From: Bradyrhizobium septentrionale
Lineage (GTDB): Bacteria; Pseudomonadota; Alphaproteobacteria; Rhizobiales; Xanthobacteraceae
Length of the DNA stretch: 64,000 bases
Assembly (NCBI RefSeq): GCF_011516645.4
Contig: NZ_CP088285.1
Coordinates: 5,536,501-5,600,500, forward strand
Direction of reading: 5' to 3'
Shown: positions 1-64,000 of the stretch, in pieces
How the letters are laid out: each line of letters begins with the position of its first letter
Numbering within the stretch: the stretch's first letter is position 1
Made by a program: the position numbers and the translations under genes
The notes under the pieces: generated by a model
Told to the model about the DNA's origin: nothing
Seen by the model: only the letters and a program-made list of their open reading frames with translations
The model's database searches: none

Positions 1-1
1 C

Positions 2-1876
2 GATGTCATCATGTCGGACGGCTGGGACCTGTCGAACTTCAAGAGAAATCCGATTGCGCTGTTCGGCCATCAAAGCAGCTTCCCGATTGGCAAGTGGAAA
101 AATGTCCGCGTCGTGGACAAGCAGCTGCGCGGCACTCTGGAGCTGGCCCCGGATGGCACCTCGGATCGCATCGATGAGATCAGACGGCTGATCGAGGCCG
201 ACATCCTGCGCGCCGTCTCGGTCGGCTTCAGGCCGAAGGAGAGCAAGCCGCGCGCCGAATCCGACTACGGAGTTTTCTTCACCAAGAGCGAGCTGGTCGA
301 GACCAGCGTCGTCTCGGTGCCCGCGAATCCGAATGCGCTCGCGGTCGCCAAGGCTCTGAAACTTTCCCCCGCAACAATCGATCTCGTCTTCGCCGGGAAA
401 GGCGCAACGGACGGCATCAAGCGGCGCGGGATCACTGGCGGGCAAGCCGACAATTCATCGACTGGTAGAAAGGGCACGACAATGTCGTTTGCTCAAAGGA
501 TTATCGCTGCCGAACAGCGCGTCAACGCGCTGCGCGATCAGCTTGCTGCACATTGGGAAAAGACCGACGAGACCAATGTCAGCGACGATCAGCTGAAGAT
601 CGCCACTGACCTCAATGAGAAGATCGAGCGGGAAGAGAAAACGCTCGAAGCCCTGCGCGGTACCGAGAAGAGCCTCGGCCAACAGTCCGACGATGGCCGC
701 ACTGTCGTACTGTCGCGCGGCGCAACGGCGGCGACGACGCATCAGCCCGCGAGGCCGTTCAACCTTCCGAAAAAGAAGGTCGAGCCGATTGAGCTGCTGG
801 TGCGCGCTGGCACCGTGCAGCTGTTCGCTCACATCCATCGCAAGCCTGTCGATGCCATGATGCGCGAAATTTACGGCGACGACGAGCAGACGCGCGCCGT
901 GCTCGATTGGGCAACCCGCGCGGCAACGGCTCCTGCCATGACCACGGTCACCGGCTGGGCCGCCGAGCTGCTGCAGCAGATCGTTACCGACTTCATGCAG
1001 ACGCTGATGCCGAAGTCGGTCTTCCCGCGTCTGTCCTCGCTCGGGCTCTCGCTGGAGTTCGGCCGCAACGGCAGGATCATCATTCCGACCCGCTCGCTGA
1101 CGCCGACCATCGCTGGCTCGTTCGTCGGCGAAGGCATGCCGATCCCGGTTCGTCAGGGCGCATTCACGTCGCAGACCCTGACGCCCAAGAAGATGGCGGT
1201 CATCACCACTTGGACCAAGGAGATCGATGAGCACTCCGTGCCCGCCATCGAAGGCCTGCTGCGCGATGCGATCTCGCAGGACACCGCGATCTCGCTCGAT
1301 AGCATCCTGCTCGACACCAACCCGGCGACGTTGATCCGGCCGCCCGGTATCCTGAACGGCATCACCCCGCTGACGCCTACTGCAGGCGGCGGCTTCGGTG
1401 CGCTGGTCGGCGACATCAAGCAGCTCACTGGTGCCTTGCTCACTGGCACCAAGGGCAACGTGCGCAATCCGGCTTGGCTGATGAACCCGCAGCAGGTCAA
1501 CAGCATCTCGCTGACGGCGGCTCCGGGCGTCGGTGCCTTCCCGTTCCGCGAGGAAGTCAGCCGAGGCCAGCTCGGCGGCTGGCCGATCATCGATTCCGGC
1601 ACCGTGCCGCTCGGTGAGGTGGTCGTGATCGATGCCGCAGACTTCGTTGCGGTCGGTGGCGAAGCCCCGCGCTTCGAGATCAGCGATCAAGCCACGCTGC
1701 ACTTGGAAGACACCGCGCCCGCCGACATCGTCAGTGGCGCTGCGCCTGGCACCCCTGCAACCCCGGTCAAGTCGCTCTGGCAGACCGACAGCCTCGCGCT
1801 GCGGCTGATCCTGCCGATCAACTGGACCATCCGCCGCCCCGGCGTCGTCGCTGTCGTCAGCGGCGTCACTTGGTAA
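2..1876 (+). CDS. HK97-type prohead protease fused to major capsid protein (5' partial)
   Basis: The frame is open at the window edge, so the start lies upstream. Residues 1 to about 125 match the S78 prohead protease family: a GWDL..F..NP segment, the FGH histidine, and an ILRAVSVGF segment with the likely nucleophile serine. From about residue 160 the protein reads as an HK97-fold capsid protein: a coiled-coil scaffold-like (delta) region rich in Glu/Lys/Gln to about residue 240, then the shell domain. Protease and capsid are usually separate genes; here they are one frame. An internal ATG at 482, preceded by GAAAGGG, could also give a 464-residue capsid alone. The portal gene follows instead of preceding. 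Confidence 0.85.
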   Translation, partial: DVIMSDGWDLSNFKRNPIALFGHQSSFPIGKWKNVRVVDKQLRGTLELAPDGTSDRIDEIRRLIEADILRAVSVGFRPKESKPRAESDYGVFFTKSELVETSVVSVPANPNALAVAKALKLSPATIDLVFAGKGATDGIKRRGITGGQADNSSTGRKGTTMSFAQRIIAAEQRVNALRDQLAAHWEKTDETNVSDDQLKIATDLNEKIEREEKTLEALRGTEKSLGQQSDDGRTVVLSRGATAATTHQPARPFNLPKKKVEPIELLVRAGTVQLFAHIHRKPVDAMMREIYGDDEQTRAVLDWATRAATAPAMTTVTGWAAELLQQIVTDFMQTLMPKSVFPRLSSLGLSLEFGRNGRIIIPTRSLTPTIAGSFVGEGMPIPVRQGAFTSQTLTPKKMAVITTWTKEIDEHSVPAIEGLLRDAISQDTAISLDSILLDTNPATLIRPPGILNGITPLTPTAGGGFGALVGDIKQLTGALLTGTKGNVRNPAWLMNPQQVNSISLTAAPGVGAFPFREEVSRGQLGGWPIIDSGTVPLGEVVVIDAADFVAVGGEAPRFEISDQATLHLEDTAPADIVSGAAPGTPATPVKSLWQTDSLALRLILPINWTIRRPGVVAVVSGVTW

Positions 1877-1908
1877 GCGGTCCACTCTCTCGAAAGGAGA
1901 CCTCAGAC

Positions 1909-2256
1909 ATGACCGACACCGACAAGGTCGAAGCCACCAAGAAGCGGCTCGCTGACGAGAAGGCGGCCCGCGAAAAGAAGCAGGCCGAGCAACGCGAGGC
2001 GATGGCCAATGCAAAGCCGACGCCGACGCAGGAGGAGAATGACCTCGCGGCAGAGGGCGAGCATCTCGACGAGCACGAGCCGGATGGATCGCCGCCCGAT
2101 CCGAATGCGCCGCCGCCCGGTCAGCCGTCGCCGCATCACCAGACCCGCGTGACCAAGCCGTCGCCGCAACCTGCTCAGCGCGGCGACTACTCGACGCGGA
2201 CAGCGGCCCCGGCACCTGCCGGGAAACATGACACGGCGGGTGCGAAGCACGAATGA
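1909..2256 (+). CDS. Hypothetical phage protein, charged and proline-rich (115 aa)
   Basis: The ATG at 1909 is chosen because a strong AAAGGAGA ribosome site lies just upstream; an earlier in-frame ATG at 1870 overlaps the capsid stop and has no such site. The product has a Lys/Glu-rich N-terminal half likely to form a helix and a Pro/Gln/His-rich, probably disordered C-terminal half. It sits between capsid and portal, and its stop overlaps the portal ATG by four bases, so it is probably co-translated with head genes. No family recognised; a head accessory or decoration role is only inferred from position. Confidence 0.6.
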   Translation: MTDTDKVEATKKRLADEKAAREKKQAEQREAMANAKPTPTQEENDLAAEGEHLDEHEPDGSPPDPNAPPPGQPSPHHQTRVTKPSPQPAQRGDYSTRTAAPAPAGKHDTAGAKHE

Positions 2257-3707
2257 CCGAGACCGCCGCCAAGCCTCGCGTGCGAATCAAGGCAGGACGC
2301 AGCACTGCGCTTGTGTCCAAAGCCGAAGGCGAAGCGCATGCGGGGCCGTGGTTTCTTCCTGTCACCGGAGGATGGTTGCCAGCCGATGTCGGCAACTCCA
2401 TCAACTGGTGGCAGAACGGCTATGATGTTCTGTCGCTGTCGTCGCAATCGGCAATGGTCGAGGCCTGCGTCTCGGCCTATGCGCAAACGGTCGCGATGTG
2501 CCCCGGCGATCATTGGCGGCTCAATGCGAAAAACGGGCGGGACCGGATCACCAATTCGGCCCTGTCCCGTATCCTGCGCCATCCCAACGACTATCAATCG
2601 ATCAGCGACTTCCTGCTGAACGGCACGCGCTCGCTCTATCTCGACGGCAATGCCTATGCGCTGGCGCTGCGCAATGACCGCTATGAGATCAACGAGCTGC
2701 ATCTGATGAACCCGCGCCTGTCCTATCCACGGCTGGCGACGACCGGCGATATTTTCTATCAGCTCGGCGGCAATGACATCATCAGCAGGCGGCTCGGCGA
2801 AGAGGCGCTGATCGTGCCAGCGCGCGACGTGCTGCACATCCGGCTGCACACCCAGCGCCAGCGCTTCCCGACTCCGCTGGTCGGCGAGTCGCCGATTGTC
2901 GCGGCCTATAGCGATGTCGGCATGGGCGCGGCCATCGCGCAGCAGCAACTCAGGTTCTACATGAACGAGGCGCGGCCCTCGGCGGTGCTCTCGACCGATC
3001 TGGTGCTCGACAAGGATCAGGTCCAGGCGCTGCGCGACCGCTGGAACGAGCAGGCGCGAGGGCTGCATCAGGGCGGCACGCCGATCCTGACCGCAGGCCT
3101 GAAGGTGCAGCCATGGGCGCAGGGCGGCAAGGATGCTGCGACTGCCGACATGCTGAAGCTGTCGAATGAGCACATCGCGCTCGCCTTCCGCATTCCGCTG
3201 CAGGTGCTCGGCATCGGCGGCAACAACCTTTCATCGACCGAGCTGCTGATGCAGAGCTGGATCGCGTCCGGCCTCGGCTTCGCGCTCAACCACATCGAGG
3301 AATCCATCGGGCTGCTGTTCGGTCTCAAAGGCCAGCCCGACGAGTATGTCGAGTTCGATACGGCGGCGCTGCTGCGCTCGGCGTTGAAAGACCGCATCGA
3401 AGCGCTGGCGCGTGGTGTTCAGGGCGGCATCTATGCGCCCAATGAAGCCCGTCAGACCGAGGGCCTCGATGCCGTCAAATTTGGCGACGAGCCGCGCGTG
3501 CAGCAGCAAGTCGTTCCGCTCAGTGCCGTTGACAAGATTCCGGCAGCTCCAGCTCCACCAGCCGCACCGCCCGCTGCTGCTGCTGCCGCGAATGACGATG
3601 CCAAGCCACCGCCTCCAGAAAAGGGCGACCGCGATGCAATCCAACGGAAAGTCCGAAGCCTCATTGCCAGTGCCGACCGGATCGGACGCCGCCGACTTTC
3701 TTCTTGA
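2253..3707 (+). CDS. Phage portal protein (HK97 family)
   Basis: The 484-residue protein matches the HK97-type portal family, which forms the dodecameric DNA channel at one capsid vertex and docks the terminase. Family-like segments include the N-terminal aromatic stretch with VSAYAQTVAMCP, the G..YL.GNAYAL region near residue 130, and the helical AF.IP..VLGI.....ST....... region near residues 310-330. The last 50 residues are Ala/Pro-rich. ATG overlaps the preceding stop. Its placement downstream of the protease-capsid gene reverses the usual portal-protease-capsid order. Confidence 0.85.
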   Translation: MTETAAKPRVRIKAGRSTALVSKAEGEAHAGPWFLPVTGGWLPADVGNSINWWQNGYDVLSLSSQSAMVEACVSAYAQTVAMCPGDHWRLNAKNGRDRITNSALSRILRHPNDYQSISDFLLNGTRSLYLDGNAYALALRNDRYEINELHLMNPRLSYPRLATTGDIFYQLGGNDIISRRLGEEALIVPARDVLHIRLHTQRQRFPTPLVGESPIVAAYSDVGMGAAIAQQQLRFYMNEARPSAVLSTDLVLDKDQVQALRDRWNEQARGLHQGGTPILTAGLKVQPWAQGGKDAATADMLKLSNEHIALAFRIPLQVLGIGGNNLSSTELLMQSWIASGLGFALNHIEESIGLLFGLKGQPDEYVEFDTAALLRSALKDRIEALARGVQGGIYAPNEARQTEGLDAVKFGDEPRVQQQVVPLSAVDKIPAAPAPPAAPPAAAAAANDDAKPPPPEKGDRDAIQRKVRSLIASADRIGRRRLSS

Positions 3708-5103
3708 GGCGTGGCGCGAGGCACTGGCCGATGTGCTCGACAAGCAGCGCGAGCAATGGCAGCGCGAGCGCCAGCTGATCGAGGCGCAGAGCGAGGCCGC
3801 GATCCTGAAGCTGCGCGGCGAAGTGATCGAGCTGCGCCAGCTGGTGATGACCTATGCGCGCGAGCAGCTCACCGCCCTGCAGCAGCAGGTCAGCGACCGG
3901 CTGGCCGAGCTGAAGGACGGCGCAGATGGCCGCGATGGTGATCCGGGCCTGCAGGGCCTGCAGGGCCTTCAGGGCGAGCGTGGCGAGCGCGGGGATACTG
4001 GCGAGCGCGGAGAGATCGGGCCCATGGGCGAGCGCGGAGAGCGCGGCGAGCAGGGCCCGCAAGGGGAGCGGGGCGACAACGGAGAGCGAGGCCAAGATGG
4101 CAAGCAAGGCGAAAAAGGCGAAGCGGGCGAGCAAGGCCAGTCGGGCCCTGCAGGCGATCAGGGTGTCCCCGGTGAAAAGGGCGAAACCGGCGAGCGCGGC
4201 GAAAAAGGCGAAGCGGGCGAGCAAGGCCAGCCGGGCCCTGCAGGCGATCAGGGTGTCCCCGGTGAAAAGGGCGAAACCGGCGAGCGCGGCGAAAAAGGCG
4301 AAGCGGGCGAGCAAGGCCAGTCGGGCCCTGCAGGCGATCAGGGTGTCCCCGGTGAAAAGGGCGAAACCGGCGAGCGCGGCGAAAAAGGCGAAGCGGGCGA
4401 GCAAGGCCAGTCGGGCCCTGCAGGCGATCAGGGTGTCCCCGGTGAAAAGGGCGAAACCGGCGAGCGCGGCGAAAAAGGCGAAGCGGGCGAGCAAGGCCAG
4501 TCGGGCCCTGCAGGCGATCAGGGTGTCCCCGGTGAAAAAGGCGAAACCGGCGAGCGCGGCGAAGCGGGCCCGCCCGGTGAGAAGGGCGCACCGGGGCAGT
4601 TGAAGACGGCGCGAGCCTATGAAGACGGTTCGGTCCATTACGATGGCGATCTCGTCCTGCATCAGGGCTCGACCTATCAGGCTCGATGCGACACCGCGAA
4701 AGCGCCGCCGCACGAGGACTGGCAGCTGATCGCCGCCAAGGGACGCGATGCAGTGATGCCGAAAATTCTCGGCACCTACCGCGAGGGAGAGAACTATTCG
4801 TTCCTCAACATCGTAGCCCTTGGCGGCTCCAGCTTCATCGCACGCAGCGATGATCCGGGGCCGTGCCCCGGCGAAGGCTGGCAGCTGATCGCCAGCGCTG
4901 GCCGCCCCGGCAAGCAGGGCCCGCCCGGTGCGCGTGGCGAAGCGGGAGCGCGCGGCGAGCGCGGCCTGCCTGCGCCCTCGATCATCGGCTGGACAATCGA
5001 CCGCGAGGCCTACACCGCAACGCCGATCCTGTCGGACACCAGCGAGGCCGCACCGCTGCAGTTGCGCGAGCTGTTCGTGCAATTCCAGGACGAGGCGAGC
5101 TGA
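3634..5103 (+). CDS. Collagen-like repeat protein of the prophage
   Basis: The frame is open from further upstream, but ATG 3634 is preferred because it starts a coherent helical N-terminus (about 90 residues, coiled-coil-like). After it comes a long Gly-X-Y tract, mostly GERGE/GEKGE/GPAGDQG triplets, broken by a globular insert of about 100 residues, and a short second collagen stretch. Collagen-like domains occur in phage fibres and head decorations as trimerisation rods. It overlaps the portal 3' end by 74 bases and the next ATG by one base. Placement among head-neck genes suggests a head or neck fibre; this is inference. Confidence 0.75.
   Translation: MQSNGKSEASLPVPTGSDAADFLLEAWREALADVLDKQREQWQRERQLIEAQSEAAILKLRGEVIELRQLVMTYAREQLTALQQQVSDRLAELKDGADGRDGDPGLQGLQGLQGERGERGDTGERGEIGPMGERGERGEQGPQGERGDNGERGQDGKQGEKGEAGEQGQSGPAGDQGVPGEKGETGERGEKGEAGEQGQPGPAGDQGVPGEKGETGERGEKGEAGEQGQSGPAGDQGVPGEKGETGERGEKGEAGEQGQSGPAGDQGVPGEKGETGERGEKGEAGEQGQSGPAGDQGVPGEKGETGERGEAGPPGEKGAPGQLKTARAYEDGSVHYDGDLVLHQGSTYQARCDTAKAPPHEDWQLIAAKGRDAVMPKILGTYREGENYSFLNIVALGGSSFIARSDDPGPCPGEGWQLIASAGRPGKQGPPGARGEAGARGERGLPAPSIIGWTIDREAYTATPILSDTSEAAPLQLRELFVQFQDEAS
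4111..4560 (+). repeat. Five tandem 90-bp collagen-coding repeats
   Basis: Five consecutive 90-base units start at 4111, 4201, 4291, 4381 and 4471. They are nearly identical: the second differs at one visible base (ccgggc instead of tcgggc) and the fifth has a small change near its end. Each encodes 30 residues, ten Gly-X-Y triplets, so copy-number change keeps the frame. Such identity at silent sites indicates recent expansion. Confidence 0.95.
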
Positions 5104-5747
5104 TGGCCGACATCTGGGTCAAGGTGATCACCGAGGCCGAGAGCTACGATCTGCTGACGCTCGACGAGCTGAAGCTAATGCTGAACATCAATCCCAGCGA
5201 CACCAGCGAGGACGCCGCGCTGCAGCAGGACATCGAGCACTACAGCGATGTGGTCGCGACGATGTGCAATCGGGTCTTCGGCTTCGAGAAGGTCGCCGAG
5301 ACATGGCGCGGCGACTCGATGCCATTCGATTGTCCCCGGCTTTTCCTCACGCATTACCCGGTCGCCGATGGCGATGTGACGACCGTGGAATCGCCGCGCG
5401 GTGCGCTGGTCGATCCGACCGCTTATGAGATCGAGAACCGATCCGGCACGATGCGGATCGATGGCGCGTGGTCGGAGCCGATCACCGTCACCTATAGCGG
5501 CGGCTACAATCTGCCCGACGAAGCCCCACCCGCGCTGAAGCAGGCGACCGCGCTGCTGATCCAGGCGGCGCGCATGCAGCGGGTCCGTGCAGCTGTCGCC
5601 GGGATCAAATCGATCACGCACCGCGAGTCGCGCGTGCAGTTCATGGATACCAACAAGGCCCTGACCAGCGGCGTGATGGGGATGCTCGGCGATGCCGCCG
5701 AGACCGTCAACGCGCTGCTCTACAAATATATGCGCTTCTATGTTTGA
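5103..5747 (+). CDS. Head-tail connector protein (gp6-like)
   Basis: This 214-residue protein resembles the gp6-type head-tail connector (adaptor) family that forms the ring below the portal. It shows an N-terminal segment with LTLDELK..LNI and many acidic residues, the 'YSGGYN.P...P..LKQA...L' region near residue 135, and a helical C-terminus. The ATG overlaps the stop of the collagen-like gene (TGATG), indicating translational coupling. Confidence 0.75.
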   Translation: MADIWVKVITEAESYDLLTLDELKLMLNINPSDTSEDAALQQDIEHYSDVVATMCNRVFGFEKVAETWRGDSMPFDCPRLFLTHYPVADGDVTTVESPRGALVDPTAYEIENRSGTMRIDGAWSEPITVTYSGGYNLPDEAPPALKQATALLIQAARMQRVRAAVAGIKSITHRESRVQFMDTNKALTSGVMGMLGDAAETVNALLYKYMRFYV

Positions 5748-6108
5748 GGTCAGGATCGAGGGCGTCGATCAGCTGCTGGCCAAGCTGAACAAGTACAGCG
5801 CGCAGATCACCGAGCTGCACACCAGCATGCCGCAGGAGCTGGAGAACTGGCAGCGCGAGGACATGAAGCGCCAGTATCCGAATATGCAGGTCGATGCAGG
5901 CAGCGACCAGACTGTCGCAGCCACCTCGATCTGGCCGCGCTCGCGCACTGATGTCAGGCAGCGGCGGCATCAGGCACCGCAGCAGCATCGGCCCAAGCAG
6001 GCGGGCCCGGTGGTGCGCAGCAATCGCCCGATCCTGCGGGCCTCGCTGTTCGATCAGCTCGTTGAGCGAATGAAAAGGCTGCTCGCTGGGGCAACCAAAT
6101 GGCCGTGA
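5740..6108 (+). CDS. Probable head-tail joining / neck protein (122 aa)
   Basis: The start MFEVRIEGVDQLLAKL overlaps the end of the connector gene by eight bases. The protein is helical and rich in Arg/Gln in its second half. Position immediately after the gp6-like connector and before another short joining gene is that of gp10-type neck or stopper proteins. No diagnostic motif was recognised, so function rests on synteny. Confidence 0.6.
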   Translation: MFEVRIEGVDQLLAKLNKYSAQITELHTSMPQELENWQREDMKRQYPNMQVDAGSDQTVAATSIWPRSRTDVRQRRHQAPQQHRPKQAGPVVRSNRPILRASLFDQLVERMKRLLAGATKWP

Positions 6109-6455
6109 ATCTCGATGTGCTGCTGCAGGGGCCGATCTTCGACTTCTGGGCGGTGCCTGTCGTGTTCAAGCCGATCAAGTCGCAGCCGGGGCAGCCTGAC
6201 TACACGCGGCGCGGCATCCTCAATACCTACAGCCTCGATGTCGCTGGCCTCGATGGGCAACTCTATTCCGACCAGCGCACGATCCTCGATATCCGCGAGA
6301 GCGAGTTCAGCGTGCTGCCGCAGCAGGACGATCATCTGGTGATCCCCAAGGACTGCAACAACGTGCCGCGCGGCGAATACCAGATCACCGATGCATCGAG
6401 CGATGGCGGCGGCCAGACCATGCTGACCATCCGAAAGTTCGAAACGATCATGTGA
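6099..6455 (+). CDS. Head-tail attachment protein (FII-like), 118 aa
   Basis: The short beta-rich protein starts MAVNLDVLLQGPIFDFWA and contains a C-terminal 'P....Y.I.......GG..ML.IRK' segment similar in pattern to small FII/attachment-type joining proteins, which bind the portal-connector and receive the tail. It overlaps the previous frame by ten bases. Assignment is by pattern and gene order (connector, neck, attachment, terminator). Confidence 0.6.
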   Translation: MAVNLDVLLQGPIFDFWAVPVVFKPIKSQPGQPDYTRRGILNTYSLDVAGLDGQLYSDQRTILDIRESEFSVLPQQDDHLVIPKDCNNVPRGEYQITDASSDGGGQTMLTIRKFETIM

Positions 6456-6456
6456 C

Positions 6457-7101
6457 ATGGGCCTCACCGACACGCAGTCCTACTCGCTGGTGATTCGCGA
6501 CGGGCTGTTCGATGCGGTGAGCACCGATCCGTTCTTCGCCAGCTACACCGCGCGCAAGACCAAGATGCTGAGCGTGCAGCATCAGTTGCTGCCGTACCTG
6601 GGCGTCTACATCATCGAGGAGCAGATGCTGCCGGATGGTGATGGCAACGCGGGACATATCCGCTTCAGCCATACGCTGCGCATCGGCTTCTCGGTGGTGG
6701 TCGCGAATAACGATCAGGTTGCCGCCGAGGCGCAGATCGATGCGGCTTGGTGGAGGATCATGAACCGGCTTTGGCCGGATCAGAAGCTGATGAACGTGGT
6801 GCTCAGCAGCCTGCCTGACAACACCATGATCGAGAGCCTGCCACGCGGCGTGCGCCGCCATGTCTTCGGAGCCGCTGGCCTCAATAACGAAACGCCGGTC
6901 GCCGAGCTGCAATACGACGTTTCAATTTTCTTCCGCAGCGGCTGGCCGCCGATCATCACCGACGATCTCAACACCATCGATGTGGTCACCGGCATCAAGC
7001 CCGGTGACTCGCAGGCCGACATGGATCAGCGCCAGCAGATTCACGTCCAGTACCAGTTCGATCAACTTCGCAAGGCCATGAAGAGGGAGACAAAGCAATG
7101 A
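6457..7101 (+). CDS. Probable tail terminator/completion protein (214 aa)
   Basis: Mixed alpha/beta protein directly upstream of the Mu-type tail block. It contains a segment of alternating beta strands (residues 40-90) and 'RVRRHVFG'-like basic stretch near residue 130. In contractile phages a tail terminator occupies this position between attachment protein and sheath. The C-terminus is charged (QFDQLRKAMKRETKQ). Function is inferred from order only. Confidence 0.5.
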   Translation: MGLTDTQSYSLVIRDGLFDAVSTDPFFASYTARKTKMLSVQHQLLPYLGVYIIEEQMLPDGDGNAGHIRFSHTLRIGFSVVVANNDQVAAEAQIDAAWWRIMNRLWPDQKLMNVVLSSLPDNTMIESLPRGVRRHVFGAAGLNNETPVAELQYDVSIFFRSGWPPIITDDLNTIDVVTGIKPGDSQADMDQRQQIHVQYQFDQLRKAMKRETKQ

Positions 7102-7415
7102 GGGTTATGAGCAAGGTCGCGCTTCGCGGAAAGCGCCAGAACGAGCGCGTGCAGATGATCGCCGAAACCGTCGCTCCCGGCATCCGCGTCTCACCGGCCA
7201 AGGAAGAATACCGCGCGGTGCTGAAGCATCCCAAGGGCGGCGGCTTCCCTGCAGAGGGCGGCAAGGTCTGGCCGAATGATCGCTTCACCAAGCGCAGGCT
7301 GGCCGAGGGCTCGATCACGCGCGACGAGCCCGCCGAGCAAGAGCAATCGAAACCGCAAGAGCGCCGCAGACCGCAGCACGGCGCACGCCCCGAGGGCGGC
7401 AACGACGCTGCGTAA
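7098..7415 (+). CDS. DUF2635-type protein of Mu-like phages
   Basis: The central segment (FPAEGGKVWPNDRFTKRR followed by LAEGSI) fits the small DUF2635 family found just upstream of the sheath gene in Mu-like phages. The C-terminal 40 residues are Glu/Gln/Arg-rich and probably disordered. The ATG overlaps the preceding stop by four bases. The role of the family is unknown; it is part of the tail operon. Confidence 0.65.
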   Translation: MRVMSKVALRGKRQNERVQMIAETVAPGIRVSPAKEEYRAVLKHPKGGGFPAEGGKVWPNDRFTKRRLAEGSITRDEPAEQEQSKPQERRRPQHGARPEGGNDAA

Positions 7416-7440
7416 CCAGGCGCGATCATAGGAGGACGCT

Positions 7441-9009
7441 ATGCCGATTAGCTTTGCCAACATCCCCGCCAATATCAAGGTGCCGCTCTACTGGGTCGAA
7501 GTCGATCCGTCGATGGCAGGCCTGCCGACCATCAATCTGCGGGCGCTGCTGGTCGGCATGAAAGTCGCCGCAGGCAATGCCACCGAGGACATCGCGATTC
7601 CGATTGGCAGCCAGGCGCAGGCCGATCAGGCTTTCGGTGAAGGCTCTGAGCTGGCGCGAATGTTCAAGGCGTTCTTCGCCAACAACTTCGCTAACGAGGT
7701 CTGGGGCTTGCCGGTCGCCGAGCCGGTCGGCGCGGCAGCTGCCACTGGCGACGTCACGATCACCACCGTGCCGACTGCTGCTGGCACCATCCATCTGTAC
7801 ATCGCGGGCGAGCATGTTCCGGTGCAGGTCTCGACCACTGACACCATCCCCGAGATCGCCGACGCCATCGCCGCTGCGATCAATGCGGACGTGGCGCTTC
7901 CTGTCACTGCTGCATCCGTCACTGGCGCGGTCACCATCACCTCGGTGTTCAAGAGCGTCAACGCCAACGACATCAGCGTCTCGCTGAACTACTACGGCAG
8001 CCGAGGCGGCGAGCAGACTCCCATCGGGCTCGGCATCGATCTGCCTTCGACCGCATTCCTGACTGGCGGCACCGGAGCGCCTGACTTCGACAACGCGATC
8101 ATCAACCTCGGCGAAGAGCCGTTCGAATATGTCGCAATGCCGTACACCGACAGCAACTCGCTGTTCGCGTGGGATCAGGAATATGGTTTCACCGATCAGG
8201 GCCGCTGGGGCTGGCAGCGCGAGTTGTTCGGCCATGTCTTCTCGGCCAAGCGCGGCACCTATGCCGATCTCGTGCTGTTCGGCGACCAGTACAACAGCGG
8301 CGTCGAGTCGGTGATGGCGCTGGAAGTCGCTTCGCCCTCGCCTTCATTCGAGTGGGCGGCGGCCTATGCTGCGAAGGCGCAGCGAGCCCTGATCAACGAT
8401 CCGGCGCGTCCGCTGCAGGCGCTGACGCTGAACCAGATCAAGGCCGCGCCGATCCACGAGCGGTTCGACTTCGTTGAGCTGAACTCGCTGGCATCCAATG
8501 GCCTCGCCATCGCAAAGATCGGTGCCGACAACCAGCCGATGATCGCGCGAGAGCAGACCACGTATCAGACCAACCTCTACGGCCAGCCCGATGATGCCTA
8601 TGAGCTGGTGACGACGCTCGCGACACTGGCGAAGCTGCTGCGCAATCAGAAGCACGCCATCACGTCGAAATTCCCGCGCCACAAGCTGGCTGATGACGGC
8701 ACCAAGTTCGGCGCAGGTCAGGCCATCGTCACTCCCGGCATCATCAAGGCCGAGCTGGTCTCCGAGTATCAGCAGGATATGTATGTCGGCCTTGTCGAGA
8801 ACCTCGCGGCCTTCAAGCAGCACCTGATCGTTGAGCGCGACCCCAACGATCCGAACCGCGTCAACGTCCTGTATCCGCCTGACCTGATCAACCAGCTGCG
8901 CATCTTCGCGGTGCTGGCGCAGTTCAGGCTGCAGTACGACCGAGGCATCGACAGCCAGATCATCGGCCAGCCGTCGCCGCCGTTCAACGCCGCGTCGGGC
9001 GCTTCCTGA
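7441..9009 (+). CDS. Contractile tail sheath protein (Mu gpL-like)
   Basis: The 522-residue protein has the layout of Mu-type sheath subunits: N-terminal domain (SFANIPANIKVPLYWVE, GLPTINLRALLVG), an inserted immunoglobulin-like domain near residues 95-190, and a conserved C-terminal domain with 'R.VTTLATLAKLL..' and 'RVNVLYPPDLINQLRI'. It assembles around the tail tube and contracts on infection, which marks the phage as a myovirus-type. AGGAGG sits seven bases before the ATG. Confidence 0.88.
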   Translation: MPISFANIPANIKVPLYWVEVDPSMAGLPTINLRALLVGMKVAAGNATEDIAIPIGSQAQADQAFGEGSELARMFKAFFANNFANEVWGLPVAEPVGAAAATGDVTITTVPTAAGTIHLYIAGEHVPVQVSTTDTIPEIADAIAAAINADVALPVTAASVTGAVTITSVFKSVNANDISVSLNYYGSRGGEQTPIGLGIDLPSTAFLTGGTGAPDFDNAIINLGEEPFEYVAMPYTDSNSLFAWDQEYGFTDQGRWGWQRELFGHVFSAKRGTYADLVLFGDQYNSGVESVMALEVASPSPSFEWAAAYAAKAQRALINDPARPLQALTLNQIKAAPIHERFDFVELNSLASNGLAIAKIGADNQPMIAREQTTYQTNLYGQPDDAYELVTTLATLAKLLRNQKHAITSKFPRHKLADDGTKFGAGQAIVTPGIIKAELVSEYQQDMYVGLVENLAAFKQHLIVERDPNDPNRVNVLYPPDLINQLRIFAVLAQFRLQYDRGIDSQIIGQPSPPFNAASGAS

Positions 9010-9041
9010 TCTCACCCCGCAACTCCAGAGGAGACTGAACA

Positions 9042-9407
9042 ATGGCACAAAGAATCGCGGGCATCGCCTTCCTGACCGTCGATGGCGATCAGCTGGCGCT
9101 GCGCGGCAACTTCACGGTCAGCCCGTCGCCCGTCGAGCGCACCATGATCGCGGGACAGGACGGCGTGCATGGCTATCAGGAGCTGCCGCGCGTGCGGTAC
9201 ATCGAGGGCGATCTGTCAACCGTCCCCGGCCTGTCGCTGGAGACGCTGCTCGCCGAGACCGATGTCACGGTGGTCGCGCAGCTTGCCAACCGCATGCAGT
9301 ACGTGCTCACCAGCGCGACCTGCAAGGGCGGCTTCGAGAACAACACCCGAGATGGTCAGGTCCGCGTGCGCTGGGAAGGCCTGACGTGTGAGGAGATGGC
9401 CCTGTGA
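9042..9407 (+). CDS. Tail tube protein (Mu gpM-like)
   Basis: A 121-residue beta-rich protein in the standard position after the sheath gene. It begins MAQRIAGIAFLTVDGDQL and carries the 'G..GVHGYQE.P' and 'VRVRWEGLTCEEM' segments typical of the short Mu-type tube subunit, which stacks into the inner tail tube. A GAGGAGA ribosome site precedes the ATG. Its stop overlaps the following ATG/GTG by four bases. Confidence 0.82.
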   Translation: MAQRIAGIAFLTVDGDQLALRGNFTVSPSPVERTMIAGQDGVHGYQELPRVRYIEGDLSTVPGLSLETLLAETDVTVVAQLANRMQYVLTSATCKGGFENNTRDGQVRVRWEGLTCEEMAL

Positions 9408-9838
9408 ACGTCAAGCCGAGACATGAGGGCTTCGTGGACGACAAGCCCGAGCCCGAGATCATCCCGCCGAGCGGCACCAAGCGGGCGGTGCCGCCGCCCG
9501 AGATCGAGCCGTCCCCGGATGAAGTGGGGCCGCTGGAGCAGGATGAGTGGCCCATCATCGTCAAACTGATCTATAAGCCGATCCGCAACAATCGCGGTGA
9601 GGATGTCAGGGAAATCTCGCTGCGCGAGCCGCGAGCTGGTGACATCAACCGCTATGGCAATCCGATCCGCGTCAATCAAGACGGTGATGTGCTGATCGAC
9701 GAGCGCAAGATGTCCTACATGATCGCAGCGCTGTCGGGAGTGCTGCCGCCGTTCATCGAGGAGATGGACCCGCGCGACTGGAACAGCTGCGCCTACCGGC
9801 TGCGGCGTTTTTTTCTTCCCGATCCAGCGGCCTGGTAG
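9404..9838 (+). CDS. Tail assembly chaperone, zero-frame product (Mu gp41-like)
   Basis: The 144-residue zero-frame protein occupies the gp41/G position between tube and tape measure. It has a Pro/Glu-rich N-terminus, then 'IIVKLIYKPIRNNRGE' and 'ISLREPRAGDI.RYG', a pattern seen in phage tail-assembly (E/gp41-type) proteins. Near its end the RNA reads seven consecutive T (9808-9814), after which a -1 shift avoids the stop at 9836-9838. These proteins bind the tape measure during tail assembly and are absent from the virion. Confidence 0.8.
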   Translation: MNVKPRHEGFVDDKPEPEIIPPSGTKRAVPPPEIEPSPDEVGPLEQDEWPIIVKLIYKPIRNNRGEDVREISLREPRAGDINRYGNPIRVNQDGDVLIDERKMSYMIAALSGVLPPFIEEMDPRDWNSCAYRLRRFFLPDPAAW

Positions 9839-10002
9839 GCAGCGAGGAGGAGATCATCCTCGACTGCTACCGCCTGGCACGCTGGTATCACGTCAGCCCT
9901 GAAGTGTTTTTGTCGATGCCGCTGAGCGATGTCTGGTTGCACCTGCATCGCACCGCGCAGATTGACCGCGCGCAGCAGGCAGCAGCAGATGATGATGACT
10001 GA
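9404..10002 (+). CDS. Tail assembly chaperone, -1 frameshift fusion product (gp41-gp42 like)
   Basis: The zero frame reads codons CGT TTT TTT across 9806-9814, giving a T TTT TTT heptamer ideal for simultaneous -1 slippage. Re-reading base 9814 opens a second frame of 62 codons (beginning SSRSSGLVGSEEE and containing LDCYRLARWYHVSPEVF) that ends at TGA 10000-10002, overlapping the tape-measure ATG. The fusion would be 199 residues. This reproduces the G/GT logic of lambda and gp41/gp42 of Mu. The downstream frame has no convincing start of its own. Confidence 0.85.
9808..9814 (+). promoter_or_regulatory. Programmed -1 frameshift slippery site
   Basis: Seven T residues aligned with the reading frame as T TTT TTT. 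Sixteen bases on, GC-rich sequence could pair, but no clear pseudoknot was established by eye. Confidence 0.8.
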
Positions 10003-12401
10003 TGGCCACTGAACAGGAAGAGCTGCGCCTAACAGTTACGCTGGCCGACAACGCTTCGGCTGGGCTGACGAAACTCAATGAAGAGGTCAAGCTGCTCGGC
10101 AGCGGCGCTGGTCAGCAGCATCTCGAAAAGTTCAAGCGCGAAACCGGCGAGCTGCAGCAAACGATTAAGGGCCTCGGCAACGAGATCGGCGAGACCTTCA
10201 AGGGGCTCGGCATGCTACGCGGCGGGCTGGCCGCTGGCGCCGCGGGGCTCGCGCTGTTCGGCTTCGAGATCATGCGGCAGAGCAAGGCGCTGGTCGAATA
10301 TGCCGAGAAGATCAGGACGCTGAACCAGCAGGCGAAACAGATCGGCGTGAGCCCCTCGCAATACAAGGATGTCATCGAGCAGCTGAAGGCCTTCGGCATC
10401 TCGGGCGAGACCGCCGCCAATTCGGTGAGCGCGGTGTCGGCGAAGATCGCGGACCTGCAGCGCCAAGGCAGTCAGCTGCGGCTGGAGCTGCTGAAGAACG
10501 CAGGGCCCGATGCGCAGTCGGTCGCCAACATGCAGGCCTATCTCGACCGCCTGACGCATGCGAAGGACATCACCACCCAGCTCAACATCATCCGCGAGGG
10601 GGGCGAGCAGGTCTATCGCAACGCCATCAGGGCGGGAGCCAGCGAGCAGGAAGCCGCCAACCGCCGCAACAATTTCTGGCAGCTGCAGGGCTACAACGCG
10701 CAGCTGGCTGCGGCTGGCGCGCTCACCAAGCTGAGCGCCGAGGAGCAGAAACTCGCCGATGCGCGACAGGCCAACGCGGTGGCGCTGGCCAACCAGTGGG
10801 GACAGGTCACCAAGAAGTACGACGATCTGGTCGAGTCGATGAAGCAGCCCTTCATCCCGTACCTGATCACCGCGCTGAAGCTGGCCGAGGGCGCGCTCGA
10901 TTCCCTCACCAAGAAGATCACACAAGTGCAGGAGGAGCACCTGCTGCGGCCCGACAAGGCCAAGGAGAGCATTCAGGAAAAGTTCGACAAGTTCGGCATC
11001 GGCGGCGGCGGTGGCGGAAGGTCATTCGAGGATCGATGGAAAGATCGCGTCCCGCAGGAGCTGGAGAAGAACACCGAGGCCACCAAGCAGCTGACCGAGC
11101 TGCTGCGCGGCGGCGGCTACCAGCCGACCGGATTCGGTGGCGGCGCTGGCGGCGGCGGCATCATCCCTGCAGCCTACAGTCCGGGCGGCGGCGGGCCCTT
11201 TGGGCCGCGCGGTGGCGGCGGCATGGGCCGCCCCTTCGGCGGCGGCGGCTATGCCGACCTCGGCCGGAGCGCGCCCTATGGCAGCGATGTCGGTGCAGGC
11301 TCGGGCGCAGGCGCAGGATCGACACCAGCGCATGGCGGCGGCGGTGGCGGCACGCCGAACACCAAGGGACCGATCTCGCTCGGCAAGGGCGACGATCCGC
11401 GCGGGATGGAGCCCTATATCCGCGAGACCGCAAAGAAGTATGGCGTCGATCCCGATACAGCGGTTCGCGTGGCGAAGTCGGAAGGCCTGCGGACCTTCCT
11501 CGGTGATCGCGGCAAGTCCGGCGGTGCATTCCAGCTCTATACAGGCGGCGGGCTCGGCAACGAGTTTCAGAAAAAGACCGGCCTCGATCCGCTCGATCCG
11601 GCGAACGAGAAAGCGACCATCGACTACGCGCTGTCGAATGTGGGGAAGACCGGCTGGCGTCCGTACCACGGTGCAGCACGCGTCGGCGTCGGGCCGCGCG
11701 AGGGATTGCCGGGAGGTCCAGCACCGAACGGGCAGACCGCTGGCCCAGGTAGCGGCGCTGGCGCTGGCGACACACCAGCGGGCGATCTGCCGCCGAGAGT
11801 GAGCGCAGTCGGCGGCGGTGATCCTGCAGCCTTCATCACCCATCATACTGGCGGGCGCGGCAGCGTTGCGGGCGTGCAGAACACGCTGCGCCAGCGCGGC
11901 CTCGGCGTTCAGTATGTGATGGATCGCGAAGGCAACATCGTCCAGACCGGCAGCCCCGGCGCGTCGCACATGAGAACCGGCTGGGGCAAGGGTGCAGGCC
12001 TCTCGAACCGCAATGTCGTCGGCATGGAGATCATCGCCAAGGACGACAAGGATGTCACGCCGCAGCAGGCGCAGGCCTATGCGAAGTTTATGGCGTTGCG
12101 ATATCCGAACACGCCGATCTTCGGACATGGCGAAGTCAATCCGGGCCACAAGGAAGCCGACGAAGGCTTGACCGCGAAGCGCGCCGCGCTGGCGGTTCGG
12201 GATCGCCAGCAGATCGACAAGACGCAGGCCGCATCCACCAAGGTCGAAGGCACCGGCAAGATCAGTGTCGATGTCAACGCGCCGAAGGGCACCAGCGTCG
12301 GCGCTGAAGGCGGCGGCCTGTTCAAGAATGTCGAGATCAATCGCCAGACGCAGATGGAGCCCGCGCGCCGAGGGCCGGGAATGGAGAGCCCGCCGATATG
12401 A
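10002..12401 (+). CDS. Tape measure protein with transglycosylase-like and amidase domains
   Basis: The 799-residue protein begins with a helical tape-measure region (about 1-330) including a hydrophobic segment near residues 68-85, then a long Gly-rich linker (about 335-460). A lysozyme/transglycosylase-like domain follows (about 465-570; 'YGVDPDTAVRVAKSEGL' carries a candidate catalytic Glu). After another Gly/Pro linker comes an N-acetylmuramoyl-L-alanine amidase/PGRP fold (about 608-730; AFITHHTGG with zinc-binding His, later GHGEVNPGHKEADEG). The enzymes would cut peptidoglycan as the tail tip crosses the wall. Start overlaps the frameshift stop (TGATG). Confidence 0.85.
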   Translation: MATEQEELRLTVTLADNASAGLTKLNEEVKLLGSGAGQQHLEKFKRETGELQQTIKGLGNEIGETFKGLGMLRGGLAAGAAGLALFGFEIMRQSKALVEYAEKIRTLNQQAKQIGVSPSQYKDVIEQLKAFGISGETAANSVSAVSAKIADLQRQGSQLRLELLKNAGPDAQSVANMQAYLDRLTHAKDITTQLNIIREGGEQVYRNAIRAGASEQEAANRRNNFWQLQGYNAQLAAAGALTKLSAEEQKLADARQANAVALANQWGQVTKKYDDLVESMKQPFIPYLITALKLAEGALDSLTKKITQVQEEHLLRPDKAKESIQEKFDKFGIGGGGGGRSFEDRWKDRVPQELEKNTEATKQLTELLRGGGYQPTGFGGGAGGGGIIPAAYSPGGGGPFGPRGGGGMGRPFGGGGYADLGRSAPYGSDVGAGSGAGAGSTPAHGGGGGGTPNTKGPISLGKGDDPRGMEPYIRETAKKYGVDPDTAVRVAKSEGLRTFLGDRGKSGGAFQLYTGGGLGNEFQKKTGLDPLDPANEKATIDYALSNVGKTGWRPYHGAARVGVGPREGLPGGPAPNGQTAGPGSGAGAGDTPAGDLPPRVSAVGGGDPAAFITHHTGGRGSVAGVQNTLRQRGLGVQYVMDREGNIVQTGSPGASHMRTGWGKGAGLSNRNVVGMEIIAKDDKDVTPQQAQAYAKFMALRYPNTPIFGHGEVNPGHKEADEGLTAKRAALAVRDRQQIDKTQAASTKVEGTGKISVDVNAPKGTSVGAEGGGLFKNVEINRQTQMEPARRGPGMESPPI

Positions 12402-12949
12402 GCAACATTTTCGATCTGCCCGCGCTGTGGCGGCAAAGCCTGATGCCCGCCTCGTTCAATGGCGCTCGCTTCCATTGCGAGGCCAACGGGCGCGAGAGCG
12501 GGCGCAGGATCGTGCAGCATCAGTTCCCGAAAAAGGACCTGCCCTATGCCGAGGACATGGGCCGAGCTGCGCGCGAGTTCAACGTGCGCGGCTACTGCAT
12601 CGTGTTTCCCTACGACAGCGGCGACTCGCTCTATCAGCGCGACTACCGCCAGCCGCGCGATCAGCTGGTCAGGCAGTTGGAGGCCGAAGGTCCAGGCACG
12701 CTGCAGCTGCCGACGCAGGCCTCGCAGCTGGTGATCTGCCCGCGCTATCGCCTGACCGAAGAGGAGCGCTTCGGCGGCTATTGCGTGATCGACATGACGT
12801 TCATGGAGTACGGGCTCGATCCGCAGACCTTTGCGCCAGCCGCCGCCACTGCCACCGCGATTGTGCAGACCAGCGAGGCGCTGCGATCTCAGGTGCTGCG
12901 CTCGCTGTCAGCTCTGCCGCTGCCGCCAGCGATTGGGCTCAACCGATGA
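12398..12949 (+). CDS. DNA circularisation N-domain protein (Mu gpN-like, N-terminal part)
   Basis: The 183-residue protein shows the N-terminal domain of the gpN/DNA-circularisation family: W...L..ASF.G..F....... GRR...H.FP..D.PY.EDMG, then FPYDSGDSLYQRDY-like sequence. Gp-N family members are baseplate proteins (about 450 residues in Mu). Here the frame stops at 12949 and the rest continues as a separate overlapping gene. Confidence 0.78.
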   Translation: MSNIFDLPALWRQSLMPASFNGARFHCEANGRESGRRIVQHQFPKKDLPYAEDMGRAAREFNVRGYCIVFPYDSGDSLYQRDYRQPRDQLVRQLEAEGPGTLQLPTQASQLVICPRYRLTEEERFGGYCVIDMTFMEYGLDPQTFAPAAATATAIVQTSEALRSQVLRSLSALPLPPAIGLNR

Positions 12950-13614
12950 AGCGGCTCGACGCCAATGAAGCCGCACCGATAGTTGACCGGATGCTGACCA
13001 ATCTGCTTGGCACCGTGCCATCGCAGGGCCGCGCCGGATCAGAAGCCCGCACCGCCATCAGCGACACGCGGGCAAACGCTTACAAACTTTGCATCGATGA
13101 CGCGCTGGGCCCGCCGCTCGATGAATGCTTCGAGCTGGCGCGGCAGGCTGGCGCGAAGGCGCAGCAGCTGGAGTATGTCCGCCAGCAGATCGAGGGCGAG
13201 GCCCCGGTAACGCTGGGCGGCGCGCTGGTGATGGACGCGGGCATCCGGCTTTGCCTCGCCGCGCAGTGCCGCATCATCGCCAGCATGACCTTTGTCAGCC
13301 GACAGGATGTCACCGCGATCAAGCAGCAGCTGCAGCAGCCGTTCCAGGACGCCGAGGAGATCGCCGCCGACGATATGGACCAGATGACTTTCCAGATGCT
13401 GGTGGCGCTGCATGGTGCCGTCACTCAGCATCTGGCAGCGACCGCGCGACCGCTGCCGCGCGTGGTCAACTTCAGATTTTACGAGCCGCTGCCGAGTCTG
13501 GTGATGGCTTACAAACTCTATGCCGACGCCTCGCGCAGCGATGAGCTGCGCGCCGAGAACAAGGTCGTGCATCCGGCTTTCTGCCAGCCGAGCGGCCAAG
13601 CGCTGTCGGCCTGA
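12946..13614 (+). CDS. gpN-like C-terminal part, separate gene
   Basis: The ATG at 12946 overlaps the preceding stop (ATGA). The 222-residue helical protein contains 'ALHGAVTQHLAATARPLPRV' and 'PLPSLVMAYKLYADASR', which correspond to the C-terminal region of gpN-type proteins (hydrophobic LP....... PSL..AY.LY.D...). Together with the previous gene it would make one normal-length gpN homologue, so the two chains probably act together in the baseplate. Confidence 0.7.
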   Translation: MKRLDANEAAPIVDRMLTNLLGTVPSQGRAGSEARTAISDTRANAYKLCIDDALGPPLDECFELARQAGAKAQQLEYVRQQIEGEAPVTLGGALVMDAGIRLCLAAQCRIIASMTFVSRQDVTAIKQQLQQPFQDAEEIAADDMDQMTFQMLVALHGAVTQHLAATARPLPRVVNFRFYEPLPSLVMAYKLYADASRSDELRAENKVVHPAFCQPSGQALSA

Positions 13615-13619
13615 TCATC

Positions 13620-14690
13620 ATGCCGAAACCGCAAGAAGTCGCCGTTCTTGAAGTCAACGGCCAGAAGTTCGAAGACTGGGAATCGGTCTGGGTGCAGCAC
13701 CGCTGGGCCGACAGCTTCACCTATTTCCGCTTCACTGCAGCCGAGCGCGACCCGATCATCAACAAGAAGGGCGGGCCCTTCCCGCTGATCGCAAAGCTGC
13801 AGTTCAAGCCGGGTGATCAATGCACCATCGATCTGGCTGGGCAGCGCGCGGTCAGCGGCTACATCGAGACGCGACAGGTCGCCTATGACGCGCACGCGCA
13901 CGGCGTGATGCTGATCGGCAAGAGCGCCACCGCCTGGGCGGCGCGCTCAAGCGTTGATACCAAGACCGGCAACTTCGACAAGAAGAACATCGTGCAGGTG
14001 GCGCAGGAGGTGATCTCCTCCTATGGCGTCGGGCTGAAAGTGATCGGCTTGCCCGACATGACGCCGTTCGACAAGCTGCAGAACGAAAAGGGCGAGCTGG
14101 TCTGGGACTTCCTTGAACGCATCGCGCGACCTCGCGGCGTGGTGATGGGCTCGGATAGTCAGGGCAACTTCCTGCTGATCGGCGATCATTCCGGGGCTGT
14201 CGTGGCCCAGCTGGTGGAAGGCCAGAACATCAAATCATGCCAGTGCGTGATCACGCACGAGCATACCTATACCGAATATCGGGTCGATGGGCAGGCACCA
14301 GCCAGCGACGACAATTCAGGCACTGCCGCCAGCGAGCTGACCGGCAAGGTCGGCGGCTCATCCCCGGTGTTCAGCAAGCTGATCACTGCCGCCGAGCAGC
14401 CGGTGAAGACGCAGGCCGAGATACAGGCCCGCGCGAAGAACGAAAGCGTCTGGCATGAAGGCACCACGATTCAGGCAACCATCGTGGTGCAAGGCTGGCT
14501 GCGCGATGGCTCCAGCCTCTGGCGCGCAGGCGATGATGTCTTCGTCTACTCGCCGATGGCGATGCTGAACAACAATATGAAAATGCAGAACTGCACATTC
14601 ACCCAGGACAACAATACCGGGACGCTGACCACGCTCGATCTGGTGAACCCCGAGCTGCTGCGAGATCGCGCGAACTTCAACCCCGGCTAG
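13620..14690 (+). CDS. Baseplate hub protein (Mu gpP-like)
   Basis: The 356-residue protein matches the Mu gpP/T4 gp27-like hub family: N-terminal beta barrel with 'DLAGQRAVSGYIETR', central 'VQVAQEVISSYG' and 'LVWDFLERIARPRGV' segments, and C-terminal barrel with 'WLRDGSSLWRAGDDVFVYSP'. The hub trimer links tube and spike. It lies directly before the spike gene as in Mu. Confidence 0.82.
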   Translation: MPKPQEVAVLEVNGQKFEDWESVWVQHRWADSFTYFRFTAAERDPIINKKGGPFPLIAKLQFKPGDQCTIDLAGQRAVSGYIETRQVAYDAHAHGVMLIGKSATAWAARSSVDTKTGNFDKKNIVQVAQEVISSYGVGLKVIGLPDMTPFDKLQNEKGELVWDFLERIARPRGVVMGSDSQGNFLLIGDHSGAVVAQLVEGQNIKSCQCVITHEHTYTEYRVDGQAPASDDNSGTAASELTGKVGGSSPVFSKLITAAEQPVKTQAEIQARAKNESVWHEGTTIQATIVVQGWLRDGSSLWRAGDDVFVYSPMAMLNNNMKMQNCTFTQDNNTGTLTTLDLVNPELLRDRANFNPG

Positions 14691-14701
14691 AGGAGCAGAC
14701 T

Positions 14702-15466
14702 ATGCACCGGGCCACGCCGCTTAATACTTCGATCCGCGCCTATACCGCAGGCGGGGCGCGCAGCGTCGTCGATAAGGTGGACGACACCAAGCTGATGCAG
14801 GAGATGGGCGGCAACTTTATGGCCAACGAGACCCGCTCCGAGATCGAGGCCGCGCAGAATTATGGTTTCACCAGCGTGGTGTTTGATGCCGAGAAGGGGC
14901 AGGACGGCAAGATCACCGCGAGCGCCGAGACCTTCATCGGATTCATGGGCGGCAACCGATCCTTCCCGGCATCGGGCCCGATGGATGATCGGCGGCATCG
15001 GCTCTACAAGCTGGACAAAGGCGACACCGCGATGTTTCGCGGGCGCGGCGACAAGCAGCAATTCCACATGACGCAGGATGGTGGATTCTGGAGCGCGCCG
15101 CAGAACAAGACCGTGCGCATGGCGCTGGTCGATCAGGACAGCGAAGGCAATTCCAGCCAGAGCAGCGGTGGCGCGGGCGTGCAGGCGCTCGATGGCAGCG
15201 CTGGCGGATCGCAGGGCGGCCAGCAAAAGCGCGGGCAGGAATCGCTCAAGAAGGACAACCAGAAGGCCAGCCGCTTTGTCGATGTCACCGCTGGAGCCAC
15301 GCGCCTCGCGGGCAAGGAAGCGCACCTGATGCTCGATGACGGAAAAATCTATGTGCATGTCGTCGGCGGCGAGGTCTACCTCGGGGCCAAGAAAGGCGAA
15401 GCCACTTTCGGGCGCGTCGGCACCGACGCAGGACTCTCGGTCAACGTCTACGCCAAGGTCGGGTGA
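14702..15466 (+). CDS. Baseplate spike protein (Mu gp45-like)
   Basis: The 254-residue protein follows the hub gene as gp45 does in Mu. It has 'GDTAMFRGRGDKQQFHMTQDGGFWSAP' type OB/beta sequence, a Gly/Ser/Gln-rich linker near residues 150-200, and a C-terminal beta segment with 'HLMLDDGKIYVHVVGGEVYLG' as in membrane-piercing spikes. AGAGGAGCAGACT precedes the ATG. A terminal His-metal site was not clearly seen. Confidence 0.78.
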   Translation: MHRATPLNTSIRAYTAGGARSVVDKVDDTKLMQEMGGNFMANETRSEIEAAQNYGFTSVVFDAEKGQDGKITASAETFIGFMGGNRSFPASGPMDDRRHRLYKLDKGDTAMFRGRGDKQQFHMTQDGGFWSAPQNKTVRMALVDQDSEGNSSQSSGGAGVQALDGSAGGSQGGQQKRGQESLKKDNQKASRFVDVTAGATRLAGKEAHLMLDDGKIYVHVVGGEVYLGAKKGEATFGRVGTDAGLSVNVYAKVG

Positions 15467-15469
15467 GCG

Positions 15470-15988
15470 ATGAGCAGCGCCGCGAATGTCCCCGACATCC
15501 GGCTGGTCCAGAACAATATCTTTCCGAAATATTCCGTCACGCTGGACTGGCTGCTGCTGCCCGATGGCACGCTGGACGACTCGCAGGCGTTGGCGACAGC
15601 GGTCTGCGTTGCGCTCGGCACCAACGCGCTGGCCGCGCCTGATGATGTGCTGCCCGATCCTGACAGCAACGATCGCTGCGGCTGGTGGGGCGATCTCGAC
15701 GCCGAGCTGATCTGGAACGGCTGGCCCATCGGCTCGAAGCTGTGGCTGCTGCGCCGCGCCAAGATCAACCCGGCATCGGCGCGCGAGGGCTCCACCGTGA
15801 TGATGGTCGAGAACTACATTCGCGTCGCCATGCAGCCATTCGTGGATCGCAAGGTTTGCTCCAGCTTCGATGTCTGGGTGAACCGCGTGGACACGCAACG
15901 CATCGACGCACTGCTGAGAGTTTATCGAGGACCCGCGCAGCCGATTGATCTGCGTTACGAGGTGCTCTGGGACGCGATGGGGCCGTAG
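15470..15988 (+). CDS. Gp46-family baseplate protein
   Basis: The sequence DGTLDDSQALATAV.VALGT, DRCGWWGDL and GSKLWLLRRAKI is characteristic of the Mu gp46 family, the T4 gp25-like baseplate wedge component that starts sheath assembly. Gene order spike, gp46, gp47, gp48 is exactly Mu-like. Confidence 0.86.
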   Translation: MSSAANVPDIRLVQNNIFPKYSVTLDWLLLPDGTLDDSQALATAVCVALGTNALAAPDDVLPDPDSNDRCGWWGDLDAELIWNGWPIGSKLWLLRRAKINPASAREGSTVMMVENYIRVAMQPFVDRKVCSSFDVWVNRVDTQRIDALLRVYRGPAQPIDLRYEVLWDAMGP

Positions 15989-15991
15989 CGG

Positions 15992-17104
15992 ATGCCTTGG
16001 TCAACACCAACACTGCGAGAAGTCCGCTCGCTGGTGCGCGATGCCGTGAATGCATCGCTGCCTGGAGCTGATGCCAATATTGGCAACAGCGTGCTGCGCG
16101 TGCTGTCGGACAATCAGGGCGCGCTCTGCCATCTGACCCTGCAGTATATCGACTGGCTCGCGCTGCAGCTGCTGCCTGACACCGCCGAGACCGAGTGGCT
16201 CGACCGCCACGGCGATATCTGGCTGGTCAATTCCGATGGATCGACGGGCCGCAAGATGCCCGCGCTGGCGACCGGCACCGCCAACATCATCGGCACCATC
16301 AACGGCACCGTGCTGCCAGCCTTCACGCAACTGCAGAGCGGATTCGGCATGCCTGCCAATACCGGCTCGCCGAACCAGAGCGTGACTTTCGAGACGATGG
16401 AGGACATCACCGTCTCGGTCGCCGCGCCTGTCGTCGCCAATATCCGCGCGCTCGATCCCGGCACGCTCGGCAATATTCCCGATGGCTCCTCGCTGATCAT
16501 CGTGCCGCCCGTCAATGGCGTCGGCTCGGCCTCGACCATCCACGTCAGCGGCGGCACCGACATCGAGACCGATGCGCAGCTGCGATCCCGCATCCTGCAC
16601 CGCATCCAGAACCCGCCGATGGGCGGCAGCATCGCCGACTATGAGCAATGGGCGCTTGCGGTCCCCGGCGTGACGCGCGCATGGGCCGCGCCAGAGCAAG
16701 GCGTCGGCACCATCACCGTGCGCTTCCTGATGGACGATCTCTATCCCGATGACGATGGCTGGCCGCAGCCCGACGACATCCAGCGGGCCGCCGACTACAT
16801 CGACAAGATGCGCCCGGTCACGGTCAAGGATTGCTACGTGCTCGCGCCGATCAAGCAGTTCATCGATGTCAACGTCGCCGAGCTGGTGCCTGACACCGAT
16901 GAAGCCAAGGCCGAGATCGAGGCCAGCATTCGCGACATGCTGTTCCTGCAGGCCGCGCCTGGACAAACCATCTTCGCGGCGTGGGTCAGTTTCGCCATCA
17001 TGAACGCCCCGCATGTGCAGTCCTTCCGGCTGATCTCCACCAGCGATTACGTGATGGCATCGGTCGGCAGCATGGCGGTGCTCGGCACCATCAGTTACGT
17101 CTGA
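15992..17104 (+). CDS. Baseplate J-like protein (Mu gp47)
   Basis: The 370-residue protein fits the baseplate J/gp47 family: N-terminal helix 'LREVRSLVRDAVNASLPGA', 'DWLALQLLPDTAETEWLDRHG', beta repeats with A.G...G..G..LPAFTQLQS, 'LGNIPDG', 'GTDIETDAQLRSRIL.RIQNPP.GGS..DYEQWAL.VPGV.RAW'. It forms the wedge heterodimers at the tail base. The stop overlaps the following ATG by one base. Confidence 0.88.
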   Translation: MPWSTPTLREVRSLVRDAVNASLPGADANIGNSVLRVLSDNQGALCHLTLQYIDWLALQLLPDTAETEWLDRHGDIWLVNSDGSTGRKMPALATGTANIIGTINGTVLPAFTQLQSGFGMPANTGSPNQSVTFETMEDITVSVAAPVVANIRALDPGTLGNIPDGSSLIIVPPVNGVGSASTIHVSGGTDIETDAQLRSRILHRIQNPPMGGSIADYEQWALAVPGVTRAWAAPEQGVGTITVRFLMDDLYPDDDGWPQPDDIQRAADYIDKMRPVTVKDCYVLAPIKQFIDVNVAELVPDTDEAKAEIEASIRDMLFLQAAPGQTIFAAWVSFAIMNAPHVQSFRLISTSDYVMASVGSMAVLGTISYV

Positions 17105-17871
17105 TGAGCGACCGTCACATCCGGCGCAGCGGCAGCGACTACACCGAGGCCTATCTCGCGCTACTGCCGCAGGGCCAAGCATGGCCGAGGCACGCGCCTG
17201 ACAGCACTACGGTGCGCGGGATCACCGGCCTGTGCGATTACTGGGGCTTCGTGGATGGCCGGGCCGCCGATCTGCTGGAGCGCGAGAGCGATCCGCGCCA
17301 GACCATCGAGCTGCTGCCGGACTGGGAGCGCAACTGGGGCCTGCCCGATCCCTGCTATCAAAGCCCGCAAAGCATCGCGGAGCGACAGCAGGCGCTGATC
17401 ATGCGCATGACGATGCAGGGCGCGCAGTCGCGCGAGTTCTTCATCGGCATCGCCGCGCAGATCGGCTACTCGGTCACGATCACCGAATACCGGACCTTCG
17501 TGGTCGGCCTCGACCGCGTCGGGGACAATCGCGTTCACGGCGACGGCTCCAACCCGATGTACAACGAGTGGGGCCAGCCGATCAAAAATCCGGACGGCGA
17601 GAACGTCGCGCTCGGCGAGCTGTCGGAATGGTCATACTACGGGCTCGGCCCCGACACCAACCGCTTCTATTGGACGGTGCATGTGCATCAGGCGGGCCTC
17701 GTCTGGTTTCGCTGCGCATCGAGCCAGTGCGGCGCCGATCCTCATCTGCGCATCAAGTTGGCCGATGACCTTGAGTGCCTGCTCAACCGTTGGAAGCCAG
17801 CGCACACGCAGATCATCTTCGACTATTCCGGTCTCAGCGATCCGGGCGATCCGATGGCTGGGACGCCATAG
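17104..17871 (+). CDS. Mu gp48-like baseplate protein (DUF2313/YmfQ type)
   Basis: Starts MSDRHIRRSGSDYTEAYLALLPQGQAWP; the 'LLP.G.AWP' motif followed by 'L..RE.DPR...ELLPDWER..GLPDPC' is diagnostic for the YmfQ/gp48 family. It contributes to the baseplate and tail-fibre attachment. The C-terminal 100 residues contain Cys-rich 'CASSQCGAD' sequence. Confidence 0.85.
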   Translation: MSDRHIRRSGSDYTEAYLALLPQGQAWPRHAPDSTTVRGITGLCDYWGFVDGRAADLLERESDPRQTIELLPDWERNWGLPDPCYQSPQSIAERQQALIMRMTMQGAQSREFFIGIAAQIGYSVTITEYRTFVVGLDRVGDNRVHGDGSNPMYNEWGQPIKNPDGENVALGELSEWSYYGLGPDTNRFYWTVHVHQAGLVWFRCASSQCGADPHLRIKLADDLECLLNRWKPAHTQIIFDYSGLSDPGDPMAGTP

Positions 17872-17886
17872 CGGCGGGGAAAGCAA

Positions 17887-19182
17887 ATGAAGTACAACGC
17901 ACCATATGGCGTGAGCGATCCGAACGGCCCGTACATCAACGGCGATCCCTCCACCGGGCAGATGGGCTCGATCCCGCCAGCGGCTTCGATTGAGTATCCG
18001 CAGCGCGAGCTGGTCAACTTCTTCACCGATGCGGGGCTGGTGCCTGACAATGCGGACCTGCACCAGACATCGAAGTCGGTGCAATCCGCTGGCGTGATCA
18101 GAGGCATCGACAGCGGCGCGGTGAACATTCTTTCGATTGCCCTGACCCCGGCGCTGACCGCGTACATCGACGGCATGTTCGTCTGGGTGCGGGTCGCGAT
18201 CACCAACACCGGCCCTGCGGTGCTTTCGATCAACGGGTTGAGCGGCAAGAACATCGTGCGGCGCGGCGGCCCTGCGCTGCAGGCCGGTGATCTTCCGGGT
18301 GGCTACTGGGCGCTGCTTGTCTACAATGGACCGCACGGAAATTTCGAGCTGTACGGCGCATCGTTCGCGCCTGCGGCCTTCGTGCCGATCCTCGCCGCCA
18401 ACACCAATCTTTACGTCAACCCAGTGACCGGCGACGACGCGCTGTACGATGGCTCGCAGGCGGTTGTCGCCGCGCCGCACGGCCCGTTCAGGACCATCGT
18501 TCGCGCGATGCAGGAGACGTTCAAGTACGGGCCTTCGGTCTACACGATGACCATCAATCTGTCGGCTGGCACCTTCAATGAGCCGTGCGTGACGCCGAAC
18601 GTGATTGGCCCGTCGATCATCGTCAAGGGTGCCGGTCCAACCCAGACCTTCGTGATGGGAGCCAACAACCAGCACACCTTCCTCTGCACCAGCGCCAACA
18701 ACATGGTGGTGCGCGATCTCTGCACCCAGACCGGCACCGGCCAAGGCCCGCCGTGCAATTTCGCCGCATCAAGCGGCGGCTCGATCGCCACGATCAACAC
18801 GGCATCGCAGGGCGCGACTGCCGGTTATATTTTCGAAGCGTATGGCGGCTATCTCTATCCCGGCAGCCACACCTTCAACACGGGCAGCTCCTGTCAGGAA
18901 CTCTTCGCGGCCTTCTTCAGTGGCTTCATCGGCCTGCAGCAGGGTTCAGTGTTCAACTTCGCCGGTTCAATGAACGTCACGGCGGCGATTGCCGTCGCCA
19001 GTTCGAACGGATCGATTGCGGTGCCGGTGCCAGGCGCACCGACCTTCCCCGGCGCAGGCTTCGTCACCGGCCAGAAGTATTTCGCCGCCCTCAACGGCGT
19101 CATCAACACGCAGGGGTCTGGCGCGAGCTACTTCCCCGGCAACCAACCGGGCGTCCTCACAAGCGGCGGCCAGTACAATTAA
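17887..19182 (+). CDS. Tail fibre / receptor-binding protein with beta-helix-like domain
   Basis: The 431-residue protein starts with a virion-attachment-like region (YINGDPSTGQMGSIPPAASIEYPQ, a motif frequent at phage fibre N-termini), then a beta sandwich, and from about residue 175 a repetitive beta-rich domain starting LYVNPVTGDDALYDGSQA and GPFRTI..A, typical of right-handed beta-helix (pectate-lyase-like) fibres. GGGGAAAGC lies upstream of the ATG. Confidence 0.7.
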   Translation: MKYNAPYGVSDPNGPYINGDPSTGQMGSIPPAASIEYPQRELVNFFTDAGLVPDNADLHQTSKSVQSAGVIRGIDSGAVNILSIALTPALTAYIDGMFVWVRVAITNTGPAVLSINGLSGKNIVRRGGPALQAGDLPGGYWALLVYNGPHGNFELYGASFAPAAFVPILAANTNLYVNPVTGDDALYDGSQAVVAAPHGPFRTIVRAMQETFKYGPSVYTMTINLSAGTFNEPCVTPNVIGPSIIVKGAGPTQTFVMGANNQHTFLCTSANNMVVRDLCTQTGTGQGPPCNFAASSGGSIATINTASQGATAGYIFEAYGGYLYPGSHTFNTGSSCQELFAAFFSGFIGLQQGSVFNFAGSMNVTAAIAVASSNGSIAVPVPGAPTFPGAGFVTGQKYFAALNGVINTQGSGASYFPGNQPGVLTSGGQYN

Positions 19183-19194
19183 GGGAGCGCTTCG

Positions 19195-19779
19195 ATGTTC
19201 AACCCGAAAGATTGGTATTGGCACGTCGCGGGCGATGCAGCCAACGTGCTTTCGTCGGCGCGCAACATCTATGTGCCGACCAGCGACAGCGATTATGCGG
19301 CGTGGCTCACGAGCAACGGCATGGCTGACGCGCCTTCGGTGCCGGATGAAGCCGACATCTACCACTATGTCAGCGACTTCCTGCCGCTGTATCTATGGGA
19401 CGGCGCGAACTTCTCGCAGCCTGCGGCAGGCCAGTACAGCAAGGCGCAACTGCAGAACTACAACGGCACCGCGCGCCTCAACAAGGTCAACGGCGGCATG
19501 ACGGCGGCGGGCATCCCGGTCAAGACCGATGATCGCTCGCGCGGCCGGATCTCCGATGGTCGTGCCTTGGCTCTGGCCGACAGCACCTACACCACGAAGT
19601 GGTTCGGCTCGGATGGGCTGTTCTACGATGTCGATGCCCCGACCATGATCCAGATGTCGGCCAAGGTCGCCGAGCACACCAACCAGTGTTACATGGCCTT
19701 TGAGCAGACCAGCGCGGGCATCTCGGGCGGCAGCATCACAACGCTGGCGGCAATCGACGCGGCCTATCAGGGATTCTGA
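19195..19779 (+). CDS. DUF4376-type tail protein
   Basis: The 194-residue protein carries a C-terminal segment (GRALALADSTYTTKW, VDAPTMIQMSAKVAEH, ITTLAAIDAAY) matching the DUF4376 pattern found in phage fibre-associated or fibre-assembly proteins. The N-terminal half begins MFNPKDWYWHVAGD, a form common in such proteins. Precise role unknown. Confidence 0.6.
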   Translation: MFNPKDWYWHVAGDAANVLSSARNIYVPTSDSDYAAWLTSNGMADAPSVPDEADIYHYVSDFLPLYLWDGANFSQPAAGQYSKAQLQNYNGTARLNKVNGGMTAAGIPVKTDDRSRGRISDGRALALADSTYTTKWFGSDGLFYDVDAPTMIQMSAKVAEHTNQCYMAFEQTSAGISGGSITTLAAIDAAYQGF

Positions 19780-19782
19780 GCG

Positions 19783-20127
19783 ATGGCCACGGTCAACATC
19801 ACCGTTGCGAACGATGCGGACTTCTTCCGCAGCTTCCTCTATCGCACGCTCAGCGGTGATCCCATCGACCTGACCGGCGCAGCGTTCGTGATGAAGGCGC
19901 GCAGGCATGCGCAGGATGCGACCGCCTTCCTAACGCTCTCGACCGACACCGGAGAGATCGACATCGCCGATGGACCGGGCGGCAGCTTCACCGTGCTGAT
20001 CACGCGCGAGCGGCTGCTGGAGATGACCATCGGCCCCTATGACCAGTCGCTGGTGATGACGCTGAACGGCGTCAAGCAGCAGCTCTGGTCTGGCGTGCTC
20101 ACCGTCAACCCCGGACCATCGCGATGA
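19783..20127 (+). CDS. Hypothetical beta-sandwich phage protein (114 aa)
   Basis: Starts [17 protein letters not shown] and looks like an all-beta domain ([32 protein letters not shown]). Similar small beta proteins sit before fibre genes in many alphaproteobacterial prophages and may be fibre adaptors or BppU-like domains. The stop overlaps the next ATG by four bases. Not recognised further. Confidence 0.6.
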
Positions 20128-22022
20128 ACGACTTTTCGATCACGCAGACGCTGGATGTGACCGGCGAGGTCGAGATCATTCAGGACGATGTTGCGATCAT
20201 CATCTCACCCGATCAGGGCCCGCCTGGAGCGCGCGGCAATTCGGTGCTGAGCGGCACCAGCGATCCCACCAGCTCGCTCGGCGTCGATGGCGACTTCTAC
20301 TACAACGAGGAGACCCATCAATTCTACGGGCCGAAGGAAGGCGGCATCTGGCCTGCGCCTGTGCTCCTGACAGGCCCGCAGGGGCCGCAGGGCGCGCAAG
20401 GCATCCAAGGCCCTGTCGGCCCGGAAGGCCCTGTCGGCCCGACCGGCGCAGCCTCGACAGTGCCGGGGCCGCCGGGGCCGCAGGGCGTGCAGGGCAATAC
20501 CGGCCCGCAAGGCGTGATCGGCAATACCGGCCCGCAAGGCGCGCAGGGCGTGCAAGGGCCGCAGGGCAATCCGGGCGTCGATGGCAACACCGTGCTGTAC
20601 GGCACCGTTGCGCCGACTGCCGGGATCGGCGTCAACGGCAACTTCTACATCAACACCGCAACCAACTTCATCTATGGGCCGAAGGCTGGCGGCGCGTGGC
20701 CGTCAGGCACGTCGCTGGTTGGTCCGCAAGGCCCGCAGGGCGTTCAAGGCGTGCCCGGTGCAGGCAGTCCAGGCACCGCTACGCCGATCATGGCCAGCGT
20801 CGGCGCTGTCGGCGTCTCGGGTAACTTCTCGCGCGAGGATCACGTTCACCCATCCGACACCTCGCGTGTCATCAAGGCGGGCGACCGAATGACCGGCGCG
20901 CTGCGCGTCGGCTCAGTGCGACCTGCACCGGCCTACCCCGCGTCTGTCGGCAGCTATTCAATGTCGATTGATGCCAGCTTGGGGTTCAATGTCTTCGTGA
21001 GCGCCGATGGCTCGCAATGGTTAGCGCAGAGCGCCGGTTATGGTGTCGCGATCATTGATGATCCACCGACAGGCAATCTGAATTTCTTTGCGTCACCCGC
21101 TTCGGTCGCCGCTGGCGGTCTGATGACGCTGAATACGACCGCGACGCTGACGCAGCAGGGCCAGTGGCAGCCGAAGTCGATTGCCATGACCGGCGACAAT
21201 GGTTTCGGTGCCATCACGCTTTACCGCACAGGCGGCGTGACCTACGGAACGCTTGGCGTCGATGCGAGCGGCTACAACATCAATCTGAGCGCTGGCACGA
21301 TCCCGATCAACATCTGCTTCTCTGGCATCGTCAGGGCGGTTTTTGCAAGTTCCGGTGGGCTGTCGATCAACCAACCGAACGCCACCAATATAACAGCGTT
21401 GAGCGTCATCGGCGCAACCGCAAGCTATGCCGCCGACTGTCGAGCCAATGGGCCGGGCTTCGCCGGGGTCGTCGGATGGGCGAACGGCACCAGCCTGTAC
21501 GGCATGAGCGGCGAGAACCTGTCCGGCACCACTTATTCGTTCTACGGCAACACTGGCGCCTTCCTTGCCGCAGGCGCTTGGCAAACATCGGATGCCCGCG
21601 TCAAGAGCGTCACCAGACAGACTGATCCCGCTGCCGCGCTCGCCATCGTCAATGCGCTGCCGGTGAATGAATTCACGCCAGCGAACCCAGCGGCGCGCGA
21701 GATGTTTTTCGGGCGCGCTGATGTCGCCAACGAAACGCTGTACGGCTGGAATGCACAGGATGTCCAACTGCTCGTGCCGATTGCCGTTCGCGACATCGGC
21801 GTCCCGGTTGTGGACCGTGTGATGCGCGCGGCGCTCAAGCACATCGACATCCCGGAGCTGGACAGCAAGGAAGCCGAAGCGCTCGGCGAAGAGGAGATGT
21901 CGATCAAGGCGATCAACGACCGCTACATGCTGACGACACTGTGGTCGGCGGTGCAGCGGCTATCGACGCAGAACGATGAGTTGCGCGCGGAGATCGACGC
22001 GCTGAAAGCAGCAAGCTCATGA
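20124..22022 (+). CDS. Collagen-like tail fibre with S74 endosialidase-type chaperone
   Basis: Residues about 30-230 alternate collagen-like GPQG.QG tracts with two copies of a small domain ([22 protein letters not shown] and [21 protein letters not shown]). A beta region follows. The C-terminal 140 residues form an intramolecular chaperone of the peptidase S74 type: SDARVK start, 'YGWNAQDVQ' and '[10 protein letters not shown]', then a coiled coil. S74 domains trimerise the fibre and then cut themselves off at the Ser. This is the last gene of the late operon, directly before a terminator. Confidence 0.85.
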
Positions 22023-22076
22023 GAGCTGCGGCACCGGGATGACGCCTGTCACAAACCGCATATTCTCCCTAACCTT

Positions 22077-22104
22077 GGCCCCGCTTCTGCGGGGGCTCGT
22101 TTTT
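22077..22104 (+). terminator. Rho-independent terminator of the late operon
   Basis: GGCCCCGC, loop TTCT, GCGGGGGC, followed within two bases by TTTTT. It lies 55 bases after the fibre stop. Confidence 0.85.
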
Positions 22105-22370
22105 GAAATCACGCATTGGTGGCAGTTTGTACTCGCCCACGACCGAAGATATTTTGCTCCGCTATACAACCGACACGGTGTCACTTATTTTAACAGCTCC
22201 TTGGGGGTCGGTCTCGTTCTCGCTGGGGCAGCATGAGACGCCCTTTGGCAAAAAGTGTGTGCGACAAAGGCGAGGAAAAACTCGTGCGGCATCTCAAGCT
22301 GCCTTTACCCTTCTGCCCCAATCTCACATCGCCGACCTGAAACCTGATCAACGCAAAGGTGATCAAAGCG
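22105..22370. other. Intergenic region before regulator genes
   Basis: No convincing gene. The stretch is less GC-rich than its neighbours and probably holds the promoter of the three regulators; AAAGGTG near 22355 serves the first ATG. No operator repeat was resolved by eye. Confidence 0.4.
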
Positions 22371-23024
22371 ATGCCTAAAACGTTTCCTATCAGACTCGAA
22401 GTAGAAGAGATCGCGCTCGGCCCCGTGCTGCGCAAACTAAATGACATGCCCGGAATAGTAGACCTGCATCTCGACCTCGGCCACGGCGGTCAAGGAGCTG
22501 GACGGAAGCAGCTAGAGGAAGCAGCTGCGAAGGCTCGCAACGGCGAGAGCGCTGAGGAGCTCACCGTCAAGCTGTTGTTGTTGGGGCCGACGCACATCAG
22601 CGAGATCAGCGCCGCACTCGGCGGAAACAAGACGCGCGCTTACGGGGCTGTGCATCAGCTGCGCAAGAAAGGCCTTGCTGAAGCTGGTGCGAATAAGGGC
22701 GTGCACCAACTCACCGCCCAGGCGCGGGCTCAGCTCGGCGGCGCAGTGCCTGCGCTGCCAGCTCCTGATGTGAAGCATGGGCCTGTGGGCCGCGCCTCTC
22801 CCGGCTCAGGCAACATCTTGCTGCGTGCTGCGCTTGAAGCAGGCCCGGTGTCGCCTGCCGATCTGCGCAAGCACATGGCGGCGAAGGGCATGTCGCCGAA
22901 GAGTGTTGCAGGTGTGCTGGACCGCGCCAAGCGCGGCGGTCTGATCAAGAAGAACGGCAGCGGCTACGAGCTGACGGCGAAAGGACATAAGATCGAGATG
23001 ATGGGAGCAGCGCACAATGGCTAG
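22371..23024 (+). CDS. Predicted DNA-binding protein with two winged-helix-like domains
   Basis: ATG 22371 is preferred over GTG 22359 because AAAGGTG lies at a suitable distance. The 217-residue protein has two helix-turn-helix-like units: 'GPTHISEISAALGGNKTRAYGAVHQLRKKGL' region (about 60-105) and 'GPVSPADLRKHMAAKGMSPKSVAGVLDRAKRGGLI' region (about 160-200). The N-terminal 50 residues may form a small beta domain. Likely a phage regulator. Stop overlaps the next ATG. Confidence 0.65.
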   Translation: MPKTFPIRLEVEEIALGPVLRKLNDMPGIVDLHLDLGHGGQGAGRKQLEEAAAKARNGESAEELTVKLLLLGPTHISEISAALGGNKTRAYGAVHQLRKKGLAEAGANKGVHQLTAQARAQLGGAVPALPAPDVKHGPVGRASPGSGNILLRAALEAGPVSPADLRKHMAAKGMSPKSVAGVLDRAKRGGLIKKNGSGYELTAKGHKIEMMGAAHNG

Positions 23025-23382
23025 GGGGTTTATGCGAACTTACCGGACGTACTCCTACATCGACAAAAATCCGGTCATCGACAAGATGCGCACGCTGATA
23101 CAGGACGAGGGTTTGATCAAGAAGCTGAAGATCGTTCACGAAATCTCGGGCGTCTCGACTTCGACGCTCGACAATTGGTTCAACGGCACGACGAGATCGC
23201 CGCAGCATGCGACCATCGCCGCCGTGATCACCTCGCTCGGTTACGAGGAAGAGTTCGTCAAGAAAAAGGAGATCGACGTCGAGTCCGAGCGCAAGGTGGC
23301 CGCCGATTGGCTGGCGCGGCAAGAGCGCAAAGCGCAATCCAAACCGAAGAAGCGTACCAACGGTCACTCAAGGAGAAAGTAG
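23017..23382 (+). CDS. Small DNA-binding (XRE/Cro-like) protein
   Basis: The 121-residue product has a helix-turn-helix-like core (VHEISGVSTSTLDNWFNG, then TRSPQHATIAAVITSLGY), like those of lambda-repressor-type proteins that use a terminal Lys/Arg tail. GGGAG lies eight bases before ATG 23017. The C-terminus is very basic. Probably part of the lysogeny or late-control circuit with its neighbours. Confidence 0.65.
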   Translation: MARGFMRTYRTYSYIDKNPVIDKMRTLIQDEGLIKKLKIVHEISGVSTSTLDNWFNGTTRSPQHATIAAVITSLGYEEEFVKKKEIDVESERKVAADWLARQERKAQSKPKKRTNGHSRRK

Positions 23383-23787
23383 ATGCCAGCACGCAAAACC
23401 CACCCGCGCACGGTCACCGGGATCGACAAGATCATCGGCAACCGGCTGCGGCAACGCAGACTGGAATTGCATATCAGCCAATCCGAGCTGGCCGATAAGC
23501 TGGGCGTCAGTTTTCAGCAGGTCCAGAAATACGAGAAGGGCGTCAACCGCGTCAGCACGGGACGCCTGCAGCAGATCGCCACCGTGCTCGAAAGCGACGT
23601 GTCGTTCTTCATGGGCGATCTGGTCGGCAGCAAAAAGCCGCCGACGGTGACGAAGCTCGCGGGCTTCTTGGCAACCAAGGATGGCGTCGAGATCAACGAG
23701 GCGATGCTGCGGCTCGATCAGACGCACCGCCGCGCCGTGATCGCCTTGGCGCGCACGCTTGGCACCGCCTACGGAGTCGAAGCATGA
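23383..23787 (+). CDS. XRE-family transcriptional regulator
   Basis: A clear HTH_XRE domain occupies residues 20-75: IGNRLRQRRLEL..SQSELADKLG, VSFQQVQKYEKG, NRVSTGRLQQIA. This is the alphaproteobacterial type with ELA..LGV..QQ.QKYE.G.NR. The C-terminal helix resembles those of chromosomal and phage repressors. AAGGAGAAAG precedes ATG. It forms a tight operon with both neighbours. Confidence 0.85.
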   Translation: MPARKTHPRTVTGIDKIIGNRLRQRRLELHISQSELADKLGVSFQQVQKYEKGVNRVSTGRLQQIATVLESDVSFFMGDLVGSKKPPTVTKLAGFLATKDGVEINEAMLRLDQTHRRAVIALARTLGTAYGVEA

Positions 23788-24041
23788 GCGAAAAAGAGTT
23801 GCGTATAATGTTCGACCGGGCCTCGCAATTTTGCGAGGCCCACTTCGCCAAGCGCGCCGAGATCGCGCCGATGTGGCACGCGATCACATCCGATGGCGAG
23901 ACGCTGATCGAGCCGCACCCGACTTTTCTCGGCAAGGATATGGCGGCGGCGATGATGCGCGTCTTCTTCGATCTGCGCGATGTGGTCCGCTACGTCTACA
24001 TCGGCGAAGCATGGACGCTGCACCGGATGATCCAGCCCTGA
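23784..24041 (+). CDS. Short phage protein, probably truncated by an IS remnant
   Basis: The ATG overlaps the repressor stop (ATGA). Eighty-five residues, MSEKELRIMFDRASQFCEAH, then a segment with WHAITSDGETL and LGKDMAAAMMRVFFDLRDVV, look like an intact domain start. The frame ends right where IS630-related sequence begins on the opposite strand, so the natural C-terminus may be missing. Family not recognised. Confidence 0.6.
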   Translation: MSEKELRIMFDRASQFCEAHFAKRAEIAPMWHAITSDGETLIEPHPTFLGKDMAAAMMRVFFDLRDVVRYVYIGEAWTLHRMIQP

Positions 24042-24265
24042 TGAGCTTGCCGATCAACTTCATCAGCGTTGTCACGGTGCGAGCGGCCCGCTTGCGCAGC
24101 GCCGTCTTCAGCTTTGAGAATGCCATTTCGATCGGATTGAGGTCCGGCGAGTAGGCCGGCAAATAGCGCACTTTGGCGCCGACCGCTTCGATCGCCTGGC
24201 GAACGCCGTCGATCTTGTGGGTGCGCAGGTTATCCTTGAAGACGATATCGCGTCTGCGCAGACGT
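24042..24265 (-). pseudogene. IS630-family transposase, C-terminal remnant
   Basis: Minus-strand translation gives the IS630 DDE end: FKDNLRTHKIDGVRQAIE with the second Asp region, then YLPAYSPDLNPIEMAFSKLK with the catalytic Glu, then a basic tail. Nothing upstream of the DN motif is recognisable, so this is a fragment. It marks the left edge of the non-phage insertion. Confidence 0.75.
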
Positions 24266-24454
24266 CGGCGCGAGATGGCGGCAAGGTGAAGTAGCGGTAC
24301 AAACCCCTTTTTGATTTCATGACGTGGGCCGCCCGGATGTGCAGACATCTGCGCATCCGCGTGGCCTACCCTTTTCGGTAGGCGGCAACCGTCGGTGAGG
24401 CATGTAAACTTATCGGGATCGATCTGTCTTTCTGCCCGCGCGGAGGCCCTCGCC

Positions 24455-24598
24455 ATGAAGCGGATGTCGCCCCCTGAAGCGATCGCGGCCGTCGCCTTGT
24501 TAGCGATCTTCGCGTTTGCGATTTGGTTTCGCGCCATTGGCGTGAACATCGAGCACTCGTCGTCGAACCGTGCGCGATCGATGGTCACACTTCGATGA
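24455..24598 (+). CDS. Possible small membrane protein (47 aa)
   Basis: ATG preceded by GGAGG at seven bases. The peptide has one hydrophobic helix (AIAAVALLAIFAFAIWF) followed by a polar tail. Short single-span proteins like this occur repeatedly further along this window. No family recognised. Confidence 0.4.
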   Translation: MKRMSPPEAIAAVALLAIFAFAIWFRAIGVNIEHSSSNRARSMVTLR

Positions 24599-24827
24599 CC
24601 ATAGAAAATAGCAGAGGTCGGGATGCGTAAGATGCTGGTCTATGGCTCAGCTCGATAGAGTCTTGCCTCGGCTGTCACGGAATCGGGTACGAAGCCGTAC
24701 AGGCCCATAGAACGCGAACTGAGAGGAGTTGGCCGCCATTTGTCATTCGGCCCTTTAATTGCAGTTTATTGTCAAGCCCCCCTTTTGAACTCGCCAACGG
24801 CACGACGGTAGCGCTTGTGCCGTCGGA

Positions 24828-24919
24828 TGTGAATCGGCGTGGGGTCCGGACGCCGATCGGCGTCCCAAGTGCTTGATTGACTTCGCGCGTGCGGGGTCAA
24901 TGTTCAGCGTCGATTCACA
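24828..24919. repeat. 92-bp inverted-repeat-ended element, copy 1
   Basis: Begins TGTGAATCGGCG and ends CGTCGATTCACA, giving 12-bp terminal inverted repeats with one mismatch. A second copy at 28660-28751 differs at one base. It is too short to encode a protein; a MITE-like element is the likely nature. Confidence 0.8.
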
Positions 24920-24928
24920 CAAGCGCGA

Positions 24929-25030
24929 ACCCGGATTCCATCGGGCCGCACAGTTTGCGGTAAAATGGATTCCGGGCTCTCGCTTTCGCGAGCCCTCGAT
25001 GCGCAATTGCGCATCGGGGAATGACGACGG
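24929..25030. repeat. Extragenic palindromic repeat block
   Basis: Contains GGATTCC units, the hairpin GGGCTCTCGCTTTCGCGAGCCC and ATGCGCAATTGCGCAT, ending GGGGAATGACGACGG. Such blocks are common between genes in Bradyrhizobium. They sit downstream of the convergent glycosyltransferase gene. Confidence 0.65.
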
Positions 25031-25066
25031 ATGGGACTGCTGCAGGCCCACCTCATTCATACCGCT

Positions 25067-27013
25067 CTAGCCGAACAGCCGCATCAGCAGGGCCTTGCCG
25101 ACCGGCGCTGCGCGGACACTGCGGAAGGCGCGGACATATTCGCCGGCATAGAATGCGCGCACGACATTGATCCGCGTCGCAACCGCGTCCTCGAAGCGGA
25201 CGCCGAAGCCATCGCGGGTGCGGCGGACCACGAGCGCGGCCACGTTCTGTCCGTAGACATTGCACTTGATCGAGGCGCCGATTGCGGGAGGGGCGGGATC
25301 GATGAAGCGCGCGCCCGAGATCGAAATGTCGACCATCCGGACCAGCCGCGGCTCCGTACCTCCGTGAATCAGGATCGGCTCGTCACGCTCGAAGCGCTCG
25401 GCCTTGCGACGCCGCGGCTGCTCGATGCAAATGAAGCACACGATCGCGAGCACGACGCAATTATAGAGGCTCCAGGCCAGCGCCAGCCCCCCATAGGCGA
25501 TGCTGTCGCCGCGCACGTGGAGGATGAATGCGTAGGCGATCGCCAGCAGCGTGATGAGCAAGGCGCTGCCATAGAGCCGCAGCAGCGGCCACTCGATGAA
25601 GCGGCGATCGCGGTCACCGCCCTTGGCCGTCACCTTGAACTTGTGGCCTTGCGGCTTGGCGAGGCCGATCACGACCGCCTTCAGGACCGCGGGGGCTGCG
25701 ATGCATTGCGACACGTCGGTCATGATCGCGAGCGAGCGACCGCGCGAGATCCAAGCCATGGTGAAGGCGTGCCAGACATAGAACGGCATGAAGTACTTCA
25801 GAAGCTCGAACAGATCGGCGTGAACCGCCTTGATGCCGAACAGCAGATAGAGCCACGGCACGACGAGGCCGAAAACCTTGGTGCCATAGAGCGCCGCCCA
25901 GCTCATGAAGGCGTCGACCAGCGACAGCCGGTCCATGAAGGCGAGCTTCGATTGCCGCGAGAACGGCCCGCTGCGGCCCCTGAAGATCTGCATGAAGCCG
26001 AGACACCAGCGCCCGCGCTGGGTGATGTATTCCTTCAATCCTTCCGGCGCGAGACCGATGGTCAGGCGCTCGTTGAGATAGACCGTGCGCAATCCCCTTT
26101 CCTTCAGGCGCAGCGTGACGAGATAATCCTCCGTCACCGAATCGGTCGGAAAGCCGCCGATCTGCATCAGGCCGGAAAAGCGGATCAGCGATGAGGTTCC
26201 GCAGCAAAATGCCGTGCCCCAGGCGTCCTTGGCCGGCATCAGGATGTCGAAGAAGAAACGCTGTTCGTCGGGCCAGACGTCGGTTGCGGCGAGATTGGTC
26301 TGGATCGGATCCGGATTGATGAAGTGCTGCGGCGTCTGCACGACGCCGACGGTGCCGTCCTGCATCAGGCTCATCGCCCGCGTTAGGAAGTCCGGCATCG
26401 GGACAAAATCCGCATCGAGGATCGAGACGAACTCCGGCCGGTCCGGCAGCCCGGAAACGTGCTGGAGCGCATGATTGATGTTGCCGGCCTTGGCATGGCG
26501 GTTGTCCGGACGGGTCAGATAGTTGCAGCCGAGCTCCTGGGCGAGCCGGCGCAGCCAGAGCCGCCGTCCGTCGTCGAGCACCCAGACGCGATAATCGGGA
26601 TAGTTCAGCCCGGTGGCGCCGATGATGGTGCGCTCGAGGATCGCCTTCTCTTCATTGTAGGTGCAGATGAAGACGTCGACGCGCGGCGCATCCGTCAACG
26701 CCTTGGATTGACGCAGGATGGCATTGACGGCGGGCGAGCGGTCGATGGTGCGGCTGAGGAACAGCAGCGACAGGCACACCGCGATCATCGAGGCCGCCTC
26801 GGCCGCCACGAAGGGATAGCCGACCACCGCGTCGGCGGTGAGCCCCAACGGCGGCAGGCTCTGGGTCACCCGCCAGACGAAGTAGTGCAACAGCAGCAGG
26901 AACGATATGCCGGTCATCATGACGCGCCCCAGCGTCTGCTCGCGCCGGAGCAGCGGCAGGATCGCAAGGCAGGCGCCTAAGGCGACCAGCCCGGGCGCGA
27001 ATGCCGCCATCAT
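25067..27013 (-). CDS. Cellulose-synthase-like GT2 glycosyltransferase with PilZ domain
   Basis: Start at 27013 (MMAAF) overlaps the stop of the upstream HlyD-like gene by three bases. The 648-residue protein has N-terminal membrane helices, a GT2 catalytic core (FICTYNEEKAI, VLDDG, SILDADFVP, SVTEDYLV, ITQRGRWCLG, i.e. D, DxD, TED and QxxRW motifs), several further membrane helices, and a C-terminal PilZ domain (RRRKAERF and DISISGARF). This is the BcsA architecture, polymerising and extruding a beta-glucan or related polysaccharide with c-di-GMP control. No bcsB is nearby; the partner here is an HlyD-type protein. Confidence 0.85.
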   Translation of the reverse strand: MMAAFAPGLVALGACLAILPLLRREQTLGRVMMTGISFLLLLHYFVWRVTQSLPPLGLTADAVVGYPFVAAEAASMIAVCLSLLFLSRTIDRSPAVNAILRQSKALTDAPRVDVFICTYNEEKAILERTIIGATGLNYPDYRVWVLDDGRRLWLRRLAQELGCNYLTRPDNRHAKAGNINHALQHVSGLPDRPEFVSILDADFVPMPDFLTRAMSLMQDGTVGVVQTPQHFINPDPIQTNLAATDVWPDEQRFFFDILMPAKDAWGTAFCCGTSSLIRFSGLMQIGGFPTDSVTEDYLVTLRLKERGLRTVYLNERLTIGLAPEGLKEYITQRGRWCLGFMQIFRGRSGPFSRQSKLAFMDRLSLVDAFMSWAALYGTKVFGLVVPWLYLLFGIKAVHADLFELLKYFMPFYVWHAFTMAWISRGRSLAIMTDVSQCIAAPAVLKAVVIGLAKPQGHKFKVTAKGGDRDRRFIEWPLLRLYGSALLITLLAIAYAFILHVRGDSIAYGGLALAWSLYNCVVLAIVCFICIEQPRRRKAERFERDEPILIHGGTEPRLVRMVDISISGARFIDPAPPAIGASIKCNVYGQNVAALVVRRTRDGFGVRFEDAVATRINVVRAFYAGEYVRAFRSVRAAPVGKALLMRLFG

Positions 27014-28374
27014 GACTTTGCCGCGTCCGTGTTGAACACCACCCGCCCGGTTCGGCCGACCACGCAATCCTTGCCCGTGGTGTCGAGCTCCGGCATCGAG
27101 ACCGTCACCCGGTACGGTTCCTTGTTCAGCGCATCCGGATTGATCGCAAGGTTCGCGGGCGCCCCCGATGCACCGGTGAGGTTGGCGATCTCACCCTTGA
27201 TCGAAGCGCTGCCGTCGTTCGGCTCAAAGCTCGCCCGCTCACCAAGCCTGAGGCGGTTATAGACGCCTTCGGTGACATTGGCGGTGACCACTGCGCCGGT
27301 GCAATCGAGCAGCTTGAGCAGGGGCTGCCCGGCCCTGACGTCCTCGCCCGGCGACGTCATCATCTCCCAGATGCGTCCGGCGACCGGCGCCTTGATGTCG
27401 GCTTCCGCCCGGTTGATGTAGTGCAATTGCTCCGAGGCAATCTCGTGGGTGAGCCAGTCGATCTCCGCATCGGAATGCACCAGATCGGCGCGCAGATCGC
27501 TGACGCGCTGGCGCATCTCCTCTTCGCGTTGCACGGAACTCGGCCGGTCATTGTAGCTGTCGCCAAGATAGGTGCCGTTCCTTGCCGCGGTGAGTTCGAC
27601 CTTGGCGGCGTCGAGCCGGCGCTGCGCGCCTATCTCGGTCTGATGGGCGATCGCCTGCTCGCGCGTCAGCCGGGCCATTTCGACCGTCGAGACGCTGCCC
27701 GATTTGACCAGCGACGAGGCGCGTTCAACCGCCGCCGTCGCTTCTTCCCGTCGCGCGGCCGCGGCCTCGATCGCGGTCTGGATTTCGGCGATCCGCGCCT
27801 CGAGCTGGAGGATGCGGCCGTCGCGGAACTGGGCCGCCTGGCGCGCGAGGTCCTGTTGCGACGTCTCGGCGGCCGCAAGCTTTGCGGCGAGACTCGGGCG
27901 CTCATTCTCCATCCGGGACATCTGCCGCCGGAGATCGTCGAGCCGCACCCGATCGCCGCGCGCGTTGACGACATGAAGGATCGTATCGCCTTCGTGGACC
28001 ACACTGAGCTGCGTGGAGCTCTGCGGCTTCGCACTCACGGTGCCGTCGATCGGCGAGCGCAGGGTTACGATCCTGGCATTGACCACGGCCTCGACGCTCG
28101 AGGTCTGCAGCACGGCTTTCAGCGGCAGCCATCCGAAGATCGCGACGAGGGCGAGGCCAATGCCGACCTTGAGCAGGCGCCGAACCCACCGGCCCGAGCC
28201 TGCAGGCGCTTCGGGATGGGGGGCGCTATCATTGACAGGCTCGCTGACCGGCTCGTCGTCCGCCGGCTGCAAGCGGTCCTGCAAATCGCGCTGCAACCCC
28301 CGTGCGCCCGATTCCTCGTCCTTGCTGACGGACGTATGATCTTCGGGAACGGGCTTCTGCTGTTCCTGATTCAT
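27010..28374 (-). CDS. HlyD-family membrane-fusion protein
   Basis: Start MNQEQQKPVPEDH at 28374 has AGGT upstream. The 454-residue protein has a cytoplasmic acidic N-terminus, one membrane helix (about 85-105, LLKVGIGLALVAIFGWLPL), a lipoyl-like half (VTLRSPIDGTVSA), a long alpha-helical hairpin, the second lipoyl half (IKAPVAGRIWEM), and a C-terminal beta barrel. It likely spans the periplasm and works with the downstream glycosyltransferase (overlapping genes, same operon) in polysaccharide export, like Alg44-type partners. Confidence 0.82.
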   Translation of the reverse strand: MNQEQQKPVPEDHTSVSKDEESGARGLQRDLQDRLQPADDEPVSEPVNDSAPHPEAPAGSGRWVRRLLKVGIGLALVAIFGWLPLKAVLQTSSVEAVVNARIVTLRSPIDGTVSAKPQSSTQLSVVHEGDTILHVVNARGDRVRLDDLRRQMSRMENERPSLAAKLAAAETSQQDLARQAAQFRDGRILQLEARIAEIQTAIEAAAARREEATAAVERASSLVKSGSVSTVEMARLTREQAIAHQTEIGAQRRLDAAKVELTAARNGTYLGDSYNDRPSSVQREEEMRQRVSDLRADLVHSDAEIDWLTHEIASEQLHYINRAEADIKAPVAGRIWEMMTSPGEDVRAGQPLLKLLDCTGAVVTANVTEGVYNRLRLGERASFEPNDGSASIKGEIANLTGASGAPANLAINPDALNKEPYRVTVSMPELDTTGKDCVVGRTGRVVFNTDAAKS

Positions 28375-28659
28375 GATGACCGGACCTGAACTGTCAGTGC
28401 GCGCGGGGTTCAGAAACCGTAATCCTGAACGGCCAATGTGCTTTTGGGGTGCCCCTTCGACATAGGCGCACCGTCCCACCGAACGGGGCCGTTATACGCT
28501 GGCCCATTGATGGCCACTGATGCTATCTTGGGTTTCTGGGGCCCAAGCCGAGGGTTGCAAACAACCTAGACGTTTGCAACAGTCAGTTTCTACTTAGGGT
28601 GCGACGAAACCGCGCGCTCTCGTAAAGCGGTTGCAAGGCTCGACGCTGACGGAAGACAC

Positions 28660-28751
28660 TGTGAATCGGCGTGGGGTCCGGACGCCGATCGGCGTCCCAA
28701 GTGCTTGATTGACTTCGCGCGTGCGGGGGCAATGTTCAGCGTCGATTCACA
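28660..28751. repeat. 92-bp inverted-repeat-ended element, copy 2
   Basis: Same 92 bases as 24828-24919 apart from one T/G difference, same orientation. The two copies bracket the glycosyltransferase-HlyD pair. The ISL3 remnant begins immediately to the right. Confidence 0.8.
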
Positions 28752-29387
28752 AACAGGCAGAGCGCTTGTCGTCTCCCTCACACCTGTGAGCGTGCCGCGC
28801 TCGATGCCACTTGCAGCGGCCGTTCTCGATTACGTCAAAGCACCCTGGATGGGCACCTGCCGTTCCTGGACGCGCAGTGGTCAGGCGGCTGTCGCAACGG
28901 TGCCGAACTCTGGCGCCGTTTGAGAGGGCAAGGCTTTAAGGGATCGCTGCGCGTGGTGGCGGAATGGGCCACGCGACGGCGACGCGCCGAGACTATCAGC
29001 CGTCAACAATTGCAGAAGGTCCCCGCCGCCAGGACGATAGCGCAGTTGTTGACGACGAAGCGCGACCACCTAAGCAAGGCCGAGACCGTAACGGTTGCCG
29101 CTATTGAACAAAGCGTTCCTATGCTGGCCGATGCCCACGCTCTCGTTGGCCGCTTCCACGCGATGATCAGAAAGAGGGGCGAGATCGAGCTCGAACCTTG
29201 GATAGATGAATCCTAGCGGAGCCTCATTGGCTCGTTCGCGAATGGCATCGCCAAAGATAAGGGCGCGGTGCACGCGGCTATCACGCAACCATGGTCCAAT
29301 GGCCAAGTGGAAGCTCAGATCACCAAACTCAAGCTGGTCAAACGGCAGATGTACGGGCGCGCTAAGCTCGATCTCCTTCAGGGCTAG
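28752..29387 (+). pseudogene. ISL3-family transposase remnant
   Basis: In one frame the translation gives LPFLDAQWSGGCRNGAELW, RRLRGQGFKGSLRVVAEWA, LTTKRDHLSKAE, FHAMIRKRGEIELEPW, then an in-frame TAG at 29214-29216, then SFANGIAKDKGAVHAAI, QPWSNGQVEAQITKLKLVK and RQMYGRAKLDLLQG. This is the C-terminal half of an ISL3 DDE transposase carrying a nonsense mutation and lacking its N-terminus. Confidence 0.82.
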
Positions 29388-29549
29388 CCCGTCCTATTCG
29401 TGAGAGTGCTTTTTTTAGTCCGATTGATGTGGCCGCACATCTGCTCTGACGAGGCGCGCGGGATTGCCTTCGGCTTTTCACCGCCTGACGACCCGTACTT
29501 TGCAACGCGCTTGAGGTGTAGGGTTGGGCGAACGGGGGGCGGACGCCCC

Positions 29550-29733
29550 GCCGGTCCAGGACCGAGCGGCAGCAGCGCGCCTGGCAAGCCGCGGATCAGG
29601 TCGGCTTCGGGACATGCCGCGGCAAACGCAAGGCGAATGCGGCTCGTGGTCTCGACGACACGGGCAGCGAGTTTCAAGAGCCGAAGACGCAGCGTCGCGA
29701 ACTCGGCAGTGGCCAATTCCCGGACTTTGGGAA
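29550..29733 (-). pseudogene. IS1380-family transposase, C-terminal fragment
   Basis: Minus-strand reading gives ATAEFATLRLRLLKLAARV followed by ETTSRIRLAFAAACPEADL and RGLPGALLPLGP, the end of an IS1380-type transposase. The fragment stops at its upstream side at a 47-base sequence that recurs at 35086-35132, where the preceding part of the transposase is found. Confidence 0.78.
29687..29733. repeat. 47-bp direct repeat, left copy (IS1380-derived)
   Basis: Begins CGCAGCGTCGCGAACTCGGC and ends CTTTGGGAAT; matches 35086-35132 with two mismatches. It lies inside IS1380 transposase sequence at both sites and brackets the effector gene. Confidence 0.85.
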
Positions 29734-29828
29734 TTGAGAAGCAGTATTTTGTCTCTGAATCTTCGGTCTATCGGCTGTTGACGGCGAAGCGCGCAGGTCA
29801 TGCACCATGCTCGAGGCACGTTGTCGTC

Positions 29829-29858
29829 ATCAGTTTCTCGACAGCTTCCCCATTTAAC
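29829..29858 (+). promoter_or_regulatory. tts box (TtsI-binding promoter element)
   Basis: The sequence ATCAGTTTCTCGACAGCTTC and the following CCCATTTA fit the rhizobial tts box (GTCAG-TT-TCG-AGCT...TA) with the first base changed. It is on the coding strand 137 bases before the effector ATG, the normal arrangement for genes switched on by TtsI after flavonoid/NodD induction of the symbiotic type III system. Confidence 0.82.
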
Positions 29859-29995
29859 AGGGTTGGTCGCACTGGAAGCACATCGGCTGCCGATGCTCAC
29901 GGTGCGTGCCTGTCGAGGGCTGTAAAGGGTGGTTTGTTGCCGATTCCCAGCATGTCAGATCGAAGGCTCGGTTCATATTTTGAAAGGGAGAAGGG

Positions 29996-32900
29996 ATGGA
30001 TTTCCCCTCGATCAAGTGGGTGCGTGAACAATCGGACAGCACGGGCCCGCAAGAGAGTTCACCCGCGGCGCCGTCCGCAGATGCGGCGACCTTTGAGCGG
30101 CAACTGAGCGAGATCGCCAATTCAAGTGGAGGTGGTGGAGCAATGCCCGCCGCCGCTGCGCTGCAGCCGGCTCAGTCAGCTGGGGTTTTGATAGGGCGGA
30201 GCAAGCAGCCTCTTTATTCCGAGGACGCTCGCCTTATTTCGGGGCTTGAGGAGGTCCTCCTCCGCAATGGCAACGCCGCCTACAAAACCGCCTCCAGCTA
30301 TGTAGGTTCTCTTCGCAGCTTCGGCCGCTGGCTCTTCGAAAATAACAAAGATCCGATTGCTGCTCGGCTCGACGACCAGTCGCTGACCGATGATGCGCGC
30401 GAGGCCATCGAAAAGGGTCATAACAGGAGACTCCGTCCGGCAATAGACCATCTCCGGACCGTCCAGTCGACGGGCGAAGTCGCGCCGATCACAGGCCGCG
30501 CTGAGCTAAATCCTCACCCTCAGGACGTGGCTCTCATCAAAGAGTACAAAAACGAAGCAGCGACAAGGACCAGCAAGATTTATGCAGGTTTTCTTCGCAG
30601 TTTCAGTGACTACCTGCGTGAAAACAACAAGAAGGGCATTGCTGCTCGGCTTTCCGGCAACACGTTGGATGAAGATGTTAAGCGCTATAGGAAGGACGCC
30701 GGGGGTAATCGGCGTATCGGTGCCGCGCTGGCCGATCTCCGAAAATCGCAGGCCGGCGCTAAAGCGATGGAGTTCGAGCGCCATATTTCCCCCGTTCCTG
30801 ATCTCGAAGACGCGGTACTGATGGAGCCGTGGCGCGTCGGCGACGCCGCTGCGCAGCACAGCGCGTCGCAGGACGCGGGCAGTCGGCCATTGGTCCTCCC
30901 GGAAGGCTACGATCAGGATTTGCTTTGGGAGCTGATGGACGAACCCGGCCCGTCGTCATCTCTCGAGCCAGCCGCGCGCCATGACCAGTCATCGGATCAT
31001 CCCGGAGAGACCATTCGTCCCTTGAACTGGGGCTACGACCGCCAGCAGTTCCTGGACGAGCCGATGGCTGCACTTGCCAGGAGCAACCTCCTGCCAAGCG
31101 AGGAGGTCCTCATCAACGATGAGCATGACACAGCTGAGTTGCGGCCAGCGAAGAGGCCGAGGACCCTAGACAATCTGCACGGCCTTGCCGGCGAGCGGCA
31201 GCTGAGCGAGATCGCCAATTCAAATGGAGGTGGTGGAGCAATGCCGGCCGCCTCGGCGCTGCAGCCGGCTCAGTCAGCTGGGGTTTTGATAGGGCGGAGC
31301 ATGGAGCCTCTTTATTCCGAGGACGCTCGCCTTATTTCGGGGCTTGAGGAGGCCCTCCGCAATGGCAACGCCGCCAACCAAACCGCCTACGGCTATGTAT
31401 ATTCTCTTCGCAGCTTCAGCCGCTGGCTCTTCGCAAATAACAAAGATCCGATTGCTGCTCGGCTCGACGACCAGTCGCTGACCGATGATGCGCGCGAGGC
31501 CATCGAAAAGGGTCATCACAGGAACCTCCGTCCGGCAATAGGCCATCTCCGGACCGTCCAGTCGACGGGCGGAGTCGCGCCGATCACAGGCCGCGCTGAC
31601 CTAAATCCTCACCCCCAGGACGTGGCTCTCATCAAAGAGTACAAAAACGAAGCAGCGACAAGGACCAGCAAGATTTATGCAGGTTTTCTTCGCAGTTTCA
31701 GTGACTACCTGCGTGAAAACAACAAGAAGGGCATTGCTGCTCGGCTTTCCGGCAACACGTTGAATGAAGATGTTAAGCGCTATAGGGACGCCGGGGGTAA
31801 TCGGAATATCGGTGCCGCACTGGCTGATCTCCGAAAATCGCAGGCCGGCGCTAAAGCGATGGAGTTCGAGCGCCATATTTCCCCCGTTCCTGATCTCGAA
31901 GACGCGGTACTGATGGAGCCGTGGCGCGTCGGCGACGCCGCTGCGCAGCACAGCGCGTCGCAGGACGCGGGCAGTCGGCCATTGGTCCTCCCGGAAGGCT
32001 ACGATCAGGATTTGCTTTGGGAGCTGATGGACGAACCCGGCCCGTCGTCATCTCTCGAGCCAGCCGCGCGCCATGACCAGTCATCGGATCATCCCGGAGA
32101 GACCATTCGTCCCTTGAACTGGGGCTACGACCGCCAGCCGTTCCTGGACAAGCCGATGGCTGCACTTGCCAGGAGCAACCTCCTGCCAAGCGAGGAGGTC
32201 CTCATCAACGATGAGCATGACACAGCTGAGTTGCGGCCAGCGAAGAGGCCGAGGACCCTAGACAATCTGCACGGCCTTGCCGGCGAGCGGCAGCTGAGCG
32301 AGATCGCCAATTCAAATGGAGGTGGTGGAGCAATGCCGGCCGCCTCGGCGCTGCAGCCGGCTCAGTCAGCTGGGGTTTTGATAGGGCGGAGCATGGAGCC
32401 TCTTTATTCCGAGGACGCTCGCCTTATTTCGGGGCTTGAGGAGGCCCTCCGCAATGGCAACGCCGCCAACCAAACCGCCTACGCCTATGTAAGTTCTCTT
32501 CGCAGCTTTGGCCGCTGGCTCTTCGCAAATAACAAAGATCCGATTGCTGCTCGGCTCGACGACCAGTCGCTGACCGATGATGCGCGCGAGGCCATCGAAA
32601 AGGGTCATAACAGGAGACTCCGTCCGGCAATAGACCATCTCCGGACCTTCCAGTCGACGGGCGGAGTCGGGCCGATCACAGGCCGCGCTGAGCTAAATCC
32701 TCCCCCCCAGGACGTGGCTCTCATCGAAGAGTACAAAAACGAAGCAGCGACAGGGACCAGCAAGACGTATGCAGTTGCTCTACGCAGTTTCAGTGACTAC
32801 CTGCGTGAAAACAACAAGAAGGGCATTGCTGGTCGGCTTTCCGGCAACACGTTGGATGAAGATGTTAAGCGCTATAGGAAGGACGCCGGGGGTAATCGGC

Positions 32901-35005
32901 GTATCGGTGCCGCGCTGGCCGATCTCCGAAAATCGCAGGCCGGCGCTAAAGCGATGGAGTTCGAGCGCCATATTTCCCCCGTTCCTGATCCCGAAGACGC
33001 GGCACTGATGGAGCCGATGCCCGTCGGCGGCGCCGCTGCGCAGCACAGCGCGTCGCAGGACGCGGGCAGTTGGCCAAAGGAGCGGCTTCCTGCAGAAGGC
33101 TACGATCAGGATTTGCTTTTGGGGCTGATGGACGAACCCGGCCCGTCGTCATCTCTCGAGCCAGCCGCGCGCCATGACCAGTCATCGGATCCCGGAGAGA
33201 CCATTCGTCCCTTGAACTGGGGCTACGACCACCGCCAGCCGTTCCTGGACGAGCCGATGGCTGCACTTGCCAGGAGCAACCTCCTGCCAAGCGAGGAGGT
33301 CCTCATCAACGATGAGCATGACACAGCTGAGTTGCGGCCAGCGAAGAGGCCGAGGACCCTAGACAATCTGCACGGCCTTGCCGGCGAGCGGCAGCTGAGC
33401 GAGATCGCCAATTCAGGCGGTCGCCTGCTGACGTCGGTGGCCCCCACCCATCAACAGGGTGCATCGCCATGGCAGGCGCAGCCGATGATGCAGGCGAGCG
33501 GGCACGAAGATGCCACGGCGCCGCATGCGGTCGCGACGTACGTCGGAGGCGCCCCTGCGCACAGCGCGCCGCAGGGAGGTTACGATCAGGATCTGCGTTT
33601 GATGGTGGAAGACGGCCCACCGTGGTCCGGGGTTCCCCCTGAGCAGGCGCAGGAGATAGTCCAAGCTCGAGAGCAGGAACCTGCCAGGTCCACCTCAACC
33701 TGGTCGCCGCAGATGCCGCTCAACTTTGATTGGAGTATGTGGCCGACCCTGGAAGCAGCGTCAGCGCACTCTGCCAGGGCTCCTTCAGACATCGAAGGCG
33801 GTCTTGAGGCAGCGGTTCATCCGAATCCGCCCGCACCGTTCGAGTTGCGTGACAATGCTTGGAGCCCGGCGCCTGACTTTCCGCCGCCGTTTGCCGGGCC
33901 AGTACCGGGTCATCACCAGGGCGTTCGACAGCCCGGCTCGCCGCAGGGGCTTTCTCCGGCGCCAGCCTTCTCGGATGATGAAGCTTTGGCGTGGTTGCGC
34001 GAGGAGCTGGCGCGGCGGCAGATGCAAGAGCCGGCCTCACCATCAACCAGCAGGGCTCCGTCAGACACCTACGGCGGTCTTGAGTCTTTTGTTGATCTGG
34101 ATGCGCCCACGTCGTCCGAATTGCGCGACGATGCTCACTTTGCGCCGGCGCCCGCTGCCAAGTCTCGCTCAGACACCTACGGCGGTCTTGAGTCTTTTGT
34201 TGATCTGGATGCGCCCCCGCCGTCCGAATTGCGCGACGATGCTCACTTTGAGCCGGCGCCCGCTGCCAGGTCTCGCTCAGACACCTACCGTGGTTTTCCA
34301 TTGGTTGATCTGACTGCGCCCACGCCGTCCGAACCACGCGACGATGCTAATTCTGTACGGCCGTTTCCGAGCACCTCCGCTGATGCTCAGATCGGGGCTT
34401 TAGGTCCGACAGCCTCCTCCCACGGCCGCGGGCTGGTGCTCGAGGACACGGAATGGCTGGGCGACGAGCATATCGACAGGGATTACCGGCTCCAGGAGCA
34501 GGATTTGCAGAGGTACCATCCGGATCTCGCCGCCCGGACGCGGTTCGTGAATCCCCTCATCGTCCTAAATTATCTGCGCTCTAACGACGATGGCGTCGTG
34601 CGAACCGAATTCCAGCGCATCGTCTACGATAATGGTAACGATACAGCCGACTTCCTGTTCCTGCCCGTGATTAATGCCGATCCTCAAGATCCTAATAGCC
34701 TCGGCAACCATTGGTCGCTGCTGTTCGTTGATCGCAGAGACCGGGGGCGGCCGGTCGCCTATCACTACGATTCCTACGGGGGACTCAACCACAAGGATGC
34801 AGAACATCTCGCAGGTCGGCTGGACCTCCGCCTGGAGCCAGCCGGCATGGCCCGGCAGCGGAACGGGTATGATTGCGGCGTCTTCGTGGTGGACGGGACG
34901 CGGGCGCTGGTTAGGCAATTGGAGCAAGGACGGGAACCAGACCTGCTGAACCTCAGCAACCTCGTTGCCAATCGGCAGGCACTGCAGAACCGACTCAGGG
35001 GCTGA
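29996..35005 (+). CDS. nopD: NopD/Bel2-5-like type III effector with C48 SUMO-protease domain
   Basis: ATG follows AAGGGAGAAGGG. The 1669-residue protein has a polar Ser/Pro-rich N-terminus as in type III signals; three near-identical units of about 365 residues (starting near 34, 400 and 764); a Pro/Ala-rich middle with short repeats (SDTYGGLESFVDLDAP); and a C-terminal Ulp1/C48 protease. Catalytic residues visible are His1572 (GNHWSLLFVD), Asp1592 (HYDSYGG), Gln1621 and Cys1627 (RQRNGYDCGVFVV). Each unit ends with PAKRPRTLD, a nuclear-localisation-like motif, and LDLRLE near residue 1605 resembles an EAR motif. The protein would be injected into legume cells, enter the nucleus and cleave SUMO conjugates. 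No secretion genes lie in the window. Confidence 0.85.
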   Translation: MDFPSIKWVREQSDSTGPQESSPAAPSADAATFERQLSEIANSSGGGGAMPAAAALQPAQSAGVLIGRSKQPLYSEDARLISGLEEVLLRNGNAAYKTASSYVGSLRSFGRWLFENNKDPIAARLDDQSLTDDAREAIEKGHNRRLRPAIDHLRTVQSTGEVAPITGRAELNPHPQDVALIKEYKNEAATRTSKIYAGFLRSFSDYLRENNKKGIAARLSGNTLDEDVKRYRKDAGGNRRIGAALADLRKSQAGAKAMEFERHISPVPDLEDAVLMEPWRVGDAAAQHSASQDAGSRPLVLPEGYDQDLLWELMDEPGPSSSLEPAARHDQSSDHPGETIRPLNWGYDRQQFLDEPMAALARSNLLPSEEVLINDEHDTAELRPAKRPRTLDNLHGLAGERQLSEIANSNGGGGAMPAASALQPAQSAGVLIGRSMEPLYSEDARLISGLEEALRNGNAANQTAYGYVYSLRSFSRWLFANNKDPIAARLDDQSLTDDAREAIEKGHHRNLRPAIGHLRTVQSTGGVAPITGRADLNPHPQDVALIKEYKNEAATRTSKIYAGFLRSFSDYLRENNKKGIAARLSGNTLNEDVKRYRDAGGNRNIGAALADLRKSQAGAKAMEFERHISPVPDLEDAVLMEPWRVGDAAAQHSASQDAGSRPLVLPEGYDQDLLWELMDEPGPSSSLEPAARHDQSSDHPGETIRPLNWGYDRQPFLDKPMAALARSNLLPSEEVLINDEHDTAELRPAKRPRTLDNLHGLAGERQLSEIANSNGGGGAMPAASALQPAQSAGVLIGRSMEPLYSEDARLISGLEEALRNGNAANQTAYAYVSSLRSFGRWLFANNKDPIAARLDDQSLTDDAREAIEKGHNRRLRPAIDHLRTFQSTGGVGPITGRAELNPPPQDVALIEEYKNEAATGTSKTYAVALRSFSDYLRENNKKGIAGRLSGNTLDEDVKRYRKDAGGNRRIGAALADLRKSQAGAKAMEFERHISPVPDPEDAALMEPMPVGGAAAQHSASQDAGSWPKERLPAEGYDQDLLLGLMDEPGPSSSLEPAARHDQSSDPGETIRPLNWGYDHRQPFLDEPMAALARSNLLPSEEVLINDEHDTAELRPAKRPRTLDNLHGLAGERQLSEIANSGGRLLTSVAPTHQQGASPWQAQPMMQASGHEDATAPHAVATYVGGAPAHSAPQGGYDQDLRLMVEDGPPWSGVPPEQAQEIVQAREQEPARSTSTWSPQMPLNFDWSMWPTLEAASAHSARAPSDIEGGLEAAVHPNPPAPFELRDNAWSPAPDFPPPFAGPVPGHHQGVRQPGSPQGLSPAPAFSDDEALAWLREELARRQMQEPASPSTSRAPSDTYGGLESFVDLDAPTSSELRDDAHFAPAPAAKSRSDTYGGLESFVDLDAPPPSELRDDAHFEPAPAARSRSDTYRGFPLVDLTAPTPSEPRDDANSVRPFPSTSADAQIGALGPTASSHGRGLVLEDTEWLGDEHIDRDYRLQEQDLQRYHPDLAARTRFVNPLIVLNYLRSNDDGVVRTEFQRIVYDNGNDTADFLFLPVINADPQDPNSLGNHWSLLFVDRRDRGRPVAYHYDSYGGLNHKDAEHLAGRLDLRLEPAGMARQRNGYDCGVFVVDGTRALVRQLEQGREPDLLNLSNLVANRQALQNRLRG
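30095..33385 (+). repeat. Three tandem ~1.1-kb repeats inside the effector gene
   Basis: Units start at 30095, 31193 and 32285 (1098, 1092 and 1101 bases); a fourth begins at 33386 but diverges after about 30 bases. All length differences are multiples of three. Each unit encodes two related helical modules (DARLISGLEEAL...SLRSF..WL...NK and DVALIKEYKNEA...LRSFSDYLRENNKK), a linker, an acidic segment and PAKRPRTLD. Long stretches are identical at silent positions. Confidence 0.95.
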
Positions 35006-35085
35006 TGTCGCCATGGGCGGATAGCTCAGGCTGGAGCGGCTCACGCCGACGGCCTGGGCCCCCGGGCACGAAGGACCGGAACCAG

Positions 35086-35132
35086 CGCAGCGTCGCGAAC
35101 TCGGCTGTGGCCAATTCCCGGGCTTTGGGAAT
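35086..35132. repeat. 47-bp direct repeat, right copy (IS1380-derived)
   Basis: Matches 29687-29733 with two mismatches; see the effector bracketing finding. Confidence 0.85.
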
Positions 35133-35289
35133 CGCGTCGCGCACGGTCAGCATCAGCCAATAAGCGGCGGTGTGGAGAACGAGGCGGACTTGATTGGCGA
35201 GCGCCGAACGGCAGCTGGTGCGATCGGAGGCGAGCTGTGTCTTATGCAGCTTGATCAGATTCTCGGCTTGGCCGCGCGCGCACCCATTG
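35086..35289 (-). pseudogene. IS1380-family transposase, middle fragment
   Basis: Minus-strand reading gives CARGQAENLIKLHKTQLAS, DRTSCRSALANQVRLVLHTA, AYWLMLTVRDAIPKARELA and TAEFATLR, the segment of IS1380 transposase that directly precedes the fragment at 29550-29733. Both ends pass into unrelated sequence. Confidence 0.8.
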
Positions 35290-35309
35290 CTCTTACCGAG
35301 GAGAGCGTG

Positions 35310-35468
35310 ATGTCTAAAGAAAATGACGCGGAGGGCGTCCAAGATCAGGGCGGAAAGCACGGCGGTCAGGCCGGTATGCCGAAGTCTACGCCACGCCCGC
35401 GCACAACCGAGAGGGATAGGGATGTGGTGCCAAAAGGGCAGAGCGGTCCTGAGGAGCGTCAAGATTAA
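35310..35468 (+). CDS. Possible small hydrophilic protein (52 aa)
   Basis: ATG preceded by GAGGAG at seven bases. The peptide MSKENDAEGVQDQGGKHGGQ is rich in Gly, Gln, Asp and Arg with no hydrophobic core, so it would be disordered. It starts 20 bases beyond the IS1380 middle fragment. No family recognised; could be a chance frame. Confidence 0.35.
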   Translation: MSKENDAEGVQDQGGKHGGQAGMPKSTPRPRTTERDRDVVPKGQSGPEERQD

Positions 35469-35782
35469 AAGAACCATCACGCGTACCGACCGCGATTCGA
35501 TCGCCTCGAACATCGTCCTGCTCAGCGTGATAGGCGTTCAAGTGCGCCGGCATTTGAGCTGTTCGCCGATCGTTCCGCGACGGCTGCCGGGGTGGCTCGC
35601 GCTTAAGGCCCAGTAGCCAATGTCGAATTTGAGCCGGCTAAGTTTTAACCCACCGGGGCGCCGCTTTTTTGCCGCGCCTCGTTCGCTGTGCCCAACTCTG
35701 TTCATAGACCTTAGTAGGTAACACAGCTGTCATCTGTTCGCGGTCCGTTTCAGATTTTGCTGCGGACCGGTATCCGATATGA
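35469..35782. other. Non-coding stretch, nothing recognised
   Basis: Base composition is mixed, with a run of T after CCGGGGCGCCGC near 35655 that may be a weak terminator. No gene, RNA or IS end could be supported. Confidence 0.4.
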
Positions 35783-36085
35783 CTATACCGCCTTCATGGC
35801 GCCGGTCAGGTCGTCAGTCAGCATCTGCATCAGTTGTTGGGCCTGGTCCTTGGTTAGCTTCTCGGCGAATGGGCCATTTTTCTTTGGCTGCGCTGGCCCC
35901 TTGAGTTCCCGATCATAAACCATCCAGTCGTCACCGCTTCCTCTCCGAACGAGGAACCTGTTTTGTTGGAGCGCTGTGTAATGCAACGATACCTCCCAAA
36001 ATGAGCGGTCACCGGTCTCAAAAATACACACCTGATGACCGTTTGTTCCCGAACCGGGACATTGAAATTCCCAGCAGCTAATCAT
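35783..36085 (-). CDS. Hypothetical protein (100 aa)
   Basis: Start ATG 36085 (MISCWEFQCPGSGTNGHQ) is chosen over a GTG six bases upstream. The protein has a soluble alpha/beta look (FETGDRSFWEVSLHYTAL, FLVRRGSGDDWMVYDRELKG) and a Lys/Gln-rich C-terminus ending in a helix. No family recognised. Codon use is like the surrounding small genes, less GC-biased than the prophage. Confidence 0.5.
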   Translation of the reverse strand: MISCWEFQCPGSGTNGHQVCIFETGDRSFWEVSLHYTALQQNRFLVRRGSGDDWMVYDRELKGPAQPKKNGPFAEKLTKDQAQQLMQMLTDDLTGAMKAV

Positions 36086-36166
36086 CAGCACAATTCATGC
36101 CGCGCCTAATTCGGGTGGCGCTTGGTCGGCATGGCGTACCAATTTCTTAAGCTGGAGAGCTGACGG

Positions 36167-36331
36167 ATGGCTGCTAATATATTGCCGAAATGTGCGTGCT
36201 TGAGGACGTCTACCAGTCGGCGCTTCGCGGTAGGCCGCCTCAGGGACACGTACACTATTTATCAGAGAGGCACAGCGGCGGTGTCGTTTGTCGCCCTGAT
36301 CGCCAGCGTGGCGTGGCTAATGCTCGGATGA
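36167..36331 (+). CDS. Possible small membrane protein (54 aa)
   Basis: Reads MAANILPKCACLRTSTSRRF, then polar residues, then a C-terminal hydrophobic helix (AAVSFVALIASVAWLMLG). A GGAG lies 11 bases before the ATG. Tail-anchored topology is plausible. Low confidence because of length. Confidence 0.35.
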   Translation: MAANILPKCACLRTSTSRRFAVGRLRDTYTIYQRGTAAVSFVALIASVAWLMLG

Positions 36332-36442
36332 GAGGACTTTCGGCTTCGCCAAACGGCGTGTACCGCTCTGAGGCCGGTTTTTTAATCGATCACGATTTTG
36401 TTTTGGCAGATCAAATTTCAACTTCGGAGTGGAGGTTGTGTC

Positions 36443-36535
36443 ATGGGCAGTGACAGTCTCCTTGGAAGCATCTGCATCGTATTGTTGGGGCTGAGCCCAC
36501 TCGTTGTCATCGGCATCGCAATGTATGGGCAGTAA
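36443..36535 (+). CDS. Small membrane peptide (30 aa)
   Basis: ATG has GGAGG seven bases upstream, an excellent ribosome site. The peptide is almost entirely one transmembrane helix (LGSICIVLLGLSPLVVIGIA). A short GC hairpin follows the stop. It belongs to a group of similar tiny membrane proteins in this region (40556, 40968, 41612). Confidence 0.55.
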   Translation: MGSDSLLGSICIVLLGLSPLVVIGIAMYGQ

Positions 36536-36677
36536 ATCGGCATTGGCCCACATGCACCAACGGGCCGGTAGAAGGCCCCAGCAGCCAGCCTCCCTCAATG
36601 CACAGGCCCCTATGGTTGCTGGGGTAGCTTAACGATCAAATTTGACGGAAGACGAAGGCCGCCTCAGTTGGGGCATC

Positions 36678-36929
36678 TCACGCGAGCAAGTCGCTCCCCG
36701 CGTGCAGGATCTTCACGTAGGTCCCGCTCTCGTGCTTCTCCAGCCAGCCATGCTCGATGGCGTATTTGAGGCCGGCGCTGTATTCGGCCGGCGATGCGCC
36801 GTCCTTGTCGACGCCTCTGCATTTGTCGAGGTGAAATACATGCATATCACCGCGCGGCCTTCGGCATTTATCGGTGACTGCGAGTTCGGTAGCGCTCCCC
36901 CCAATGAGTACAGGCCCTAAGTGCGGCAC
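36678..36929 (-). CDS. Paralogue of the 53.2-kb small protein, probably 5'-decayed
   Basis: The last 55 residues (MHVFHLDK onward, SPAEYSAGLKYAIEHGWLEK, ESGTYVKILHAGSDLLA) align with the C-terminus of the gene at 53228-53545 (VAEYSAGLKYAIVHGWLEPV, ESGTFTRMTQAGKDLFA). The N-terminal part does not match, so the gene may be a recombined or decayed copy. The motif GGCCGCCTCAGTTG lies just after its stop. Confidence 0.5.
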   Translation of the reverse strand: MPHLGPVLIGGSATELAVTDKCRRPRGDMHVFHLDKCRGVDKDGASPAEYSAGLKYAIEHGWLEKHESGTYVKILHAGSDLLA

Positions 36930-37221
36930 CGGGTTTCCCCCGCCAGACCCAAGCTATCGAGCTTTCCGGTCTCAGGGCAACGGATCAAAATGTCGGGCAT
37001 GAGCAACCAATTCAAAAAAAAACGGCCCCAGCGAGGGGGGCAAGCTGGAGCCGAGTTGGGCATCCCGGCGTCGCCGCGAGAGACGGCACCGGACGCGTTG
37101 ACAACCCGCGGCGCGCTGCGCTCGTTCCTATGCGCGGCAACCTTACCCCTTCGCCAACTGGACGCTGTACTGAACGTTCCTAATTCCACTCGAGCCGCAA
37201 TCAGTTCTGCTCAGAACGTTT

Positions 37222-37380
37222 TTCAATGCAGCGTTTCCGCCGCGGCTTCGTCGACCGCAGCCATGGCCGGACGAGCTGCGGCTGTCCGATCTCGAGCCGC
37301 GCTTCACCTGCACAGCTTGCGGCAAGCGAGGCTCGATCATTCGTTCGGTTGATGCGCCCCCGAGGATGGGCACCGGTTAA
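37222..37380 (+). pseudogene. Zinc-ribbon protein fragment
   Basis: The frame gives HSWPDELRLSDLEPRF-like sequence followed by TCTACGKRGSIIR, the C-terminal C-x2-C half of a small zinc-ribbon protein common in Bradyrhizobium. No N-terminal Cys pair or credible start is present upstream. Confidence 0.45.
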
Positions 37381-37460
37381 TGGGAGTCGCTAGCAATCGC
37401 GGCATGAGGCGATGGCGGCCGGGGCTGGAAAATCTATGCCTCGAACCGCATATTTGGCGG

Positions 37461-37688
37461 ATGACCGCGAGGGACCATTTCAAGGCTTACTTAAAGTGCC
37501 CGCGTTGTGGGCTTACCGGCGTTGCCAACTTGGCCGAACTTGATGAGCCGGGCCAGACAACCATGGTGGAGCAGCTTCCACGAGGCTTTAAAGTCGTGAA
37601 TCAGCCTAGCAATCTCGCTAGCATCGATCTGTTTTGCGAACGATGCGACGTGTCAGCAATCACCTCAGACAATAGACCAAATGACTAG
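37461..37688 (+). CDS. Small zinc-ribbon protein (75 aa)
   Basis: Start MTARDHFKAYLKCPRCGLTG at 37461 is the most economical; an earlier ATG at 37380 adds an Arg-rich stretch. Two Cys pairs (CPRCG and CERCD) flank a core with VEQLPRGFKVV. The layout matches the minus-strand gene at 40261-40473 (CPNCG, VEAIPAGFKV, CGACD), so these are paralogues. Zinc binding is likely; function unknown. Confidence 0.55.
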   Translation: MTARDHFKAYLKCPRCGLTGVANLAELDEPGQTTMVEQLPRGFKVVNQPSNLASIDLFCERCDVSAITSDNRPND

Positions 37689-37888
37689 CCATCCCGGGCG
37701 TCCGAGGAATCGATCCCATCCAATTCGCGACACCGCGGCGGGGACACGTAGCCGTGACGAAGTTCCTTTGGAACTGCAGCCAAGGGGCGTACGTTAGCCT
37801 TTATCACCGCCCGGATCAGTGGCTTTTATCGGTGATGAGACCGCCCCGTTAGCGCTCCCGCCTTCCTCGAACAGGAAAGGAGCGCCCC

Positions 37889-38092
37889 ATGGTCATCAAG
37901 CGGCGGCGTTTCAAACAAGACCAATCCCTTCAAGAACGTCTGTGTGACGAAGGACAGCGCCTGCGGGCGATGGCCACCGAACTGCCTGTTGGCGCGGCCA
38001 AGGAGGCGGCGCTCGAAAAGGCCCGGCAGATGGAAACCGCCTCACATGTAGACGAATGGCTTTCCTCCGCTGGCTCGCAGAGTTCGAAGTGA
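37889..38092 (+). CDS. Small conserved rhizobial protein (67 aa)
   Basis: ATG has AAAGGAGC upstream. The protein starts MVIKRRRFKQDQSLQERL and is helical and charged, with 'LEKARQMETASHVDEWLSS' at the C-terminus, a pattern seen in many small Bradyrhizobium proteins. It overlaps the next frame. Function unknown. Confidence 0.65.
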   Translation: MVIKRRRFKQDQSLQERLCDEGQRLRAMATELPVGAAKEAALEKARQMETASHVDEWLSSAGSQSSK

Positions 38093-38295
38093 AGCGGACG
38101 AACCAGCGTCCCATCATCGGAGACGTTGTAAGTCCCGACATTAAGCCCCGGGAACTGTTCGCTCTCGACCTTGCCGACGATGAAACCGCGAGGATGGTGG
38201 CTCGAAAAATCGCCGCTGCGACCGGGCGGCGCGTGACACTTCGGGATGCTGACATGATAGCGATAGAGACGGTTCCAGCCCCTAAAAGGCATTAG
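38056..38295 (+). CDS. Hypothetical protein (up to 79 aa)
   Basis: ATG 38056 overlaps the previous gene; a GTG at 38089 overlapping its stop is an equally possible coupled start, giving VKRTNQRPIIGDV. The C-terminal part (LADDETARMVARKIAAATGR, RVTLRDADMIAIETV) looks like a small alpha/beta domain. No family recognised. Confidence 0.5.
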   Translation: MAFLRWLAEFEVKRTNQRPIIGDVVSPDIKPRELFALDLADDETARMVARKIAAATGRRVTLRDADMIAIETVPAPKRH

Positions 38296-38355
38296 CCTCG
38301 CGTCAGGAACCTGTTCTGCCTGCCTGCTTTGACAAGTAAAGCAGTGAGGCGAAGC

Positions 38356-38601
38356 ATGACGCGCTATTATTTTGATCTGCGCGACGGTGAGGAGTTGGCC
38401 CCCGATGAGGAGGGCCTGGAACTCAACAGCATGCAGGCCGCGCAAATGGAGGCTGCTAAGTCGGTGGCGGATATGGTACGTGACACCGTGTATCAGTCTC
38501 AGCGCGTACACAACCACCGCATGGCGATAGAGGTCCGAGACGACAAGGGCCCTGTGATGCAGCTCAAGTTCACCTTCGAGATCGAAAAGAAGTTGCAGTA
38601 A
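38356..38601 (+). CDS. DUF6894-family small protein
   Basis: Starts MTRYYFDLRDGEELAPDEEG, the hallmark of the DUF6894 family (RYYFDL.DG.....DEEG.EL), followed by a helix (AAQMEAAKSVADMVRD) and a final beta strand. GAGG precedes the ATG. Families of this type are abundant in rhizobia; function unknown. A GTCGCCTCAGTTGGCGGCC motif follows the stop. Confidence 0.8.
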   Translation: MTRYYFDLRDGEELAPDEEGLELNSMQAAQMEAAKSVADMVRDTVYQSQRVHNHRMAIEVRDDKGPVMQLKFTFEIEKKLQ

Positions 38602-38653
38602 GCTCGCAACCCAGAGTCGCCTCAGTTGGCGGCCTTGGCCTTGCCACAAGCGT

Positions 38654-38899
38654 CTAGGTAGGCTTACGCCGTTCGCTCTCAGCTCTATTCGCCGCCTTTA
38701 GCTGGCTTGCGATGTAGTCGGAGATATCGCCGATCTCAGCCTGCAGGTCCGCTTCCGGGATACCTTGTTCCTTGGCAGCATCGATGAGGCGCCGGCTCAG
38801 CTCAGCCACATCCTGCGACGCGCCGTTAGTCCGATATTGTTCGACAGCGTGAACGCTATTCTCGATCCAGAAATCGATAAACTCGCGCGCCTTGCTCAT
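38654..38899 (-). CDS. DUF768-family small protein
   Basis: Start MSKAREFIDFWIENSVHAVE at 38899 has GGAGAGG upstream. The F..FWI.N.V......... DV.EL...L..AA...GI pattern is that of DUF768 proteins, small helical proteins frequent in rhizobial symbiosis islands. It converges on the DUF6894 gene. Function unknown. Confidence 0.75.
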   Translation of the reverse strand: MSKAREFIDFWIENSVHAVEQYRTNGASQDVAELSRRLIDAAKEQGIPEADLQAEIGDISDYIASQLKAANRAESERRKPT

Positions 38900-38984
38900 C
38901 GTGCATCCTCTCCGCCAACCCCCAAGACCAGCGTTAGCGCCGGTGAGCAAACGCAGCAAGGCCAGCAGACCCGACGTTCGGCAG

Positions 38985-39245
38985 TCAGCCAGAGACGCCT
39001 TTGGCGAAATTGATCACTTCGCCCCAGTCTAGCCGGGTATCGACCCAACCAACCTTGCCGCACGCGGTGCACTTGAGGTGCGCCGAGATATCGGACCAGT
39101 CCCAATCCGGAAGATCGGCGAGTTTCAGCCGGCCGTTGGGGTGATCGCAAGCGACACCAAAACGGTCTTGAAGCCGGCGTTTCGATCGACAGGACCGGAC
39201 CAGTAGCGGAGGAAGTGAGCGGGCTTGCGGCGCCAGGGCATCGCG
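38985..39245 (-). CDS. Zinc-ribbon-like small protein, possibly incomplete
   Basis: The last 55 residues (CDHPNGRLKLADLPDWDWS, then LKCTACGKVGWVDTRLDW) look like a small zinc-ribbon domain. The N-terminal part starting at 39245 is Arg/Ser-rich and may be read-through of decayed sequence. Related to the fragment at 37222-37380 (TCTACGKRG). Confidence 0.4.
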   Translation of the reverse strand, partial: RDALAPQARSLPPLLVRSCRSKRRLQDRFGVACDHPNGRLKLADLPDWDWSDISAHLKCTACGKVGWVDTRLDWGEVINFAKGVSG

Positions 39246-39392
39246 CATTGATTCCGCAGCTGCGGAGCGCACGCAAATTATCAAGACGTTGGGGCAGGAA
39301 ACGGCGCTAAGCTTTGACGCGCCGGCGGGCATGACCGGCATCTGTTCGTTCCGCGTTGGCACCAAGATCGACCCGCGCGCCGTCTCGGTGAA

Positions 39393-39653
39393 TTGGGTGC
39401 GGGAGGGAAACGCCATCGCCGTGTCGCGGCAGGCTCGCAAAGAGGCAGGCGAGCGGCCCGGTGCAGCGACGGCCTAACCGCGCTTGAACGGGCGGCGGCA
39501 CATTGGCACGAGACGCTGACGCCGCACGATATAGCGATCTCGCGCGCGCAGGACGCGGTCCAGAAACTCGACGCATTCATGGATTCGCTCAAAGGCACCG
39601 GGCGGCTGCAGGAATTCAACCGTGTCTATCGCGCGCAACGGGCGGGCCACTGA
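39393..39653 (+). CDS. Hypothetical helical protein (start uncertain)
   Basis: The final 60 residues (LTALERAAAHWHETLTPHDI, AQDAVQKLDAFMDSLKG, TGRLQEFNRVYRAQRAG) look like real helical protein. The N-terminal part is Arg-rich and could belong to an overlapping frame (39289-39477, SVNWVREGNAIAVSRQARKE), so a frameshift near 39470 is possible. Confidence 0.35.
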   Translation: MGAGGKRHRRVAAGSQRGRRAARCSDGLTALERAAAHWHETLTPHDIAISRAQDAVQKLDAFMDSLKGTGRLQEFNRVYRAQRAGH

Positions 39654-39659
39654 GGGCCG

Positions 39660-39929
39660 CCCGATCCAATTGAGCGAACGTGACCCCGGTCCCGGCTCGC
39701 TCTAACCAATGTGCGGCCGGGGTATAGAGCATGATCGGCCGCATCGTTCGCACCCCGAAACCTTTCCGGGGCGGGGGACGGACAAGGGCATGGTCTCCGG
39801 TCCCGTTTTTTAAGACAGCTCTTTTGGGCGGGATCGGGGATCATCTCCCCCCAACTACGACCCGTTCAAGCCGGGGGGCCTCCGGAAGAACCTTTTGCGT
39901 AATGCCCTCAATGTCTATGCAGCCGATGC
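39660..39929. other. Intergenic stretch, nothing supported
   Basis: No coding frame with a usable start, no terminator or repeat could be assigned. Confidence 0.3.
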
Positions 39930-40121
39930 TCAGCCGTATCGGGCCTTGAGCAGATAGGCGCGCAAGTCTTCATCGTATCGATACGCGGCAAGATCAGGCA
40001 GGCGATCACCCGAGATTGCCAGCTCGTCTGATGTGATGATGGTCTTACGTCCAAGGTGCGCGATCTCGATGCGCTTGTAGGGTGAGGTGTGCCCGACAGG
40101 CACGGCTTCGCGATGGATCAT
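39930..40121 (-). CDS. Hypothetical protein (63 aa)
   Basis: Start MIHREAVPVGHTSPYKRIEI at 40121 has GGGGA upstream. Short alpha/beta sequence with YRYDEDLRAYLLKARYG at the end. No family recognised; the coherent composition suggests a real gene. Confidence 0.45.
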   Translation of the reverse strand: MIHREAVPVGHTSPYKRIEIAHLGRKTIITSDELAISGDRLPDLAAYRYDEDLRAYLLKARYG

Positions 40122-40260
40122 GGCATGTCCCCGTACTGATCTCTGATTGGATAGGACCGGGGGTTTCGGTTTTCCTTTCTCCCGGTCCGCTGGCTCCCGG
40201 CCCCGTGGCCTCATCCAGCGCGGGGCCGGGGATGCTCTCAGTGGCGCAACTGAGGCGGCC

Positions 40261-40473
40261 TCATTGCTTTGTTATCTGGGTACGCGCCGGTTGATCGCAT
40301 GCCCCACAGAAGAAGGTGTTACCGAATTCCAAGCGACTCACTTTAAAGCCCGCAGGAATGGCCTCCACCCTAAAATCAAAGGCTCCCTTTTTGGCCTTCG
40401 AAAGACGGGCAGCCCCTGACATTCCACAGTTCGGGCATGAAACTAACTCGGTCCACTGATCGCTGCGTTGCAT
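40261..40473 (-). CDS. Small zinc-ribbon protein (70 aa), paralogue of 37461
   Basis: Start MQRSDQWTELVSCPNCGMSG at 40473. CPNCG and CGACD form the two metal knuckles around VEAIPAGFKV. The order and spacing agree with the plus-strand gene at 37461-37688. The stop codon is immediately followed by GGCCGCCTCAGTTG. Confidence 0.6.
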   Translation of the reverse strand: MQRSDQWTELVSCPNCGMSGAARLSKAKKGAFDFRVEAIPAGFKVSRLEFGNTFFCGACDQPARTQITKQ

Positions 40474-40555
40474 CGTGTAGACTCTTTCACTGGCGGACAA
40501 AGCACGCGGCGCGGCGGTTGTCTGATTGTAAAAGAGGTCGCCAACTGCGGCGGCC

Positions 40556-40678
40556 TCAGTGCACGATGAAGGCACCCGTAAGCATCACCGCGATAAGCAG
40601 AGTGCCGCCGAAAATAGCGATGCCAAGACTGACGCGTGCTGGGATTGAATATGAATCGTAATGGGGTTGTTCGATCAT
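40556..40678 (-). CDS. Small membrane protein (40 aa)
   Basis: Reads MIEQPHYDSYSIPARVSLGI then a hydrophobic helix ending GAFIVH. GGGAG lies eight bases before the ATG. Single-span, N-terminus probably cytoplasmic. Its stop is directly followed by GGCCGCCGCAGTTG. Confidence 0.55.
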   Translation of the reverse strand: MIEQPHYDSYSIPARVSLGIAIFGGTLLIAVMLTGAFIVH

Positions 40679-40893
40679 GCCACGCTCCCTTGTCTCTGGG
40701 CGGGGAGCGCGAACGCTCTCAGTCACCGGCAGACGCCGTTACAGGGCGGTGATGGCCGGAGGTTGGAACAGCCGACGTTCCAAGGCTGGTCAATATTGCT
40801 CACGTGCCAAAAGAAATTGACGTGTCGTTAGCGAATTGGGGCGTTCCCGGATTCAAATTGGGAAAAATTGAACCAAGCCTGATACCGTGGAAA

Positions 40894-40917
40894 AAGGCCG
40901 CCAACTGGGGCGGCCTT
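40894..40917. repeat. Palindromic CAACTGNGGCGGCC motif (seven copies nearby)
   Basis: Here the motif forms a near-perfect hairpin: AAGGCCGCC, loop AACTGG, GGCGGCCTT. Other copies of the core are at 36657-36674, 38616-38634, 40246-40260, 40540-40555, 41104-41117 and 41438-41451, most within 20 bases after a stop codon. Terminator-like function is possible. Confidence 0.7.
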
Positions 40918-40967
40918 CGACTTCTGTCAGATTGTGCATATTGCCCGGAGGGAACAAAGACGTTCGT

Positions 40968-41096
40968 ATGCGTGGGGCGATCATCATAACAGCAGTCGTA
41001 TTGGCGTTCGCGTTGGCTTTGTCGCGTGGGCGCCAGACCGATACGGATATCCTGCCTACGCAGCCGCTGCCTGCGGTGATCGCGCCTGACAAATAG
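40968..41096 (+). CDS. Small membrane protein (42 aa)
   Basis: Starts MRGAIIITAVVLAFALALSR: a single N-terminal hydrophobic helix or signal anchor, then a polar tail with PTQPLPAVIAPDK. GGAGG is 15 bases upstream, a little far. The CAACTGAGGCGGCC motif follows eight bases after the stop. Confidence 0.45.
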   Translation: MRGAIIITAVVLAFALALSRGRQTDTDILPTQPLPAVIAPDK

Positions 41097-41243
41097 TGCC
41101 ACCCAACTGAGGCGGCCGGAAAACTTCAACTGCAGCCGAAGATCAAAGGATGTATCTGCCCGGCCTGCAATGGAACGGGCTTCCCGAAATTGTGGCGGGG
41201 TTCTGGGCTGGAATGTTGACTACCAACGGCGCATCTTTCGATC

Positions 41244-41423
41244 ATGTCAAAGCCGAACGTCACAGAAGCAGATTTGATGCGCGCCCGGGAGATTCATAAC
41301 GCCTTGCGGCCCTTCCAAGGGATGGGCGGGGCGAGCCCGAACCGCATCATAAGTGCAATCGCCCGAGGCATCTCCGAGGGGCGTGAGCAAGGACTGGAAC
41401 TAGCGAAGAAGGCTGCGGAATGA
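41244..41423 (+). CDS. Small helical protein (59 aa)
   Basis: Reads MSKPNVTEADLMRAREIHNA followed by LRPFQGMGG and a second helix ending LELAKKAAE. Two amphipathic helices around a Gly turn suggest a real small protein. No strong ribosome site was seen. The CAACTGAGGCGGCC motif lies 15 bases after its stop. Confidence 0.5.
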   Translation: MSKPNVTEADLMRAREIHNALRPFQGMGGASPNRIISAIARGISEGREQGLELAKKAAE

Positions 41424-41462
41424 CCGCCCCCACTACCCAACTGAGGCGGCCTCGCTTCACAT

Positions 41463-41497
41463 AAAAACGCCGCCCGCTTAAATGTATCGCGGGCGGC
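41463..41497 (-). terminator. Rho-independent terminator (minus strand)
   Basis: GCCGCCCGC pairs with GCGGGCGGC over an 11-base loop; on the minus strand the stem is followed by TTTTTA. It lies downstream of the minus-strand small membrane gene at 41612-41695. Confidence 0.75.
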
Positions 41498-41611
41498 GGC
41501 TTCCCGCCCCGGGTGGGTTTGCAAAACCCCGGTAAGGCACGAATTGCATATCCTCATCGTGGGGTCTGAGCAAAATTGCTCACTTTTCCTCTCTTGCAGG
41601 GGAGCGCTCGA

Positions 41612-41695
41612 CTACATCGTAAAGATGACAATTAGGATCAGCACGGAAAGTGCGATTGAGGCGCAACCGGCTATCGTTATCCCGTCCCATTTCAT
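41612..41695 (-). CDS. Very small membrane peptide (27 aa)
   Basis: Reads MKWDGITIAGCASIALSVLI followed by LIVIFTM: a Lys/Trp/Asp start and one membrane helix. Ribosome site is weak, but a good terminator lies downstream on the same strand. It parallels the peptides at 36443, 40556 and 40968. Confidence 0.4.
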   Translation of the reverse strand: MKWDGITIAGCASIALSVLILIVIFTM

Positions 41696-41865
41696 GGGGT
41701 GAACGCTGAATCCTTTGTCGCGCCACTCGTTGATTTGGAAAGAACGAATAGCGTCCCACTCGCCAAATCAAAACAGGCCACTGTGCAGGAACGAATCCGG
41801 GTCAGGGAAATTGGACAATCGGGTGGATGAACTTTTCCCAGCCCCGTTCCATTCACCCTTAAAGT

Positions 41866-41898
41866 CCCAGCGCCTTCACGCCGGAGCGCTGGGATTTT
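41866..41898 (+). terminator. Strong GC hairpin with T tract
   Basis: CCCAGCGC pairs with GCGCTGGG around a 12-base loop, then ATTTTCT. It sits between small genes and the IS1380 fragment; no gene upstream on the + strand is clear, so the transcript it ends is unknown. Confidence 0.6.
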
Positions 41899-42008
41899 CT
41901 ATTTGCCACTCGCAGACGCGAAATAGGCCACCGAATCAAACAACGCCCCCAAGCTGAATAATGCTTGGTGGCGCTGAGGGGAGCGCTCAAACAGGAAAAG
42001 GCCCGCCG

Positions 42009-43017
42009 GCTGTCGTAGATCCACTCGGCCGAGCCGACATCGAGGCCGGTGACGACCGAAGCGGATGTCGAGGCCGAGCATCGTCGCCTCAATACGGGCG
42101 ACGGTGCGCCGTTCGCGATCCCAGGACTTTGCCTTGTGGCGCGTCTCGGTATAGCCACGCAGAACCGGCAGGTTCTCGATGGCGCGTCGCGTGCGGATGT
42201 CGTCGGCGGCCTCGTCGACTTTTCTGGCGAGCGGCTTGGTGCCGGACAGACCGAAGATGTAGTCGATGCCGTTGGTCTCGCACCACGCCATTGCCTCCGG
42301 CCGAGCATAGCGCCCGTCGCCACGGAACGTAATTCGCGTGTTGTGCCACCGCGTCCGGATATGCCGTATCAGGCGGCGCAGATGGGCACGCACCTCGACG
42401 CCGCCCGGCGTCTTGCCGGGCCGCAGCACGACCGCCACGGGCCGGCTCTTCTCCGTGTCGTAGACGTGGATCGGCAGGAAGCAGCGTTCGTCATAATGAG
42501 CGTTGAACAGCGAGAGCTGCTGATGGCCGTGGACGACATCGCAGGTATCATCGATGTCGAGCGTGACGGATGCCGGCTCGCGCGGGTAGCTATCCATCCA
42601 TGCGTCGACCAAAGTGTAGGTCAGTCGGATCACGTCGCGCAGGCGCGGAGCATTCTCCAGCCGCGACAGCGTCGGTTGGGAACACAGATCGCGACCCGTG
42701 TCCGGCAGCCGTCCGCAGGCCAGCTTGAATGCGGGATCGGACCGCAGATGATCGAGGTCGTCGGCGTCCTCGTAGCCGCAGCAGATCGCGAAAATGCGCG
42801 CGCGGAACATATCGACAAGGCTGTGCACGACCCGCGTCGGATCGCGCCGATCCGGGAACACCCGGGCCAGATTGTCGGCCAAGCCGAGACGCCGCTCGGC
42901 CATCGCCAGAAGCATCACGCCCCCGTTCGAGGCCAGCCGACCGCCATCGAAGGCGGCTGTGACTTTCTTGGCGTGAACGGCTGGAAACGAGAAGGGCGGA
43001 ATCGTATCGTCGGTCAT
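42009..43017 (-). pseudogene. IS1380-family transposase, N-terminal two thirds, frameshifted
   Basis: From ATG 43017 the translation is a typical IS1380 transposase (FDGGRLASNGGVMLLAMAER, FAICCGYEDADDLDHLR, VTLDIDDTCDVVHGHQQLS, RGDGRYARPEAMAWCE), with the DDD/E catalytic Asp residues in place. An extra base near 42060 shifts the frame after GLDIRF; the correct frame continues VVTGLDVGSAEWIYDS and then the homology ends. The C-terminal third is absent here. Confidence 0.85.
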
Positions 43018-43143
43018 GGCGGGCGTGGTGTTCGCGGCTGAAGGTGATGGGGTTGGCTTCGCAACCGAATCCTACGCCGCATCAGCGCTTTACACCACGC
43101 TCGCCAGCCTCTCAGGCGCACTCTGACGAATAAGGCGGGCTAG

Positions 43144-44587
43144 GAGCCCGTCCAGATATGTTTTCGTGACGGGCATTTGTTGTAGAGTAGCAGGCTCAGG
43201 CTGCGTTTGCGAGGTTGAACAGCTTGAGGAGGTTATGGACGGTGCAGATCATTGTCCACTCGGCGCGCACTTTCTCGATGCCCCGCAACAGGAACTGGCG
43301 GAAGCCTCTTGCCTGTTTGATCTGCCCGAACACCGGCTCCACCACTTGCTTTCGCAATCGGTAGGGTGTTTCGAAGCCGCCATCGTCGATCTTCTTTCGC
43401 ATGGCCTGTGTCAGCGGGCCGCCGACTTTTCCGTTCGCTACTGTCGGGTGTTTGGCGCGTCCGGGCGCGACATAGCCATCGATGCTGCGTGTGTCGAGCG
43501 CTTCGAGATTGGCTTCGCTGCAGTAGCCGGAATCCGCTGAGGCCTGCCGCGGCTTGCGGCCAAGATTGCTCTCGATGGCCTCGATCAGGGGCACCAACTG
43601 GCCCTGATCGCTGCCGTGCTGGGTCAGTTCTTGCGCGACAATGATCTGGGCATGTGCATCGACGGCCGCCTGGGCATTATAGGCCTGAACGAAGCCATCC
43701 TTCGACTTCATGATGCGGCTTTCCGGATCGGTGAAGTTGCGTTGCGCCTTGGGATTGGGTTCCTCCGATGGCAGCGCCGCCGGTTTGCCCGGCTTCTTGC
43801 GGCCTTCGGCCTGGCGCTGCTGTTCCTTTTCGGCCTCGATGCGGCGCTCTTCCTCCGCCGCCAGTTTGGCGTCCGCTTCCAGCGCCGCCATCGCTTGCTG
43901 GATCTTCGCCAGCCGTTTCTGCTTGTCGACGGTCCAGTCCGGCAGTTCGTCGCTGTTGCCGAAAGTCTCATCCTCCGAGGCATCCGCCGCCTCGGCGGCC
44001 GCCAGCATGCGAGCGACCTCGGCCTTCAATTCCGCCTCGCGCTTCTTCATGCGCTCATAACTCATCGCCTTGTGTTTCGACGCGTTCGCCTTGATCTTCG
44101 TACCATCCAGCGCGACATGACCGAGCTTGACCAGCCCGGCCGTCTCGCACAACTTCAGAACCTGCACGAATAGCGCGCCGAGCGCCTTCAAATGTCGCTT
44201 GCGAAAGTCGCTGATCGTCCGAAAATCCGGCGCATCCAGCGCCACGATCATCACAAAATCGTTCCGCTCCCGGCAGGCCTTGGCAATCCGACGCGACGAA
44301 TACAGCCCACTCGCATAGCTATGCAGCAGCAGCGCCACCATCATCCGCGGATCAAACGGCGGCTGCCCAAGCCCGCTCACATAGCTGCCCATGATCTCCC
44401 TGAGATCGAGGCTCTCCCGCACCAGATCAACCATAAACCGCGAGACATGGCCTTTCGGCACGAAGTCCTGCACATTCGGCGGCAGAAGCAGCGTCTGATC
44501 GATGTTCCAAGGCCGAAAATACTTGCTCATCGCCCAATGTTGAATCAGACCCGACCAGATTTGAACAGCGACTATCCAGACAAGCTC
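43144..44587 (-). mobile_element. IS1182-family element
   Basis: Ends GAGCCCGTCCAGATA (left) and TATCCAGACAAGCTC (right) are inverted repeats matching at 11 of 15 positions, and CTAG flanks both sides (43140-43143 and 44588-44591), a probable 4-bp target duplication. The transposase fills most of the 1444 bases. Confidence 0.7.
43196..44530 (-). CDS. IS1182-family transposase
   Basis: Intact 444-residue frame starting MSKYFRPWNIDQTLLLPPNV, with N-terminal 'FDPRMMVALLLHSYASGLYS' and 'RTISDFRKRHL' segments, the first catalytic Asp in VALDGTKIKANASKHKAMSY, a variable charged insert, and the C-terminal 'YRLRKQVVEPVFGQIKQARG' with the catalytic Glu. Full length for the family, so the element may still be active. 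Confidence 0.9.
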   Translation of the reverse strand: MSKYFRPWNIDQTLLLPPNVQDFVPKGHVSRFMVDLVRESLDLREIMGSYVSGLGQPPFDPRMMVALLLHSYASGLYSSRRIAKACRERNDFVMIVALDAPDFRTISDFRKRHLKALGALFVQVLKLCETAGLVKLGHVALDGTKIKANASKHKAMSYERMKKREAELKAEVARMLAAAEAADASEDETFGNSDELPDWTVDKQKRLAKIQQAMAALEADAKLAAEEERRIEAEKEQQRQAEGRKKPGKPAALPSEEPNPKAQRNFTDPESRIMKSKDGFVQAYNAQAAVDAHAQIIVAQELTQHGSDQGQLVPLIEAIESNLGRKPRQASADSGYCSEANLEALDTRSIDGYVAPGRAKHPTVANGKVGGPLTQAMRKKIDDGGFETPYRLRKQVVEPVFGQIKQARGFRQFLLRGIEKVRAEWTMICTVHNLLKLFNLANAA

Positions 44588-44602
44588 CTAGAGGAAAGTG
44601 TA

Positions 44603-44686
44603 ATGAGTTCGCGCAACGTTTCTCTCGACGATCGCGGACAATTCCGCCATCTTACAACCAGCAATGGAATGTCGGTGGGGGTCTAG
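44603..44686 (+). CDS. Possible 27-residue leader peptide before the ATPase
   Basis: ATG preceded by GAGGAAAG; reads MSSRNVSLDDRGQFRHLTTS and ends with TAG overlapping the ATPase GTG. It may be a coupled leader or the tail of a gene cut off by the IS1182 insertion 11 bases upstream. Confidence 0.3.
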   Translation: MSSRNVSLDDRGQFRHLTTSNGMSVGV

Positions 44687-45544
44687 TGGTTGACCAAAAG
44701 AAGCTCGCTAAATTGCGTCAGCTGATAACTGAGGGTTTACGTGTCCAGTTGGGGCACGAGGCCATTACTTACATTAACGTCGGGCACGCGATGGAGGATA
44801 TTAGCGCAAGGCAAAATCACACCGTCTTTGCTCGGCGCGGTTGTGGAAAGACGCTATTGCTTCATGATTCTGCGAAGCAGCTTCCGCCAGAGATCAAAGC
44901 AATCTATCTGAATTGTGAGGATTTCAAACAGCACACATTTCCAAATGTCCTGATCGAAATCCTGTCGTCCTTGTTCGAAGAAATCGATTCCCATCTTTCC
45001 GGTTGGTTCGGTAGGAAGAGGAGAACCAAGGAAATCATCAAGAGTATCCGCGCCAAACTGGCGACGATGCACCAGTCACCAGATGTTCAAGAGGAAGATA
45101 TCAGACAGACGACTGCTAATGAGAATGCGTTGAATAGTGAGGCCGGACTTCATGCGGAAGCTGTGAACTTCTCACTTGGAGGCTCTAGGAAGACAAAAAG
45201 CGAAACCGAACGATCGTTCAGGAGCCACCGTCAAAAACTACAAGAATTAGACCTCTGGCTGCCCGAGCTGAAGAAAAGCATCCGAGAATTTTTTGCTGTC
45301 TCGACGAACGTCAAATGCATTTTCTTGCAGATCGATGATCTTTATCATCTAAAGCGAGCCGACCAAGCCTTTGTTGTCGACTACATCCATAGGCTCTGCA
45401 AGGACGTGCCGCTGTTTTTTAAGATCGCTACAATGCGGCATGCCTCGACAATGTTTGCGGATCGAGAAGGGCAGCCTATAGGTGCGCAGGAGCGTCACGA
45501 CTATCAGCCGATAAACATTGACTATACGTTCAGCGATTTTGGCA
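44686..45544 (+). pseudogene. AAA ATPase (ORC/CDC6-like), N-terminal part, split by IS66
   Basis: GTG start. Residues 45-55 contain the P-loop (ARRGCGKTLLL) and a Walker B-like CIFLQIDDLYHL lies near 210. A charged helical region fills 85-185. The native frame runs to ...INIDYTFSDFG at 45544, where an IS66 element begins; the 8-base target copy TTTTGGCA is 45537-45544. The rest of the gene resumes at 51296. Reassembled, the protein would be 509 residues. The family often sits in defence or mobile contexts, but its job here is unknown. Confidence 0.8.
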
Positions 45545-45602
45545 GTATCCGTCCGAGGGCGGCCGTCTTGCGAGTTTTTCCGATCTGTAGCTGACTGTCC
45601 TT

Positions 45603-45998
45603 ATGGACGGACATAAGGACAGTGCGGTGCTGAGCCGCATGGATTTGGTGGAGACCGGTCGGCGGCGACGCTGGACGCGTGCGGAGAAGCTCAGAATCGT
45701 AGAGGAGAGCTTCTCGGGGCCACGACTGGTGTCGGCGACGGCTCGCCGGTATGGGATATCACGTCAGCTTCTGCTGAGCTGGCGCAAGGCTTGGACCTGT
45801 CATGATCCGGCCGAAGAGGATTCGATCGGCCCGACATTCGTCCCTGCGATAGTTGCGGCAAGTACGCCGCCAACGACGGAAGCTGTCGAGACAGGTCAGA
45901 TCGAAATCGTGAGCCCTCAGGGGCTGCGCGTGGTCTTCGGCCCCGGTGCGGATATCGAGGCGGTCGTTCGAATTGCTCGGGGCCTGGCGCGCCGATGA
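45603..45998 (+). CDS. tnpA: IS66 TnpA (outer element)
   Basis: A 131-residue helix-turn-helix protein: RRRRWTRAEKLRIVEESF, SATARRYGISRQLLLSWRKA, then a C-terminal domain with IEIVSPQGLRVVFGPGAD. Required with TnpB and TnpC for IS66 transposition. Its end overlaps tnpB by four bases. Confidence 0.88.
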   Translation: MDGHKDSAVLSRMDLVETGRRRRWTRAEKLRIVEESFSGPRLVSATARRYGISRQLLLSWRKAWTCHDPAEEDSIGPTFVPAIVAASTPPTTEAVETGQIEIVSPQGLRVVFGPGADIEAVVRIARGLARR

Positions 45999-46342
45999 TC
46001 CCGATCCCGACGGGCGTGCGGGTGTGGCTGGCGACGGGCCATACCGACATGCGGTGCGGCTTTCCGAGCCTGGCTCTGCGCGTGCAGGAAGTGCTCAAGC
46101 GCGACGCCATGGGCGGCGGTCTTTTCTGCTTCCGGGGCAAACGCGGTGATCTATTGAAGGTCATTTGGCACGATGGCCAGGGCGCCTGCTTGTTCACCAA
46201 AAGACTCGAGAGAGGCAGGTTCATCTGGCCATCGGTTGCTGGTGAATCGGTAACGATCTCTCCGGCGCAGTTGAGCTATCTGTTGTCCGGGATCGATTGG
46301 CGCAACCCTCAAGAAACCCAGCGTCCGACGCGGGTCGGATAG
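45995..46342 (+). CDS. tnpB: IS66 TnpB (outer element)
   Basis: The 115-residue product has the IS66 Orf2 hallmark: GVRVWLATGHTDMRCGFPSL, GGGLFCFRGKRGDLLKVIWH, DGQGACLFTKRLERGRFIWP, and a C-terminal LS.LLSGIDWR. Intact. Accessory transposition protein, mechanism unclear. Confidence 0.9.
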   Translation: MIPIPTGVRVWLATGHTDMRCGFPSLALRVQEVLKRDAMGGGLFCFRGKRGDLLKVIWHDGQGACLFTKRLERGRFIWPSVAGESVTISPAQLSYLLSGIDWRNPQETQRPTRVG

Positions 46343-46388
46343 TCGTTTTACGGTTTGAATCTGCTGCTCGATCTGATTCAATGGCTCC

Positions 46389-46611
46389 ATGATATCGAAG
46401 CCGGATGATCTTCCATCGGACCTTGTCAGTGCCCTGGCGGCGCTGCAGGCCGAGCGTGAGGCGCGACAGAAAGCCGAGGCGAAGGCCGCCAACTGGCAGG
46501 CGCAAGCCGCGAATGCGCAGGCGAAACTGTCGGATACCGAGGCGCTGATCGCTCATCTCGAGTTGCGCATCGAGAAGCTGAAACGCGAACTGCACGGGCA
46601 GCGATCCGAGC
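46389..46611 (+). pseudogene. tnpC: IS66 TnpC (outer element), N-terminal piece
   Basis: Begins MISKPDDLPSDLVSALAALQ and contains the leucine-zipper-like 'LIAHLELRIEKLKRELHGQRSE' region. The frame is cut at 46611, the end of the target copy ATCCGAGC (46604-46611). The reading frame resumes without shift at 49753 (joined codon CGC). The complete protein would be 557 residues. Confidence 0.88.
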
Positions 46612-46674
46612 GTGAGCGTCATGCGGAGACCACGCGCTGAGGGTTGATCTGGTCGGCTAGGAAGATCTCGCGGA

Positions 46675-47139
46675 ATGGTTTGTCGCGAGGTCACAATGTC
46701 AAAGGATAGTCGTAAGGATAGCGATAAGGATAGGCATATGCCTATCCTCGAACACGGCGCCGACACGCTGCAGCGTGTCGAGATCATCACCGGGACGGGC
46801 CGACGTCGGCGCTGGTCGACCGATGCGAAGGCGGCGATTGTTGCGGAGAGTTTTGCGCCGGGTGCAAGCGTGTCCGCAGTGGCGCGGCGACACGACATCA
46901 GTCCAAGCCTGTTGTTTCTCTGGCGTCGCCAGGCTACGCGGGCGCAGGTCGCGGAGCGCGGGGACAGAGGCATGCCACCTGGCTTTGTGCCGGTCGCGAT
47001 CACCGGCTGTGGGCGCCCGAGTGAGGAGCAGGCGGCGATCGAGATCGAGGTCGGCGCGATTCGCATCCGTGTCAGGGGGACAGTCGACCGGGAGGCACTG
47101 TGCGAGGTGCTGGCGGCGGTCGGGACGGTTGGTCGATGA
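46675..47139 (+). CDS. tnpA: IS66 TnpA (inner element)
   Basis: The likely start is the ATG at 46696 (MSKDSRKDSDKDRH) or upstream ATG 46675. HTH region: RRRRWSTDAKAAIVAESFAP, VARRHDISPSLLFLWRRQ; C-terminal IEIEVGAIRIRVRGTVDREA. The end overlaps tnpB by four bases. Intact. Confidence 0.88.
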   Translation: MVCREVTMSKDSRKDSDKDRHMPILEHGADTLQRVEIITGTGRRRRWSTDAKAAIVAESFAPGASVSAVARRHDISPSLLFLWRRQATRAQVAERGDRGMPPGFVPVAITGCGRPSEEQAAIEIEVGAIRIRVRGTVDREALCEVLAAVGTVGR

Positions 47140-47486
47140 TCGGGCTTCGAGCTGGGTTGTCGATCTGGATTGCGACGCAGCCGGTCGATTTCCGCCGCGG
47201 CATGGACTCGCTGGCGATGCTGGTGAGCGAGGCCTTTGGAGCCGATCCGTTCGACGGCGGACTTTATGTCTTCCGCTCCAAGCGCCGAGATCGCGTGAAG
47301 ATCCTGACTTGGGATGGAAGCGGCCTTGTCCTTTACTACAAAAGAATCGAGGGGCAGTTCACCTGGCCGCCGATCAAGGAAGGCGTCATGTCGCTATCTC
47401 ATGCTCAGCTCTCGGTGCTGCTCGATGGCTCGGACTGGAAGCGTGTGCCGATGCGAGTTGTGGATCAGCCGATGCGAGCTGGTTGA
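47136..47486 (+). CDS. tnpB: IS66 TnpB (inner element)
   Basis: Starts MIGLRAGLSIWIATQPVDFR and shows RRGMDSLAMLVSEAFGADPF, GGLYVFRSKRRDRVKILTWD, GSGLVLYYKRIEGQFTWPP and LSVLLDGSDWKRV. Complete Orf2 of IS66. The ATG overlaps the tnpA stop. Confidence 0.92.
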   Translation: MIGLRAGLSIWIATQPVDFRRGMDSLAMLVSEAFGADPFDGGLYVFRSKRRDRVKILTWDGSGLVLYYKRIEGQFTWPPIKEGVMSLSHAQLSVLLDGSDWKRVPMRVVDQPMRAG

Positions 47487-47540
47487 TCATTATCAAGAGT
47501 CGTTCGTCACTCATGCGGAGTTGTTGTAGAATCGCTCTGC

Positions 47541-49169
47541 ATGAGTGATTTGCCTTCCGATCCAGCATTGCTCCGACAAGCCGTGATGACGCTATCGTCA
47601 CGGCTTGCGGCGTTGTCGGAGGAATGCAGCACGCTGGCGACCGAGCGTGATGCAGCGATCGCCCAACGCGACGCTGCGATCCAGGAGAACGACAAGCTCC
47701 TGATGATCCTGTCCCAGTACAAGCGCACGATCTTCGGTCCGCGCTCCGAGACACTGGATATCGGACAGCTGTCTCTCTTCACCATCAGGGCACAGGCGGT
47801 TCGTGCCGCCGCCAACGACGACGTGACCGGAGGCAGGCTGCCTGACGGAGCGGAGGGCCGTGGAAAGCGACCGGCGCGACGCAACCGGGGGAAGCTTCCG
47901 GAGCATTTGCCGCGCATCGATGTCGTGATCGATATCGAGAGCCACATCTGCCCTTGCTGCGGCGAGCAGCTGCACAAGATCGGGGAGACCGTCAAGGAAG
48001 CCTTCGACGTCATTCCGATGCAGTACCGGGTCAAGCGCATCATGCGTCCACGGTACGGCTGCCGGGGATGCCGCCAGGGTGTTCTGCAGGCACCCGCGCC
48101 GGCCCAGGCGATCGACGGTGGAATGGTGACGGAAGCCTTGCTGGCCCACGTCGCGGTGATGAAATACGGCTACCAGCTGCCGCTGTATCGCCAGGAACAG
48201 ATGTTTGCCGCCCAAGGCATCACGCTCGACCGGCAAACGCTGGCCTCGTGGATGGGCCGCGTCGCCTGGTGGCTGAAGCCGCTTCACGCGCTGTTGCGCC
48301 GCGCAGTGATGTCCTACCCGCGGCTGTTTGCCGACGAGACGCCGCTGCCAGTTCTCGATCCCGGCCGTGGCAGAACCAAAGTCTGCCAGTTCTGGGCGAT
48401 CGCCACCGACGACCGCCCGTGGGGCGGCCCGGCGCCGCCGGCAGTAGTCTACGTGTTCGCCGAGGATCGCAAGGCAATCCGCGCCAGGCAGCTGTTTGGA
48501 GACTACGACGGCATCCTGCAGGTCGACGGCTACGCCGGGTACAAGGGGCTGATTAAAAACGGCGGCCGTCTGGTACAACTGGCGTTCTGCTTCGCGCATG
48601 CGCGGCGGAAGTTCTGGGACGTCCACATCGCGACGAAATCGCCGATTGCCGCGGAAGCGCTGCAGCGGATCGCGATGTTCTACGCCATTGAGGATCGCAT
48701 TCGCGGTTTGCCGGCGACGCAGCGAGCTGCGGTGCGACAATCCGACACCAGACCGCTGATCGAGGACTTCAAGCCCTGGCTCGAGGCGCGACTGCTGGAA
48801 GTCTCGAAGAAATCCGGCCTTGGCAAGGCGATCCGCTACACCCTCAACCATTGGGATGGCCTGACGCGATTCATCGATGATGGGCGCATCGAGATCGACA
48901 GCAATACGGTCGAACGCAGCATCAAGCCGATCGGGCTGGGAAAGAAAAACTATCTGTTCGCAGGCAGTGAGGGCGGCGCCGAAACCTGGGCCACTCTCGC
49001 ATCACTCATCAACTCCGCAAAGCTTCACGACATCGACCCACGGCACTATTTTACTGATGTTCTCGAGCGCATCGTCTCCGGACGTACCAAGATCAATCAG
49101 CTGAACACGCTGCTGCCGTGGAATTGGAAAGCCGAGCGCGATGGTTCGGAGCCAAAGCTCGCCGCTTGA
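47541..49169 (+). CDS. tnpC: IS66 TnpC transposase (inner element)
   Basis: Intact 542-residue transposase with N-terminal coiled coil (SSRLAALSEECSTLATERDA), zinc-finger-like CPCCGEQLHKIGE, catalytic core segments (LFADETPLPVLDPGRGRTK, LQVDGYAGYKGLIKN, AFCFAHARRKFWDVH) and the DNA-binding C-terminus (RIEIDSNTVERSIKPIGLGK, KNYLFAGSEGGAETWA). Should support transposition. Confidence 0.94.
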   Translation: MSDLPSDPALLRQAVMTLSSRLAALSEECSTLATERDAAIAQRDAAIQENDKLLMILSQYKRTIFGPRSETLDIGQLSLFTIRAQAVRAAANDDVTGGRLPDGAEGRGKRPARRNRGKLPEHLPRIDVVIDIESHICPCCGEQLHKIGETVKEAFDVIPMQYRVKRIMRPRYGCRGCRQGVLQAPAPAQAIDGGMVTEALLAHVAVMKYGYQLPLYRQEQMFAAQGITLDRQTLASWMGRVAWWLKPLHALLRRAVMSYPRLFADETPLPVLDPGRGRTKVCQFWAIATDDRPWGGPAPPAVVYVFAEDRKAIRARQLFGDYDGILQVDGYAGYKGLIKNGGRLVQLAFCFAHARRKFWDVHIATKSPIAAEALQRIAMFYAIEDRIRGLPATQRAAVRQSDTRPLIEDFKPWLEARLLEVSKKSGLGKAIRYTLNHWDGLTRFIDDGRIEIDSNTVERSIKPIGLGKKNYLFAGSEGGAETWATLASLINSAKLHDIDPRHYFTDVLERIVSGRTKINQLNTLLPWNWKAERDGSEPKLAA

Positions 49170-49607
49170 TCAGTTCGACGGCACGGCGTCGGGAACTTCC
49201 TGCGCATCGCTGGCGTCGTCGTAGATCTCTTCGCGGATCACGCGCAGCGTTACCTCGTGCAGATACACTTGCAGCGCACCCTCCAGCTCGGTGAACTCGG
49301 GCAGCAGGACTCGATCAACGAAGCCCCGTGACGCACGGACCATCACCGTGTTACGTCGCTGTCGGCGATAACGAAACGGCCGCAGCCCATATCGGCGGCA
49401 AAGCGCCAGAAACAGGTGCCGAGACCACTGGTCGGGAAGTGAGAATTGCTGTTCGATCGGTGGATCGTGGCGAGCAAGTTCCTCGACCCGGGCCCGCACC
49501 CGCTGCAGCGCGGCTTCCGCTGCAAGGCGCTCACCAGCAGTTCCGGCCCCCACGAACAACGCCTCGATCTTCCGAAGCTTCTCGCGCAGCTGCGACTCGC
49601 TGGTCAT
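49170..49607 (-). CDS. IS66 passenger protein, DUF2786/DUF7168-like
   Basis: Converges on tnpC and lies wholly inside the inner element. The N-terminus (LREKLRKIEALFVGAGTAGE, RLAAEAALQRVRARVEEL) fits the DUF2786 helix pair; the middle (QFSLPDQWSRHLFLALCRRY, GLRPFRYRRQRRNTVMVRAS) looks like the associated C-terminal domain; the C-terminus is acidic. Function unknown. IS66 elements normally carry only tnpABC, so this is cargo. Confidence 0.7.
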   Translation of the reverse strand: MTSESQLREKLRKIEALFVGAGTAGERLAAEAALQRVRARVEELARHDPPIEQQFSLPDQWSRHLFLALCRRYGLRPFRYRRQRRNTVMVRASRGFVDRVLLPEFTELEGALQVYLHEVTLRVIREEIYDDASDAQEVPDAVPSN

Positions 49608-49752
49608 TCTGATCCCCGTTGCCCGCTCCGAACCGGGATCAACCCATCACCGCGCGCCGGCGGCGTCAATCATCCCGACCGCGCTATCCAGAGCATTCCG
49701 CGCAAGTCAAGCCCAGGCACCCGTGATCCTCTCGTGACGCTCACATCCGAGC

Positions 49753-51203
49753 GCTCGGCACGGCTGCTCGAGCAGTTGGAGTTGGAGCTCGAAGAACTCG
49801 TCACCACGGCGAGCGAGGATGAGCTTGCCGCACAGGCCGCAGCGGCGAAGACGCAGAACGTCCGCCCCTTCATGCGCAAGCGGCCGGTGCGCAAGCCATG
49901 GCCTGACGATATCGAACGCGAGCGCGTCGTCATTGAGACTCCAACGACCTGCGCCTGCTGCGGTGGATCGCGGCTGGCGAAGATCGGTGAGGATGTGACC
50001 AAGACGCTGGAGGAGATCCCGCGCCGCTTCAAGCTGATCGAGACGGTACGCGAGAAGTTCACCTGCCGCGATTGCGAGAAGATCAGCCAGCCGCCCGCGC
50101 CGTTCCATGCCACGCCGCGCGGCTTCATCGGCCCACAATTGCTGGCGACGATCCTGTTCGACAAGTTCGGCATGCATATCCCGCTCAACCGCCAGAGTGC
50201 GCGCTTTAAGGCCGAGGGGATCGACCTGCCGTTGTCGACGCTGGCCGACCAGGTCGGCCACGGGACCTTCGCCGTCATGCCGCTCTTCCACTTGATCGAA
50301 CGCCACGTGCTCGCTGCCGAGCGCCTTCATGGCGACGACACCACCATCCGTATTCTGGCGAAGGGCAAGTGCACGACCGGGCGGATCTGGACTTATGTGC
50401 GGGATGACCGGCCGTTCGCCGGGCCTGCGCCGCCGGCAGCGGTCTATTACGCCTCGAGCGACCGACGAGGCGAGCATCCACAGAGACATCTGGCCGCCTT
50501 CGCCGGCATCTTGCAGGCGGATTGCTACAGCGGCTTCGAGCCGCTGTTCGACCCGCAGAAGAAGGCGCTGCCGATTACGCCGGCGTTTTGCGTGGCCCAT
50601 GCGCGGCGGGGCTTCTTCGAGCTGGCTGATATCGAGAAAAATGCTCGGGAAGGCAAGAAAGGCAAACCGGTCTCCCCGATCGCGCTGGAGGCTGTCAGAC
50701 GCCTCGATACGTTGTTCGAGATCGAGCGCGCCATCAACGGCCGCGGTGCCGGCGAGCGGCGTGCCGCTCGCCAGGAACAGAGTAAGTCACTTCTCGAGGA
50801 CATGCATGCCTGGCTGCTCCGCGAGCGCGAAACCCTCTCGCGTTCCTCCGAGGTCCTGAAGCCGATTAACTACATGCTCAGGCGCTGGGACGGCTTCGCC
50901 CGCTTCCTCGACGACGGCAGGATCTGCTTGACCAACAATTGCGCTGAGCGCGCATTGAGAGGCATCGCCTTGGGAAGGCGCAACTGGACCTTCGCCGGCA
51001 GCCAACGCGGCGCCGACCGTGCCGCCATCATGCTGACGATGATCACGACCTGTCGCCTCAACGACGTCGATCCCAAGGCCTGGCTCGCCGACGTCCTGGC
51101 CCGTATCGCCGATCATCCCGCATCGCGTCTGCACGAGCTCTTGCCCTGGGAATGGAAGCTCCTGCGCCAGGCCGACAAGCCAGCCAATCAGCAGGCCGCC
51201 TGA
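49753..51203 (+). pseudogene. tnpC: IS66 TnpC (outer element), C-terminal piece
   Basis: In phase with 46389-46611. Contains SARLLEQLELELEELVTTA, the zinc ligands CACCGGSRLAKIGEDV and CRDCEK, LHGDDTTIRILAKGKCTTGR, LQADCYSGFEPLFDP, AFCVAHARRGFFELADI and RICLTNNCAERALRGIALG with the family C-terminus. All catalytic regions are present; only the insertion breaks the gene. Confidence 0.9.
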
Positions 51204-51295
51204 CCTTCACCCTTCACCCAATGCCATCATAGACCTCGCCGTGCCCGCGCGCATGCGTCAATCAGGCGGCCTCCGTCGTATGCGTACTTTTGGCA

Positions 51296-51966
51296 GAACG
51301 GAATCCCAGAATTGGCAAATCCTGATGGAGTACGGCCGACGAGCTGGGATGGATAAGCATGAGCTAGATGCTCTGTTTAAGGGTGAAGGCTTCGCCCGGC
51401 TGGTGATGGCTGGCGGTGGCGTTCCCCGCGACGTGCTTTCCCTCTTTTTGGAAGCAATGAGCCAAAGCGAGGGTGAGGCAGTTGGAAAAGACGAGGTGCG
51501 CGTTCTCAGTAGATCGAATCTGGAGCGGCGAATTGAGGAGCTAAAGCAAGATTCGCAAATCGACGAACAAAACGTCTTGATTGCCGGTATCTATGTTTTA
51601 AGGGAGTTCTGCTTAGCAAAAAAAACGAACATCTTTCTAATACCCGAGCAACTGCTCCAGCAGGACGAGAACTGGAGAACGCTTTTCAGCCGCCTCGTTG
51701 ACTATCGCATCATCCATCAAGCCGGAAGCGCTCTCACGCACAAATCACAGACAGGAAACTTCCAAGCATTTGCGATCGATATTGGCTGCTACGCCCATTT
51801 CAGAAAGATGGAGGCCCGCTTCAACGAGATCGACGTTTCGAAGGCTACTGCAAAGGATCAAATGCGTTCCGCTCCGGTGTTGGGCTTGAGTGACCTCCAA
51901 ACACTATTTAAGACAGTACCAGAAAACGCCGAGGCCGTTTTGAAAACGATACCGGAGGATGACTGA
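51296..51966 (+). pseudogene. AAA ATPase (ORC/CDC6-like), C-terminal part
   Basis: After 45544 the codon is completed as AGA and the frame continues TESQNWQILMEYGRRAGMDK, FARLVMAGGGVPRDVLSLFL, a winged-helix-like region and SDLQTLFKTVPENAEAVLKT. The GG.PRD segment is typical of sensor-2-type regions in ORC/CDC6-like ATPases. This piece now lacks a start of its own; the ATG-like frame upstream lies in IS66 DNA. Confidence 0.8.
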
Positions 51967-52128
51967 TAACGTCGGCAAATCAGCCATCGCTCCTCCCTCA
52001 ATAAATAGGCACAGTCAAGCTCGGCCGTGTGCCGCAAGCTGGTCGAACGCGGTCGAGACGGTGGTACCAGCACGGGACGTAATGGTTATCTCGAAGAGAC
52101 TCATCGGCGCAAAGATTGGAAGTTCTTT

Positions 52129-53115
52129 CTATCGCAGAAGTTGATGGATACGATCCTGAAGAGTCCCATCGGGCGCCGGTCCAATCTGGCGAGTGGCGTC
52201 GTAAGGTTTAATCGCGGCTTCCTCGACCTTCTCCGCATCCGGTACCAAATGTTCCAGCGCGCGAAGGGCGTCAAGCCCGGGTTGAAGGGTGAAAAGGAAG
52301 CGTTGCGCGACCTGCCGAACGAGCCTCGCGTTTGCCGGGTTGCCAGTTAGACCATCGGCAATGTCGCGGATATCCCGTCGCAGCGCAGCTAAGCTGTTAT
52401 AGAATTGAACCAGACGCAACGGGGCATCTTTGCCCAGTAACCCCAGCTCGCCCGAGGCGTTGGCAAATATCGTTGGTTCTGCCGGTGCAAAGCTCCGCAG
52501 TTCATGTTTTTCCAAGGTAGTGCCTTGCGCACTCGCTGGCCAATACTGACGCCACTTGTTCTCCGAATCGAAGCAGCATCTCGCGACTAGATCGGCCAGC
52601 TCAGCGTGAAGCGCACGCGCAAGGTCAGGCATAGTGGACCTCCGGAGGACGTCTCGTATTTCATAATCCTCCATCGGCACGGCATGGAGTTCAAAGCGCT
52701 TGTAGTATTTCTTGTCCGGGGCTTGGTGAGGGCCGGTCAAGGTCGGCTCGACGGAAACGACAAATCCGTGGCCTTTGTCGCTCAACGGAATCCGCTGAAC
52801 GCTCACGCGGTCAATGCGAGGCTGGATTTTGGAGTTCAGGATTTGGATAATCCACTCTCGCGTGATCTTGTCATCCACCACACCATCATCGACCTTGGCT
52901 GGCTTGCAGGTCTTCTTGTCCTCTTCAATTCCATAAACGATCTGCCCTCCGGCCGAGTTGGCCATAGCTGACACATCTTTGCACAGCTCGTGTACGTCCT
53001 TACTGTTTCGCGATAGCGCGGGCGATGCCTTGTATTCGAGGGTAAGTGTTTCTTCGATCCGCGCATCAACCATCTTCTGGAAGTCGGCGCGATCGTTGAA
53101 TTCGAAATCAGCCAT
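52129..53115 (-). CDS. AlbA_2 (Schlafen-like) domain protein
   Basis: The 328-residue protein starts MADFEFNDRADFQKMVDARI. Residues 20-130 fit the AlbA_2/divergent AAA-4 domain: E.LTLEYKAS, LCKDVSAMANSAGGQIVYGI, 'FVVSVEPTLTGPHQAPDKKY'. This is the Schlafen core, found in nucleases and transcription factors and often in phage-defence loci. The C-terminal 150 residues are helical and unrecognised. It converges on the broken ATPase gene. Confidence 0.75.
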   Translation of the reverse strand: MADFEFNDRADFQKMVDARIEETLTLEYKASPALSRNSKDVHELCKDVSAMANSAGGQIVYGIEEDKKTCKPAKVDDGVVDDKITREWIIQILNSKIQPRIDRVSVQRIPLSDKGHGFVVSVEPTLTGPHQAPDKKYYKRFELHAVPMEDYEIRDVLRRSTMPDLARALHAELADLVARCCFDSENKWRQYWPASAQGTTLEKHELRSFAPAEPTIFANASGELGLLGKDAPLRLVQFYNSLAALRRDIRDIADGLTGNPANARLVRQVAQRFLFTLQPGLDALRALEHLVPDAEKVEEAAIKPYDATRQIGPAPDGTLQDRIHQLLR

Positions 53116-53227
53116 TGTCTGTCACAAGTAAGCGAATCGGTGAATACGCACGTTGGCACAATGCAGGGTAGCATTGCGATGATTGGGACGGCTGTCCCGG
53201 ATATTCACAGGGCTGCTAGCGCGCAGC

Positions 53228-53545
53228 TCAGGCGAACAGGTCCTTTCCAGCCTGAGTCATCCGGGTGAAGGTCCCGCTCTCATGGACCGGCTCCAGCCAA
53301 CCATGAACGATCGCATACTTGAGACCGGCGCTGTATTCAGCCACGGAGGCCTTGTCCTCGAATAGGAAGGGGTTGTTTAACTTCTCAATATAAATCCGGC
53401 CGTCCCGCACCGGCTCGAAGGCGCGGGCGTGCTCCATCAGGCGGCGCGCCGCCTTCTCGGGATCGGCGTAGCGGCGGTCTTCGGCCAATTTTTTCATGTT
53501 GTGCAGGTTGGGTCGATCATCCAGGATGTAGACTATTTCCACCAT
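53228..53545 (-). CDS. Hypothetical protein with a C-terminal winged-helix-like segment (105 aa)
   Basis: Start MVEIVYILDDRPNLHNMKKL at 53545 overlaps the upstream DUF2971 gene by 13 bases, indicating one operon. The C-terminal half (VAEYSAGLKYAIVHGWLEPV, then ESGTFTRMTQAGKDLFA) looks like a small winged-helix: helix, helix, wing. A partial paralogue lies at 36678-36929. Function unknown. Confidence 0.6.
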   Translation of the reverse strand: MVEIVYILDDRPNLHNMKKLAEDRRYADPEKAARRLMEHARAFEPVRDGRIYIEKLNNPFLFEDKASVAEYSAGLKYAIVHGWLEPVHESGTFTRMTQAGKDLFA

Positions 53546-54315
53546 GGTTTGATCTCGCGCGGGTCCGGGATCGTATCCTCGTCCGGAACGAGCTTGAAGT
53601 AGTTGTCGGCAAGGCGCGCCTTGCAAACGTCAGCGCTCGGATACATTTTCTTGGTCGTCTCTTTGACCTTTTCCCAGTTTAGGTGGCAGGTTTGTCCAAC
53701 AATTACTTGAGCGAGGCGCAGATTTTTGTCGAAATCAAGAAAATGCAGATGTCCTTCCTGTTTCGCATCGGAAAGCGCTACGATCCGGCGAAATTCATCC
53801 TCGTATTTCCAACTTGAGAATTTCGTCGTCAGCAATTGATCGATGAGAGCTTCGCTTGGGCTCGCCAAATGAGCGGAGTTGATTTTCCCTTGAAGCCGAT
53901 CCGTCATGTAGTCAATCTGCCGCAGCATCCCCCTCGGGATATCAACTCCGAGACAAATGCCTCGATTGCGATCACCGTAATGCGCCCAGAGTGCGGGATC
54001 AGTCCAATCAGCGCTGAAGCATATCAACCCTAATGTCGCGTCGAGCCGATCTTTCAGGTCGAGAAGCTGCCGCTTCACAACGTGGCCCAAAGCACCATGA
54101 CACAGTACCTCAAATGGATCATTGAGCGTCGATAGTCGTGAGACCTTGATTCGGCCAAAGACAATGTTGCTCAGCCCATATTCGGCTGAAGTCAAATAGT
54201 AGACTCGCCGATACTCTATTGGCGGAGGCGGGACAACAGCAGCGCTCCCGGCGTGCTTACTGTATCCCGCGTCGATCCAGAGCTGACGAAATTGCTCGTT
54301 GTAATGGCGCGCCAT
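53533..54315 (-). CDS. DUF2971-domain protein
   Basis: The 260-residue protein has the DUF2971 signature: RVYYLTSAEYGLSNI, IKVSRLSTLNDPFEVLCHG, LGLICFSADWTDPALWAHYG, NRGICLGVDIP. The family is soluble, of unknown activity, and is often seen near defence or mobile genes. It is the first gene of the two-gene minus-strand operon. Confidence 0.82.
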   Translation of the reverse strand: MARHYNEQFRQLWIDAGYSKHAGSAAVVPPPPIEYRRVYYLTSAEYGLSNIVFGRIKVSRLSTLNDPFEVLCHGALGHVVKRQLLDLKDRLDATLGLICFSADWTDPALWAHYGDRNRGICLGVDIPRGMLRQIDYMTDRLQGKINSAHLASPSEALIDQLLTTKFSSWKYEDEFRRIVALSDAKQEGHLHFLDFDKNLRLAQVIVGQTCHLNWEKVKETTKKMYPSADVCKARLADNYFKLVPDEDTIPDPREIKPWWK

Positions 54316-54490
54316 GGCTGGTCACAAAAGAATGGGTCTTTGCACAACTCATCGGGCTAACCGTATACCCTAAAGTGTCGCGCCGCACAGGCCCACTAGC
54401 TTGGTCGCGTGCTATGCTTGTGCGCTGCTTCAGCGCTCTCCCGGCCACCAGATTCGAAGGTGGAAGGTGCGTTGCTAGCTAAATGACGCC

Positions 54491-54757
54491 ATGAAGGGCG
54501 GACGGAAGCTCTACGCCAAAACCGAAAAGGCGACTTTCGGCTATGTAGGCACTCGTTGCTTGTATACAAGTGATCCTCAAAAAACAGCCAACGCATCTCG
54601 GTGCATCTTCAAGGCAACCGTAAATGGGGTGTTAAAAGTGCATTACGAAGATCAACGGAACCTCGAATCGCGCGCAAAGCAATTCGAATTGCGATCGGTT
54701 GACGACGACCAGATCGAGAACGCCATTTTGCTTTTCGTGAAGGATTATTTGCATTGA
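54491..54757 (+). CDS. Hypothetical protein (88 aa)
   Basis: Reads MKGGRKLYAKTEKATFGYVG and then an alpha/beta sequence (CLYTSDPQKTANASRCIFKA, DDDQIENAILLFVKDYLH). Low GC compared with neighbours, consistent with horizontal origin. Start context is weak. No family recognised. Confidence 0.4.
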   Translation: MKGGRKLYAKTEKATFGYVGTRCLYTSDPQKTANASRCIFKATVNGVLKVHYEDQRNLESRAKQFELRSVDDDQIENAILLFVKDYLH

Positions 54758-55040
54758 TGAAGGTCCGCCCCTTTCGCTCCTCGAACTGGAGGCCATGAGC
54801 ACCTTCAGGACTCCGACGAGCTGTTGCATGCGCTTGACTAAACAACCTCTGTTGCTGACGAGGTTGGCGCATTTGATGCCCTGGACCTCGGCCGACGCCT
54901 CATAGAGGCGCTGTCGATCGATCGCCTTGCGCATCTGCCGATTAAGCCCGGGGGGCGGAGGCTGTCGGTCAGGGCGACAACCTTCACCGACACCTGCTGC
55001 CCGAAACGTAGCACCAGGTCGTGACCTGCCACTGCGTAGT
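54758..55040 (-). pseudogene. Decayed ORF of unknown type
   Basis: Two minus-strand frames join across the G run near 54950: HDLVLRFGQQVSVKVVALTD then MRKAIDRQRLYEASAEVQGI, KCANLVSNRGCLVKRMQQLV. The coherent sequence suggests a frameshifted gene, but the family was not recognised. Confidence 0.35.
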
Positions 55041-55048
55041 TCCTCCAG

Positions 55049-55245
55049 ATGGAGTTAGAGTCCGGCCTGACGAAGGACGGACAGAAGAAGCGAGCAAGGT
55101 TTACGGAAGAGCAGATTATCGCGGTGCTGAAGGAGCATGAGGCTGGTGCAAAGACGGCCGACCTGGCTCGCAAGCATGGAATCTCCGAGGCGACGATCTA
55201 CAATTGGAAGGCCAAATTCGGCGGCATGGAGGTCTCTGAGGCCAA
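55049..55245 (+). pseudogene. IS3-family OrfA fragment
   Basis: MELESG..KDGQKKRARFTEEQIIAVLKE, GAKTADLARKHGISEATIYN and [14 protein letters not shown] are the N-terminal HTH of an IS3-type OrfA (the usual continuation RLKALEDEN is missing). Truncated at about 55245, where tyrosine-recombinase sequence begins. Confidence 0.8.
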
Positions 55246-55267
55246 GCCTGCCGGGCCGCCCGCCGCC

Positions 55268-55485
55268 GCGCTCGGACTGCCAAGCCGATCACTGTCCACA
55301 CTCTCCGGCACTCGTTTGCGACCCATCTTCTGGAAAGCGGGATCGACATCCGCATCATTCAGGTGTTGCTCGGACATACCGACCTCGGATCGACCGCGCG
55401 CTACGCACAAGTTGCGACCAATCTGCTCGCCCGCACAACCAGCCCGTTCGATGGGCTCTCCATCACGGTGATCCCACCCGACTGA
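55268..55485 (+). pseudogene. Tyrosine recombinase C-terminal fragment (IS91-associated type)
   Basis: The frame shows [39 protein letters not shown] and [19 protein letters not shown], with the H-x-x-R, H and Tyr catalytic residues of the integrase fold. The N-terminal part is missing. Such recombinases precede IS91-type transposases, as here. Confidence 0.8.
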
Positions 55486-55494
55486 GCTGCGCAT

Positions 55495-56266
55495 ATGCGC
55501 CCCGTGCTTGAGGTGGCGGACATCTTCCGCCGCCACGGCGCCGCGTTTCGTGGCGCGCAGGACTCTCGGCTTTCATCCGACCAGCGCCGTGTGATGGCGG
55601 CCATCGAGGCGTGCCGCACAACAGCGCTCGGGGGCCATGTCGAGCGGTGCGACGACTGCGGCCTGGTTCGCGTCGCCTACAACAGCTGTCGCGATCGGCA
55701 CTGTCCAAAATGCCAAGCCCTCGCACGCGCCCAATGGCTCGCTGATCGCCAGTCCGACCTGCTGCCGGTCCCCTATTTCCACGTCGTCTTCACCGTGCCG
55801 GCGCCCGTGGCCGCCATCGCGCTGCAGAACAAGGCGGTGGTCTACGACATCCTGCTCAAAACGGCAGCCGAGACGATACGTCTCATCAGCGCCGACCCGA
55901 AGCATCTCGGTGCCGAGACCGGGATGATCGCGATTCTCCATACCTGGGGCCAGACCCTGACGCATCATCCGCATGCACATTGCCTCGTGCCGGGCGGGCG
56001 GGATCGCCCCTGATGGAAGCTGGGTCCATCGTCGCCCCGGCTTCTTCCTTCCCGTTCGTGTCCTGTCACGATTGTATCGTCGGCTATTCCTGGAGCGCCT
56101 GCAGGCGGCGTTCGATAGCACCAAGCTTCAGTTCTTCGGCCACCTTGGTCACCTCGCCGAACCGGCGGCATTCGACCACCATCTCAACGCCCTCCGCAAG
56201 CTCGAGTGGGTCGTCTATGCCAAGCGTCCCTTCGGCGGACCAGAACAGGTTTTGGCCTATCTCGGG
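55495..56266 (+). pseudogene. IS91-family transposase, frameshifted and truncated
   Basis: N-terminal zinc-binding region (CDDCGLVRVAYNSCRDRHC, PKCQALARAQWL), PYFHVVFTVPAPVAAIALQN and the HUH-like HTWGQTLTHHPHAHCLVPGG are in the first frame; an extra G in the G-rich run near 56000 shifts to the frame GGIAPDGSWVHRRPGFFLPV...VYAKRPFGGPEQVLAYLGRYA. It ends at LGRY, before the Y2 catalytic C-terminus. Confidence 0.85.
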
Positions 56267-56269
56267 CGC

Positions 56270-56596
56270 TACGCGATCTGCATGGCGCTTGGCATGCCTT
56301 GGCTTCAAGCGAGGCCCACTGGCCTTATCTGGCTTGATCTGGGGCTCTTCAGCCATGATCGCATGCTGCACAGCTGGGGCTGGAGCCCGCCAGCGATCAT
56401 CGAAGGCCTGCGGCAGCGGCAGGCGATCCGAGCGAGCCAGCACCGGAATTGGCGGCGGCGGATCAGCAGCCGCAGGCGCTGGTGAGGAAATTTGGCCGGT
56501 ATGGACCAAGACAGCGGCGACCGTCCACGCGCACCACAGGGCTCCTGAAGCGATGGCCAGCTTGGTCGGAAAAATCGGCTGCAGCATCGGATGCAT
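56270..56596 (-). pseudogene. Prophage small membrane protein, truncated at its 3' end
   Basis: Reads MHPMLQPIFPTKLAIASGAL then WCAWTVAAVLVHTG: N-terminal membrane helix, then a Pro/Ala-rich segment and a basic region (RLKPRHAKRHADR). After about 56270 the frame runs on into antisense IS91 sequence, so the native C-terminus is lost. This marks the right edge of the non-phage insertion. Confidence 0.6.
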
Positions 56597-56634
56597 TCTC
56601 GCACCTCGCTGCAGAACCCGATGCCAACAAATAA

Positions 56635-56659
56635 CTCGCCCCGGATCAACCGGAGCGAG
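56635..56659 (-). terminator. Hairpin downstream of the integrase gene
   Basis: CTCGCCCCGG and CCGGAGCGAG pair (one mismatch) around a five-base loop; on the minus strand it is followed by TTATTTG. It lies 48 bases after the integrase stop. Confidence 0.55.
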
Positions 56660-56706
56660 GCCTTATCAGCTAACGTTTTTAGCTATGTCACTTTCCGCAT
56701 ATTCGC

Positions 56707-58122
56707 TCAGGCCGCACGCTTCATCTCCTCTTGCGCCTGCACGGGCTCGGCGACGATGCGCCTGATCTCATCGGCGAGCAGCTGCAAGGCCTCGCGCTTC
56801 TCGGCGATGCGGGGGGCCTGATCGTAATGCTTGCCGGTGATCGGCGAGACATCGCCATGCTCGTCGCTCTTGATAGTGTGGTCGAGACAGAGCGAGATAA
56901 TCGAGCGCGGCACCTTGATGTTGCCCATCAGGCTGGCAGCGGTGCGCCGCAGATCATGCGGCGTGAAGGGCTTCAGCCCGAGCATGCGGCAGATGCCTTC
57001 GCTCTGGATCACCACCTTTCCCTTTACCAGCTTGGTCTTGCCGCGCAGCGCGCAGGCCATCGCCTTGCGGTTCAGCGGCTCGGTGCCGAAGCGGCCCGCG
57101 AACAGCCATGGATAATTGCCCATCGCTTCCTTCGCGATCTCGACCGCCAGATCGCTCAGCGGCTGATGTATTTCGCGGCCCTTCTTCACGCGCTCCTCGG
57201 GGATCACCACCAGCGGCAGCTTGCTGGCCAAGCCATCGCGGCCCAGCTCATCGCGATGGATGTGCAGCATCTCGACCGAGCGCAGCATCGAGGCCAGCGC
57301 GAACTTCAGCGCGAGGCAGATGCGGCGATCAATCGGCATGTCGGGCCGGTCCAGGCCATGCCAGAGAATCCTGATCTCGTCAGGGCTCAGCTTGCGCTTG
57401 CGCGGCTCCTCCTGCGGCAGCGCCGGCAAATTCACGCAGGGGCTGGTGCTGACATACTTGCGGCCAGCTTCAGCCGCCCAGTTGAACAGCCCCGAGACAG
57501 CCTTACGCATATGCCGCGCGCTGGAGACCGAGCCCTTCTTGGCGGCCTTGCCGTTCCGGATGATCAGCGTGCCCGCGAGGATGTCGGCCTGCAGCTGCGC
57601 GATATCATCGTTGGTAACCTCGCGCGCCACCATCGAGCCGAGCCGAGGCCGCACGAAGCGATTGAGATGGCTGGCCATGTTCGACCAGTCTTTCATGCGC
57701 GGCTTTCGCTTGATGATGACGCCGTCCTCGGTGTGGCGGCGCACCTCGATCTCCTCGCTGATCCATGCAATGCGCTGATCGATCAGCTGGCCGACCGTCA
57801 GCTGCTGCTTGGCCTGCCGGTCATGCGCCTGCCGCGCGGCCTGCGCGATGTCCTCGCCGTTGCCGATCCTGATCTTCAGCTTCATGGCTTCCCTGCGCCA
57901 ATAGGCTACGTCGCGCGCTGGGCTGCCTTCACCTCCTTTCTGATAGATGCCCAGCCATTGGGTGGCGCGCTGCTTGGTGATCCGGCAAGTGTATTTGAGC
58001 GAGAAGGTCGGCGGCGCGGTGGGGCTCAGGCTGACGTACAGGCCCGAGCATTCCGCGTCGTAAATCTTTTCGCGCTTTTTCACTTCGCCGATGCAGTCCT
58101 TGTTGGTGATGTTCTGCGGCAT
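56707..58122 (-). CDS. int: Tyrosine-type phage integrase
   Basis: Start MPQNITNKDCIGEVKKREKI at 58122 has GAGGAG seven bases upstream. The 471-residue protein has the DUF4102-like N-terminus with KREKIYD.ECSGLYVSLSP, a SAM-like core-binding domain (about 155-250), and a catalytic domain with Arg in LASMLRSVEMLHIHRDEL, HDLRRTAASLMG (H-x-x-R) and the nucleophile Tyr in GKHYDQAPRIAEKREAL. It integrates the prophage. First-gene promoter lies further right; transcription runs leftwards. Confidence 0.9.
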   Translation of the reverse strand: MPQNITNKDCIGEVKKREKIYDAECSGLYVSLSPTAPPTFSLKYTCRITKQRATQWLGIYQKGGEGSPARDVAYWRREAMKLKIRIGNGEDIAQAARQAHDRQAKQQLTVGQLIDQRIAWISEEIEVRRHTEDGVIIKRKPRMKDWSNMASHLNRFVRPRLGSMVAREVTNDDIAQLQADILAGTLIIRNGKAAKKGSVSSARHMRKAVSGLFNWAAEAGRKYVSTSPCVNLPALPQEEPRKRKLSPDEIRILWHGLDRPDMPIDRRICLALKFALASMLRSVEMLHIHRDELGRDGLASKLPLVVIPEERVKKGREIHQPLSDLAVEIAKEAMGNYPWLFAGRFGTEPLNRKAMACALRGKTKLVKGKVVIQSEGICRMLGLKPFTPHDLRRTAASLMGNIKVPRSIISLCLDHTIKSDEHGDVSPITGKHYDQAPRIAEKREALQLLADEIRRIVAEPVQAQEEMKRAA

Positions 58123-58133
58123 GGTGATGCTCC

Positions 58134-58529
58134 TCAATGCTTGCGGCTCGGGAGCTGCTGCAGCTCCAGCGAGTCGGCGGTTAGGGTGATGATGATCTCT
58201 TGCGCGCCTTGCTCGATCTGCTGCTTGATCTCGGCGGCCCATGGCAGGGCCTCGCCGAAGTCATCGCCGCCGACCAGATCGCGGCTGGTGTCGTACCAAT
58301 CGCTGTCGATCTTCGGATTGCAGCCCAGCGCGTGGGCTACATACGAGCGCTCGCCTTCGGCGATATCGCGCGGCTCGCCATTGCTCATCAGATAGACGCC
58401 CTCGTCATGCACCAGCAAGATCGAGGGCTCGGAGACCGGGCCGGTGAAGGCCGCGCACTGCTTCGGCGCAGCGAGCGTGTGCTCGACTACGCGCAGCACA
58501 TCGGCGGCTTTGAAGATCAGGTTAGACAT
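58134..58529 (-). CDS. DUF3085-family phage protein
   Basis: The 131-residue protein shows FTGPVSEPSILLVHDEGVYL-type sequence and MSNGEPRD, the DUF3085 signature common in rhizobial phages and plasmids, with an acidic C-terminal half. It overlaps the upstream gene by eight bases and lies 11 bases before the integrase. Function unknown. Confidence 0.78.
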   Translation of the reverse strand: MSNLIFKAADVLRVVEHTLAAPKQCAAFTGPVSEPSILLVHDEGVYLMSNGEPRDIAEGERSYVAHALGCNPKIDSDWYDTSRDLVGGDDFGEALPWAAEIKQQIEQGAQEIIITLTADSLELQQLPSRKH

Positions 58530-58845
58530 TGGGTGATGCTCCGCTCGCCATTAGAGCGCGGATAAATTTGCCGCCGCCCTTCTTGGTGTTCCAGCCGATG
58601 TTGCGTTCCTTGCGATGCTCCCACTCCATCGTCGCAGCCTCAAAGCGCGTGAGATTCTCGGCTAGAACCGTGAAGATGAAACCGGACGGAATGCGCCTGC
58701 TGTCCCTGTGCTCCTTCTGGCGGCTCTTACGATGGGTGATACCGACATAGCCTTGCGTAAAGGGATCGGTGTGCTCTGGGAGGTGGAGCCAGTACACGCC
58801 GTGTATCCGTTTCCCGTCCGATGGCTTTGGATTTTGAATCGTCAT
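58522..58845 (-). CDS. GIY-YIG-like nuclease domain protein
   Basis: The 107-residue protein has HGVYWLHLPEHTDPFTQGYV followed by GITHRK, a GVYW...GYVGIT form of the GIY-YIG motif, then downstream R residues and a Glu in 'FEAATMEWEHRKERNIGWNTK'. The spacing fits a compact GIY-YIG domain. Likely an early phage nuclease or DNA-binding protein. Confidence 0.65.
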   Translation of the reverse strand: MTIQNPKPSDGKRIHGVYWLHLPEHTDPFTQGYVGITHRKSRQKEHRDSRRIPSGFIFTVLAENLTRFEAATMEWEHRKERNIGWNTKKGGGKFIRALMASGASPNV

Positions 58846-58863
58846 GGGTGATGGTTTCCGTTT

Positions 58864-59214
58864 TCAAAGATAGAGATGGTCGGCGATGTTGCGCTCGATC
58901 AGGGCGCGCTCCATCAGGGAGAGCTGGCGCGGCGGCTTCACCGGGGTGCAGCTCCAGATAAGCGAAGCCACCCAGCCGATGAAGGACCAGCCGAGAAACA
59001 GGTTGGCGATGAAGATCGCCAGCAGCGCATGATGATCGCGCCGCCAAGCTACATAGCTCGGCAGCAGGTACAGGAAGGCGCTGATCGCGAAGCCGATGAT
59101 CCAGAAGGCGAAGTGGCCGAACTGCAGGCCGCTCGCCAGCGCGATGGTTTCGGCGGCGATGACCGCGAAGAAAGTGCAGGCGATCAGCGCGGGAATGAAT
59201 GCTCGCTTTGACAT
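58864..59214 (-). CDS. Superinfection-immunity-like membrane protein
   Basis: Start MSKRAFIPALIACTFFAVIA at 59214. Three to four hydrophobic helices; the segment FLYLLPSYVAWRRDHHALLA, then IFIANLFLGWSFIGWVASLI is the superinfection-immunity (Imm) family pattern. Such proteins block DNA entry of related phages. It sits in the early operon. Confidence 0.75.
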   Translation of the reverse strand: MSKRAFIPALIACTFFAVIAAETIALASGLQFGHFAFWIIGFAISAFLYLLPSYVAWRRDHHALLAIFIANLFLGWSFIGWVASLIWSCTPVKPPRQLSLMERALIERNIADHLYL

Positions 59215-59228
59215 TGGAAGCGTTCCTT

Positions 59229-59935
59229 TTACTTCTCGGTTTCGTTGCGGGGATGATCCGGGTGCGGCATCAGATGCGCGTGCTCCAGATCGAGAACGAG
59301 GTAGTGGCCATTGCTGTGCAGGCCTTCGCACCAGCCGCGCGACTCCATCTCCAGCCGCAGAGTTTCCTCGCTGTCGTGGCCATACCAGCTGCGGCCCGCA
59401 TTGAAGTTTGCGATCAACAGCATCATGATGGCAGGGCCTTCGTTGTCGCCCATGTAGAGCACGCGCATATCCTTCGGCTGCTGCATCGTGAAGGCCAGCT
59501 CGCTCACCTTGCGGGCCTTCGGATGAATCAGCAGATCGCCCTCGCTTTTGATCAAGCCGCGCTTCTCCAGCACCGCGAACTTCTTGTTGTCGAGCTGCCA
59601 ATGCAGGGCCGCGCCTTCGGCCTTCTCCAACTCGGCGAGGCAAGCGGTGATCTCGGCGCGCTCTTCTTCAACGGCCGCGAGGATCACCGCCCGGTCATCG
59701 GTGCAGATCGGATCGGTGATGTCATCGAGATTATCGGCGGGCTCCAGCGTGAAGCGTGAGCCGCCCGCGCTGATCTCGCGCTTCGCTGGATCGAAGTAGT
59801 CAATCCAGATGCGCAGGCCCAGCTCGGCGCTGGTGAAGTTCGGGCAGCTATCATTGTGCCATGATGAGTCCTCGAAGCCTTGCGGCGCATATCGGCGGCC
59901 GGGAAGTCGGAAAACTCGGTCAGATAGTTTGTCAT
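59229..59935 (-). pseudogene. Early phage gene with a frameshift near its start
   Basis: The frame ending at 59229 is coherent and continues upstream past its first GTG (59687) as FEDSSWHNDSCPNFTSAELG and LRIWIDYFDPAKREISAGG, but there it has no start codon. ATG 59935 (MTNYLTEFSDFPAAD) is in another frame. One missing base near 59885-59895 would join them, giving about 235 residues. So this is a frameshift mutation, or a sequence error. Family not recognised. Confidence 0.55.
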
Positions 59936-59960
59936 GATGATGATCCTTTGAAAGCCATTG

Positions 59961-59983
59961 CGGGCGGCCCTTGCGAGGCCGCC
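59961..59983 (-). terminator. GC hairpin between early genes
   Basis: GGGCGGCC and GGCCGCCC pair perfectly over a seven-base loop, just after the stop of the 59996 gene on the minus strand. No T tract, so it may be a weak or processing hairpin. Confidence 0.5.
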
Positions 59984-59995
59984 CTGATCGATGGG

Positions 59996-60577
59996 TTATT
60001 TCGGAGCCGAGGCAGAGAGCGTGCCGTCAGCGGCCTGCTTCAGCTTCATCCCCTTGCGAGTGCAGATCGCCTTGATGTTGATCGAAGGCCATGCAACCGC
60101 CTCGGCGATATCGGCGCGCGTTACTGGCTTCTTGCGGAGCAGCATCGCGATCACGATCTCGACCTTCGACTTGCCCTCGGGCTTCGCCTTCTTGGCTGGC
60201 TTGGCGGCCTTGGCCTTCTTCGCTGGCTTGGCCTGCTTCTCTGCCTTGGCGGCCTCGGCTGGCTTCGCAGCTTTCGCCGCATCGCGCGCCTTATCATCGG
60301 CCTTCGCTGCTTCGCTGCCTGCATCGGCTGGCGTGCGGCCATACAATGCGGGCACGAGGATCGCGCGGCCCTCGGCGGTGATCGCGTACACCAGCGCCTT
60401 GCGGCTATTGTTCGCGGTAGCGTTCAGCCTCGCCGCTTCGATCCGCGCAGCAGCGAGCGAGTCATGCTCGGTGGTCTGCGGCTTGTTGTTCTTCAGGATC
60501 GTCGCGGTGAATTTCTTGCAAGCCGGGATGAGCGCGAGATCGGCGACATCGGCGGGGTGGATTTTCTTGGTAGTCAT
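59996..60577 (-). CDS. Early phage protein with Ala/Lys-rich linker (193 aa)
   Basis: N-terminal domain of about 85 residues (MTTKKIHPADVADLALIPAC, ARIEAARLNATANNSRKALV), then an Ala/Lys-rich low-complexity linker (about 95-140), and a C-terminal winged-helix-like end (VEIVIAMLLRKKPVTRADIA, EAVAWPSINIKAICTRKGM) similar in layout to DUF3489-type DNA-binding ends. A hairpin leader lies 18 bases before its ATG. Confidence 0.65.
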   Translation of the reverse strand: MTTKKIHPADVADLALIPACKKFTATILKNNKPQTTEHDSLAAARIEAARLNATANNSRKALVYAITAEGRAILVPALYGRTPADAGSEAAKADDKARDAAKAAKPAEAAKAEKQAKPAKKAKAAKPAKKAKPEGKSKVEIVIAMLLRKKPVTRADIAEAVAWPSINIKAICTRKGMKLKQAADGTLSASAPK

Positions 60578-60594
60578 TTGCAGTTTTTCGTTTT

Positions 60595-60627
60595 TCAGAA
60601 GGCCGCGCGGAATGCGGGGCGTTCTGA
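60595..60627 (-). promoter_or_regulatory. Hairpin leader upstream of the 60577 gene
   Basis: TCAGAA at one end and TTCTGA at the other pair, with an inner CCGC/GCGG stem. The same outer arms and the flanking 'CCNCCTAACC' occur at 61127-61156, also 18-19 bases before a start codon. Likely a regulatory leader or operator. Confidence 0.6.
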
Positions 60628-60680
60628 CCGCCTAACCCCGCGACCTTTCGGTGGCGGGGGCGGGAGGGAGCGGCTCGCAG

Positions 60681-60830
60681 CTAATGCGAGGCAGCTCGCT
60701 CGGTTTGGCGGTAGGAATGCAAAGTGTGCGACGCTCGCCTGATCTCCAGCTGCCGGATTGCGGCCTGCAGATCGCGAAACTGGTGCGTCATCTCAGCGAT
60801 GCGGGCGGTGATGATCTCTTGCTCGGTCAT
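60681..60830 (-). CDS. Small helical phage protein (49 aa)
   Basis: The ATG at 60830 overlaps the stop of the upstream gene (ATGA), so the two are coupled. Reads MTEQEIITARIAEMTHQFRD then LQAAIRQLEIRRASHT: a short coiled-coil-like helix. Function unknown. Confidence 0.6.
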   Translation of the reverse strand: MTEQEIITARIAEMTHQFRDLQAAIRQLEIRRASHTLHSYRQTERAASH

Positions 60831-61108
60831 CGATCAGCGCCCTCGGTGATGAAGGCGGGCGCGGCTCCGATATCGGAGCATACGAAACAGTAGCCCTGGT
60901 CATCGGGCATCCCGCCCATAGCCCAAGCACCGCGCCAGCCGAGTTTCTCGGCGAGGGCCCGCGCCGCCTTGGCATGATTGGCCTCGATGCTCAGCGCGTT
61001 GTCGAGATGGAGCGTGATGCTGCCCGCCGCCGCGCTCGCCTTGATCCGCGAGCCTTTGGAATTGGAAGCGCCGAAATATTTGGTGGTGATCGCCTGATAG
61101 CTTCTCAT
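60827..61108 (-). CDS. Early phage protein (93 aa)
   Basis: Starts MRSYQAITTKYFGASNSKGS; 'RIKASAAAGSITLHLDNALS' and 'NHAKAARALAEKLGWRGAWA' follow, a pattern seen in small conserved proteins of rhizobial phages and plasmids. It is the first gene after the putative promoter and is preceded by the second hairpin leader. Function unknown. Confidence 0.65.
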   Translation of the reverse strand: MRSYQAITTKYFGASNSKGSRIKASAAAGSITLHLDNALSIEANHAKAARALAEKLGWRGAWAMGGMPDDQGYCFVCSDIGAAPAFITEGADR

Positions 61109-61126
61109 GAGTGAAATTTCCTTTTT

Positions 61127-61156
61127 TCAGAAGTCTCGCTCGGTGCGAGGTTCTGA
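61127..61156 (-). promoter_or_regulatory. Hairpin leader upstream of the 61108 gene
   Basis: TCAGAA and TTCTGA outer arms with a perfect CTCGC/GCGAG inner stem, 19 bases upstream of the ATG. Counterpart of the element at 60595-60627. Confidence 0.6.
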
Positions 61157-61464
61157 CCCCCTAACCTCGGCGGTCAGGCCGAGGCGGAAAGGCGGGGCTT
61201 GGGGCCTTGCCCCAGCCGGGGCAGATCAGCGGCGCGGCCTGCTGCCTTGATGGAAAATGATAAATCCAAAAGGGCCTATTTTAGAAGCACTTAGATAGGC
61301 TCTCTTGGGGCCAGATAGGCTCGCCCAAGGCCAAAATAGGGCCGTGTGGTCCTGACGCCCTAGTGGTAGGTGTCTCCTCGCGAAGCGCGCAAACGCTTTT
61401 GCGAAGACGGTGACAAACAAGCCCAGTCTCGCCGGGGAGAGCACGAAGTAAGCCGTAACCCATC

Positions 61465-61570
61465 GCGCAGGGAAAGCCGGGTTGTTTCCGGTTACACCTG
61501 TGGTCCTACCTCCGGTGCTTTTTGTTGCACCGGACCCATGGGTGCGATCGGCACCCGGCGTTCCCTGCGC
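61465..61570. repeat. Structured inverted repeat
   Basis: GCGCAGGGAAAGCCGGG faces CCCGGCGTTCCCTGCGC with one mismatch. The spacer holds smaller palindromes. Such units recur in Bradyrhizobium intergenic DNA. Confidence 0.65.
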
Positions 61571-61668
61571 CCTCTGCTAGAGGAGAGGGCGGAACGAGAA
61601 GCAAAGCTCGGGCAATCATGTCGCGAGAATGCGGATGTTTGACTCACAGGCCGTGCCACACATTCACC

Positions 61669-61791
61669 GTCGTCCCGGCGAAGGCCGGGACCCATAACCA
61701 CCGATGCTGCTTGTCGCGCAACGCTGTTACGACGAGTACCGTTCGCAACACCCGCCGCGGCGTATGGGTCCCGGCCTGCGCCGGGACGACG
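61669..61791. repeat. Paired palindromic extragenic repeats
   Basis: Two opposed copies of a CGTCCCGGC..GCCGGGACCCATA unit (61671-61695 and 61763-61790) about 65 bases apart form a larger inverted repeat. Typical alphaproteobacterial interspersed element. Confidence 0.7.
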
Positions 61792-62011
61792 CCTGGGAAG
61801 GAGCCGGGCTCTCATTCTCTCCGGTGCAGGCCTGTGAAAACGGGCGATCCAGTACGCCGCGGCCTCTCGGCTCAAGCACAGGCGTCTCTGGAATACTGGA
61901 TCACCCGCTTTCGCGGGTGACGACACCGCGTTGTTTTACAACTTATCGAGAGTATCCTCCGCCGCGAGACGTTATCGTGACGACCGCATCCACTTTCCAT
62001 CACGAGGCAAC

Positions 62012-62764
62012 ATGACCAACACCATCGAGGCCCTCGACAGCGGCTACCGTTTCATGCCCGGCGTCAGTCAATATTCCTGCGGCGTCAGTGCGCTGCCGGG
62101 TTTTGCGATCGAGCGCGTCTGGTTCTCTCAACCGGTGCCGCTGAAGGCGGGCTTTGACAGGATCGCGGACATCCTCAAGTCCGCGGGCCGTCCGCTCACT
62201 GCATTCGGCGCCTGCGAATTGCGCTCGCCGGCGCCGTTCACCGAAGACGGGTTCAAGGCCTTCAACGCGATCTACATCAAGACGCTGATCGAATGGGGCG
62301 TGATGCGCGACGGCGTCAATCCGGTGGCGCGCAGCAATGTCTGCCCGAAGCTCGATCCGCCCGCCGAGCCGTCGTTCCACGCCTTCTCCTACACGGTGCC
62401 GGCTGCGAAGGACGCACCGTCGAGCTTCGTCGTGGCCGGCAGCGGCGAGTCGGTCGAGGGCAAGGCCAATTATCGCGATCACACCGTGGCCCTCGGCGAC
62501 ACCAGTCCGGCCGGCATCCTGGCGAAAGCGAAATTCGTGGCTAACGAGATGGAACGCCGGATGAGCGCGTTCGACGGCACCTGGCAGGACACCACCGCCG
62601 TGCAACTCTATACCGTCCACGACGCCTATCCCGTGCTCGAAAGCGAGCTCGGCCACCGCGGCGTGCTACGCAACGGCTTGACCTGGCATTTCGACCGGCC
62701 GCCGGTGATTGGGCTTGACTTCGAAATGGATTGCCGGCGCGTGCATCGCGAGCGCGTGGTGTGA
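62012..62764 (+). CDS. RidA-superfamily-like protein (CnbZ-type deaminase candidate)
   Basis: Start MTNTIEALDSGYRFMPGVSQ has GAGGCAAC upstream. The 250-residue protein looks like a two-domain RidA-like (YjgF) protein: PLTAFGACELRSPAPFTEDG, FHAFSYTVPA and TAVQLYTVHDAYPVLESE. It resembles proteins annotated as 2-aminomuconate/2-amino-5-chloromuconate deaminase CnbZ in soil bacteria. RidA proteins hydrolyse reactive imines/enamines; the next gene encodes an amine oxidase, which makes imines. Deaminase role is inference. Confidence 0.65.
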   Translation: MTNTIEALDSGYRFMPGVSQYSCGVSALPGFAIERVWFSQPVPLKAGFDRIADILKSAGRPLTAFGACELRSPAPFTEDGFKAFNAIYIKTLIEWGVMRDGVNPVARSNVCPKLDPPAEPSFHAFSYTVPAAKDAPSSFVVAGSGESVEGKANYRDHTVALGDTSPAGILAKAKFVANEMERRMSAFDGTWQDTTAVQLYTVHDAYPVLESELGHRGVLRNGLTWHFDRPPVIGLDFEMDCRRVHRERVV

Positions 62765-62888
62765 TGCATCGATCACCTGCTGCATCAAAAGCGCGTGTGG
62801 GTGCATGGCGAAGCGTGCGGCTTTCCTTGACACGGATCGCATCAACCGTTTCCCTTCGCCATCGAAATCAGCGGCTGGGTGAACGCGG

Positions 62889-64000
62889 GTGCAGAACGAA
62901 TCTGTGATCAGGCGGCGGGATCTGCTCGCGCTGATCGGCACCATCGCCGGCAGCTCGGCGATGTATCACGCGATGACGAGCCTCGGCTTCGCATCCGAGT
63001 CTGCCTACAAGGGGCCGCTCAAGCTCGCCGGCGATGTGAAGGGCGCTTCGGTGCTGATCCTCGGCGCCGGGCTTGCCGGCATGACGGCGGCGCTGGAACT
63101 GCGCAAGGCCGGCTACAAGGTCCAGATCCTCGAATTCAACAACCGGCCCGGTGGCCGCAACTGGTCGATCCGCGGCGGCGACAGCTTTACCGAGCTCGGC
63201 GGCTTCAAGCAGACCTGCCAGTTCGAGCAGGGGCTCTATCTCAATCCCGGCCCGTGGCGAATTCCCTATCATCACCGCGCGCTGCTCGATTACTGCCGCC
63301 GGCTCAACGTGACGCTGGAACCCTTCCTCCAGCTCAACCACAACGCCTATCTGCACGCGACGCGCGCATTCGACGGCAAGCCGCAACGCTTCCGCAGCAT
63401 CAAGGCGGACTTCCAGGGCCAGGTGTCGGAGCTGCTCGCGAAAGTCACCCAGCAGGGCAGGCTCGACGAGGTCGTCACCAAGGAAGATCAGGAGATATTG
63501 CTGCAGGCGATGCGCGACTGGGGCGCGCTGGACCGCGACTACAAGTACAATGCCAACCTCGTCTCCGCCGAGTTCCGCGGCTATACGCGCGATCCCGGCG
63601 GCGGCCTGATGGACGATCCGCTGCCGAGCGACCCGATTTCACTGCAGGAGCTGTTGCGGTCACGGATGTGGCGCTATCTGCAGAGCTATGCGCGCTACGA
63701 CTTCCAGACCACCATGTTCCAGCCGGTCGGCGGCATGGACATGATCGGCAAGGCGTTCGCGCGCGAGGTCGGCGATCTCATCCGCTACAACGCCAAGGTC
63801 ACGCAGATCCAGCAGAATGGCTCCGGCGTCACCGTGAGCTACGTCGACACGGGCGGTCCACCCACGGTGCAGCAGGCGACCGCCGACTGGTGCATCTGCA
63901 CCATCCCGCTGCCGATCCTGAGCCAGCTGCCGGTCGACGTCAGCGGGCCGATGAAGAATGCGATCGATTCCGTATCCTATGCCGCCTCGGTGAAGATCGG
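62889..64000 (+). CDS. Tat-exported flavin-dependent amine oxidase (3' partial)
   Basis: GTG start. The N-terminus IRRRDLLALIGTIAGSSAMY is a twin-arginine signal. Then SVLILGAGLAGMTAALELRK (Rossmann GxGxxG) and EFNNRPGGRNWSIRGGDSF (GG motif) identify the FAD-binding amine oxidase family (monoamine/L-amino-acid oxidases). The window ends at about residue 370. With the RidA-like gene upstream it suggests periplasmic amine or amino acid oxidation feeding an imine hydrolase. Confidence 0.85.
   Translation, partial: MQNESVIRRRDLLALIGTIAGSSAMYHAMTSLGFASESAYKGPLKLAGDVKGASVLILGAGLAGMTAALELRKAGYKVQILEFNNRPGGRNWSIRGGDSFTELGGFKQTCQFEQGLYLNPGPWRIPYHHRALLDYCRRLNVTLEPFLQLNHNAYLHATRAFDGKPQRFRSIKADFQGQVSELLAKVTQQGRLDEVVTKEDQEILLQAMRDWGALDRDYKYNANLVSAEFRGYTRDPGGGLMDDPLPSDPISLQELLRSRMWRYLQSYARYDFQTTMFQPVGGMDMIGKAFAREVGDLIRYNAKVTQIQQNGSGVTVSYVDTGGPPTVQQATADWCICTIPLPILSQLPVDVSGPMKNAIDSVSYAASVKI

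Follow-up and report, generated by a model that had tools for sequence, protein, structure and literature searches.

A rare ORC/CDC6-like ATPase gene of Bradyrhizobium septentrionale interrupted by two nested IS66-type elements

Results and discussion

A gene interrupted at two levels

The window (the whole stretch of 64,000 nucleotides analyzed here, C2:5536501-5600500 of a 10.4-Mb Bradyrhizobium septentrionale genome with 4 contigs) contains an AAA+ ATPase gene that is split by an IS66-type element, which is itself split within its tnpC gene by a second, different IS66-type element. It is highly probable, in our judgement, that events took the order that best explains the locus as a whole: an ATPase gene, then insertion of the outer element, then insertion of the inner one. 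This order follows from the exact duplication around each element, from a listed protein that is intact and from sister copies of the elements that are identical. The features are listed below in coordinates of the window.

44686..45544, + strand: ATPase gene, 5' part; 859 nt, encoding residues 1-286 plus the first base of codon 287
45537..45544, unstranded: target duplication of the outer element TTTTGGCA, left copy, exact
45545..51287, + strand: outer IS66-type element; 2602 bp of its own, 5743 bp in all once the inner element is counted
45603..45998, + strand: outer element tnpA, 131 aa; NF047595, 87.1 bits (cutoff 74)
45995..46342, + strand: outer element tnpB, 115 aa; PF05717, and NF033819 above cutoff
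46389..46611, + strand: outer element tnpC, 5' part; 74 codons and one base
46604..46611, unstranded: target duplication of the inner element ATCCGAGC, left copy, exact
46612..49744, + strand: inner IS66-type element; 3133 bp, within tnpC of the outer element
46675..47139, + strand: inner element tnpA, 154 aa as listed (putative start); NF047595, 95.1 bits (cutoff 74)
47100..47486, + strand: inner element tnpB, 128 aa as listed (putative start); NF033819, 116.1 bits (cutoff 50)
47541..49169, + strand: inner element tnpC, 542 aa, unbroken; PF03050, and NF033517 with 442 bits (cutoff 180)
49170..49607, - strand: inner element 145-aa frame, on the strand opposite to the tnp genes
49745..49752, unstranded: target duplication of the inner element ATCCGAGC, right copy, exact
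49753..51203, + strand: outer element tnpC, 3' part; joined product 557 aa
51288..51295, unstranded: target duplication of the outer element TTTTGGCA, right copy, exact
51296..51966, + strand: ATPase gene, 3' part; last two bases of codon 287, then 222 C-terminal residues and the stop codon

All four 8-mers lie exactly where a first-pass annotation of this DNA had placed them. With equal base frequencies, arithmetic puts the chance that 8 bp agree between two given places at about 1.5e-5. The outer element's own DNA comprises 45545-46611 and 49753-51287, and its tips (GTATCCGTCCGAGG and, reverse-complemented, GTACGCATACGACGG) are imperfect inverted repeats that have GTA in common at the tip and GGCCG more inward. 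The tips of the inner element (GTGAGCGTCATGCGG and, reverse-complemented, GTGAGCGTCACGAGA) begin with 10 identical bases. Both element ends are the ends of real elements, given that 23 of the 25 other places of the outer element compared from this genome carry their own exact 8-bp duplication. When the outer element and one target copy are removed in silico (45544 joined to 51296) the predicted 509-residue frame is indeed obtained, and removal of the inner element restores an outer tnpC of 557 residues, as had also been proposed; both joined frames are open. Element plus duplication is divisible by three at each level (2610, 3141 and 5751 bp). An exact duplication with flanks free of indels always restores the frame, so frame restoration is a sign of clean insertion and does not provide a date.

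Both elements show the traits of the IS66 family that were looked at: a TnpC-type DDE transposase, accessory TnpA and TnpB encoded upstream, target duplications (8 bp being a feature of the family) and terminal inverted repeats. The 585-aa frame at 49446-51200, which lies over the 3' part of the outer tnpC, matches PF03050, PF13817, PF13005 and PF13007 in Pfam as well as NF033517 (432 bits, cutoff 180), and the junction in the outer tnpC is spanned by uninterrupted full-length copies of the outer element. For the 145-aa frame of the inner element no family match was obtained in Pfam, NCBIfam, PADLOC or PHROGs; in two relatives of this element on plasmids, a hypothetical protein of equal length (WP_166202962.1) is annotated at the corresponding place.

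The interrupted ATPase

The joined ATPase contains the P-loop GCGKT at residues 52-56 and a conserved DD at 217-218, an acidic Walker B-like motif. Both are located in the 5' part and are invariant in 60 aligned sequences (among the 120 listed of 1136 matches). The first-pass annotation had called the protein an ORC/CDC6-like ATPase, which agrees with the scores of 30 and 29 bits for PF24389 (ORC-CDC6-like; gathering cutoff 27) in a partial match restricted to residues 209-284 and to profile positions 215-287 of 571. An AAA+ fold is predicted with a mean pLDDT of 79.4, and in this predicted structure the insertion point, codon 287, falls in a helix (285-302) just after the ATPase core. Two frames remain of the gene, one of 302 codons that contains the core and one of 241 codons for what follows; the 3' part, severed from the core, is matched by protein search at C2:5587786-5588463 (residues 284-509). 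The insertion would have cost the ATPase its function.

The joined protein was translated and searched for homologues across the junction. At E <= 1e-3 this yielded 1136 matches (7985 candidates scored), the best 120 of which cover 75-100% of the query, so that each of these 120 listed homologues crosses residue 287. The joined sequence equals the listed protein P0001 letter for letter at residues 2-509, residue 1 being M for the GTG start, and the seven homologues ranking after it are 84-88% identical (among the matches listed). P0001 is encoded on a contig of 9,880,762 bp and the contig of the window measures 9,800,371 bp; since the contigs differ in size and the window has no 509-codon frame at this site, P0001 is very likely from another record, that is, from a near strain or another assembly. 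An uninterrupted allele thus very likely exists elsewhere, as judged from the protein sequence. The search for this allele was successful at the protein level, and the empty site was not found as DNA: among the 265 genomes of the genus that were searched, none but that of the window has the ATPase gene at such identity.

The gene is rare. A protein search found relatives of the ATPase in 8 of 265 genus genomes (E <= 1e-15), and in the taxonomic order in 4 of 397 genomes, that of the window included (E <= 1e-20). Close relatives (>=61% identity) occur in two of the 265, namely the genome of the window and B. cytisi (G024); the six further genomes contain relatives that are 24-28% identical, in open frames of 533-549 codons. 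A scan of the genome contigs returned 4 loci, that of B. cytisi (L041) among them. Three close copies were seen as DNA in the genus and all are damaged: the one in the window, a second copy in the same genome (C2:5180592-5181376; L044, L085 and L103) and the one of B. cytisi. The second copy aligns in two pieces (81-82% and 73-76% identity) and has one TAG stop and a frame break; its N-terminal part was not found. In B. cytisi there is an internal deletion, with residues 1-142 and 449-502 found. Since P0001, P0003, P0007 and P0021 in the protein collection are uninterrupted, the gene is not broken everywhere. Plasmids searched at the protein level yielded no relatives, where near records were possibly left out. 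An essential role is unlikely because close copies are present in only 2 of 265 genus genomes, and the ATPase is best described as a rare accessory ORC/CDC6-like protein.

Possible function of the ATPase

ORC/CDC6-type AAA+ ATPases are present in BREX defence systems (excerpt of PMC12839542). Together with the top Foldseek row for the ATPase model, the anti-phage protein Avs3 (8dgc_A, E 3.2e-6, TM-score by query 0.32), this makes a defence role thinkable, and the family searches lend it no support. RdrA of the RADAR defence system (8hrb_A) ranks fourth; the Foldseek rows also include ORC, HslU and clamp loaders, and TM-scores by query length do not exceed 0.34 (50 rows, among the matches listed). 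VIA-align rows comprise ORC/Cdc6, CED-4, Dark and plant NLR proteins. As defence, ORC, HslU, clamp-loader and NLR folds all occur in the structure lists, no function follows from them.

Several candidate assignments were tried and rejected. In PADLOC the 5' part had no more than weak matches (E 0.0077 and 0.0089). Of the NCBIfam models, the anti-phage protein DS41_1 (NF053860) scored 17.4 bits against a cutoff of 370, and ATPase_Sll1717 (NF047389) reached 30.5 bits against a cutoff of 75. No match was found in PHROGs, nor among solved structures searched by sequence at E up to 1, and the literature searched for the term PF24389 contained no mention of it.

Other genes of the window were recorded as well. 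Next to the ATPase site lies a gene with an SLFN_AlbA_2 domain (52129-53115, - strand), and at 53533-54315 (- strand) there is a gene with DUF2971 that matches the PADLOC candidate PDC-S31 (E 8.6e-21). Contractile-tail prophage genes (sheath, an amidase-domain protein and a tail-fibre-like protein) are located at 7441-12401 and 20124-22022. A 1669-aa frame (29996-35005, + strand) has an Ulp1-type Peptidase_C48 domain close to its end and resembles the NopD-type effectors that rhizobia secrete.

Copies of the two elements and the order of insertion

With the left part of the outer element as query, 42 matches were obtained (40 of 130 first-look candidates were scored, hence a lower bound): that of the window, 25 over the whole query, one split copy (two rows) and 14 at 69-83% identity. 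The comparison covers the 25 whole-query places and leaves out the split copy and the distant matches. Fourteen of the 25 are identical over 2602 bp, two have one difference, one has 6 differences and a gap, one has 17 differences, six are at 95.3% and one is a partial copy of 1463 bp. Exact 8-bp duplications flank 23, the other two lacking matching ones. The corresponding search with the left part of the inner element gave 27 matches (40 of 110 candidates scored, again a lower bound), consisting of that of the window, 7 over the whole query, a copy that an outer element divides (two rows) and 17 weaker ones. All 7 whole-query copies are identical over 3133 bp; five have exact duplications and two have no matching ones.

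Two other interrupted copies were seen in this genome. By the match rows, roughly 2.7 kb of other DNA divides an outer-type copy at its positions 644-651 (C2:4830299-4834077), a place for which the first 1089 bases of the inner element, used as query, had no listed match. At C2:8904903-8907504 (L047) the nest is reversed, an outer-type element identical over 2602 bp being placed in an inner-type element at 890-898.

Being situated within the outer element, the inner one arrived later, provided that the nest did not move as one piece. Such a move would mean that the nest was formed elsewhere and entered the ATPase gene as a 5.7-kb unit with the inner element already inside. Nested units can persist, as nests of the same two elements in other Bradyrhizobium plasmids indicate (the nested stretch matches 120 listed plasmid records, 55 of them from Bradyrhizobium). 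However, the plasmid nests use other positions: at the six loci examined of the 120 matching records, the inner element lies in the outer one at about 2378 in three, the outer in the inner one at 2054-2061 in one, and two have no nest. Moreover, the outer-inner junction of the window occurs once, in 1 of 265 genus genomes (<=1 mismatch), and of the 25 other outer places 24 align unbroken over 2602-2603 bp and hence have no inner element, the 25th being the partial copy. We therefore regard transfer of a ready-made nest as very improbable, and the order that had been proposed earlier (ATPase, outer element, inner element) agrees with these counts. Least probable of all is an assembly artefact by wrong joining at long identical repeats. 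Such repeats are a hazard for assembly, and the genome (used here as assembled) has at least 14 other identical copies of the 2602-bp element and 7 of the 3133-bp one. Yet matching 8-bp duplications at two levels, and flanks that together spell out a listed protein exactly, are not what a wrong join would be expected to yield.

In three of the plasmids (L027, L028 and L029) the outer element is, besides carrying the inner one at about 2378, also split near 625-631, by DNA annotated as a group II intron maturase.

Under successive insertion, a 2602-bp IS66-type element would have transposed into a rare ATPase gene, accessory to a Bradyrhizobium-like genome, and duplicated 8 bp at codon 287, where the ATPase core gives way to the C-terminal helical part. 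Afterwards the different 3133-bp element would have entered tnpC of this outer copy and generated its own 8-bp duplication. From then on the outer copy in the ATPase gene could presumably not supply its own intact TnpC, while uninterrupted copies elsewhere in the genome could. Both insertions are probably recent on an evolutionary scale, which we infer from the identical copies of the elements and the listed intact protein; gene conversion may account for some of the identity between copies. Recency had also been claimed in the first-pass annotation, on account of the precise frames. The claim stands by virtue of copy identity, whereas the step from frames to age does not.

A possible inversion between inner copies

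Two identical inner copies, at C2:642509-645641 (+ strand, L077) and C2:5146080-5149212 (- strand, L072), have swapped 8-bp duplications, GCTTCTTC and GAGGCGCT. When their flanks are exchanged, one join is a 397-codon open frame. This exchanged join, taken as 298 bp, is continuous over 285-298 bases in 6 other genomes of the 265 (79-88% identity), and its halves are 4.5 Mb apart in the genome of the window. The other exchanged join, whose product looks to us like IstB, has an open frame of 275 codons, and its unexchanged counterpart at one copy has one of 278 codons; being open both ways it decides nothing. Recombination between the inverted copies, producing an inversion of about 4.5 Mb, explains the swapped duplications, or else they stem from a wrong assembly join at the identical 3.1-kb repeats.

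A wider scenario, which we consider conceivable though rather doubtful, is that one recent burst of both IS66-type elements disabled a rare, possibly defence-type STAND/AAA+ ATPase and, by recombination between two inner copies, inverted the roughly 4.5 Mb of chromosome, and that each element may preferentially insert into the other.

Comparison with known systems

Compared with PF24389 ORC-CDC6-like ATPases, the interrupted protein is matched at residues 209-284 only and shows no link to replication. Both elements resemble the IS66 family in the order tnpA, tnpB, tnpC and in their 8-bp target duplications; the inner element differs by its additional 145-aa frame on the opposite strand. The nested insertion leaves the understanding of IS66 elements and of the ATPase family unchanged. 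Its value is that of a well-resolved case of insertion sequences making pseudogenes in IS-rich soybean rhizobia, and it could serve as a strain marker.

Among literature titles, none on a nested IS66 insertion in Bradyrhizobium was found. Excerpts of published work describe 384 to 622 predicted insertion sequences and 434 to 726 pseudogenes in strains of B. septentrionale and B. quebecense, with symbiosis clusters that are inverted and fragmented, and count highly reiterated sequence strains such as NK6 among the IS-rich Bradyrhizobium (PMC8374602). Strains with 410 and 560 insertion sequences are described in a further excerpt, as are consecutive duplicates of IS66 elements (PMC10127595). Plasmids of the IS-rich B. 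septentrionale and B. quebecense carry elements near-identical to the two in the window. The nested insertion fits this published picture of IS-rich, pseudogene-rich Bradyrhizobium and is a fresh example of ordinary insertion-sequence activity.
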